Below are positions 1 through 64,000 of a stretch of 64,000 nt of DNA, piece after piece. Source of the DNA: Plumapathes pennacea (lineage: Eukaryota; Cnidaria; Anthozoa; Antipatharia; Myriopathidae). Within the stretch, counting starts at the first letter, position 1, and every line of letters starts with the position of its first letter. The notes beneath the pieces are model-generated. The model had not been told where the DNA came from. It worked only from the letters and a program-made list of their open reading frames with translations, and did no database searches. Made by a program: the position numbers and the translations under genes. The DNA lies in the NCBI GenBank assembly GCA_964036295.1, contig OZ038465.1, positions 3,791,115 through 3,855,114 on the forward strand. Reading direction: 5' to 3'.

Positions 1-153
1 TACGGTGGATTGGGAAGATGGAGCAAATAATGATATAGATAAAAAGAAAACAATGAAGCCCTTTTTAACATGTATATACACTTAGGCCACTCTTATCGGA
101 GGATGACTTCTCGTTCTAATAATCTCACCACTGATTGTTCCTTTCTTCAACAG

Positions 154-3100
154 TGGAGGGTGGCGATGATCGTCTTACGACAGCGGTTGCCGTCGTGAAC
201 ATCCAAGTTACCGATGAAAATGACAATCCTCCAGATTTCACCCAAAAAGTCTATGGTTACACGTTCAGCGACATTAGCACCACTGATATGTTCAAGATAA
301 AGGCAACTGATAAGGATCAAGGCCCCGGCAGCATTGTGAAATTCAAGCTTGGTGACCAAAAAGAGGTAGATACGGTATAAGACGTAACTATAGGTAACTC
401 CTCGTCTTTTCTCAACTTCTTTTAAATTGATTCTATTGTCATTCACTGAGTTTTCCTTTTAGTCAGTTGACTGTGGTCTTATTTTCCCCGTGCTCCACTG
501 AGCCCTTTTTTCTTGTATCTGTCTCTCATAACAAGCTGCAAAGATTACTGACCAGTGTCTTGTCTGTCTTTTCCTTTCTGATAAGTCTGGTGGCAAGAGA
601 CTTGTCACAGTAGTAGCGTATGATCAAGGCGTTCCAAGCCTGAACAGAAGTGTTGATGTGGTCATCACAACAGGGTAATCATATTGTGCGCATGTGCGTC
701 AAACTCCTCCTTTTCTTAAGTCATCTTGCTCTTGTTATTGTACTTTGTTCTTTTGTTTTTGCTCTTGCTCCTGTTCTGGCCGTTTTGCTCTTGTCCTTGT
801 CCTTGCTCTTGTTCAGTTGCTCTTCCTCTTGTTCTCAGTGCTCCGCTTGACGAAACGCATATTGGTTTGCTGTCCGGTTAACTTACACACTTATATTTGT
901 TCTTTATCCAGGCCCAAGATAAGCTGCGAGGCCATGGTGTTTGCTGTATCTGAAGACGGTACAATCTCTACACAGACTTTGTGTAGCTTCGTGAAATTAC
1001 CAGATACAAAACGGGCGACGCTTCAAGTTGGCGACGGTCATAAGGTACGCCAATTCCATGTGGTCCCACAGCAGCAGCCCTTGAGGAAGACTGGGTATTC
1101 CGAAAACTTGACAGAAGAATTGGATATTGTGGAAATTACGAACGAAACAAGTGTAGACCTTCTTACCATCGTTGTTTTGATGTCCCAAAGGAATGGGACA
1201 AAAGCTAAGGACAAATAGTGATTGAACCAAAACCATTTCCGACATTTTACCAGTGAAAAGGCCCAGCAAAGAAATACAGAAACATGACTGTGATATAGGT
1301 TTGACTTGAAAGAACAAAAAGTACACAATACAAAAGATCCATTGATCACTATCTTTTTCCTCTGAGCTTGGAATACTAATGTTGTGACCTTTGCCAGATG
1401 TCCTGCGAAGCAAATGGCAACACCAATCCGGAATACCGCTGGATGAAAGATGGCAGGTTTGTGTCTAACTATGATTCATCCGGGGATTACGTCATCGAAA
1501 GCGCCACGGAGGATGACGAAGGCAATTACTCGTGCCTAGCCTCCAGCGCGGCCGGATTGATACAGTCACGTCTGTTTCTAGTCACTGTAAACGGTAAGAA
1601 GATGTAAATGACACATTTCCCCTGTGTTGCTTATGGGCTTACTACAGAAAGTAGTTCCAAGTAGAATTTTCTCCGCAACTTACATCCAAGATTCTGATAC
1701 GTAATATTTCCAATAATCAGGTTTAACTAAGTAGTTTGGTAGGTTACGCTTTGTTTTGAGCTATAGTAAATTGTATTTTTGTTCATCTTTGTTCAAAGAT
1801 TTACATTTAGCTAAGAAGAGCTTAATTCTGGCCTAAAATACAACTAGACTCTGGTCCATTTCGTTTCGGATCATACCGTCCTAAACCAAAGCTACAACGT
1901 TTCATCATCTCTGTTCCTGGGTGTCTGGAAATAAGGACCCTTACCAACATGCCTAGAGTATTAATTTGGAGTTACTCTTGTTATCTTTAGAGAAGCCAAG
2001 AATCGTGAAGCAACCAGAACACTCGACTGTTCAACTCGGAGATACAGTAGCCCTGAGCTGTGAAGCCTCAGGGGACCCCAAACCCGAATATCAGTGGTAC
2101 AAGAATGGCGTTCCAATGGCAGAGGCCAGCGGTATCACGCCTAACCTGCCGGACCTCGAGCTGAAGGGTGCCGTGGAAGAAGACCAAGCTGAGTATTTCT
2201 GCGAAGCAATCAACGTCGCTGGAAAAGTGCGTTCCGAAACAGTTTCCCTGCAAGTGTACGGTACGTTTGAGTGATACCCAGGATTCCTGACATAAAGTAC
2301 AGTCAATGGAGACCACAGGCCAATGTGAACCTTTCAAAATCTATTTATAGATGTGCTTAGGTTCGGTACCAGGCATCGCGCTGTCTGGTGACGTGACGTT
2401 ATAATTGGTTGCTTTTTTAAATGTGTTTACCTTGGGACGCTAGCTCTATTACTTCTCTCTCTTTAGTGAAGTTCAATTTGAAACAGTAATATGAACATTG
2501 TCTTGCTTGGATTCGCAGGAAAAGATGCCATGGTTTCCATGGAACTGACAGTTAACAAACCAAACCTCGCGAAGCAATGTCACCTGTTCGAAAAGAGCGA
2601 TTTTCAGGTAAAGGAAAATAATGTACAGCGAGATATCTTTTTGCAAGATAAAGAAATAATTGGAGTGTATGTAGGAGTTATTCAAACCTATACGCTCTCA
2701 TCCCAATTCTTCCCTTGTGAGTGATCAACTTCATATTTTTGTTTTCTACTTCGACCTCTCGACATTAGGCTTGACTAATAGTAAAACACTCGTTCTCTTG
2801 TAAGCGAACAAATACTGATATTCCTCGCCTTTTTTAACTGTTTCTTGGCCAATTTTTTGCAGTCTTAAAATATGAATAATTATGAATGTATTGTTTCTTT
2901 AGAAATTGCTGGGCAACGCGCTAGGAGCGAAGGTGTTCTTGACAAAAGTATCCGCCCCTGCAATGTGCGAAGCGCACCCCTGTAACTCGAACCCATGCCT
3001 CCATGGAGGTCAATGCGAAAAGGCGGGCGCTGATGGCTACAAATGCCTTTGCAAACCTGGATGGTCTGGGAACGACTGTGGAACAGATGTGGATGAATGT

Positions 3101-6100
3101 CTTGGTGGTGAGTGGTCAAATAATCAAATAAGGAATGGAGTCAGTGAAGGAAGCAAGGAAGCAAGGAAGGGAAGAATCGTGAATGAGTGTCTCTGTTATC
3201 ACAAAAGCAATCACGAAAAAAAAATGCGAAGAATAACTAAATATGAAAGAAGGGAAAGAAATAAAGGCAAGAAGGAAAGGGAAAGGAAAGGGAAGATGGG
3301 ATTAGTATAAGAGAGAAGACAAAAAGGTTGATAGTAAGTATTCTCACAATTAAGTTGAAATGCATCTGTAATGATCACGATACCAGAAGGACAGCATGAA
3401 TCTATCAAACCCATAGCCACTAAAAACAAAAGAGAATATCAAAGTTACCAAGACATGGTTTTGAAACAGATACAGAACGGCAACTGGTGAATTTCTAGTA
3501 TACCCTTTTCCTTGGGCGTACGGAAAGCACAACTGATCCAACACACAAAGTTTAGATGTTGATCCGCAATTTCTCACATTTCTATTACAGGACCTTGCTT
3601 TTCAAATGGAACTTGTCGCAACAGTGATGGATCTTACGAGTGTCAGTGTTCTTCAGTTACAACGGGCAAGGACTGTGAACTGGCCGTGGGCGCTTGTACA
3701 CCAGTAACTTGCAAAAACGATGAAGTGTGTGCCCTCCGCGAGAACGATGAGAGTGGGAGTGGGTCTAAATGCGTTAACAAAGACTTAGAGATTGTGATGT
3801 TGCTCCCAGAAGACCTTGGAAAGGAAAACGTCAAGAAGTTCGACCTCGAGAAGGAAATTGAAAGTTTGATTAGAGCCGCATTGAGCAGTAATAATGAGGT
3901 AAGTTATTTTAATTATGAAGTCGAACGGGTTTAGATTTTTGGGTTTTGTAAAATTATGAACAAACGTGCAGTAATTATAGAGCACGCGGTTACTTTCAAC
4001 AGCCAATGCGAAAACCGCTTCGTTTTGTATCACAGTCTGGGAGAGTTTTAAACACTAGTCTTAGTTAGTAAAACTGAGGATGCAAGTCTCATCACAGGGC
4101 ACAGAGAAGTTCGGTCGTTTTCCGTTATGTAAGACCATACATACAGTAACTTGATGAACGATACCGCCTCCGCGCGCCCGCGAAGTAATTATTCTGCGGT
4201 ATCCTTCATGTAAGTCAATATATAGGGTTTTACATAATAAAGCAAGCGAACTCCTCTGCGCCCTGTGGTATTATTAGAAGTATGCCTAAATTCCTTGCAC
4301 TACCAATGCACACTTAACTCAACCACATAGGTGTGACCGCCCAAGTATATTTTCAGTAAGTGCGTACACTAGCATTCGCTGCCTTTTTCTCTGGCTAAAC
4401 TCTATGATCAATTGCAGTATGCTGTGCTACTTTATTGGCTTTCGATAATCTAAGTATTCTTTGCCGTCTCGGCAGAAAACAAACTCGTCAAGAAAATCCC
4501 GCTCTGCCCCGGAGGAGATAGAATATGGGGCGTGTTCTGTTCGCATCACTTCCGTGAAAGACAGGAAGGTGAAATTTGTGCTGCTGTGCCCTGCTCACGT
4601 GCAAGGAAAGTTGGAACCAAAAGCAATGCAGGACTTCGTATGTGGTATCATGTTTACATCCGGGAAATCTTCTTCTTGTGGAGGAAATGCCGTCATGAAT
4701 ACGCCGCTACCCCCCACGACTTACGCACCGCTGGAGCCGATGACGTAAGTTCTGACGTCTTGTCAGTTAGATTTGTAATTGAATATCCAACGTTGTAAAT
4801 ACGTATTCACCATTTCTTTAACCGAACACCACCCAAAAGGAACAATCAGAAATAGCAAGCCTATGTTTCTTTGCGTGATTCGTAGCATGTTTATCAAAAT
4901 GTGTCGGCCATGTTGGATTTGAATGGGAGTTTGTTATTTTCAACATTGAATCCATTTCAATGCGACAAAGACTTCAAGAAATATACTTGAGAAGGTAGAA
5001 TGTATTTCATTGTCTTCGGAGGTCCGTGAGAAACTCGAGGTGTGTCAAAAACCTTGCAAGGTGCACCTGCGTGCGCAAGGCTGATGGATATTACATCTTC
5101 GTCACTCAGATTTCAATTAGTATAGAATGTTCACGTGATATTTTATCGACTTCATCGTTTCTACTTGCAGCGTGAAGCTCGAATTCTTCGCAAAAGAGCA
5201 GAATTCTGGGGAGTCATTGGATGCTGATGAAGTTGTTAGCAGGATGGAGAGCGAAGAGGCGAAAGAAATGTTGGAGAAAGAAGGCTATACAATGATGTCA
5301 GTTACAAAAAGTAAGAAATGGCCTTTTGGAAATGTTCTGTATCATGCGTGGAGCCTTCCAGTTATGAACTTTGCTTTACTATATTTTGATGAGTGCGTTC
5401 AGTTGGGAACAGTTAAAATTTGTTCCGGAGCTTGTTTATTCTAGATTATTTTGTATATTTAAACAGTCACCAACGCATTTGTAGTCAAACTAAATGATTT
5501 CACTGATCAAGACAGCCTGTCTATAACGGTTATATCGAAAAACTCAATAATAAGTCTAATAAGTCGAATAAGTCACGGGGACTTGTTTCAAGAAGTCACG
5601 TTAATATGAACTATATGGCTATACCTTAATTTTACCTGCAGAATATTTCTTTTTGTTTTCGACAATGCGTAAATAGAGAAAAAAAGAAACACTACTGATT
5701 GAATATTTTCTGCTTGTGACTGATCTATTGCCTTTTTATATTTCAGCTAATAAACTTGAAGAGAAAGGTAAGAAAATTGTAAGCTAAACGTTAGGCCATC
5801 TCTTTATCTTTTCCTTTTTTTTTGTGACTCGTTTGTCTTATCTACTTTTTAAACAAAATCCCTTGTCTGGGATCAAATACAGGCTATTTTCGAGATACTT
5901 GTTGCCTCTGTTTTAAAGCTAGGCCCAGTGCAAAACCTTGTTTATGAAGGCATGTCATTCTTTTGCAAATCAAAAGGTTTTTGCCAAAAGGAAGACGAGA
6001 TTCAAATCATAGTTCGGTTTATGATGCTTTAATGTAAAGTGTTACTTTGTTTTCGGAATGACATTAACACAGTTGCACTTGTATTTTTGTTTGCAGAAGA

Positions 6101-7762
6101 AAAGACTCCTGTTGCTCTTATTGTGGGAATGGTCTTGGGTCTCCTGGTTCTGTTTGTCTTGATCATTGTGGTCGTCGTTGTAATAATGAGAAGGTAATTA
6201 TTGGGGAAAATAGGAAGGATTCGTCTTGTATTCTTCGCCACTTTCCGTTTCGGCAGATATCTGATTTCGATGTCAGCTTGTAACATTACAATTTACAAAG
6301 TAACGTCAAAGTTTAAAAAATTTGCAAACCGCATTTTTATGCAAGTTTCTGATTTTGTGTAATATTGCAGCACGTGCTTTGTCTCGCGTTATCATGCTTG
6401 TTTTAGTTGCATATTACGCTCTGTCAGTTTATATTTTGTTCTCTATCGTAAAGCCTTTCCGAGAAGCGAACAGTATAACTTAGCGACTTTGTTCATTTGC
6501 CACGTTTCTATCGTGACTATTACAAGTATGTAATTTGCATAGCCCGTTCTTTATCGCTCTAGTTGAATTGATCTCATTTGCCTCTAACCCAATGTCTTCT
6601 CTTTTCTCAGGAGAAGTAAGGGCCATATGAATTCATTGGGTCGCTCCGTAATGTCTCGTAGAGGAAGCCAGGAGAACATACTCCAACGGGACTCCTGTGC
6701 AAAGGAAATATCGCGCTCAGAGAAGAACTACTTGAACGCGGTTTACGACGCAGATTGCCGAGATATTTCCGACGAGGAGTCGAACCAGTTTATGGTAGAA
6801 GTGAACCTTGGAAAGAAGCCGCGAAAAGCTTATCAGCTCCCAACCGAGGTTAGTAATGAGAAATATATAAAAACACGTGATCTGTTTACGAGCAGTGCAC
6901 ACGAAAGTGCAACCGTCGTCGACAGACACCTGTGTAAACTTTTATTCTTGGTTCCTGGCCAAAATAATGGTTTGCAAGTCGACGCAAAATCAGAGCTTGC
7001 ATCGGCCTCCCACATTTTAGGGAGTGGATCATGGGGTCGATGATAAACTTGCATACTTAATTCTGGGAGAAACTTGCGTCGGATGCATACAAATTTGAGC
7101 TCGACCAAAGTCGACGCAAGTCAATGAAGTCTTCCCACAACAAAACAAAACAGTTAACGTAAAGTTGAAAACTAGTATCAACTTGCGGAAACCGTTTAAC
7201 CAGGAATTAACTCTTCTATTCCCAAAGTCTGGACCTTAATTGTACAAGTATGAGTTATAATAAGAGAATTGATCCTAACTCTGATCAGCTTGAACCCAAA
7301 CAAGAATTCACCAGTCATATTTTTCACATGAGTTTGCGGGGATGTTTAATAAATCTCAGTGTCGCTTGCTTGCCGATTCTTGTCTACTTCTGATAGAATT
7401 TGTTACTTTTTTAGGTCCTCAATGCAACTTGGTACTATCAAAACCTAACAAAGGACGAAGCTGAGGATACATTGGGCGGAAAAGTCCAACCGGGCACTTT
7501 CTTGGTCCGAAAAGGCAACACTGACCAAGAGCTCATCCTTTCGATCAGGGCTCCAGAGGGAGGCCCATTATTCAGGCACCTGGTGATAAGGCACTTAGGC
7601 AAGAGCACTTTTAAGGCCCAGTTTGGTTCTTTGAAAGAAAAGGAATTCAGATGTGTCAATGACATCATTGAGCATTTCAAAGTCACTCCCATCAAGTTCG
7701 ACGAATATTCCCCAGATGTAGTGTTGACAGTACCTCATAGGAATATCGATGTGCTGGTGTAA
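154..7762 (+). CDS. Cadherin-Ig-EGF transmembrane receptor with C-terminal SH2 domain (5' partial)
   Basis: Fourteen exons keep phase: 154-365, 586-674, 912-1044, 1398-1593, 1991-2260, 2519-2607, 2903-3107, 3591-3898, 4476-4744, 5171-5310, 5747-5767, 6097-6193, 6611-6848, 7415-7762 (stop TAA). They give about 870 residues; the 5' end lies outside the window. In order: cadherin repeat end with DENDNPPDF and a short last repeat (residues 1-100); Ig 1 (about 130-210, C..W..DEGNYSC); Ig 2 (211-300); EGF 1 (345-390); calcium-type EGF 2 starting DVDEC; a Cys-containing membrane-proximal region (430-640); transmembrane helix (649-674); basic tail; SH2 (about 760-850) with FLVRKG and HLVIRH, so the phosphotyrosine-binding Arg and the betaD His are present. 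The tail has NYLNA (Grb2-type pYxN), RRGSQ and the end IDVLV. Inferred role: adhesion receptor coupled to tyrosine-kinase signalling. The last cadherin repeat lacks its central strands, so it is degenerate or an exon was missed. I know no standard metazoan gene of this architecture. Confidence 0.88.
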
Positions 7763-8639
7763 AGAGCGAGACGCGTAGCAAATTACCACTCTAGGTTTTG
7801 CACACTTACCACGAAGCTGTCTGTGCATTTGAGTAGTTTAGAGTTAATTAAGGGTGGAGTCTTTTGATGTATGTTTTTTTTACAAGCAAAATGCAATTTT
7901 GTGCATGAGAGAAAAGTGTAGCGTACTGTTGGCAAGGATCCTTACGCTCGTAAGCTGATTGGAATATAAGGTGACAAGTACCAATGCGAATGGCTGCAGT
8001 GAATTCAATCGAAACGTTTGCTGCACAAATAGCAGACTTTAGAGCAGTATAAATTAGAAAATGTTGTTATCGTTATAGAGCTTCTGCATCTTATAAATTG
8101 CCAGGAGTCTGCAGTTTTTGGTGCAGCGGTCGTTTTTCGTCGTTAGACGAAAAGTTAATCATTTTCTAATTTTTGAATTTTTATCAGTTTTTTTTTTTTT
8201 TTTTTTGTATGTAATCTATGGCCTTAAAATTAGTATATAATATAGTATAAAATATGTAATCTATGCCCTTAAAATTAGTACAGCGTGTAGGCTTGCATTC
8301 TACAGCTTTACTCTAAGCTTACTAGAAGATATTTTCTTGATTGATTTTCACAAGCCACAACTTGTTGGAGGAAGAGAACTAATGAAACCCACGATGAACT
8401 TGTTTATCACACGAGATAGTAAAAATGAGTCAAGAGAACAGACGAATAGATATTTCTGTCAGTGGTGGCGGACAAGGGTGATGCACATCTTATATTGCAT
8501 TGGTGGATCGAGGATTTAAAAAATGAAGACTGTATATTTCGTAAAAGCTATTTAATTTTAAACGCGCTGTCGATGCCTCATTCTAATGGAACCGTGTAAA
8601 TTTAAAATAAAAATATTCCGTAGGCTCCTTTGCTTCATT
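7763..8639 (+). other. Probable 3' UTR and flank of the SH2 receptor gene
   Basis: No coding signal follows the stop at 7762. A short direct repeat (about 26 bp) occurs near 8208 and 8255. A polyadenylation signal AATAAA lies at 8606-8611, just before the satellite begins, and is the best candidate 3' end of the receptor transcript. The UTR assignment is inferred. Confidence 0.5.
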
Positions 8640-10656
8640 TTCATGCATGAATTTCATGAGATTCTGAAGGGTTTCTGAAAGTTTAGAGGGTTTTCAAATT
8701 TAGCCCCGAAATGGCAAATTTTTGAAAAAATGGTAAGGCTATAGCCCATGATTTTTGCCAAAAACGGCCGATTTTTCGACAAAAAATTTTGAAACTCTTG
8801 AAACTTTCAGGAAGCCTTCCTGAGACTATGACGAAACTTTTTGCAATATATCTGCCTTATTTTATTTCAGCCGTTGATGAGTTATAGCAACAAAACCACG
8901 TAAAACTTGAGGCTCCTTTGTTTAAAAGTGTGAGATTTTAGTCGAAGATTTGCTTTCATTTCTCGTGACCCGCTGGATAAGATATCAACATTTATATACC
9001 AAAACCGTCCTTATTGTCCCAGGAACGCTTCCTGATAATTTGATGCGATTCTGAAGGGTTCCTAAAAGTTTAGGGAGTTTTCAATTTTAGCCCGAAATGG
9101 CCCAATTTTGAAAAAAATTATAAGGCTATAGCCCATGATTTTTGCCAAAAACGGCCGATTTTGACCAAACTTTTTAACCTCTCGAAACTTTCAGGAAACC
9201 TTCCTCAGAGACTATAACGAGAATTTTTGCCATACATTTGTCTTATTTTTCATGAGCCATTGACGAGACATAACAATGAAACTACGCATTTTTTGGTTCT
9301 TTTGTTGAAAAATAAGCAATCTGCGAGGCGACGATATAATCTTATTACTTGTAACTCGTTCATTTAACTAGCACAAATATTATACTAAAACCTTCGCAAT
9401 ACTCCCAGGAACATTTCCTGAACGTTTTATGCAATTCTGACATTTGGTCGAAAAAAGCCCAATTTTGAAAAAAATGATATAGAGGATATTACACGGCGCG
9501 AAGATATGAATTTTATTTTCGAATGGTAAAAACAATATTTTACGAACGAGCGCTTCGCGAGATCCATATCTTCAAGCCACCGTGTAATTTTCTTTTTATT
9601 ATATTAGACACGAGCGTTTTACGAGAAATTGCACAAACAACCGTGCAAAAGCGGGAAATGATGCCAACGATATCCTCATTAGTGAGGATATGGAAAATAC
9701 GCCACTCGGGTCCCGGATGTAGTTTCGTATGGATTTTACGCACGGTATATTTTCCAGTAAAACACTCGTGTCTATATAATAAAAGGCTATAGCCCATGCT
9801 TTTGGCCCAAAATGGCCGACTTTGAGCAAAATTTTTTGAAACTTTCAGGACACATTCGCAGGACTATAACGAGACTTTTTGCATTACATTTGTCTTATTT
9901 TTCATCAGCCGTTGACGAGATATAGCAAGAAAACTACGCATTTTTTTTGTTGGAAAAGTACGCGATGTGCGAGGTGATGATTTTCTCTCATTACTCGCGA
10001 CCACTTCATTTAAATATCACAAATATTATATTAAAACCTTCGCAATACTTCCAGAAATATTTCCTCAAACTTTCATGCAATTTTGGGATTTGGTCGAAAA
10101 TGGCGAAATTTTGAAAAAATGGTAAGGCTATAACCCATGCTTTTGGCCCAAAATGGCCGATTTTGAGCAAAATTTTAAAACTCTTGAAACTTTCAGGACA
10201 CATTCCCAGGACTATAACGAGACTTTTTGCATTACATTTGTCTTATTTTCCATCAGCCGTTGACGAGATATAGCAAGAAAACTACGCATTTTTTTTTTTT
10301 TTTTTTTTGGTTGGAAAAGTACGCGATGTGCGAGGTGATAATTTGCTCTTATTACTTGCGACCACTTCATTTAAATATCACAAATATTATATTAAAACCT
10401 TTGCAATACTCCCAGGAATATTTCCTGAAAGTTTCACGCAATTCTGAGATTTGGTCAAAAATGGCCAAATTTTGAAAAAATGGTAAGGCTATAGCCCATG
10501 CTTTTGGCCAAAAATGGCCGATTTTGAGCAAAATTTTAGAACTCTTGAAACTTTCAGGACACATTCCCAGAACTATAACGAGACTTTTTGCATTACATTT
10601 GTCTTATTTTTCATCAGCCGTTGGCAAGATATAGCAAGGAACTACGCATTTTTTTT

Positions 10657-10691
<35 letters not shown>

Positions 10692-11910
10692 TTGGAAAAG
10701 TACGCGATGTGCAAGGTGATAATTTGCTCTTATTACTCGCGACCACTTCATTTAAATATCACAAATATTATATTAAAACCTTCGCAATACTCCCAGGAAT
10801 ATTTCCTCAAACTTTCATGCGATTCTGAGATTTGGTCAAAAATGACGAAATTTTGAAAAAATGGTAAGGCTAATAGCCCATGTATTTGGCCCAAAATGGC
10901 CGATTTTGAGCAAAATTTTAAAACTCTTGAAACTTTCAGGACACATTCCCAGAACTATAACGAGACTTTTTGCATTACATTTGTCTTATTTTTCATCAGC
11001 TGTTGACGAGATATAGCAAGAAAACTACGCATTTTTTTTTTGGTTGGAAAAGTACGCGATGTGCGAGGTGATGATTTGCTCTTATTACTTGCGACCACTT
11101 CATTTAAATATCACAAATATCATATTAAAACCTTCGCAATACTTCCAGGAACATTTGCTGAAAGTTTCATGCGATTTTGAGATATGGTCGAAAATGGTCA
11201 AATTTTGAAATAATTGTAAGGCTATAGCCCATGCATTGGCCAAAAAGGCCGATTTTGAGCAAAATTTTAAAACTCTTGAAACTTTCAGGACACATTCCCA
11301 GGACTATAACGAGACTTTTTGCATTACATTTGTCTTATTTTCCATCAGCCGTTGACGAGATATAGCAAGAAAACTACGCATTTTTTTGTTGTTGTTGGAA
11401 AAGTACGCGACTTGCGAGGCGATGATTTTCTCTCATTACTCGCGACCCGTTGATTTAAATATCACAAATACTATATTGAAACCTTCGCAATACTCCCAGA
11501 AATATTTCCTCAAACTTTCATACAATTTTGAGATTTGGTCGAAAATGGCCAGATTTTGAAAAAATGGTAAGGCTATAGCCCATGCTTTTGGCCAAAAAAT
11601 GGCCGATTTTGAGCAAAATTTTAAAACTCTTGAAACTTTCAGGACACATTCCCAGGACTATAACGAGACTTTTTGCTATACATTTGTCCAAATTTTGAAA
11701 ACATGCTAAGGCTATAGCCTAAGATTTGTTGCCAAAAACGGCCGATTTTGGCGAAATTTTCAAAACTCTCGAAACTTTCTGGAAACATTCTGGGACTATA
11801 ACGAGACGTTTTGCAATACCTTGCCTTATTTTATTTTAGCCGTTGATGAGAAATAACAGCGAAACCACGTAAAATTTGATGATGCTTTGTTCGAATTATC
11901 TGCGATTTTC
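8640..11910. repeat. Tandem satellite array, ~350 bp unit, about nine monomers
   Basis: The block ACTATAACGAGAC (or close variants) recurs near 8823, 9211, 9863, 10211, 10572, 10953, 11303, 11657 and 11795. The usual spacing is 348-381 bp. Spacing variation comes from a poly-T stretch that grows to about 40 bp near 10660-10690. The 652 bp gap between 9211 and 9863 is one monomer plus a ~300 bp inserted element. The last unit is truncated (138 bp). The first two units and the last are most diverged and the central ones most alike, as expected for array homogenisation. Reading frames in it (for example 10227-10475 and 10514-10828) are repeat by-products. Confidence 0.93.
9480..9780. mobile_element. 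Foldback/MITE-like element inserted in a satellite monomer
   Basis: Satellite sequence breaks after AAAAAAATGATA and resumes at AAGGCTATAGCCC near 9783, so about 300 bp are foreign. The same element recurs at about 53450-53777 in an unrelated context. There both hairpin arms remain; here one arm next to the GCGCTTCGCG apex (9550-9559) has been lost. Flanking TATA on both sides could be a short target duplication. It has no coding capacity. Confidence 0.85.
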
Positions 11911-11919
11911 GTGTTCTCA

Positions 11920-12400
11920 AGAACGCAGACCTTAATGGAAGAATACCACTAAATGAATAACAAAATTTGTGCGTCTGTTGTTTTTGTGCAAGAAGAGTAA
12001 AGGGCGAAATTTTTCTAACTACCCAACTGAGAGTGCCAAAATCAGTAAACTTTTTTGTAGCTCAAACACGAAAATTGCGAACAATTCGTTTCACGATTGA
12101 TTCTTAGCCACCAAACTGCGTCTCATTCATTAAGCATCTTTGAGGTGTTCTTTCTTGAAAATCTGCGTTCTTGAGGTTTCCTCTGGAAGGCGCTACATAG
12201 CAGTGAAAACGTGGACTTTAACAAATTTGCGCAATAATTGTAAATTTCACCAAAGACTGCATTGTCCCTTTATGCAGCTTCGCCCACAAGTAACCTCATG
12301 CAAGAACGCAGACTTTCATGGAAGATTACCACTAATATTCTTAACGAATGACAGAAGTTTTGCGTCTGTTGCTTTCGTACAAGAAGAGTAATACACGAAA
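11920..12400. repeat. Imperfect direct repeat pair of ~100 bp
   Basis: The stretch from AAGAACGCAGACC near 11921 to AAGAAGAGTAA near 12000 is repeated imperfectly at about 12303-12390, starting AAGAACGCAGAC. Between them is AT-rich DNA with fragments of the same words in inverted order. No gene is seen from 11910 to 12881. Confidence 0.7.
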
Positions 12401-12881
12401 GTGGTAGAGGGTGTGGAAGCGAGAGTGGGTGTGGCTGAAAATGCGAAAGTAGCAATCTGGGACTGAAAGGTGGTGTTTTGCACATTCCAAACATCTGTCG
12501 TATTTTTCTGGACTCATTGTTAAGACAGGCTTTTGTTCGCCTAGTGGACCAGTTCTTTAAACACAAATTATTTATCCCGCAATAAACAGAAACTCAAAAG
12601 AACGTTTTTCATTGCTATTGTTGAAATGTTAATTTATTTTTTGGGGTAAAACATGAATAATATTTACACTTAGAAATACGCTCCATAGACTGAGATAAGA
12701 AACAAGAGTTATTTCTGCTTTTAGTTCCCCCAGTCCGGTGCACCGCAGTAAGGTCATTGTACGTCTGTCCAAAGTGTGATCTGGCCAGTGCTTCACTGCT
12801 TCAACCAATCGCCAGCTGCCTGGAAAGTTGCGGAACTCAGAACAGATCTCGAAAAACTGCTTTGTGTTTCGACACGAGTCC

Positions 12882-18744
<5,863 letters not shown>

Positions 18745-18950
18745 GTTTGTAGCTTGCTTTCTTGACAATCGGGGCAGAAAAAATCAGTTTAAATTCACTA
18801 AAATCTGAAAAAAACTACGTTGCTCTCTTCACCCGCCGACGTTCGCCATTACTGTGGTAAACCGCTGACAGGCTGTCCCAGAAACCTTTGCAGCGACTCT
18901 TACAGCCTCCCAGCATACCCCGCGCTCGCCCGACGTCCGCCATTTTGAAA
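18745..18950. promoter_or_regulatory. Putative bidirectional promoter, ISY1 / NDUFA12
   Basis: The two start codons face away from each other with 206 bp between them, so both core promoters must share this interval unless untranslated exons lie elsewhere. GTCCGCCATTTTG at 18935-18947, just before the NDUFA12 ATG, fits the YY1 consensus, a site typical of 5' UTRs of housekeeping and mitochondrial genes. A weaker GTTCGCCATTA lies near 18841 on the ISY1 side. I see no clear TATA box. Factor binding is inferred. Confidence 0.55.
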
Positions 18951-19370
18951 ATGTCTTTTATATCGAATTTTGTACGTGAGCAGAGAAACGTCCTCAAGTC
19001 CGTTGGAGGCTGGAAGAACGCGCTCTTCCGACTGGTGAGGGAAGGCAATGTGCGTACTGGAAGTTTTATTGGAATAGACAAGTATGGCAACAAGTACTAT
19101 CAGAACAACACCTACATGTTTTCAAGGAATCGTTTTGTCGAGTACCCATACGGAGTGAATAGATTTGACTTCGATGCGAGCCAGGTTCCCCCTGAATGGC
19201 ATCGTTGGCTGCACTACATGACGGACGACCCTCCAACAACTGACCCACCAGAGGATAAGAAGTTTTTGAAGAGCCATATTCAAAACCGTACAGGATCGAA
19301 GAAGGAGTACGTTCCGTACAGTACGACCACGCCGAAAATAGAGGCGTGGGAACCACCAAAAAGTAACTGA
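18951..19370 (+). CDS. NDUFA12: NADH dehydrogenase (complex I) subunit NDUFA12
   Basis: One open frame of 139 residues (the human protein has 145). The family core is clear: DKYGNKYYQNN, RFVEYPYG, VPPEWHRWLHYMTDDPPTT, and YVPYSTT near the C-terminus. NDUFA12 (B17.2) is an accessory subunit of the mitochondrial inner-membrane complex I, at the junction of the peripheral and membrane arms. The frame could be extended to 18888, but the family alignment starts at MSFISNFV, which follows a YY1-like site, so 18951 is preferred. No intron interrupts the coding sequence. That could be ancestral loss or a processed copy, but its place at a shared promoter with ISY1 and its intact frame suggest a working gene. 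Confidence 0.96.
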   Translation: MSFISNFVREQRNVLKSVGGWKNALFRLVREGNVRTGSFIGIDKYGNKYYQNNTYMFSRNRFVEYPYGVNRFDFDASQVPPEWHRWLHYMTDDPPTTDPPEDKKFLKSHIQNRTGSKKEYVPYSTTTPKIEAWEPPKSN

Positions 19371-20349
19371 CGCTGACTACACTGTGCCTTTAAGATGGCT
19401 TATCATTGGAGAGTAATTCAGACTTATTTTGTGAACGAATGAATGACTGGGATATTTTTTTTTTTCGCCAACTCTTTGATAGCCCATGGTCTTGTGTTGT
19501 GGCTATTCTGGTTGTAATAGCGTTAAGAATTAGCTCTATATACATCAGTTTAGTCCATTATCATGTAAATACAAATTGCAACTATAAAGTGTCAGTTAAT
19601 TTACAAGGTCAGGGCACCCATATCTTGGTTTCCACTTCTGCAGCCTGCAGGTGTTTGTTTCCCCCACCCCTCCCTCCCCCATCCCCTGCATTCAGCCATT
19701 TATCTGCACAGGCAGGCAAATCGTTGTGTTTTTCGGTCAGACTATAGATTTTAGATTAGCCTTTTGTCACTCTTAATACTTGCAATAAGTTGGACAGTGT
19801 GGGAGATCATTTTCACAAAGTTAGGGCGTCTATCCACTCACAAGGGAATGCAAACTTAATTCAACAATCCTAAGACAAATGTGAGTGCATCACACGTGAG
19901 GCTGAGCACGGCCCTGTAGTTGAAAGTCGAAATTAAGAGATTTTGTTTTTGCACTGCGTATTTTTAGTATCTTGGGGTGTAAAAACAGTCTCCACATCAG
20001 GTTCTATGTGATTATACTTTACACTGTACCCGTCGCACGACTTCAGTGGTACGTCATCTGCGTGCAAAAAAAATATTGCTGCAGTGCCCGACACCGATTA
20101 GCCTCAAAATAAAACGGAAGTCGCTCGTGGCCTGCTGTCGGGAGGCTAAACACCGATGGGTTAGCCTATTCTACTGAGATACGGCTTTTCCCCCGTAGAG
20201 TGATTGGCGCCCCAAGTCGAGGATGCAACTGTGTGCACCCCCGTTTCCGGATAAGATAACTTTCACCTGTAGAGGACAGATCTACTTTAATGAAATTTAT
20301 ACTTCATTGTTGCAACTATCTAAACAGTAACTTTGTCGTTTAAGTCACT
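19371..20349. other. Intergenic; NDUFA12 3' flank and a repeat fragment
   Basis: No gene seen. A C-rich patch lies near 19658-19686. From about 20076 to 20232 there is a repeat shared with 42095-42180: GCAGTGCCC, CACCGAT or CACCATT, then CCAAGTCGAGGATGCA. Within the first copy a GTGCCCGACACCGAT-type block recurs partly inverted. Confidence 0.6.
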
Positions 20350-20556
20350 TCATTCGTCGTTCTCAACTCGGATAGGAAAGGGCAGGTCCTCGTCTTCTAC
20401 GGGCCGTGCTTGTTCTTCCCCCCAAGACAGCCACTTGACCATGAACAGTGCAGCAAGAAGGGCTACAAGCCAGTAAAAGTAGCAGGTCCAAGGTTCGGTA
20501 AGAGTCTCTGCCACGGAGATGGTTACATCTAAATTTATCTGACGAACAACCACCAT
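20350..20556 (-). CDS. Small single-pass membrane protein, unknown function
   Basis: A 68-residue frame on the minus strand. The start sits in a good context (GAAGAAATGG). Residues about 25-46 form one hydrophobic helix (CYFYWLVALLAALFMVKWL) followed by an acidic tail (VEDEDLPFP, ending VENDE). A polar N-terminus, one helix and a short charged tail is a normal layout for small integral membrane proteins. I do not recognise a family, and it could be one exon of a larger gene. It is convergent with NDUFA12 across about 1 kb. Confidence 0.45.
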   Translation of the reverse strand: MVVVRQINLDVTISVAETLTEPWTCYFYWLVALLAALFMVKWLSWGEEQARPVEDEDLPFPIRVENDE

Positions 20557-22858
20557 TTCTTCAAATCATCAGCCAAGTTCCAATGAATAACTGAAACATA
20601 GAAACAAATACCGTAGAAGAATTAACCATCGGCTTAACGCAGAAAGTTCCAGGCTGATCTGATTGCAGGAGAAATTGTGGGCCCGCTCACCTGACTCTTG
20701 GATTGTTAAAATGGGATCAACCCGAGATCGTATTGGTGCGCGTTTACATTGTTGAAAAAGTAGTTGGCTACTCAAGTCAGACTGTGACAAACGGGACTGA
20801 GTCACTGAAAACGTGCTAGGGTCAATATATGACATATGCTAATCTAACTGAAATAGAATTTAACTTTGATTGACAGCCGGTGTGATTTTCCGGAAGTACC
20901 GTGAAAACATGTCCCGAATAAAGAAACTGATCGACTGTCAATCAAAGTTCAAATTCTGTTTCCTTGGCAGCAGGTAGTAAGATCCACGCCACGTCTAGTC
21001 CCACTCGCAGCCGTTAATAACTTAGTTCGTAGTCATTGAGAGATTTAGGGTGCCGTTCAATCGACCGTATTCCGGAATAGGAATAGCTAAAATGATTCAA
21101 AGTCATTTTTGCTTGATCTGGGGCAAATTTTACTCGGGATTGTTTTCAAAACCTTCACGCTGACATTTTGAAAAGCTCCCGATACATCTCGACATAATTC
21201 AGCTCCAAAACAAAATATTTTATCAATCAGTATTGCTATTCTTTTTCAGGAATAGACCCAATCGAACGCGCCCTTAATTAGTCATAGTTGGGTCGCCGCA
21301 TATTTTATCGAAGTTGAGTTCAATCACCGCCATCCACTACTCCGGCTAAACCTTTTATATTTTGTGCCAGTTGACTGAAACACGAGTAACTCAATAGTTT
21401 CCTAGATCAAATATACTCGGGAACCTCCTTTCAGTGACAAGCTTTAACTGTATACGTAAATCGAGCACAGATCCATACAATATAGGACCCGTATGCAAAA
21501 GCCCCGACTGGGAGGCCATTGTGCCCTAAGTGAAGCATCCTGCTGTTCTAGTGAATACCTGCATACTATAACATTAACAACCGACACATAGTAGCAACAA
21601 GCTGCAGAAAAATAACCAAAACATGGCAGGTAACTTATGCATTCTTCCACTTTTTCTCAGTCGGTAACACGTTAGAGTTGCTAGGCGCTTTCACGCGAAA
21701 TAAACCACAAAACGAATAGAGGCCTCTGCGGAGAAGTTAGAGTTGTGTAGTGCATGTAGAGCTGTTAGAGTGTAGGAGTGACACATGCGTGGAGTCCTCT
21801 ACCTTTTAACTGAGCTAGTATGTGTATAGATAACTGATAGAATAAGATCCACTGCCTACCCTCGTTAAAAGTTGTTTCATTCACGCAGAGTGACACAGGT
21901 TTTTCTCGAGACAATTCCTGATCCGGCCCTACAAAAATTTAATTTACTACAGTTCACCTCGTCAAGCCGGTTCCACTCAACTACTTACTGCTCGCATCTG
22001 CCCAGATTTCATTTACTGAGCATCGGCTTATTGATCTGAGATTCAGAGATCGCCCTCATCAGAATTACAAAATCCATTGAACTACCGGGCCATCTCAACC
22101 GGGCAGAAAGAAAAGCCATGCCCGGCTCCAACCGCTTCGACAAAGTAAAGGCCGAGAAACAAGGCGTATTCTCAGCAACATTTTTGGGGCGCTTTTTAAA
22201 ACGCGGCCGGCGTCTCATTGTCCAAAATCAGTTCAAATAATTAACTACCCAACTTATGAGTTCTGGGTTCTAAAGTAAAAGAACTTAGTTAATTGAAGGA
22301 AACCTATTTGACACTTACCTCTGACCAAAATGCTGAAATCAGCGCGTCTAAGCTTCGGCACAGATCTAAAACAAGATTTCAAAGGAAAGACCCTCCCACT
22401 AAGTGACAGGTGGATAATGTCGAACGGGCCGGAGTCACAGTAACCGTGGGGATCTCATGTGCCACGTGCCTAGTTAGCATAAACGGCAGAGCGATTCTAT
22501 CAGTAGCTAATATGATCATATCGTTTGTATGTGGCTCATGTGAACTGCAGAGTCAAGCATTCAATTAGCGATCGAAGTGCTGAGAATTACATTAGTCACG
22601 CATTCTTATTAGCTAACGAAACGAGGTTAGCGTGGAGTTGAATGCGAAAGGAGCGATACTGCATGACGACGGTCAACGCGAGCAATGAAAACATCATTTT
22701 ATTGTTTTTTTTTTATCTGGTTCGTGAAACAACTTCCAACAAATTACACTGGCGGAGAGAAGAGCGTGGTGAAAAAACACGGAGTGTCTGAAAATATTAG
22801 AGGCAAGTAGATGTAAAGAAACGTGTACATGGAACCACCCTACAATGGCCACCTCTCG
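20557..22858. other. Intergenic, no supported gene
   Basis: A short inverted repeat (arms about 20855-20875 and 20933-20957, TTTGATTGACAG type, ~60 bp loop) looks like a small foldback. Otherwise only short frames without recognisable domains are present. Confidence 0.5.
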
Positions 22859-23060
22859 GGCGGGGGGGGGGGGGGGGGGTTGGGGAGGGGGGGTGGGGTG
22901 TACTCCCATATATAAGCTATATTGGTATGTGTCGCTCCACGGGGTATCGTTTTCAATTCTGAAATAGGGCATACATTTTAAGGTCAGGTCTAAAATAGGG
23001 TATACATTTTGGAGTCTGGTCTGAAATAGGGTATACCTTTTGGAGTCACGCCTGAAATAG
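22859..23060. repeat. Poly-G tract and a 30-31 bp minisatellite
   Basis: A G-run from about 22861 to 22899 is almost pure G. From 22959 four units of about 30-31 bp follow, each carrying CTGAAATAGGG (or CTAAAATAGGG) then TATACATTTTGGAGTC. The unit starts are near 22960, 22990, 23021 and 23052. The last unit runs directly into the next foldback element. Confidence 0.88.
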
Positions 23061-23405
23061 GGTTTTTACCACAACACACTAGTTTCTCGCTCTCTGATTG
23101 GTCGATTAACCGTGGTAAATAAGAGTCCAGACAACGATATGACGCCAGCGTGTCACGCTTTGCATCGAAATACAACAAAACTTTCTTGTATATTTCTAAA
23201 TATTGTAGTAAAAAACAAATTTCCACTGGTTTGCCGTGGTGTGGGCTCTTATTTACCACAATTTACGTCATCACATGGTCAAAATTTGTTGTGGACTCAC
23301 TCGGCGAAGCGCCTCGCGAGTCCACAACATTTTGACCATGTGATGACGTAAATTGTGGTAAATAAGAGCCCACACCACGGCAAACCAGTGGAAATTTATT
23401 AAATA
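23060..23405. mobile_element. Foldback element with near-perfect central palindrome
   Basis: Around 23304-23310 the arms TTTACGTCATCACATGGTCA and their complement pair over more than 90 bp, with apex CTCGGCGAAGCGCCTCG. The outer left part (TTTCTCGCTCTCTGATTGG, 23082-23100) matches the 59.8 and 60.5 kb elements. There is no coding capacity. Long frames at 23112-23351 and 22990-23259 are the palindrome read on either strand. Confidence 0.92.
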
Positions 23406-25468
23406 GAAAATCAGATATTTTGATCTGAAATCACGTAAGGGTTTTTAGGACCGGGCGGCACACTCCCACCCAAAATTGTGATGAGTATGAGTACGTGGTT
23501 TAATAGCCGGTTGTAACTGCTACGATAGACTTGGGTTATGAGGAACTGGACAGGGGTGTGGCTTGCAAATTTATACAATGACTATCTTCCAGTTTTGCAG
23601 TACCAGCTGCGGTCGAATGATTTTTTAATGCCAAGATCTAGGTTTACGAAACTGATATTTTGGTACCAATTCACATTGCACGCAGTCTAGGGGTCTTCAT
23701 GAGTTAAAAAGTGCGGTACTACTGAACAATAGATAGCTACAAGAGAAAATTGGATGTTGTTGGGCAGTGCCTTTTTATTTCTAATTTTAATCTAATCCTA
23801 TAAGATCAGGTCATAACATTTGGAAGGTGGTCCTTACAAAACTAGTATAGATATGCGTCTTAATTCCGACGCTAATGATCCAAACGTCACCCAAAACAGA
23901 ATTTCAACATATCACGCATCAATGTCACGTTGATGCGTACATCATCTAACGAATATGTAAATATAATATACGTATTATATGTGTTTATATATGATTCACA
24001 GTTCCTTGTGAAAAACAAATCTCTGCAACGTTAAGTCACTTCACAGGATGCTCCTAAGCTAAAGATAGCTAATACTAGAACGTATAATAACATAACCTGA
24101 TACTAGGGTTAGCGCTCGAAAGGTCAGCTTGTAACACCACATTTCACTATAATTTCAGATGATGTCAGACGTACGTTCTGACATCACAAGCAAAACACAT
24201 TAAAACTAATAAGCAATATCAGCATGTGCAATTATTGTAATCATAATGATTTCTTTTTGGTGAGCTTTTTCTGGGGTGCATTCTTTAATTTGTAACCATT
24301 GTGGAATAGGAATTGTTGAAATGGCACGTTTTAGTTGCTTCTTTTTTTTTCCGGATTATTATTTTGTGTACATTCAAGTACAGTACATAACGTCACTGTG
24401 GAAACAATGTGAACAGTTAAAGCCATAGGATTTATCGATCATGCTGTATACCAAAGATTTTACTGATCATACTGGTCAGCAATTCCTATTCAAAAAATAG
24501 ATCACAATGTGCACCATTAACATCCAATAACAGGAACCAAACAACGATAGTTCCCTATAAATAACAACTGCATGGTCTCTATGCATTTATGTTGGAATTT
24601 TCAAATAGCCTTCAGCTCATAATATGATCTTAAATATTTTCCGTATCAGCACAATAGATCATTGTAGCATTGTCTGCATTATTCTTGTTGGATCTAGTAA
24701 ATAATGACCGAGTTAATACTGTATCATATCTATTTTACCCAGCAATTACAGCAAGATCCAATGCTGCTAAATTTGTTGACTCATGCAAACACTAACAGTG
24801 TTTTCTGGTGGAGTTTGGAAATTGGCCCAAAAGATGGTACAGGATTCAAGGGGAAATATTAAATCAAATTGCACAAACATCAAATATTTCTAAACTGGAA
24901 TAAAAGCCCTGAAATTTTGGCAAGAAGAAGAAAAACATAAATTCAGCAAATTCCAATAGTACAAACAATTTTAGTTAAAAAAAAAACATATTTAAACTTG
25001 GCATCTATAGTAGGTGTGTTGTAAAAACTAACTAATATGCATCAATCAAATCCAGCTGTTACAATCCCCCAGGGAAATTTGCACGGCAACCACAAACATG
25101 TACCATAATAGGAAGAAATTGGGTAAAATTGTCAGCTTTCATTGTGAGGATGTAATAAGTTGCTGGTAAACCAAAGACTGTGGCGGATCAAGGGAAAATT
25201 CAAGGGGTTCAGCTGAACCCCCTTTGGCTCACTTATTGGTATAAAAAAAAAAAAAAAAAAAAAGCTAATGAATGTATACTTTAGCTCAAAAGTACCTTCA
25301 ACAAATCTACAAACCCCTGCTCAAACCCCCTTTCACAAAATCCTAAATCTGCCCTAGGAAGAGGGGGGTGGGGATAAGGAAATGATTGATGCATTATGCT
25401 TAAAGGCAGGCAAATATCACACATGATATCATGTTCACTCAACAGATGCATTTTGTCCTCACTACAAT

Positions 25469-28400
25469 CTACACTTCAGTCTCTTGTACCTCACTGGGTG
25501 CCATACTGTTCATCTCTCCAGTTTGTTCACCATTTGGATCTAGGTGAGAATTAAGCTGACCTGGATACAGCTCACTAGGGGAGGACAAACCTTGGGAGAT
25601 GCCACGCTCTATTTCGTTGGCCAGAAGGCTGCTGCCTTCCTGTTTTCTTAACAGGCCAATGAAATGCCGGATAGTGCTGCCCTCCATCTGCTCATAGTAC
25701 TTGAACAGCTGCTCAGCTGGGTTTTGTAACCTGGAGTCCCAGAACTCAATGCGGCTCTTATCAACACCCAGTTCTTCAGCAATGAGCTTCCATGGAGCAT
25801 ATTCTGATGATAGAACACGCACTTTATTCATCCAATATGTAATTTATGACATACTGTAATGTACAGTATTACAACATTATCCTTGAATAATTTAATGACG
25901 CAATATTGTTTGGGCTTTTCTGGAATACTGCAGGAATAGCACTGCTGATCAATAAAATCTCTTTGGTTTGGAGTTAATTCAACTTGAAATGAATTGGCAG
26001 CTGTTTGCAATGCCAGGATGAAAGTATTCAACCCAATCTAAATAAAATTTCCCCCAAACCAAAAGGCAACTGTTGAAGGGGCAATTCAGCTATTCATATT
26101 CCAAAATAGACTCAAACAAACAAAGACTAATACTGGTTGCTTCAAGAGTACAAAATAATGCACACAAGTTGAATGATGCACCTTCTGAGGTTCAATCTAC
26201 AGTATCTAAAGCACCAATTAAAGTTACTGTTAACACATTACAAATAATATTACCATCTTTGCTGTGAAGTTTGAAGGCCATGTCGCGCCTCCATGCTACT
26301 GGCAGGCAAAGAAACCGAGAGTCTAGACTGACACTTGGAATGGATGCATTACATGTACATGCTGGTGGTGCTGATGACACTGAAGGGGCTGAGGAGAAAG
26401 AAAGGTAGAAACACACAACAAGGTTACCATACAGTATATCAGACCAGATTTACCAACAGATTGGCCAATTTGTACTAACATGCACAGTGTTGGTACAGTA
26501 CCTGTAGTAAGAGGTCTATCTGGATTACATGGAACTTCACCAGCTGGTGGAGCTGGGATGCCCTGTAATGGAACAACTTCCTCCACATCACGGTTCAAAT
26601 CCTCTCTCTTGATCAACACATCCTGTCGGTACTTATAGCACCTCCACAGGGTGTACAATATAACAACCAAACCAACAATAAGGCAGAAGCAAACTAAAAC
26701 CCAATTCCATGGACTTGGGAGGAAACTCAGAAGTCCTCCCTTGTTGCTGCTAATACCCACAGGAGTTGTCATACTTTTAGTTGTGTTAGTGGGCTGTGGA
26801 TAAGTTGTTTCAGGTACAGGTGCAGTGTTTGTAAGAACAAAATAAGGGGTACCTGAAACAAGAAACATGGCATGGTTATAATACAGTATTGATGTCTGCA
26901 AAATTGTATGCAAAAGCAAACTATAAAGAGGTTATTACACGGGAAGGAGTTCAATATGGCTGGGTATTTTTACGAGTTGGTTTTATTTTTTCGAGCCTGC
27001 TTCAGGTGAGAAAAAATAAAACTGACGAGTAAAAATACAGCCATATTGCATAACTTTTCATGTAATAAATTGTTTATTAATATACAACAAATGAAGCAGG
27101 GCAAACGTTCTCGTCACACGCAAAATGAAACAAAAAATGATGCGTTCGTAAATTTTGCTTGCAAAAATTGATCAGTCGTAAGCTAATAAACAAGTTGATC
27201 TGGTTTTGACCTTTATTTGTGCTCGAAAATGTGAAGTTGTGTAATAAGGAATCTTATTTGACTTATGTTAGGAAAAATGCAAAATGAGGCAAACCTGGTG
27301 TGGTTTTATTCAGAACATAACCATCACCTGGTTTACAGATCCTGTCATGTTCCGTTACACAGCTTTTCTCTTCATGTTGTCCAGGTTTACAGGGTGGAGA
27401 GCATGGCAGACAACTGGACCCCATCTTATAAAAGTAGTGGCCAACCTTGCATTTGTTACAAATTGGCTTAGTGGTTGGAGTACATTCCCGGGCAACATGT
27501 ACATTGCCATAACCACACAGACTGTCGGGGTCATCAGGGAAACACCTGTGAATGTAAGAACACAGTCACGTTACTGCACTGTCCTGTGGACTGTTCTGTT
27601 CTGTTCTATTCTGTTCTGTACTTCACTTTATTATATGGCACTGATACTACGCACGCTACGATTGGTTAATTTACCGGTCCATACTTTCCTGTACGGACCG
27701 CAAATTGATTTTACGCACATTCTGATTGGTCAATTTTACCGGTCCATAACTTACTGTACGGACCGCAAAATCAGTTTGCACATGTGGATCGCAAATGATT
27801 ACTCAAAAAGTTGCTAAACGTTTGTCATAAAAGGCCCAGAAGTGCAATGGGAAGTTTAAACGTTCCGGATACTCACTGTTAAGTTATGATGATCGGGGAA
27901 AGTTTACAATTTTGGAAAATGACCGTTACGAAGAAGGAAAATGTCCGAGGAAAAAATTGCTTGCGACCTCAGCCGTCATTGACAACAAGTGCTGCAGAGT
28001 ATGGAGGGTTGTTTCACCCCTGTGTTAAAATTTGCACACTTGCCAGGAAGAAAGTGGAAAGCGAACAATCACCGTGAACAGTTATGACTAAAACCGTGCA
28101 AGAATCAAGTTTTGCAAACATGTTTGCTCGTCATGGCGCACTGTGAAGACTGTAAATAAATTTTTCACAATGCACGAGAACTCTGTATTTCAAAATCACT
28201 GACTGGGACGAAAACGCCGTGGTGATTTGAGGACGTTTATTTTGCTGGAAGAAACCTAAACGCTCCACGAGGAGGCAGGAAAATTAAGCGGTGAGTTTTG
28301 AATAATATAACTATGTGTCGGTCGCAGTTTGTGGTGAAATGATTTTCTTTTAGTGCCATTTTGCCTTCTACATTATTGTGCGTGTAAGAAACTTATTCAA

Positions 28401-31400
28401 AAGAATAAAAAATACTCTGAGTTACAAAGCAGTTTCTTCTGGAAAGAGATAAGACTGCAGTTTTTTTAAATCTTTAGTGAGCGAGCAAGGGCGAGTTCGA
28501 GTCGTTCACCGAATAAAGTTCACTGCAGTGTCGTTGTTTGACATACGCTATGGGTCATTTCATTCAGCTCAGAACAAATTAGTATTTATCTAGGCAGTTG
28601 GTTCGACAGACGCTTATTTTCTTTCAAGATTTTCAAATCGGTAGAATTGTAAGCTGTTAACTGAATTTGTTGTGAAAACAAACGTGCGTAATTCATGCCT
28701 GATCGCGACTGATGTTGTTGAATGAACAAGACGAGTACTCGTCTTGTTCAAGGCCCCAGCCTTGTTTTATGTTTGCCGAAAAATCTAAAGCCATATAATA
28801 AATATCTTATTAACCTCGTTTGCTTGGTCCGTACCGTAAGTTATGGATCCTCATTTTTTTCGTCGCCTTATGGCCCTCGCGCGAAGCGCGCTCGGGCCAT
28901 AAGGCGACGAAAAAAACTCGGTCCATAACTTACTGTACGGACCGCGTACTCGGTTAATAAGATCTATGTAACTATGTAGCTGTGGCCAAATGGACTTGCA
29001 TGCCAGGGTGGCCAAAGCTCTAGCTCCCCTGGGGGATGGGGGGAAGTGTATGGCTCTTGAATAATTCTATTGGGGGAGGTTCTGCCCAGGCTTTCAACCC
29101 CTACTTACCCTTTCAAACACCATTCTGGTGTTCAAATGGTGACCCTTTCATATACCTCTGATATGAACATGTCTTTTTCAAGGGACAACTGCAGAATTGG
29201 TACAGCTTTGCGAAACGAAACAAGTTCACAATAATTATGAGGCATATTTAAGCAAAACTTACGATGTGCAAGGATCTGTAGCACTAGATATGTCGGAATA
29301 TTCGTGTCCGCTAATGCAATCGTAACACACTGTATCTTGTGTAGCTGTGCACTTTGTTTTCACGCCTTGTCCCGGTGGACATGGCTTGCATTTTAAACAC
29401 TTCTCGCCGTTCCACCACCACTGGTCGCCACTGGAAGCCGGGCACTGTGAGGAATTCTGTTGACAAAACAAACAATATGTTTAAATGAACTGACAAGTCA
29501 GCCGCCATGTTTTTCAAACAGAGTTCGCAAAGAACCTTGGGTTCAGCTGGCTATTACGTCATTGCACAGCGAACGATCGGAACTGACCTGATGAGCTGAA
29601 ACAAAGTCGAGGTGTTCATGAGCTGTAAAAAATGACTGAAGTGTCGGCAGGTCTTTTCCGCGGGTAGCGGGTAACGGGTGACGGGTAGCGGGTGACGGGT
29701 AACGGGTAGCGGGTAACGGGTAAGCGAGTAACGGGCAGCGGGCGACGTTCATTTCCCTCACTTGTTTATTTGGTGTTTGTTTGTAAAATAAATAATTTTT
29801 ATTACACGAGACACATTTACCTCGGTGAAAGCATTTACTTTACTGCGGTAAAAGTACGACGCGTCTAGACAATTCACAAAACCGTGGTAAGTGTGTTTCA
29901 GAACAATAGAAAATTTACCGTAGTAAATGCATCGATGAAACAACTCAGAGCACATTAACGGAGTCAAACAAACAGCTTCTTTGGCGGGAATTCGGCATAC
30001 ATTTTTGATTAGTCAAACAACAGCTGTAGACAGTGAAGCGTATTCCTTATACGTTTTACCGTGTAAGAAACAATTTGATTGCCAATTCATTGTTCTTACC
30101 AACGCCTTCCCAGAGGAACACTTGTTAAGTTTTTTTCTTGTAACACACTTGTTTTGTTGGAGAGAATAGCAATTAGAATAGCGCTTAAAACAATACATGG
30201 CCACCAAAGGACCATACCTCTTTAAAAGGAAACATTTGCAATTGATTACCAAACAAAATTAACGTTATACAGTATTTTAATGAGATTTTATTAACTATAT
30301 GTTATTATAATATCTCTTTGGTTTGATGGGTGACATTGCTGTACGTATTGGAACTGTATTTCTTATATCCTTCCTGACTTTTTTCTTCGTTGAAGGCAAA
30401 TTCATTTGGGGTCGATTTGCAGTTAGTTCAAATTACACGTCAATCAATAAACACTAATTGTCACCAAAGGTAGCTACTTGCGGTTCCATTTAAAATAGAA
30501 CATCAATCGCATTCACGGGTGTTTAACACGAGGTGGTGACATTGCTGACAAACACGACACAAGTCAAGATATGTGTAATGCATGCGCGAAAGAGTCACGG
30601 TTGCTTTGACTGCAATACTGATCTTCATCGACTGAGAAAGCGATTGAGTGTTACCCGTCGCCCGTTACCCGCTACCCGTCACTTGCTACCCGCTACCCGC
30701 TACCCGTGGAAAAGACCTGCCGCTGAAGTGTAGCCAACCAATTCGTGCCCGGATAAACCTCTCCAATTCCGATAGAACACGGCGTACCTCATCGCACTCA
30801 CAACACGTCAGGTGAAACAAAGGTCAAGCCGGCGGCTTTCTACATCAACTGGAATTAGTGCTGAGCAAGCACATCCAGTTCTAAGGGCCGGAAATTCTTT
30901 GACGTACGTATGTTAATGTCCGAGTGATATAAATTCGCTTGCTACAGCCACCCATATGGCGCCGCTATACTGTTAATAGTTCAGCAGAGTTGCTTTTTTC
31001 CAAGCTAATCAGGGTCGACACATTCTCAGTCGTTTCAATGCGCCCACAATCCTCACAAAAATTACGCAGTACCGCCGAAACCGGCGCGGTTGAGTAATAA
31101 ACACATCTCAGTTTCATTCAAGTATGTTTTACGACACTTTAGGTAATAATAAGGGTCATTGTGGACGCCTCCAAAAGACATGGCCGGTCGACCACCGAGA
31201 CATGGCACTAATAACTCTTTAAACTGGAACCTGTCAGTCATTTTTCTTCTTTTGAATAGACCCCAGAAAAAAATCAGAATATCCGATTGTCATTTCTCCC
31301 CTTCTTTGATCACCGCCGCCACACTCGCGTAGCCCTGATTGCAACGAAAATCAATCTGTATCTCGGTCCTAAGAGTTATAGTTTAAGCCCTGTCTGTGGA

Positions 31401-34063
31401 CAAGACAGCCGTAGACTGCTCAGTTTCTAAAAACCGTCCTCTTTCGCTTCCGCATACGGTCAGTTTCGTCTCTGGCCACTACACAAGACCGGCATTCAGT
31501 GAACCATGAAAAAATCACAAGCGCCTATCAGAACACGGCAACTAGGCTTTAACCGGCGGATGGCTATCATTCTCAGTCTTCTCTCCGTACGTCTTCTCTC
31601 TCTCTTCTCTTTAACCGGCCGATGGCTATCATTCTCATTCAGTTACCGTCAAAGTGAATTACCGAGTACGGCACTGTGAACCAAATAAATGTGCGTGGCT
31701 CGGCTAAACCAGCCACGTTTTACCCCACTTACCGCTAAGTGAATGAATCCCACGCAAATAAGGAAAGTCAAATGCGCCGCTTTCATCTGGGCACAAGTTT
31801 TCTGAACTTCACGCTAATCTTAACCCGACGAAGTAAAGACGAAAAAGAACGCCGCTGAGCCAGGCGGTTTCATGCTTTATATGATTTAGTCGTATGCCAA
31901 TCATAACATGCCTCTAAAGGCTGCGCCCACTTCTAGTTTTGGCCCTTGCCACTTTATTGCCTCAGGGCATTCTTTCCCGCATTCTTTTGTTTCAGATCCC
32001 ATTTGAGATACTTAAAGATTCACACTGAGATCCCAACAACTGATAGTTTTTTTATCATACCTAATGCCTATATGGTGCCTAAACCTAAATGGTTTCGTTT
32101 CAGTTATTGGCTTCACCTGGTGTTTACACAATATGTCAAACTACCAAGTGTTTAATTATTTTAGAGAGAGCAAAATAGAAAAACAAGATAATTTAATTTG
32201 AGATAAGTCATGATCTCTTGTTTGCCACCAACAGTCGATGGGATAAACCTGATAAGTCCTCATTTTTAGTATATCAACACACTGTCGTGAAATAAGCTTC
32301 ATTATTGATAAACCAGTGACAATTGGCTTTTCTAAAGTGATAATTATAAAGCGGTATAAATAGTCATTAAAGCTCAATCTATCAAGGTGGTATCTTCACA
32401 CCGCAGCAATTACAAAGCCGTTGGAGGTCAAGCAATTTATGTCGGATGTCGAGAGCACTTGCGATAGGCCGATGTAAGCTTCTTTTGGAAGAAATATCGA
32501 TGTTGAGCGCTGCTCTTCTTATAAAAGTCAAACAATTAACTTAACCAAAGTGACTGATAAAATGTTCCGGTACTAAACCGCAATACATTTATAACAGCGT
32601 TGCCCTCAGGTCAGTTTACAGGTACCCGGCTCAGTGTGTGTGGTCGGGGATCGGAAGCTTGCCATCTGGGTGGCTCAAGGGGCGGGTCGCAAAGTTTTGA
32701 TTTCAAAGTCGGTACGGCCGTTCGGTTGCAGCTGCATAGTTGGTCAGTCCACGTTTTGCTGGACGCCATATATATATATTGCATATAATATACAGTTAGG
32801 TGCCGTTGTTTAACATGCAGTAAACTACAACTGAACAAAAATGTGCCGTCTACCCAGCCAAACCCTCTGCTCTGAACTGAACAGTGTTCTGATTACTTGA
32901 TATGGGATGTGGCCAAGAGAAGAAACGAGACAAACATGGCGACAAAACAAAGCCAACAACATGATGTTCAGCACAAGATCATAGCGTTTGAACTGCTCAA
33001 GTAATTAAAACTGAGCTATGAGACTCGAGGATATGGAAGAGTCCTGTTCTGATATCGGCTTGTACAAAAAAAAAAAAACAAAAACAAAAAAAAAAACAAA
33101 AAAAACAAAAAAAAAAACAAATAAAAAACAAAAACCAAAAACCAAAAACCAAAAACTAAAAAACAAAAAACAAAAAGCAAAATAAATAAAAAATTATTTG
33201 ATATGGGATGCGGCAAGAGAAGAAAACAGACAAACACATGAAGAACCCGAAACCCAATCGGCACGAAACTCCACCCCCAGCTCACCATGTTACCTGTTAT
33301 CAACACGCTAATAAAGTGGGGAGATCAGAATGATTACATTTTATCGCGAGTCACACTTTTACAAAAACAGATATATAATTGCTTGTTTTACTTTTGTAAG
33401 TAAACCTATCAGTTCAGTTCCATAAGTGTTTTGGCAAGATAGCAGAGGAAACGTATATTCATATACATCTCTCGGAAATATTTTACTCTCTTCAGTAAAT
33501 ATATTCTGACCAGCCCTGGGTTGATCAATTACTCAGCCAATCAGTCTGATTCGTCTTGTGGGGTAAAACAGTTTGGATATCGTTGGTAAGGTTCCAACAG
33601 GAAACAAGTTATTTTCGTGTATAGATTTAACACCAGAAATGACTTTCGGTACGTGATATTAAAACATTGTGTTTCGTTCAGAGAAAGCTAATTAGTGGAA
33701 TTCAATCTATGACAAAAATTATTGTCGCTGAAATGAGGACCACAGGATGCTTGGGTGGTGTACCTGAAACCTCGGGGAGTTGTCTGAGCTGCCAACTGTG
33801 CAAACTCTAAATATGTACAGACTACTTATTGTAATTACAGTTTCAGGGGCGTGAAACTATAAGAATAAATACAGCAAAAGATTTGGAGAGAGGGAATTGA
33901 TCGGGAGCAGTGAAGGGAAACAAAAACAGAGAAAAACACCTGAACATGCACGAGTTCACTTCCTTTAGGTTATTACTCTATTACTCACCCCAAAACGTGT
34001 ACTTAGTCCAGCGAACAGTACCAGATAAAGAGTCGTTGTAGCCTCAGGAGTGAAGCGTATCAT
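25469..34063 (-). CDS. Death-domain TNF receptor superfamily member, copy A
   Basis: Six exons keep phase: 34063-33989 (signal peptide, starts MIRFTPEATTTLYLVL), 29456-29263 (first Cys-rich domain), 27545-27295 (further Cys-rich repeats), 26852-26502 (stalk, transmembrane, cytoplasmic), 26388-26254 and 25803-25469 (death domain), about 446 residues. CRDs (28-170) show KCLKCKPCPPGQGVKTKC and SCLPCSPPCKPGQ. The helix is about 224-243 (WVLVCFCLIVGLVVILYTLW). The death domain (about 318-400) contains LPVAWRR, WKLIAEELGV, IEFWDSR and IRHFIGLLRKQ. Such receptors sit in the plasma membrane and relay TNF-like ligands to apoptotic or NF-kB adaptors. The layout most resembles the p75NTR/EDAR group; ligand and outcome are unknown. 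An earlier exon 3 donor (27328) is possible here but absent in copy B, so 27295 is preferred. The 4.5 kb first intron holds three inserted elements. Confidence 0.92.
26950..27060. mobile_element. Small palindromic element in TNFR intron 3 (copy A)
   Basis: CAATATGGCTGGGTATTTTT with a TTTTATTTTTTCGAGC arm is mirrored by GAAAAAATAAAACTGAC and TAAAAATACAGCCATATTG. Copy B keeps only the left half (47013-47078) and lacks 27008-27240, so copy B looks deleted rather than copy A inserted. Confidence 0.75.
27628..28970. mobile_element. ~1.34 kb foldback-ended insertion specific to copy A
   Basis: Copy B reads straight through (CTTCACTGTATGTAGCTG at about 47457) where copy A carries 1.34 kb. Both ends are built of hairpins using GGTCCATAACTTACTGTACG and GGACCG words: left at 27675-27770, right at 28828-28945, with apex CGCGCGAAGCGCG. 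The middle (about 27780-28820) is not repetitive in this window and has no recognised coding sequence. The target duplication is unclear (perhaps ACT). Confidence 0.87.
29645..30722. mobile_element. Non-autonomous DNA transposon with 7-bp-repeat inverted termini
   Basis: Termini start CGGCAGGTCTTTTCC and end with its complement. They continue inward as CGGGTAG/CGGGTAA/CGGGTGA heptamers: 29660-29750 on the left and the complement at 30650-30706 on the right. CTGAAGTGT flanks both sides (29636-29644 and 30723-30731), and copy B has the empty site with one GTGAAGTGT near 48228. A 9 bp duplication suits Mutator-like elements (8 bp would suit hAT). The 1078 bp element encodes no recognisable transposase. 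Confidence 0.93.
32936..33197 (+). mobile_element. A-tailed retro-insertion specific to copy A
   Basis: Copy B is uninterrupted here (around 50030-50080). Copy A has about 130 bp of unique sequence ending in an A-rich tail (33066-33190, CAAAAA units). It is flanked by a direct duplication of about 40 bp (around 32892-32936 and 33193-33236, containing TTGATATGGGATG). A poly-A tail plus target duplication is the signature of LINE-machinery insertion, though the duplication is unusually long. Source transcript not identified. Confidence 0.75.
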
Positions 34064-37000
34064 GGCACGGCTCAGCAGTTGATGTTTACTCCGGTCACAA
34101 GCTGCTGGGCCTTATGAACAAACAAGGAAAATACCACAAGACAATTAGCTGTTGGTTGGACCGAAATAGAACCATCCCAGTCGTTTGCTGCTATGACATC
34201 CGTTCTGACTCTCAAAGACGGAAACAGCAGAAGTTAAACTAGGAGCCACAAGACATTTTGTCGCCACGTGTTATGATATGGCTGTCAGTGATCTAACGGA
34301 GCAGTTAGAGCAACACAAGCATCTGTCAAAGGAAAACAAAAGCTTTCGATAACTGAATTGATATTGCGGTTGAACTGTTTAATTTCGACTATTAGATCAC
34401 GGAAACAAAATTATATCAACGGTTTGATTTCCCAACCGGCTTGATTCAGCAATCCGATATAGTTTTCTACAGATATACTTGTTTTACAATCTTAATTTCA
34501 ATACTGAACCTGTATACGTAAAAAGAACTTTACAGTGAGAAAATAATGGATATTCAGTAACACTATTATCGTCACAAAAATAACTTCGAGTAATAGCCAC
34601 TTAAAGACTGATGCTGTGATACTGATGGTTGTGGTATGTGAGAACTTTATTTGGTATTCAACACTCGTTTCTCAATCTGATCAATTTTTCTCTATACAAT
34701 CGTGCAAAATTTACTTGGCTGTTATACTGGGAAAAAATCATTAGGGTACACAACCAATTCAATGTCGCGCTGTGACTGCATTTTTCAAAACTTCTTGTAC
34801 GTGGGCGTCACTCAAAATTAGAGTACTTTTAAATCGAATGACTGAAAATCGCTTGTACCAGCAGAAAAAGGGCAGATCATGAATCTGATCGAAAGCATTG
34901 GTTTTAATTTCATTACGGTAAACTCATATAAAACTGCGCACTTATCGTGATCCAGTTCGAAGCCTCAAATACCTTAACTTCCGTTAATAGGCGAAAACAC
35001 CACCTGAACAAAACTGTCTATGTACTGATCGTGTCCCAATGAGAAACTGGCATTGACGAGAACGCACTAAATCTTCATTATTTCTGGCCTTCCCTGACAG
35101 CTAACGCTTAGGTAAAGTCTCGTAGGTGCAAAATACTCCAAACCTAACTATAACTCCACATTGCATGAGGCCAGGCTAATATAAGCATGCCTTGCACGCG
35201 GTGGCAAGTCGTTACAAGAACCGCGTATTGCCTGTCTCATGTCCATGTTACAAATTCAAAACAACCCCCTATGCCGTCCTAAACAGCGTCACATGAAATA
35301 TACGAAGAAATGTGTTGTAAGTCAGCGAAGCACAGTGTAGTGCGTGATATGCGGTTTCCCGAAAGCATAAAATAAATGTACTGTATTAAGCCTGACTGCA
35401 AGGGTCCCCATTGAAATCGATAGAGAACCAACATGGTTTGATTAAGCGACTGTTAAGAATGTAAAGCAATTACGCGTTCTCTTACCGGCGTTGTGGCATC
35501 AAAAGACCGGGCGGATGCAGTGTCGTGCAGTTGACGACTTCTGTCGGTGCCTTTGAATGAAGGGGTTTAGTGCCCAGCCAATGACAACGCGTTTATCCGT
35601 TAGGGGATTCCCCTAATCAAAATCGCGGTGCACTATTCAAATCATTTTTCTGTTTTCAGCTAACTTTATAGGCTAAAAAACTAAAGTATATGCTAAACAG
35701 CTATACCATTTATTTTTAAAATAATCATTTGTTTTCAGTGCTTCTGATAAAAAAAAAAAAGAATTGTGTATGAAAATTCCATCGACTCGCACAAATGATT
35801 GATACATATCCATATTATTGCGATACCTACGTTACACTCAAAACTGGTTATTTCAAGCTGACTGATTATTCAATTCCCGACAATTTGATTAGTAGTTCGG
35901 CTCGCGAAAACGTTGAGTGTCTTGGTAAAAGCGGATTATACAATCATACTTAATTTTACGTTATTCATCAGCGATCCGAGAACGTTGGCACAATTTCATT
36001 GGTTATTTAGAACGTTGCAATTTCAGCGAGAAGTGATCAGAACTGAGTCAGTCTCAAGTAGCCAGACAGCCTGCAATGTTAACGGCGTCAGCTGGGGCAA
36101 AGGCCAACTGAAGCTAAATCTTATTGTTAGAGTTTCAAACTCCTTAGTACAGAATATATCAACAAGTCACGCGACTGCCTCCGTGGACTAAGTATACGAT
36201 TTGAGTTTGTTGACTTAAGCGGCCCCGGTAGCACTATGAAGTTTAGTCAATAATAACGTAGTTAGCATCGAGATCCGGCAATACGACAGCTTCTTCAATG
36301 TTTGGTAGCACTTATCCCTTACTGACAAATATATTTCTGATGACAAGCGCTGTTTACGCTTCAAAAATGCCGATATTAATGTCGTTAAAGTTACGAGTGC
36401 GACCGGAGCTTAACAGGGGATAAACCTTGTACCAGAGCATTTAAAAGTCTGGTCTGGTCATGTCTGATTGGAGCCCCTATACAGAATGGTACTGATCACT
36501 TTCTTGCAAGATGCCTGAAATACCATCACAAACCAGCGATTTAAAACAGCGCAAACGGACGACACAACAAACTCCCTATTTTCTTTCTTTTGTTTTAATT
36601 GTGAGCTATAATTAACTGGGAGCCATATAGTGCATCGGTATCTGAACAATTTCGGGATAGTCACGTTTTGCGCGGTCCAGAAGCTCTTTGCTTCGCATAA
36701 GTAACTGTTATCATGATGGTTTTCTGAATGATCTTTTGACTCAAATGCTAGAGTAGTTTTTAGTCTGCAGGAGTTTGAGACACTAAAACGAGAGTGATCT
36801 AGCACAATGTCAGCACTGACTCTCGACTCAGCCAATCGATCTCAACCCAGTGCCGAGCCGGATTCACGGCTGTGCATGAATAGACCGAGTCCCAACCACC
36901 TAAACTAGGGCATTTCAAAATCGGAATGGCTGGCCCAACACTGCCGCTACTATGTTCAGCTTCTTCGCTTGTTATTGATCTTGCTCTCTTGATTACAGAT

Positions 37001-38326
37001 TCGAAGGATCTCTGACCGGATCTCTAGGTGTTTTGATTAGTGTCATGGATCGGACTGAGCCAATAAATAATCTTGCACGGTCCAGCAAGGTTTATGAAAC
37101 CGATAGGATATTTTGCACTAGGTTGTTGTTGCTGTGTTTTTCCACGATCGAGACGCCTATCATTCTTTCCAGCCGGCTGCCAAGAGTGTGCTAAATCAAA
37201 ATATTTATGAATCTGGCCGGTGGGAGTGGCAGAGTATTAAACTCCGCCAATCGGCTTAACTGCACCGATAGGATTGTTTCAACTGACCAATATGGTCAGA
37301 TTTTTTCATTCAGTATCTCTAATTAACAGCAAAAATTAAGAAGTAACTTTTGGCAGAAAGCATTTTAGGCTTTGAAAGTACGAGTCCGGCCAGGAGCATC
37401 GCACCGCCTGGGTGGCTTATACTGATTAAGAAACTGTACTCGAATTTGGATCAAGCTGAACCACTAAAGCATAACTCGATTGCCTCTATATTCACCCATT
37501 TGTGTCTTGTGTATGAACTCATCTGCCCACTGACGGTGATAACTGTAGAATTCTTCGTCGGTAAGTCGTCTTCATCAACTCGCCACGTGGCAGGGACCGG
37601 AGCGTTGGAAGGTCTCAGCTATGAAATAACAAGTCGTGTCTAACGACGGCCAGTCTATCTTACCTCTAAGAAGCCGGTACCTTTCCTTCGATTGCAAAAA
37701 GGCAAACCCAAACAGCTCTTCGCAAACTGATTCCGTGCATCCCGTACTGAGCGTGACTCAATATACATTCCAAACATTCCTGAATGCCCCAGAACTTTTG
37801 CTGACTTGGTCAGAACTTTATAACCACCAATCAAACGTCGTGATGATGAGGACATATACGAGAAAGGGATTTTCCCGCCTCATGACAGGCTTCATTGCTG
37901 CCTGATAGAATAAATGAATAACAGAGTGTGTGAAATCGAAATAAATGAATACCGTCACAAATTCTGCAAAACACGTTGAATGAACGAAGCATCTTGGAGC
38001 AGATTGGGAAGTAAGAAAAGTCGCACAGCAAGTAACGGAGTGAACTTTAACTGCCTCATTCGTTGTATACTTCTTTACAATAGTAATAGTATCGAAAGAG
38101 AACTTTAAATGGTTGTAGCATTCACCACAAATTTGTGTTAATATTACCCGCAGCAGCATATCTACCTAGTTTACAAGCACTGAATGGATGTGTTAAGGAT
38201 TGCTAGAAACTTAGCATACGCTCTTTACATTGGCAACTGTGTCTAGTTTACAAGCACTGAGAAATAAAGAAAAATTAAACTCGTGAAAACCACAGATAAG
38301 CCGAGCTCGCTGGGTCACTAGTTAAG

Positions 38327-38792
38327 TCAACGGACGCTCTTCGTGGTTTCCTCGATCCAGGGCAGGAGGAATTTAACGTCGGTGTACACGCCAGGAGTTC
38401 CACTAGCGCACACTAGTCCCCAGCTCACCACGCCCCAGAGGATGAACTGGCCGCTCTGTTTGTCTTTACATACCAGTGGACCACGGCTATCTCCCTGACA
38501 GGAGTCCTTCCGTTTTTTTGAAGTTCCGGCGCAATGCATTCGGTCAGTGATCTGTAGGTGGGCACTAAAATGGTGTCACTAAAACACAGCAATATGCAAA
38601 CCGCTCACGTGCATGTGCCATGATAAAGGGTTTTCTACTGTACTACTAAGGCTATTAATATATTTTACCGTTGTTTTCAGTTGTTTTTCACAGCGTTTCT
38701 TTTTCGTGAGCGGCACTTTAACTTGCGCAATTTGTTTGAGACCTCGCCGTTCTCCTTGGTGTGACCAAAACCTGTCACGATACGTTTCGTAC
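38327..38792 (-). pseudogene. Truncated, frameshifted copy of trypsin-like exons 5-6
   Basis: These are the counterparts of exons 5 and 6 of the gene at 55836-59115. Exon 5 (38792-38669) is 124 nt against 125 in the intact copy: one C is missing in the run before AAGTT, which shifts the frame and soon gives a stop. The Cys in TKCIVTGFG is Arg here. Exon 6 (38551-38327) carries GDSRGP in place of GDSGGP, so the residue after the catalytic Ser is Arg. Exons 1-4, with the signal peptide, His and Asp, are absent because the duplicated segment begins inside intron 4. This is a dead fragment, not a degraded full gene. Confidence 0.93.
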
Positions 38793-39577
38793 CTGTGCCG
38801 AAAACAAATAAACAACAAGTTACTTTAGAGAAAAATGTATTGCCTCACTCTCTGACATTTACTATAGTTGTTTAGTGATCAATTATAATGTTTTTAACTT
38901 AAAACATTTTAGCGAGCGAAGCTTATAACTAAGGAACTGAGAACGAACGAGGAAGAGACATTCAACACGACGAGAATATAAAATTCGTATCGCCAAGTGG
39001 CCCATGTAATGTTGTGTTTGTTATATCTAGACATCGATGAAATATCCGGAACAAAGACATACCGTATCTCACAGCCTTTATAATACTGTCTTTAAAAATC
39101 GCGCGCACGGTAAATATATCATTTTTATCTTCACATGTAAAAGTATCGCGCGCGATGAAGCAGAAGAAATCCTGGTATTTGTCATTGATGCTTATTATCC
39201 CCGAGCAAAGCGAGGGTAATAATCACGACGCTAATGCAGCAAAATCGCGTTATTTGGAGACTCCAAGCGGGTCGCCATCTCGAAATTAGTTTGTTCGTGT
39301 GTCTGTCAGTGTGTCAGTCTGGCGTACGACCTCGTCCCCAGGGCCATCCGCGTCGAGAGACCACTGCAGGCGAGGTTCCATCGGCACCTTAAGTGTAAAC
39401 CGCCATTTTCTTGGTGACATGTGGTAGAGTATGAACGGAAGTGATTTTGTACAACAAGATGCAGATACAAGGCCAAGCAGTTCGACGGACGGCTGTAAAC
39501 TGCCTGGATACTTTGCCAGTGTATGAGAGGCAAGCTTGCTAGCCGTGAAACGGATTCTTTAAGGCACTGACTGTAAG

Positions 39578-39860
39578 AAAATAAATAAATAAATAAATAT
39601 CGTTTATTTAAAGTCAAAGCATTAGGTAGTGGTTGCCCATTCTCCCCAGCCAGAGGCTCATGTTTCAAATGTCCGACCGGTGGAATACCTGTTGAAAGAA
39701 GACAGGTTCAGAAGGGAAAAACCGTTGGAGTTGCCTCCTCGGATGAAAAACCTTCTTACTACTGCCGGCCGTGGGAATTGAACCCACGACCTCCTGGCTT
39801 GGAGCTTCATTACGGATTCAGGTCCACCATTCCCAAACCGCTCGGCCACCAAGTCAGTAC
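39578..39860 (-). mobile_element. tRNA-derived SINE
   Basis: On the minus strand TGGCCGAGCGG (39848-39838) fits an RNA polymerase III A box and GGTTCAATTCC (39784-39774) a B box. The head resembles tRNA-Leu/Ser. About 280 bp follow, ending in an (ATTT)n tail at 39581-39600. The tRNA acceptor arms do not pair, so it is not a working tRNA gene. Confidence 0.82.
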
Positions 39861-40119
39861 AAACTGGCCGACTTGAACACAATTTCAGACGCCAGTATTG
39901 TGTTAAAACGCAGAAACTGCTTCAGAAAGGAATAGCAAAATACAGTTGGTAGAAATCGAACAATCATCGTGGCAAATTTCACCATGTACGTTAACAGGAT
40001 TGTAGTTTTCAGAATCCAAGTTTGACAAGATGACGACGCACAACACAATAAAAAGTGGAATTTTCGTACTGTACGAGGACTGCTCTATACAGTGTGTTTT
40101 GAAATCACTGAAGACTTAA

Positions 40120-40578
40120 AGTGCACATAAGCCCAAAAATGATATCTTCACAATCAATTCTACATAAAGTAAATAGTTGACTATTAGATTATTTTTGTGT
40201 TTCAACATTGCGCCTATAAGTTATAGAGGTTTATATTTCGAATATGGTAATGACGTGACGTCAAAGGAGTAACTCCATGTTATTTCTTTCTCTTCGTGAT
40301 TGGAACTGTTTTCAGATTGATACAAAATATTTGGTAAAATCATTTACACAAAATTCAAGTATAAAATGGACGTTGATAAAATGTCATCAATCTCTATACC
40401 AACAAGATTTTGTATAATGAATTGTTCCTTCTTTGACGTCACGTCATCACCATATTCAAAATATAAGCCTTGATAACTCAAAGGCGCAACGTTAAAACGC
40501 AGACTTATTCCAATAGTCAACATATTTTTGTCATGTAGATTCGATTGTAAATATATCATTTTTGGGCTTATGTGCACT
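40120..40578. mobile_element. 459 bp MITE with long inverted repeats and TTAA duplication
   Basis: Termini AGTGCACATAAGCCCAAAAA and complement are flanked by TTAA on both sides (40116-40119 and 40579-40582). The two arms stay alignable for about 190 bp inward, including ATGACGTGACGTCAAAG near 40255 and its complement near 40435. TTAA targets are typical of piggyBac-type transposition. There is no coding capacity. Confidence 0.93.
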
Positions 40579-41130
40579 TTAAACAATAGTGTTTAGGGTT
40601 TTGTTTCTTTTTGCTGGAAAAGAGCTAAAGCTATATGGCATTTAGGAACCGGTGAGTTTACATCAATTACATCAATTAACGTATAGTACGCGTATGCTAT
40701 TTTAAAGTCGTGTTATCATATATTCGTGTATTTCAACAATCGCCGTATATTTTCTCGTTTGATGCCCCTTGAACTGTGATGAAGGCCAAGTAGGATTGTT
40801 CTGTGATCTTTTTGCTGTTTTTAAAGCCATTTCAGAGTGCATTCGTGCAAGAATGTGTCATCCGATTCCTGGTATACTTGCATAACTTCGCTGACAGTCT
40901 GACACATGTAAATGCTGTAAAGTTCTCTCGCCGTGTTTGTTGGCACACTGTATTCAAGGATGAACTGTATAACCGGGTTGAAGTGCTTTCGCTTCCTGAA
41001 GGCTATTAAAGTAGAAAATACTCGGCCAGGGGTCACTGCTTTCCAAATTAAACAATTACAGTTTATTGTATATTATTGTCTATGCGAGTGGTCGAATTTG
41101 CTCGCTCAACACTTTGTATTATTTAGTGAC

Positions 41131-41408
41131 CGGGGCCGGTTTTTCAAAGCACAATTAGGCTAATCCTGGATTAGGTCAAAACTTTCTTGTCACTTTTAAA
41201 ACCGAAGAGGGTAATCTTTTATTGTCATTTATAAGCCTGAAAATGTGAAGGTTTCGTCCACAACGACTTCCTTGATACGTTTTCAGCTAGAACAAGCTTT
41301 TTAATCCATCTTCCATCAAAACCCTGCAGTTTATTGGCAGAGAGATCGTCAGAAAGATTTTTGTCAATCCTGGATTAGCTTAATCGGCTTTCGAACAACC
41401 GGACCCTG
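41131..41408. mobile_element. MITE with GGGCCGG-type termini
   Basis: The left end GGGGCCGGTTTTTCAAAGC followed by TTAGGCTAATCCTGGATTAG pairs with the right end (ATCCTGGATTAGCTTAATC, then CTTTCGAACAACCGGACCC). A related copy lies at about 13120-13235 in ISY1 intron 12 (TGTGCTTTGAACCACCGGGA). It is flanked by a loose ~35-45 bp direct repeat (TTTGCTCGCTCAA...TTGTATTATTT) at 41096-41130 and 41409-41451. Confidence 0.8.
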
Positions 41409-41599
41409 GTTTGCTCGCTCAATACAATCGGACCTTGTATTATTTGGTGACTTGATTTCTTTCTTCTGTCAAAGATTTTAAAAGTCTCGTCAAACACGGT
41501 TTAAAAAGTTATTGTGTTCAAAATTGAATCCTTGCCAAAATTCACGCATTTCCGAGACTTGACAGTTCTAAATTTGTTACACTCGAAGAAGCGTATTAA

Positions 41600-43624
41600 A
41601 TTGATAAAGTAATAAACAAAAAACAAAAAACAAAACAAAACAAAAAAAAACAAAAAAAAAAAACCGTGGTTAGGATACAGCGTTGGCTGTGGAGAAATCG
41701 CGGCTTTTTTTAAAATTCATAAAAATTTCAGTGTCGAAGATCGACTTTGCTGACTGTGCAAAACTGATGGAGTCACAATTGTATTTGCGCTTTTCTTGGC
41801 TTTGGAGTCTGGGGAGTATTCTGTAGTTGCGTGTAAAAGTTGTCTCAGCGAATTTTGGAGTTAGCTAGTGTCCACGAAAATTGCAGACTGCCGTGCGACA
41901 AAGATTATCTTTAGCGGCCGACTGATGACGTCGCTATACAACCGTGGTTTGTAAAGGGGATTTTAAGATAATCTCCAAGCGGAAAATAAACAAGAACCCC
42001 ACTTTCCGAAAACCCACTACAGAGCGAGGGGATATCTGCGATTATCGTATTTCTGGTAAAATAAATAAATAAATAATAATAATAATAATAAAAAATACTA
42101 CTGCAGTGCCCAACACCATTGGGTGTTTCCGTATAGACTGATTGGCTCCCAAGTCGAGGATGCACTGTACTCCATGTTCCCTGCGTATGGTATTAGCCCG
42201 TCGTATAAAAAAATGTCTCACGGATCGAATTCTCAGCATTTTCTCTTGTTTACTTGCGGAGTTTCAGTCAGACGATGACACGCATTGTCTTCGACATGGC
42301 CAATGACTTTATAAGAGGTGCTCAAACCTGACGATTTTTTCGTGCAACACACTTTACCATGTTTCTTCCAGATGCTTTGGCCAAAATTATTGAAGGAACT
42401 TGCCTCGACAAAAGGACCCAAGAGAGATACCAAAATGTGTATTACTCTGTAAATCAAAAGGTTCATATTTGACAGATAGCGCGAACAAGGTGTTAAATGT
42501 AACCTAGGTTACCTGTAACATTATACGTTACCGAAAACGAAAGTCGTTTTTAACGCGTTGAGCATGTCAATACGTCTCCGGTGTTTACTTCGCTGCTATC
42601 ACTGTAAACGTAGCTTGTACAAGCTTTTTTATGCTGAGAGAGAAAATTTCTTAAGGAGCTCTATTTTGATGAAACTAAGTTTCCGAGACCTGTTAAGTGT
42701 TTTATCGGTGTTACCAAATGTTATTAGTGATAAAAACTCACCCAAATATTACTTGATTTGGAATCGGCGAACTGTGAAAATACCGCTCTCAGAGTGCACT
42801 GAAATTTTATATATTGTCTGCATTTTGTTAGTAAAATTTTGTTAAAAAATTTGCTATTAACGGCAAAGGGAAGAAAAATTTAGCCGCTGATCTATTAAAA
42901 CAGCATTTTGAACGAATTTCGGCAAAATCCGTGATGACCCAATTTTCAATTTTTCCGCGCTAATTGGCCACTTTAGCTGAGAATGAGCCTATTGCAACAA
43001 AAATAAAAATAAAATAAATTAGGTGAAGAAGAGTTTATACAAATGAGCACATGAAACTGGACAATTGCTCCAGCCCTGTTTGTGTTTGAACAATTTAATA
43101 GATCCAAACTCCCTGAACAATGATGCATAAAGAACTAAGAGGCGAACAACGTTATTGTTACCATAATAATTACACACTTACCTTTTACATGAGATCGTGT
43201 TCTCTATTCTGTACTCACGTTCTAATGGACATTAGTCACCAGGTCCCACCATGCACGAACGCTAAGGTTTGTGGTTAGTTTTTAAGCTCGCGTTCACCAC
43301 GAACCCGTGAAACGCGATTTTGTCTTTTTGGTCTGCTCAACTTTGCCTCCTCCCCAGATCAGTGTTGGAATATCAGTCGCGCACACTACCTAACATATTT
43401 AGAGGGCCTTATGATTACTCGATGTTGATGGTTCTATTTCAGTACAAACTACATAGCCTTGGGATAAAACAAAAACCGTCTAACCCACTTTCAGTACGCA
43501 TCGCCCCAGCTAATTTTGGCCATGATTGGGGGCTTTGCGATGCAACATTTGTTTATGAAACTGATTGTACAAAAGGCAATGAAGCGCAATCCCTGCAATC
43601 CCAACGATTATGTTCTAGTATTAC
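41600..43624. other. Intergenic spacer between duplication copies
   Basis: Low-complexity A-rich DNA at about 41618-41665 and AATA-type microsatellite at 42058-42092. The repeat fragment shared with 20076-20232 lies at about 42095-42180. No gene is supported; frames such as 42558-42845 and 43320-43646 show no domain or splice context. Confidence 0.55.
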
Positions 43625-45511
43625 AGTACCTGCTGCGGTCGAATGATCTTTTAATGCCAAGGTCTAGTTTTTACGAAACGGATATTTTGGTACTAATTCA
43701 CATTTCACGCAATCTAGGGGTCTTCATGAATTAAAAAGTGCGGTACTACTGTACAATACATTGCTACCAGAGAAAACATGAAGTTGTTGGGCAGTGACTT
43801 TTTATTTCTAATTTTATTCTAATCCTACAAGATCAGGTCATAACATTTGGAAGGTGGTCCTTACAAAACTAGTATAGATATGCGTCTTATTCTGACGCTA
43901 ATGATCCAAACGTCACCCAAAACAGAATTTCAACATATCACGCATCAATGTCACGTTGATGCGCACATCATCTTACGAATATGTAAATATAATATACGTA
44001 TTATATGTGTTTATATATGATTCACAGTTCCTTGTGAAAAACAAATCTCTGCAACGTTAAGTCACTTCACAGGATGCTCCTAAGCTAAAGATAGCTAATA
44101 CTAGAACGTAGTGTATAATAACATAACCTGATACTAGGGCTAGCACTCGAAAGGTCAGCTTGTAACAACACATTTCACTATAATTTCAGATGATGTCAGA
44201 CTTACGTTCTGACATCACAAGCAAAACACATTAAAACTAATAAGCAATATCAACATGTGTAATTATTGTAATCATAATGATTTCTTTTTGGTGAGCTTTT
44301 TCTGGGGTGCATTCTCTAATTTGTAACCATTGTGGAATAGGAATTGTTGAAATGGCACGTTTTAATTGCTTCTTTTTTTTCCGGATTATTATTTTGATGT
44401 TCATCCAAGTACAGTACATAACGTCACTGTGGAAATAATGTGAACAGTTAAAGCCATAAGATTTATCGATCATGCTGTATACCAAAGATTTTACTGATCA
44501 TACTGGTCAGCAATTCCTATTCAAAAAATAGATCACAATGTGTACCCTTAACATCCAATAACAGGAACCAAACAACGATAGTTCCCTATAAATAACAACT
44601 GCATGGTCTCTATGCATTTATGTTGGAATTTTCAAATAGCCTTCAGCTCATAATATGATCTTAAATATTTTCCGTATCAGCACAATAGATCATTGTAGCA
44701 TTGTCTGCATATATTATTCTTGTTTTATCTGGTAAATGATGACCGAGTTAATACTGTATCATATCTATTTTACCCAGCAATCACAGCAAGATCCAATGCT
44801 GTTAAATTTGTTGACTCATGCAAATACTAACAGTGTTTTCTGGTGGAGTTTGGAAATTGGCCCAAAAGATGGTACAGGATTCAAGGGGAAATATTAAATC
44901 AAATTGCACAAACATCAAATATTTCTAAACTGGAATAAAAGCCCTGACATTTTGGCAAGTAGAAGAAAAACATAAATTCAGCAAATTCCAATAGTACAAA
45001 CAATTTTAGTAAAAAAAAAAAAAAAAAAAACTTACTTAAACTTGGCATCTATAGTATGTGTGTTGTAAAAACTAACTAATATGCATCAATCAAATCCAGC
45101 TGTTACAATCCCCCAGGGAATTTGCACGGCAACCACAAACATGTACCATAATAGGAAGAAATTGGGTAAAATTGTCAGCTTTCATTGTAAGGATGTAATA
45201 AGTTGCTGGTAAACCAAAGACCGTGGCGGATCAAGGGGAAATTCAAGGGGTTCAGCCGACCCCCCTTTGGCTCACTCATTGGTATATAAAAAAATTAAAA
45301 AAAAAAAAGCTAATGAATGTATACTTTAGCTCAAAAGTACCTTCAACAAATCTACAAACCCCCACTCAAACCCCCTTTCACAAAATCCTGAGTCTGCCCT
45401 AGGAAGAGGGGGGTGGGGATCAGGAAATGATTGATGCATTATGCTTAAAGGCAGGCAAATATCACATAATATCATGTTCACTCAACAGATGCATTTTGTC
45501 CTCAGTACAAT

Positions 45512-48500
45512 CTACACTTCAGTCTCTTGTACCTCACTGGGTGCCATACTGTTCATCTCTCCAGTTTGTTCACCATTTGGATCTGAGTAAAAATCAAGCT
45601 GACCTGGATACAGCTCACTAGGGGAGGACAAACCTTGGGAGATGCCATGCTCTATTTCATTGGCCAGAAGGCTGCTGCCTTCCTGTTTTCTTAACAGGCC
45701 AATGAAATGCCGGATAGTGCTGCCCTCCATCTGCTCATAGTACTTGAACAGCTGCTCAGCCGGGTTTTGTAACCTGGAGTCCCAGAACTCAATGCGGCTC
45801 TTATCAACACCCAGTTCTTCAGCAATGAGCTTCCATGGAGCATATTCTGATGAGAGAACATGCAATTTATTCATCTAATGTGTAATTTACAGTATGACAT
45901 ACTGTAACAAACAGTATTACAACATTATCCTTGAATAATTTAATGATGCAAATATTGTTTGGGCTTTCCTGGAATACTGCAGGAATGGCAATGCTGATCA
46001 ATAAAATCTCTTCGGTTTGGAGTTAATTCAACTTGAAATGAATTGGCAGCTGTTTGCAATGCCAGGATAAAAGTATTCAACCCAATCTAAATAAAACTTC
46101 CCCCAAACCAAAAGGCAACTGTTGAATGGGGCAATTCAGCTATTCATATTCCAGAACAGACTCAAACAAACAAGGACTAATACTGGTTGCTTCAAGAGTA
46201 CAAAATAATGCACACGAGTTGAATGATGCACCTTCTGAGGTTCAATCTACAGTATCTAAAGCACCAATTAAAGTTACTGTTAACACATTACAAATAATAT
46301 TACCATCTTTGCTGTGAAGTTTGAAGGCCATGTCACGCCTCCATGCTACTGGCAGGCAAAGAAAGCGAGAGTCTAGACTGACACTTGGAATGGATGCATT
46401 ACATGTACATGCTGGTGGTGCTGATGACACTGAAGGGGCTGATGAGAAAGAAAGGTAGAAACACACATGGTTACCATACAGTATATCAAACCAGATTTAC
46501 CAACAGATTGGCCAATTTGTACAAACATGCACAATGTTGGTACCAGTACCTGTAGTAAGAGGTCTATCTGGATTACATGGAACTTCACCAGCTGGTGGAG
46601 CTGGGATGCCCTGTAATGGAACAGCTTCCTCCACATCACGGTTCAAATCCTCTCTCTTGATCAACACATCCTGTCGGTACTTATAGCACCTCCACAGGGT
46701 GTACAATATAACAACCAAACCAACAATAAGGCAGAAGCAAATAAAAACCCAATTCCATGGACTTGGGAGGAAACTCAGAAGTCCTCCCTTGTTGCTGCTA
46801 ATACCCACAGGAGTTGTCATACTTTTAGTTGTGTTAGTGGGCTGTGGATAAGTTGTTTCAGGTACAGGTGCAGTGTTTGTAAGAACAAAATAAGGGGTAC
46901 CTGAATCAAAAAGACAGAAACAAGAAACATGGCATGGTTATAATACAGTATTGATGCCTGCAAAATTGTATGCAAAAGCAAACTACAAAGAGGTTATTAC
47001 ACGGGAAGGAGTTCAATACGGCTGGGTATTTTTACGAGTCGGTTTTATTTTTTCCAGCCTGCTTCAGGTGAGCAAAGGGCTTGTAATAAGGAATCTTATT
47101 TGACTTATTTTAGGAAAATGCAAAATGAGACAAACCTGGTGTGGTTTTATTCAGAACATAATCATCATCTGGTTTACAGACCCTGTCATGTTCAGTTGCG
47201 CAGCCTTTCTCTTCATATTGTCCAGGTTTACAGGGTGGAGAGCACGGCAGACAACTGGGTCCCATCTTATAAAAGTAGTGGCCAACTTTGCATTTGTTAC
47301 AAATTGGCTTAGTGGTTGGAGTACATTCCCGGGCAACATGTACATTGCCGTAACCACACAGACTGTCGGGGTCATCAGGGAAACACCTGTGAATGTAAGA
47401 ACACAGTCACGTTACTGCACTGTCCTGTGGACTGTTCTGTTCTATTCTGTTCTGTACTTCACTGTATGTAGCTGTGGCCAAATGGACTTGCATGCCAGGG
47501 TGGCCAAAGCTCTAGCTCCCCTGGGGGATGGAGGGAAGGTGTGTATGTCTCTTGAATAATTCTATTGGGGGATGTTCTGCCCAGGCTTTCAACCCGTATT
47601 TACCCTTTCAAACACCAATCTGGTGTTCAAATGGTGACCCTTTCATATACCTCTGATATGAATATGTCTTTTTCAAGGGACAACTGCAGAATGGGTACAG
47701 CTTTGCGAAACGAAACGAGTTCACAATAATTCTGGGGCATATTTAAGCAAAACTTACGATGTGCAAGGATCTGTAGCACTAGACTTGTCGGAATATTCGT
47801 CTCCGCTAATGCAGTCGTAACACACTGTATCTTGTGTAGCTGTGCACTTTGTTTTCACGCCTTGTCCCGGTGGACATGGCTTGCATTTTAAACACTTCTC
47901 GCCGTTCCACCACCACTGGTCACCACTGGAAGCCGGGCACTGTGGCAAGGAATTCTATTGAAAAAACAAACAACATGTTAAATGAATGACACACTAAAAG
48001 ACTGTGCTACTACACTGCACCAAAGCCGTGCGTTGTCAACTTGACAAACTGTTAGTTAGTCGCCATGTTTTTCAAACAGAGTTCGCAAGGAACTTTGGGT
48101 ATAGCTGGCTATTACGTCATGGCACCGCGAACGATCGGTGGCTGACCTGATGAACTGAAACGATCCAAAGTCGAGGTGTTCATGGCATAATATTATTATA
48201 CATGTACCCTAGCTGTGAAAAATGAGTGAAGTGTAGCCAACCGACTCGTGCCCGGATAAGCCTCTCCAATTCCGACAGAACACGGCCGCGTACAACATCG
48301 TACTCTTCCCATTCAACACGTGAGGTGAAACAAAGGTCAAGCCGGCGGCTTTCTATATCAACTGAAGTGCTGAGCAAGCACATCCAGTTCCAAGGGCCGG
48401 AAATTCTCTGACGTACGTATGCCTGAGTGACGAAGTAATAATAGATAGAGTTCATACTTATTACAAATTCGCCACCTTACACCCACCTAGAGTACTTTTC

Positions 48501-50883
48501 CAAGCTAATCAGGGTCGACACATTCTTAGTTCCTTCAATGCGCCCACAATTGTCGCAAAAGTTACTCAGTGCCGCCGAAACTCGGTTGAGTGTAAAACAT
48601 TTCAATTTCAAGTATGTTTTGCCGGACACTTTAGAGGGTCATTATAGACGCCTCAAAAAGACACATGGCCGGTCGACCACCGAGAAAGTATGGCACTAAC
48701 TCTGTCAGTTGTTTTTCTTCTTTTGAACTGACCGAGAAAACAGAAGAATACCTGACTGTCATTTTTTTCATACCCTTCTTCGACCGTGGCTCGGCTAAAT
48801 CGGTCACTTTTTACCCCAGGGCACTTACCGCTAAGTGAAAAAATCCCACGCAAATTTGGAAAATCAAATGAGCCGCTTTCATCTGGGCACAGTGTTCTGA
48901 ACTTCACGCTAATCTTAACCCCACAAAGTTAAGACGAAAATGAACGCCACTGAGCTGGGGGTTTCTTTATATGGTCCGGTGATCTGCCAATCATAATATA
49001 GGCACTTTTTTGAACAAGCCCCTGACACTTTATACTACTCCTCAGGGCATTCTCTGTATCAGCTCCCATTTGAGACACTGAAGATTGACAGATCCCAACA
49101 GTGACGCCCTTTATCACTCCTAATGCCTCTTATGAAACATTTTATCTTATTATCTTGACAAAAATAACACAGTTCAGTCACATTGACTTTCGGGGCAGCG
49201 AGTGACTTCGCAAAAACGTTTGAATCACTGTTTAATTTTAGATGAACTCCGTGGTGGTTTCGTTTCAGTTGTTGTCTTCACCTGGTGTTTACATAATAAA
49301 AAATGTGTCTAATTGTTTTAGAGAGCAAAACAAAAAAAAAAAAAAAAAACAAGATAATTAATTTGAAGTAAGTCATGATCTCTTGTTTACCATCAACAGT
49401 CGATGTGATAAACCTGATAAGTACGTCCTCGTTCACACTGTCGTGAAATAGTCTTCATTTGCTAATAAATCAGTGACAATTGGCTTTTCTGAAGTGATAA
49501 TTAAAAGGCGGTCTAAATAGTTGTAAAAGCTCAATCTATCAAGGTGGTCTCGTCACACCGCAGCAATTACAAAGCCGTTGGAGGTCGAGTGACTTGTCCG
49601 ATGTCGACAGCACTTGCGAGGCCGATGTAAGCTTCTTTTGGAAGAATTATCGATGCTGCTTACCATTTTGAGCGCCGCTCTTCTTACAAAACTCAAAAAA
49701 TTAACTTAACCAAAGTGACTGATAAAATGTTCCGGTACTGAACCGCAATACATTTATAGCAGCGTACCCGACTTAGTGTGTGTGGTCGGGGATCGGAAGC
49801 TTGCCATCTGGGTGGCTCAAGGGGCGGGTCGCAAAGTTTTGATTTCAAAGTCGGTACGGCCGTTCGGTTGCAGCTGTATAGTTGTCAGTCCACATTTTGC
49901 TGAACGCCATGTGTATATATAGCATACAATATATAGTTAGTTGCCGGTGTTTATACATGCAGTAAACTACTGAACAGAACTGTGCCGTCTACCCAACCAA
50001 ACCCTTTGCTCTGAACTGAACAGCGTCCTGATTATTTGATATGGGATGTGGCCAAGAGAAGAAAACAGACAAACACATGAAGAACCCGAAACCCAATCGG
50101 CACGAAACTCCACCCCCAGCTCACCTCGTTACTGTTATCAACACGTTAATAAAGTGGGAAGATCAGAATGATTACATTTTATCGCGAGTCACACTTTTAC
50201 AAAAACAGATATATAATTGCTTGTTTTACTTTTGTAAGTAAACCTATCAGTTCAGTTCTATAGTAGTTTTAGCAAGATAGCAGAGGAAACGGATATTCAT
50301 ATATGTCAGTCATCCCTCGGAAATATTTTACTCTCTTCAGGAAATATATTCTGACCAGTCCTAATCAGTCTGATTCGTCTTGTGGGGTAAAACAGTTTAG
50401 ACATCGTAAGGTTCCAAAAGGAAACAAGTTATTTTCGTGTATAGATTTAACACCAGAAATGACTTTCGGTACGTGATATTAAAACATTGTGTTTCGTTAA
50501 GAGAAAGCTAATTAGTGGAATTCAATCTATGACAAAAATTACTGTTGCTGAAATGAGGACCACAGGATGCTTGGGTGGTGTACCTGAAACCTCGGGGAGT
50601 AGTCTGAGCTGCCAACTGTGCAAACTCTAAATATGTACAGACTACTTATTGTAATTACAGTTTCAGGGGCGTGAAACTATAAGAATAAATACAGCAAAAG
50701 ATTTGGAGAGAGGGAATTGATCAGGAGCAGTGAAGGGAAACAAAAACAGAGAAAAACACCTGAACATGCACGAGTTCACTTCCTTTAACTTATTACTCTG
50801 TTACTCACCCCAAAACGTGCACTTAGTCCAACGAACAGTACCAGATAAAGAGTCGTTGTAGCCTCAGGAGTGAAGCGTATCAT
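45512..50883 (-). CDS. Death-domain TNF receptor superfamily member, copy B
   Basis: Six exons: 50883-50809, 47954-47758, 47386-47136, 46900-46550, 46438-46304, 45846-45512, about 447 residues, with the same order of signal peptide, Cys-rich domains, transmembrane helix and death domain as the copy at 25469-34063. Exon 2 is one codon longer (NSLPQC against NSSQC). The exon 3 donor must be at 47135, because the base pair used by the alternative upstream donor in copy A reads AT here. Replacements cluster in the Cys-rich region, stalk and extreme C-terminus; the death domain is identical by eye. Intron 1 (about 2.85 kb) lacks the copy A insertions. Both copies look functional, so this is probably a recent tandem expansion, consistent with the large TNFR families known in corals. 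Confidence 0.92.
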
Positions 50884-53410
50884 GGCACGGCTCAGCAGTT
50901 GATGTTTACTCCGGTCACAAGCTGCTGGGCCTTATGAACAAACAAGGAAAGTACCACAAGACAATTAGCTGTTGGTTGGACCGAAATAGAACCATCCCAG
51001 TCGTTTGCTGCTATGACATCCGTTCTGACTCTCAAAGACGGAAACAGCAGAAGTTAAACTACTGAGCCACAAGACATTTTGTCGCCACGTGTTATGATAT
51101 GTTGTCAGTGATCTAACGGAGCAATTAGAGCAACACAAACATCTGCCAAAGAAAAACAAAAGCTTTCGATAACTGAATTGATATTGCGGTTGAACTGTTT
51201 AATTTCGACTATTAGATCACGGAAACACAAAAATCACATCAACGGCTTGATTTCCCAACCGGCTTGATTCAGCAATCCGACATAGTTTTCTGAGATGTAA
51301 TTGTTTTCAATACTGAACCTGTATACGTAAAAAGAACTTTACAGTGAGAAAATGATGGATATTCAGTAACACTATTATCGTCACAAAAATAACTTCGAAT
51401 AATAGCCACTTAAAGACTGGTTGTGTGATATGGCTGTGGTATGTGAGAACTTTATTTGGTATTCAACACTCGTTTCTCAATCTGATCAATTTTTCTCTAT
51501 ACAATCGTACAAAATTTACTTGGCTGTTATACTGGGAAAAATCATTAGGGTACACAACCAATTCAATGTCGCGCTGTGACTGCATTTTTCAAAACCTCTT
51601 GTACGTGGGCGTCACTCATAAGACCAGTCAGCACAAATTAGAGTACTTCTAAATCGAATGACTGAAAATCGCTTGTACCAGCAGAATAAGGGCAGATAAT
51701 GAATCTGATCAAAAGCATTGGTTTTAATTTCATTACCGACGGTAAACTATATAAAACTCCGCAATAATCGTGATCCAATTCGAAGCCTCAAATACCTTAA
51801 CTTCCGTTAATAGGCGAAAAACACCACCTGAACAAAACTGTCTATGTACTGATCGTGTCCCAATGAGAAACTGGAATTGACGAGAACGCACTAAACCTTC
51901 ATTATTTCTGGCCTTCCCTGACAGCTAATGCTTAGGTAAAGTCTCGTAGGTGCAAAATATTCCAAACCTAACTATAACTCCACATTGCATGAGGCCAGGC
52001 TAATATAAGCATGCCTTGCACGCGGTGGCAAGTCGTTACAAGAACCGCATATTGCCTGTCTCATGTCCATGTTACAAATTCAAAACAACCTCTTATGCCG
52101 TCCTAAACAGCGTTGTAAGTCAACGAAGCACAGTGTAGTGCGTGATATGCGGTTTCCCGAAAGCATAAAATAAATGTACTGTAAGCCTGACTGCAAGGGT
52201 CACCCATTGAAATCGATAGAGAACCAACTTGGTTTGATTAAGCAACTATTAAGAATGTAAAGCAATTACGCGTTCTCTTACCGGCGTTGTGGCATCAAAA
52301 GACCGGGCGGATGCAGTGTCGTGCAGTTGACGACTTCTGTCAGTGCCTTTGAATGAAGGGGTTTGGTGCCCAGCCAATGACAACGCGTTTATCAATTAGG
52401 GGATTCCCCTAATCAGTAATTGCGGTGCACTATTCAAATTATTTTTCTGTTTTCAGCTAAGTTTCTAGGCTAAAAGACTAAAGTATATGCTAAACAGCTA
52501 TACCATTTATTTTTAAAATAATCATTTGTTTTCAGTGCTTCTGATAAAAAAAAAAAAAAAAAGAATTGTGTAAGAAAATTCCATCGACTCACACACACGA
52601 TTGATACATATCCGTATTATTGCGATACCTACGTTACACTCAAAACTGGTTATTTTAAGCTGACTGATTATTCAATTCCCGACAATTTGATTAGTCGTTC
52701 GGCTCGCGAAAACGTTGAGTGTCTTGGTAAAAGCGGATTATACAATCATACTTAATTTTACGTTATTAGTCATCGATCCGAGAACGTTGGCACAATTTCA
52801 TTGGTTATACAGAACGTTGCAATTTCAGCGAGAAGTGATCAGAACTGAGTCAGTCTCAAGTAGCCAGACAGCCTGTAATGTTAATGGCGTCAGCTGGGGC
52901 AAAGGCCAACTAGAAGCTAAATCTTATTGTTAGAGTTTCAAACTCCTTAGTACAGAATATATCAACAAGTCACGCGACTGTCTCGTGGGGCCGCGGACTA
53001 AGTATACGAATTGAGTTTGTTGACTTAAGCGGCCCCGGTAGTACTATGAAGTTTAGTCCATAATAACGTAGTTAGAATCAAGAGCAATACGACAGTTTCT
53101 TCAACGTTTGGTAGCAACTTACTTACTGACATATATATTTCTGGTGACAAGCGCTGTTTGCGCTTCAAAAAATGTCGATATTAATGTCGTTAAAGTTATG
53201 AGTGCGACCGGAGCTTAACAGGGGATAAACCTTGTACCGGAGCATTTAAAAGCCTGGTCTGGTCACGTCTGATTGGAGCCCCTACAGAATGGTACTGATC
53301 ACTTTCTTGCAAGATGCCTGAAATACCATCACAAACCAGCGGTTTACGGCACGGTGTAACAGCGCAAATGGACGACTGAACAAACTCCCTTTATTTCTTT
53401 TGTTTTAATT

Positions 53411-54121
53411 GACAGCATACTTTATCTCGAAGTGTCAGTTTCGCGCGATGTAGTATATAGAGGATACTACACAGCGGCGCGAAGATATGAATTTTATTTT
53501 CGAGTGGTAAAAACAATATTTTACGAACGAGCGCTTCGCGAGTGAGTAAAATATTGTTTTTACCACTCGAAAATAAAACCCATATCTTCAAGCCGCGTTA
53601 AACACGAGTGTTTTACGAGAAATTGCACAAACAACCGTGCAAAAGCGAGAAATGATGCCAACGATATCCTCACTAATGAGGATATGGAAAATACGCCACT
53701 CGGGTCCCGGATGTAGTTTCGTATGGATTTTACGCACGGTATATTTTCCAGTAAAACACTCGTGTCTATATAATAAAGCGGGCGAAGCCCAAGTGTTACA
53801 ACCATTCAACGAGCTTAATTCTGTGTCAGTTCAGTGGACTAAACACCAGCTACCAGTAGTGCCCATGTTATGAGTCGTGCCAAGAATGCTAATTCAATGG
53901 GATATAGTGCATCAGTTATAAACTGGCAACTATCATTATCTCAAGGCAATAATGCAAACAATCCTCATAGAGAATGTGACGCTCTTTATCACTATGGAGA
54001 TCAAAGAACTCTGGCTACAGCACTAAGCAAATAAATGCACCTCTATATACTTCACTGCGAAGTGCATTCTTTGTTTATGGCTCTCTCATAACAAGCTAAT
54101 GAATAAATATTTTAAACCAAT
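53411..54121. mobile_element. Copy-B-specific block containing an intact foldback
   Basis: Copy A joins TTTGTTTTAATTG directly to TGAGCTATAATTAAC (about 36590); copy B has ~710 bp between. Inside, 53450-53777 is the same element as 9480-9780, with a complete hairpin: AAAACAATATTTTAC, apex GAGCGCTTCGCGAG, then the complementary arm. A second small hairpin GGGCGAAGCCC follows at 53780-53790. The remainder is unannotated. Insertion in B or deletion in A cannot be decided from two copies. Confidence 0.78.
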
Positions 54122-55835
54122 AGTGAGCTATAATTAACTGGCATCTAAGTATATAGTGCATCGGTATCTGAACAATTTCGGGAGTCACGTTTTGCGCGGT
54201 CCAGAGCTCTTGGCATAAGTAACTGTTATCATGATGTTTTTCTGAATGATCTTTTGACTCAAATGTTATAGTAAGTAGTCTGCAGATTTGAGACACTAAA
54301 ACGAGAGTGATCTAGCACAATGTCAGCACTGACTCTCGACTCAGCCAATCGATCTCAACCCTGACGAGCCGGATCTCTTACGGCTGTGCATGAATAGACC
54401 GAGTCCCAACCACCTAAACTAGGGCAGTTCAAAATCGGAACGGCTGGCCCATCACTGCCGCTACTATGTTCAGCTTCTTCGCTCGTTATTGATCTTGCTC
54501 TCTTGATTACAGATTCGAAGGATCTCTGACCGGATCTCTAGGTGTTTTGATGTGTCATGGACCGGACTGAGCCAATAAATAATCTTGCACGGTCCAGCAT
54601 AGGTTTATGAAACCGATAGGATATTTTGCACCAGGTTGTTGTTGCTGTGTTTTTTCACGATCGAGACGCCTATCATTCTTTCTGGCCGGCTGCCAAGAGT
54701 GTGCTAAATCAAAATATTTATGAATCTGGCCGGTGGGAGTGGCAGAGTATTAAACTCCGCCAATCGGCTTAACTGCACCGAGAGAATTGTTTCAACTGAC
54801 CAATATGGTCAGATTGTTTCATTCATTATCTCTTTAACAGCAAAAATTAAGAAGTAACTTTTGGCAGAAAACATTTTAGGCGAGTACGAGTCCGGCCAGG
54901 AGCATCGCACCGCCTGGGCGGCTTATACTGATTAAGAAACTGTACTCGAATTTGGATCAAGCTGAACCACCAAAGCGTAACTCGATTGCCTCTATATTCA
55001 CCTATTTGTGTGTTGTGTATGAACTCATCTGCCCGCTGACGGTGATAACATAGGAATCTTTGTCGGTCAGTCGTCTTCAACGATCGCCACGTGGCAGGGA
55101 CCGGAGCGTTGGAAGGTCTCAGCTATGAAATAACAAGTCGTGTCTAACGAGGGCCAGTCTGACTTACCTCTAAGAAGCCGGTACCTTTCCTTCGATTGCA
55201 AAAAGCGGGCAGACCAAAACAGCTCTTCACGAACTGATTCCGTGCATCCCGTACTGAGCGTGACTCAATATGCATTCCGAGCATTCCTGAATGCCCCAGA
55301 ACTTTTGCTGACTCGGTCAGTACTTTATAACCACCAATCAAACGTCGTGATGGTGAGGAAATATATAAAAAAGGGATTTTCCCGCCTCATGACAGGCTTC
55401 ATTGCTGCCTGATTAGAATAAATGAATAACAGAGTGTGTGAAATCGAAATAAATGAATACCGTCACAAATTCTGCAAACACGTTGAATGAACGAAGCATC
55501 TTGGAGCAGATTGGGAAGTAAGAAAAGTCGCACAGCAAGTAACGGAGTGAACTTTAATTGCCTCATTCGTTGTATACTTCTTTACATTAATAGTAATACT
55601 ATCGAAAGAGAGCTTTAAATGGTTGTAACATTCACCACAAATTTGCGTTAATATTGCCCGTAGCAGCATATCTACGTTTACAAGCACTGAATGGATGTGT
55701 TAAGGATTGCTAGAAACTTAGCATACGCTCTTCACATTGGTAACTGTGTCTAGTTTACAAGCACTGAAAAATAAAGAAAAATTAAACTCGTGAAAACCAC
55801 AGATAAGCCGAGCTCGCTGGGTCACTATAGTTAAG

Positions 55836-58800
55836 TCAACGGAAGCTCTTCATGGTTTCCTCGATCCAGGGCAGGAAGGATTTAACGTCGGCGTACACGC
55901 CAGGAACTCCACTAGCGCACCCTATTCCCCAGCTCACCACGCCCCAGAGGATGAACTGGCCGCTCTGTTTGTCTTTACATACCAGTGGACCACCGCTATC
56001 TCCCTGACAGGAGTCCTTTCCTTTTGAAGATCCGGCGCAATGCATTCGGTCAGTGATCTGTAGGTGGGCACGAAAATGGTGTCACTAAAACATACTCAAT
56101 AAGCAAACCGCTCACGTGCATGTGCCACGATAAAGCGATAAAGCGGTTTTCTACTGTACTATTCAGCTAAATATATCTTACCGTTGTTCCCAGTTGTTCT
56201 TCACAGTCTTTGTTTGTCGTGAGCGGCACTTTAACTTGGCGCAATTTGTTTGAGAACTTACCGTTCTCCTTGGTATGACCAAAACCTGTCACGATACATT
56301 TCGTACCTAGTGCCGAAAACAAACAAACCAACAAGTCATTTCAGAGAAAAATGTGTTGCTTCACTCTCTGATATTTACTATAGTTGTTTAGTGATCAATC
56401 ATAATGTTTATAATTTCAAAACATTTTAGCGAAGCCTATAACTAAGGAACTGGGAAACCTGAACCTTTCTACATTATACTAACACGATGAGCACGTGTGT
56501 GTGTCTGTGTCTGTGTCTGTGTGTGGGTGGGGGGGGGGGGGGGGGGGTGGGTTACATGGCCGCGTGGAGATACGAATTTTAACTTGGAGTGTTCTGAATG
56601 GAACGAACGAGTGAGAGACATTCAACGCGACAAGAATATAAAGTTCGTATCGCCAAGTGGCCCATGTAATGTTTTGTTTGCTATATCTAGACATCGATGA
56701 GATATACGGACATACCGTATCTCACAGCCTTTATAATACTGTCTTTAAAAATCGCGCGCACGGTGAATATATCATTTTTATCTTTCACATGTGAAAGTAT
56801 CGCGCGCGAAGAAGCAGAAGAAATCCTGGTATTTGTCATTGATGCTTATTATATTAAAAATGAACACGTTACCCGAACGGAAGTTCGTTGAATCCGTTGG
56901 AAGGCAAACTGGGCTCATGGTGGCGTTAAACTTCTTTAGTGGCGTTTTGAACTGCAGCAGGGCAATGTCATAATCTAATGTCCTGTCGTCGTACTTTGGG
57001 TGCACACAAATATGTGCCAACTCTGAAATGAAACAAAAAATAAAACTAAACTGAACAAACACATCCATTAGCAGTAAGTGAAGTCGAGTGACGTTTTCGC
57101 CAAACTTTAGTACGAACGACACTATCTATAGTTAGTCCGCATTTACCAAAAACAAGAGTTTAGAAAATTGTGTTTGACGATTACCAGTTCCGCACGGCTA
57201 TTTTTTACGTTCGTGTGAAAGTCGGGGGCTTCATACAGCAAACGTTTAATGCTTTTTTTTTACGCAAAACCATGTGAACTGCAGATCCCAACCTTAGAGA
57301 CTTTTTTGACACCATTCTTCATGTTCAGGCATAAACACAAACACAAATATCCACATAAACAACAACACAGCAAATTTACTACAACAAGCTAGAGCGCAAA
57401 CAAGAAACACCAGCTTACAACTGTGATGAACAACTTACAACTGTGATTAACAAACAGCAACAGTATAATCAGTCTTTTAACTGCAATTGGAACTTCTTAT
57501 TTTAGCTGATAGCGCAGTGATACAGTATCCCCGGAGTATCTAATAATGAGCCAGTAGTCTTTTTACCTTTATCCACTTCATGTCCGTCGATGTTTAGCTG
57601 GTCAAATTCTCCAAGAACAACCTGTAGAGCATTAGTACCACGTGAAACGCATCCTGTTTGGCCTCCAACGAGTTTATCGACGCAGTGCGCAGCCGTCAAG
57701 ACCCATTGGTTGTTAATCAGCGACCCTCCACACTCAATATAGTAGTCACTGTTCCTCCTGAGGCCAGCCTGCCAAGGCCAGTCTTTGTTCGATGCGGCCA
57801 CGGAGCCCCCGACAATTCGTTTCTCCTCCAGCTGCGGGAATACCAGATGTCGCTTGTGGCGCATTTCTTCCCAGCGAATGCCACACTTTGGCGCAGCTGA
57901 TGCTGAACAGTAAAGAAGCAAGTTAATATTAATCACTATACAGTCAAACCCCTATTAAAGCGAACTCCTATTAGGCGGCCAGTTATCAAAGTCCTGAAAG
58001 TATTGTTAGTATAATACTGTAAATAGATTGTTTCCTATAAAGCGGTCACCTCTTGGCTGTCCCGATAAGGGTTCCTCCTCATTGCAGGGGACGGCCACTA
58101 AGTCCGAAATGGAAGGTGACGCGACTGATAAAACATGTTTATGATCGTAATATGCAACAGTTCAGTTTGATATTTGGTTTCTGCAATTCAAGTCTCCCCA
58201 TTTAGCACGGCAGTGCTAAATATACTGAGACTTAAATATAGTGATTTTTTTTTTTTTTTTTAACAGCTGTCACAAGACTCGTACTCGTATTAACTAAAGT
58301 GACACACGCTTCAGTTTGCATTCAGTTAAACATAACCAGCAGTTAATTTTAATTTTATTTTTATAGAAACCGTCCTTACCCTCAGGAGTTTTGTTGGGTG
58401 TTGACTTCACGGGTGTAGCTTCTGTAAACAGTACATTGGCAATTTTCGTTAGCAACCGAATGTTATGCCCCAACAACAAATAATTTTATCTTTATCTCTT
58501 TCCATTTTTACGTTTCTTTATGACTAAGAACCGACAGTCAAGAACATAAAACTACAAATACTAGCTTATGTCTACAAGTGGCAAGGGAAAACAGAGATGA
58601 CGTTAGATATGACTACTTTTCACTTGCCTATAAATATATTCTAAGATTATAATAATCTTTGTGGATAGATATGCTCGACTACACCCGTTTCTTTGTTTTC
58701 AAGGAGTCATGTTTCCTGAGTGACTAGCTCTGTTTTCTCTTTCGTTCTCCCCTATAAGTATATTGTACAGTTACGAGAACTTTTGATAACTTTTTGCTCA

Positions 58801-59115
58801 GACTAAATACGTGGGAAATTTGGGCTCCAAATCCAGCCATGCAAGTGTCACTAGTACCCAATCTCCTAAAGGAGCAGAAGTCCCGGTCGCGACTGACCCG
58901 ATGAAAATATGCTAAGAACCCTTTTGTGTTTGGTCACGAAATTGCTGATTCACAAACCTTACGGGTGCACTTTATTGAGAAGAGGTGCTTAGGTACACGT
59001 AGATGAGATAAATACCTTTCTTTTTACATTTCCTTTTACATTTCCTCGCGTTTGTGGAATCCACAGCGATTAGCACCAAAAGTAAGAATACCACAGCTTT
59101 CATCTTCGTTGTCAT
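55836..59115 (-). CDS. Secreted trypsin-like serine protease (S1 family)
   Basis: Six exons keep phase: 59115-59016, 58421-58380, 57902-57567, 57022-56873, 56306-56182, 56057-55836, giving 324 residues. Exon 1 encodes a signal peptide ([13 protein letters not shown]) followed by a basic Cys-containing stretch ([10 protein letters not shown]). A Thr/Pro linker precedes the activation site, EEKR then IVGG, cleaved after about Arg76. The catalytic triad is complete: His120 in LTAAHC, Asp178 in DYDIALL, Ser272 in GDSGGP. Asp266, six residues before the Ser, predicts cleavage after Lys/Arg. Cys54 of the propeptide probably stays bridged to the catalytic chain, as in chymotrypsinogen-like two-chain enzymes. 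The start could be either of two in-frame Met (59115 or 59103). Substrate unknown. The first four exons are single copy; the last two lie in the duplicated segment. Confidence 0.95.
56493..56550. repeat. TG microsatellite followed by poly-G
   Basis: GTGTGTGTCTGTGTCTGTG units from about 56495 run into a G-run of about 18 at 56529-56547. It lies in intron 4 of the protease. Copy A lacks this block near 38945, so the locus has expanded or contracted since duplication. Confidence 0.9.
57941..58105. mobile_element. Fragment of a Tc1/pogo-like transposon end
   Basis: CAGTCAAACCCCTATTAAAG directly follows TATA and is followed by AAGCGGTCACCTCTTGG and GTCCCGATAAGGG, words typical of pogo/Tigger-type terminal regions. 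It lies in intron 2 of the protease gene. I do not see the opposite end. The family name is from memory of such termini. Confidence 0.5.
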
Positions 59116-59784
59116 CTGTGAGCGCGAAATGATCATAAAAAAATAAAAGATTTGTTAGTAATATTCACAAATATTCTATGATCAGTTGGGAAACAATAAT
59201 TTTAGTATACTAACTATAAAGAGAACTTATTGGCGTCAAAAGTAGTGGCATTATTCAACATGATAGTCATCCAATAGATTATACAATCATGATATTTTCA
59301 GTTAACAGTTTCTGCAGGAACAAAAGATAAACACAAAATAAAGTGCTACTGAGACGAAAATCACGAACTGACCATTTAACAGGTAGGCAGCAATCTGACA
59401 AACAAACCCGCGTTCTAGTTCAGATAGATAAATCAGTCACAGGCTGATTTGTTATGTATTTGCTATGTATTTTGTAATTTTGTAGTTAAATAAACTTGAA
59501 TTTCATGACTTTGGTTCCAGAGCTGCCTTAGATGTGTCTTGGCCTGTAAACTTTATATTGTTTTCGAAAAATGTATAGCCTCACAATCCAGTTATCAGTC
59601 AGCAAGCTTCTTAGCATCACGAGATTTAACTGGATTAACTGAGGCTCACTTATCTTTGAATTCTGTCAAACCCCGAACGGAAATCAAAGGACGCGCATGC
59701 ACAGGATAGGAAAAATGTTCCTGGAGGCGTCAAATACTCATTGGAATAATCACGAGTTTAAAGACACCGCACGCAATAATTTTT
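59116..59784. other. Upstream flank of the protease gene
   Basis: About 670 bp upstream of the protease start. No coding signal. It should hold the protease promoter, but I cannot mark a TATA box or start site with confidence. Confidence 0.4.
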
Positions 59785-60960
59785 TTTACAATAACACGTC
59801 AGTTTCTCGCTCTGTGATTGGCTAATTTTCATTATCAATAAGAGGACAGACACAAAATCGAGTGCTGACGACAATGATTTGGACGAAGAAGGTGAATCCA
59901 GCTTCAATTTTACCTCAATTCTTGCACAAGCGAGATTCGGCATTTGAAGTAGAGAACCAGAAGTGCTCAGAGGCGAATTTCCTCGAGCTTTGTCTTGAAA
60001 TTGTCGAGAAAACCGCAGCAGAAAAGCGTATAGTTTTATTTCTTTCCACTGTGTTCTTTGACAAAAATTAACAAATTGACGTCAGTTTTTTATGTGTCTG
60101 TCCTCTTATTGATCATGAAACGCATTTGCAATTTACAATAACAAAACTCAAGCGACGACGCGGGGAAAACACGCAAGAAAACTGGATTTTGTTCGATTTG
60201 ACCGAAATGTTGTCAACAACTTTTCCCGCTTTCTAATTGGTCGAGGTTGAAATTCAAGACATTTCATTGGCCAAAAAGTGACAGTTTGACGTGAGCATTT
60301 CGCGCGTGCAAAATCAAATTTTGTCAAAGAAGTTGGAAAGAAATGAAACTAGACGCTTTTCTGCTGCGGTTTTCTCGACAATTTCAAGACAAAGCTCAAG
60401 GAAATTCGCCTCTGAACACTTCTGGTTCTCTACTTCAAATGCCGAATGTCGCTTTTGCAAGAAGTGAGGTAAAATTGAAGCTGAATTCACCTTTTTACAA
60501 TAACACGTCAGTTTCTCGCTTTGTGATTGGCTAATTTTCATTATCAATAAGAGGACAGACACATAAAATCGAGTGCTGACGACAGTGATTTGGACGAAGA
60601 AGGTGAATTCAGCTTCTCGGCGAAGCGCCTCGTGGATCCACAACTTTTTGACAATGTTATGACGCGTTTCATGATCAATAAGAGGACAGACACATAAAAA
60701 ACTGACGTCAATTTGTTAATCTTCGTCCAAATCACTGTCGTCAGCACTCGATTTTATGTGTCTGTTCTCTTATTGATAATGAAAATTAGCCAATCACAAA
60801 GCGAGAAACTGACGTGTTATTGTAAAATTTTATTTTGCACGCGCGAAATGCTCACGTCAAACTGTCACTTTTTGGCCAATAAAATGTCTTGAATTTTAAC
60901 CTCGACCAATTAGAAAGCAAGAAAAGTTGTTGACAACTTTTCGGTCAGATCGAACAAAAT
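59785..60960. mobile_element. Nested/inverted cluster of one foldback family
   Basis: The block TTTCTCGCT..TGATTGGCTAATTTTCATTATC occurs at 59802 and 60508 in direct orientation and at about 60768-60810 inverted. A second module (TTGACAAAA, AGTTGGAAAG, CTTTTCTGCTGCGGTTTTC) is present inverted between 59890-60070 and 60310-60490. The apex CTCGGCGAAGCGCCTCG lies at 60617-60633. The inverted module reads as an ORF fragment on one strand (for example 60314-60643), with FEVENQKCSEANFLEL in two places, so it may derive from a captured or ancestral coding piece. No complete gene. Confidence 0.85.
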
Positions 60961-60999
60961 CCAGGGGCCGTATTCACCAAACTTGCGTACGAACAAACA

Positions 61000-61190
61000 T
61001 GTTAAATTGACAACTCCCGGTCTGCATAACACTTAACAGTAAAAATTTAGGCCCATAACATTTAATATCTAGTCTTGTAACACTTAACTGTAATATTTTA
61101 CATAACACTTAACATAACTTAAGTTTTTGCCTTCATAACACTTAACAGTAAAAAATTCAGGCCCATAACACTTACCAGTAAACCCCATCT
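61000..61190. repeat. Minisatellite of CATAACACTTAACAGTAAA units
   Basis: CATAACACTTAAC and variants recur about seven times, with AGTAAAAAATTCAGGCCCATA between some of them. Unit length varies from roughly 20 to 60 bp. Confidence 0.8.
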
Positions 61191-61394
61191 AGGTCCTCAT
61201 CAAACGGTCAAAGTGCAAATACGCGCACTAAACGGCCACCTGTTTCAGTTTGATTGTTTTCCTTATTCGCCAGTTGGTTCTCTGCTGGGCCCAACGGTTT
61301 TTTGTTCATTTTTTAAAATTTTATTTGACCACATTTAATTCGACGTATAAATCAACTGTCGCATATTATTATTTGGGTCGACCCAAATTGGTAT

Positions 61395-61786
61395 TAGGCC
61401 TGTTTACACGTTGCACATTCAGACGAATTTAATTCATATTAACTTCGTTATTAGACGACGTAAATGTCGCTTCAATCTTCATACGACGAATTTAATGTAG
61501 TAGACAAAATGAATTCCATGAGTGAATCCTTATTCATTCTGAATGCTATCGTTAAAATAATTTGTGTAATTTATGCATTTTATTTGATGCGTCGTTGCTG
61601 CGACGTCTAAATCGAACACGCATTTCAGACGCCGTGTGGCTATGACGGATAATGCGTGTTGGACAAATTTAATCCTCAGACGAATAAAATTCGATTTAGA
61701 CGTCGCCGTAACGTCGAATTTAATTGCTGGAATTAAATTCGTGTCAATTAAATTCGACGAATGTGCGACGTATAAACCAGGCCTTA
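61395..61786. mobile_element. MITE, PIF/Harbinger-like
   Basis: Termini GGCCTGTTTACACGTTGCAC (left) and GTGCGACGTATAAACCAGGCC (right, complementary), flanked on both sides by TTA. A 3 bp TTA target duplication and GG-starting TIR suit PIF/Harbinger MITEs. AATTTAATTCGTCTGA-type words repeat inside in both orientations. Confidence 0.8.
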
Positions 61787-62110
61787 GGCTACGTTTACAC
61801 GTCTAATACCGGAAGCTTTCCGTAGCGTCGCAAAAACGTACCGGATAGGCCTTCCGTTTACATTGGATACGTTGTTTTCGGAGTGATTTTTGAAACGGAG
61901 CGCTGTTGCTCCGCGGCTCCGCTTCTGAAAGTGGTACAGGCCCGTACATCGGATAGGAAAACGCTCCGATTTGCATTGATTGATTGTGACAAAGCTATTC
62001 CGGACTGACCTTGTTTTTACACTGTACCGAATAGGTTTTTCTGCCAAAGTCGCTCCGGACAGATCTTTTCGTGTTTACACTGTACCGGATAGGTTTTCAC
62101 AACGGCTCAA
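61787..62110. mobile_element. Second MITE-like element abutting the first
   Basis: Begins GGCTACGTTTACACG directly after the previous element. It contains repeated ACCGGATAGG or CCGAATAGG words with GTTTACAC spacing (61840, 62010-62095). The right terminus is not clear, so it may be truncated. Confidence 0.6.
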
Positions 62111-62585
62111 AATCCTATCCTAGATTCGGCACATGAGAAGTTCGTGACGTGTTTTTCAACTAATCAAAATAAGAATCACTAAGGCTCAAAGTTAGCGGAC
62201 AGAATAAAAGAGAGAGTAAAAGATTAATTGGGCGTATTTTGATCTGATAACAAACACTTTCAGTGGTAGTCGCATCTTTAGTTTATCTTTTCTAAATGAC
62301 AAACCGAAGTATGAAGAACAAGTATTGAATGAAGTCAGAGACATTATGGAGGCAAAAAAGGCGAGTCAGGGCTGGATCAAAATTTATCCGTGGAGGAAAC
62401 CTAAATGCAACAATCAGTAACTAATTTTCCACGGCGTCACAACAGCAAAACGAAGTAAAGAGATCTACTCACTATTTCCACACGAATCTGATAGGCACGA
62501 ATTACGGCACTTCTTGCTTCTCCGAGAGGTGAGAAAACTGACGTTTTTCCCAGCAATGATAATTTTATGTATAGTATCAATTATG

Positions 62586-62935
62586 AAAGACTTGTGTCAC
62601 AATTCTTGCGACTTTGCCATGGCATATTCAAATTGCCCACGTTGCAGTAATTATGCTTTTAGTAACATTTATCATGTACAGCACGCTATGCTTACAATCA
62701 GTTCACAGGCTTGAAAACCGGAAATGCAAGTCGGCTAAAATATCTAGCACATAACCTAAAAGGCTATCATTTTGCAGTTTGAACTGAAAATTCATTTCAA
62801 TCATCACGATTGTTCTGACTTTGCCATGGCATATACACATCCCACGCGTTTGTCAATGGGCACGCCTAGAATAATCTTTCAATTAGTAATATTTACCATG
62901 CACGGCACGCTATGCTTACAAGTTCTGAGCTGCGC
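62586..62935. repeat. Imperfect ~120 bp direct repeat
   Basis: GACTTTGCCATGGCATAT followed by GGCACGCTATGCTTACAA-type sequence occurs at about 62610-62712 and 62817-62921. No coding function recognised. Confidence 0.7.
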
Positions 62936-63173
62936 GATGGGAAAATTGCATCGGTTTTGTTGACGATTGTTCACTTTGTATGTATATGATAGAGAGCCAA
63001 GACAAATGTAAGGCCCATTTCTCGAATGATAGGGGGCAACTCCTCAAAATTTTGGGTGGGAGTGAGCCTGTTTTGACCGGAGGGCGTTGTTCTGTGAGAT
63101 TTGACGGCTTTGTAAAATGTTCTAATTTGACAGCGTTTAATGCTGTAAAATGCCTTTCTTCAGAAGTGGCCGA

Positions 63174-63424
63174 CTAACTACTACCCTTAAAGCCAGAGGT
63201 TTCTCGCTCTCGGAAGCTCCGAACTGTGCGGCCGCGTAGGGCTGGGGGCGAAAACCAAGGGCGGCGGAGGGCTGGTGGCGAGGCGGAGCCGAGGTTGGGC
63301 GAGAAGTTCTTTTGCCGCCTCGCCCCTAGCCCTCCGCCGCCCTTGGTTTCGCTCCCAGCCCTATGCGGCCGCGCAGCTCGGAGCTTCCAAGAGCGAGAAA
63401 CCTCTGGCTTCCAGGGTAACTAAC
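63174..63424. mobile_element. GC-rich palindromic foldback
   Basis: Arms of about 115 bp each: AAGCCAGAGGTTTCTCGCTC, then GCGGCCGC, GGGCTGGG and GGCGGCGGAGGGCT, mirrored from about 63320 to 63413. They enclose a short loop around 63300. It is flanked by AACTA-like sequence on both sides. Its GC content is far above the surroundings. Frames at 63226-63457 are the palindrome read through. Confidence 0.9.
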
Positions 63425-64000
63425 TGCGCGCATCAAACACGAAAATTACTAAACTGACAGAGACAAACTTTAGTGCTGCGGTTTTGTTTGAAACTTGTCG
63501 TTATTGAACGCTAAACTGGCCGACCTGGCCGTAAAAGTAAAAGAACTGCAACATTGCTAGAACGCCGCTATTCGGGAAAACCGAGCAAATTATCCGGCAA
63601 AAAACGCGCACACGGCTCGTGGGCATATTAAAATATCAACAGACAAGCTCGCTCTTGACAACACTAAGAAATATAGTCAAGCCATGAAATGTTAGTCTAA
63701 ACAATATTCAGTGAAAAGACGAACTTGTGCACGGACAATTGACCTATCGTTCGAATTTCTTCCTTCGCGTGCTGGACGAAACTTGGTGTTGCTGATTCTG
63801 CCATCACGGCAAAGCTGTACACATCGAAGCATCTACAGAAACAAAATATGTCTCACAGAGTTACAGTATTTCAGCCGAGTTCCCCTGCTGCTTTTAGGTG
63901 GCCAATTCAGTCATGAGAAATACGAACATTATTCTACTAGGGCTTGGGCGGTTTGAAGGGCTATTCTACTTCCCGTCCCAACGAGCAAGTCCTTGGGGCT
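63425..64000. other. Intergenic, no supported gene
   Basis: Only short frames (for example 63711-63956) without recognisable domains or splice context. Confidence 0.4.

Follow-up and report, generated by a model that had tools for sequence, protein, structure and literature searches.

A Plumapathes pennacea gene predicted to encode a hedgling with a cytoplasmic SH2 tail

The 64,000-nucleotide stretch of Plumapathes pennacea DNA analyzed here (C4:3791115-3855114 of a 290-Mb genome, hereafter the window) almost certainly carries the 3' portion of a gene for hedgling. It holds only the C-terminal quarter of the gene for a giant cell-surface adhesion protein, cut by the window edge. A search of the same contig upstream placed the start codon (ATG) at window position -18109, 18.1 kb upstream, and the resulting model, which runs to 7762, joins 35 exons into 3516 residues with 21 cadherin linkers, uninterrupted by any stop. 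Its upstream part encodes, in order, a signal peptide, Hedgehog-N, VWA and a cadherin array. The window part consists of 14 exons on the + strand (154-7762) that splice into 870 residues plus a stop, and ends in a complete SH2 domain. As predicted from genomic DNA, the model is an open gene with the layout of an SH2-tailed hedgling, and its product would lie at the cell surface and span the membrane once. We consider it highly probable that identity and architecture are both correct, namely a single-pass hedgling of about 3.5-thousand residues reaching from Hedgehog-N to SH2; what holds back greater confidence is that the counterpart in the literature is a predicted gene too.

An earlier note on this DNA had read a single-frame exon chain from a cadherin repeat through two Ig domains, EGF and a transmembrane helix into SH2. 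That chain holds. All introns between window exons (13/13) are GT-AG and phase-compatible in one frame, and the positions given for the chain start (154), the transmembrane exon (6097-6193) and the SH2 exon (7415-7762) are exact. The note was also right to place adhesion modules, membrane helix and SH2 in one polypeptide, but overlooked the Hedgehog-N/VWA start 18.1 kb upstream.

Pfam scans of the model were conducted in parts, comprising the N-terminal 914 residues, upstream ORFs and the spliced 870 residues of the window. The N-terminal part matched HH_signal at residues 33-165 (5.1e-38), VWA directly thereafter at 176-345 (3.8e-48) and Cadherin (5.1e-74). Residues 6-24 form a hydrophobic stretch (mean hydropathy 2.2) that, judged by hydropathy, is a putative signal peptide. 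Genome-wide, the Hedgehog-N profile matched six times, four times at two other loci and twice upstream of the window on the strand of the gene, 18.0 and 16.1 kb before the window start. VWA, spread across two exons, and then the long cadherin array follow these two matches. The two upstream Hedgehog-N exons lie at window -18109..-17740 and -16082..-15945, and the domain reads HYEGRAVRLQ at the place of an Asp zinc ligand in Sonic hedgehog. Hedgling has been described as lacking a complete Hh/DD-peptidase motif (PMC6027127). None of the eight Hint matches in the genome lies near C4:3.77-3.80 Mb, where a Hint/Hog domain was sought. Two other loci, at C4:5.07 Mb and C3:20.01 Mb, carry Hedge exons beside a Hint exon and resemble the two Hedgehog genes reported from Nematostella by Bürglin (PMC2362128).

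The 21 cadherin linkers were counted over the whole model with a loose motif pattern. Each of the 11 linker-bearing upstream ORFs scanned matched Pfam cadherin at E<=3.9e-6, one of them under the curated cut-off. The earlier note had proposed a Pfam search of the spliced protein, and this search matched Ig_3 (1e-27, two stretches), EGF (2.3e-9, two stretches) and SH2 (1.1e-8), but left the window cadherin repeat without a match: no cadherin was found at E<=1 in the spliced 870 residues, and none in window ORF 135-377 or the preceding exon. Joined to that preceding exon, the repeat reached 0.013, below the curated cut-off. This weak repeat, with its linker DENDNPPDF, is the end of the array, after strong Pfam repeats just upstream.

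No other 19-residue stretch of the protein is as hydrophobic as residues 3302-3320, the transmembrane helix (hydropathy 3.7). The basic stop-transfer sequence RRRSK begins in the helix exon and is completed in exon 6611..6848, and a cytoplasmic linker of about 80 residues leads to SH2. No enzyme domain of the tail appeared among the Pfam matches of the spliced 870 residues. On the extracellular side, roughly 200 residues between the second EGF domain and the membrane (window 3591-5310) match no convincing Pfam family; an alternation of strand-like and helix-like segments, seen by eye, may reflect one or two small alpha-beta units, possibly SEA-like or ferredoxin-like.

Table 1. Features of the hedgling gene within the window.
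Feature	Position	Strand	Evidence
Exon, cadherin repeat end with linker DENDNPPDF and start of last degenerate repeat	154..365	+	Splice/phase
Exon, rest of last degenerate cadherin repeat	586..674	+	Weak acceptor ATAAG; exon-chain search at 1/4 thresholds
Exon, Ig domain 1 start (Pfam stretch from residue 136)	912..1044	+	Splice, Pfam, exon-chain search
Exon, remainder of Ig domain 1	1398..1593	+	Splice, Pfam, exon-chain search
Exon, Ig domain 2	1991..2260	+	Ig_3 best stretch 211-284, E 1e-27 for whole protein
Exon, Ig-EGF linker	2519..2607	+	Splice/phase; absent from exon-chain search at 4/4 thresholds
Exon, EGF domain 1	2903..3107	+	EGF best stretch 356-386; absent from exon-chain search at 4/4 thresholds
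Exon, EGF domain 2 and start of membrane-proximal region	3591..3898	+	Splice, Pfam
Exon, membrane-proximal extracellular region, without Pfam family	4476..4744	+	Splice, Pfam, exon-chain search
Exon, membrane-proximal extracellular region	5171..5310	+	Splice, exon-chain search
Microexon, 21 bases	5747..5767	+	Splice, exon-chain search
Exon, transmembrane helix and start of basic stop-transfer RRRSK	6097..6193	+	Hydropathy 3.7
Exon, cytoplasmic linker with tyrosines in YLNAV, YDAD, YQLP	6611..6848	+	Splice, exon-chain search
Terminal exon, complete SH2 domain and stop codon	7415..7762	+	SH2 4.5e-10 alone, 77/77 positions
Candidate polyadenylation signal AATAAA	8606..8611	+	844 bases past stop

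The exon before 154..365 lies outside the window, at -208..-92, and inspection by eye shows that a donor at 375 would be in phase as well. Support for the 3' end was sought with an exon-chain search that combined assumed consensus values for splice sites with codon usage learned from the cadherin exons that lie further upstream in this gene. At all four thresholds the search stopped at the SH2 stop codon, with 11, 10, 10 and 11 of the 14 window exons recovered exactly; exon 3591..3898 was recovered whole at one threshold and as 3657-3898 at the other three. The best chain was 3.9 bits ahead of the strongest alternative with an end other than 7762, and 7.5 bits ahead of the strongest one ending before 7415. 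Its score of 939.7 was reached by none of 20 shuffled 3' ends, the best of which scored 937.2. Thus, codon and splice scores alone slightly prefer inclusion of the SH2 exon. The search also erred: the Hedgehog-N/VWA 5' exons came out wrong or missing, and 2519-2607 and 2903-3107 were skipped at every threshold. Domain frames guided the manual placement of all of these exons, which makes the model circular as support for them, and the boundaries of the 5' exons are less sure than their domain content. The annotated frame had the best codon usage of the three in 14/14 exons. Codon usage alone is not decisive because, among 3313 open segments drawn from window 8700-60000, a comparison stretch that may hold exons of other genes, 301 score as high as or higher than one of the two cytoplasmic exons and 407 as high as or higher than the other.

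The SH2 exon contains no Met and has three in-frame stops within the preceding 150 bases, so it cannot be stand-alone coding sequence and must splice to an upstream coding exon; exon 6611-6848 ends in the matching phase. These features, and an identical layout in the Nematostella prediction Nv 200640 (PMC2362128), leave very little probability that the exon belongs to a separate gene, even though 566 bases of intron separate it from the preceding exon and the margin of the exon-chain search is small. A second alternative concerns the same intron. AATAAA occurs at 7348, upstream of the SH2 exon, and the frame of exon 13 stays open to 7040, so a major isoform without SH2 could end in intron 13 (read-through stop at 7041-7043, polyadenylation at 7348) beside a minor isoform with SH2. 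We regard this as improbable: with 1.84 AATAAA or ATTAAA per kb along the + strand of the stretch, approximately one is expected by chance in an intron of 566 bases, and the published Nv 200640 prediction includes SH2 (PMC2362128). As a predicted ORF, Nv 200640 gives no transcript proof that the transmembrane and SH2 exons are joined (PMC2362128).

The SH2 domain is complete, as the earlier note had claimed. It covers 77/77 profile positions (4.5e-10 for the exon by itself), and by eye both the FLVR arginine (GTFLVRKG) and the betaD histidine of the H-x-x-I-R motif are intact. The Pfam score is modest (39.9 bits): among the 56 rows for this genome the exon stands 33rd, and the four best SH2 exons score 89-106 bits. 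Such a score is compatible with a degenerate or non-canonical reader that serves as a structural tail only, as are two differences from Src: helix alpha-A begins with Lys-Asp rather than Arg-Arg, and Val occupies the position that we equate with the beta-D6 Lys. We nonetheless judge a purely structural tail unlikely, given the intact FLVR arginine and HxxIR histidine, a full-length profile match and a frame open to the stop. Within the genome at E<=1, the SH2 exon matched itself (1.8e-74) and then two sequences at 0.0025 (49% over 35 residues) and 0.61; no second copy was found among these three candidates. In the PDB, among the best 60 of 72 sequences at E<=0.01, the top chain was SHP-1, whose two SH2 domains together gave 4.8e-8 (3.6e-4 for the better of them), followed among single-domain chains by Nck2 (5.5e-6) and SHP-1 (7.7e-6), making SHP-1/SHP-2 and Nck2 the nearest solved SH2 chains of those 60. 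SH2 domains of SHP-1/SHP-2 and Nck2 are genuine phosphotyrosine binders, but they reside in soluble proteins without an adhesion part, unlike the present protein. The PDB and within-genome matches do not settle whether this SH2 domain was inherited or independently gained.

We put at roughly even chances the proposal that the protein is a contact receptor whose SH2 domain docks phosphotyrosine proteins; contact function, phosphotyrosine binding and partners are all predictions from sequence. A calcium-stiffened cadherin rod would present the Hedgehog-N/VWA tip to a neighboring cell or to matrix, and contact would gather the protein in the membrane. Inside, SH2 would dock tyrosine-phosphorylated partners at contacts, which is the simplest role because the FLVR arginine is intact. 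Alternatively, since the tail carries tyrosines in YLNAV, YDAD and YQLP, SH2 might bind phosphotyrosines of its own or an adjacent tail, in cis or between tails. Either way, adhesion and tyrosine-kinase state could be read together by a protein without a kinase domain. In Nematostella, hedgling has been reported from the gastrodermis and counted among the mesoglea proteins that are more abundant in primary polyps than in larvae (PMC12549020). No test of SH2 tail function was found in the literature searched. If the SH2 domain works, contact sensing and phosphotyrosine reading would reside in one chain, an arrangement testable in a laboratory cnidarian.

The remainder of the window has features of its own. 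A tandem array of a 361-base unit (9783-11688, 5.3 copies) begins about 2 kb past the hedgling stop, and an ATGATG-type repeat occupies 410 bases at 14935-15344. Two ORFs have Pfam-type matches, 18861-19367 (+) to NDUFA12 (3e-33) and 57505-57951 (-) to a trypsin domain, of which it covers the beginning (1.7e-14). A direct duplication (23643-27573 and 43670-47414) has a spacing of 19.8-20.1 kb and matched pieces that are 93-99% identical; a further matched piece (29046-29345 and 47541-47840) is spaced at 18.5 kb. Each duplicate copy contains a - strand ORF with a weak Death-domain match below cut-off (25472-25843, E 0.0017; 45515-45874, E 0.0013).

The closest published counterpart of the gene is Nv 200640, a predicted Nematostella ORF of 3592 residues with Hedge, VWA, 21 cadherin, two Ig and two EGF domains, a transmembrane segment and SH2 (PMC2362128). 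Judged from the published description of layout and lengths rather than from residue alignment, the two genes share the order of their domains, with Hedge first and SH2 last, as well as 21 cadherin units, a two-exon Hedge and a two-exon VWA, and are of similar size (3592 versus 3516 residues; PMC2362128). Behind the Hedge exons, Nv 200640 has an intron of 600 bp (PMC2362128) and the present gene one of 1136 bp, and for this reason the present gene is probably an orthologue of Nv 200640 in another species. From matching descriptions, we infer that Nv 200640 is N. vectensis hedgling. The SH2-tailed architecture has therefore been in print since 2008 (PMC2362128), a precedent missed by the earlier note, and the present gene adds a member. 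What it contributes is recurrence: the SH2 tail of hedgling appears again, its layout unchanged, in a genome set apart from the published Nematostella account by the length of at least one intron. A statement that the Hh domain of Hedgling occupies a single large exon (PMC8052667) conflicts with both Bürglin (PMC2362128) and the two Hedge exons found here.

Hedglings are known as membrane proteins with Hedgehog-N, VWA and cadherin domains from choanoflagellates, sponges and cnidarians, and are reported to be missing in ctenophores, placozoans and bilaterians (PMC4054682, PMC8061703). Hedgling and Hedgehog are stated to co-occur only in cnidarians (PMC8052667), in agreement with a cnidarian host for this genome. 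The choanoflagellate and sponge proteins resemble the present one in having Hedgehog-N beside VWA, many cadherin repeats and a transmembrane segment, but the main-text accounts of them mention no SH2 domain, and some of them have TNFR and Furin domains, which the Pfam scans of the present gene did not match (PMC4054682, PMC8061703). Hedgling, cadherin and SH2 were not found together in the literature searched; Adamska 2007, Abedin and King 2008 and Nichols 2012 lay outside this search and may mention the tail. Under the hedgling name, the SH2 tail seems to have been little noticed. Beyond hedglings, choanoflagellate cadherin-SH2 proteins have been published, as the earlier note said. Monosiga brevicollis gene model 11339 is a cadherin and SH2 membrane protein in print and, like the present protein, combines cadherin, transmembrane and SH2 parts in one chain; the comparison is by description, which does not state Hedgehog-N or VWA (PMC3082566). 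Choanoeca perplexa has a protein with a Protocadherin domain, without a Cadherin domain, that shares with the present one a transmembrane segment followed by an intracellular SH2 domain (PMC6040629).
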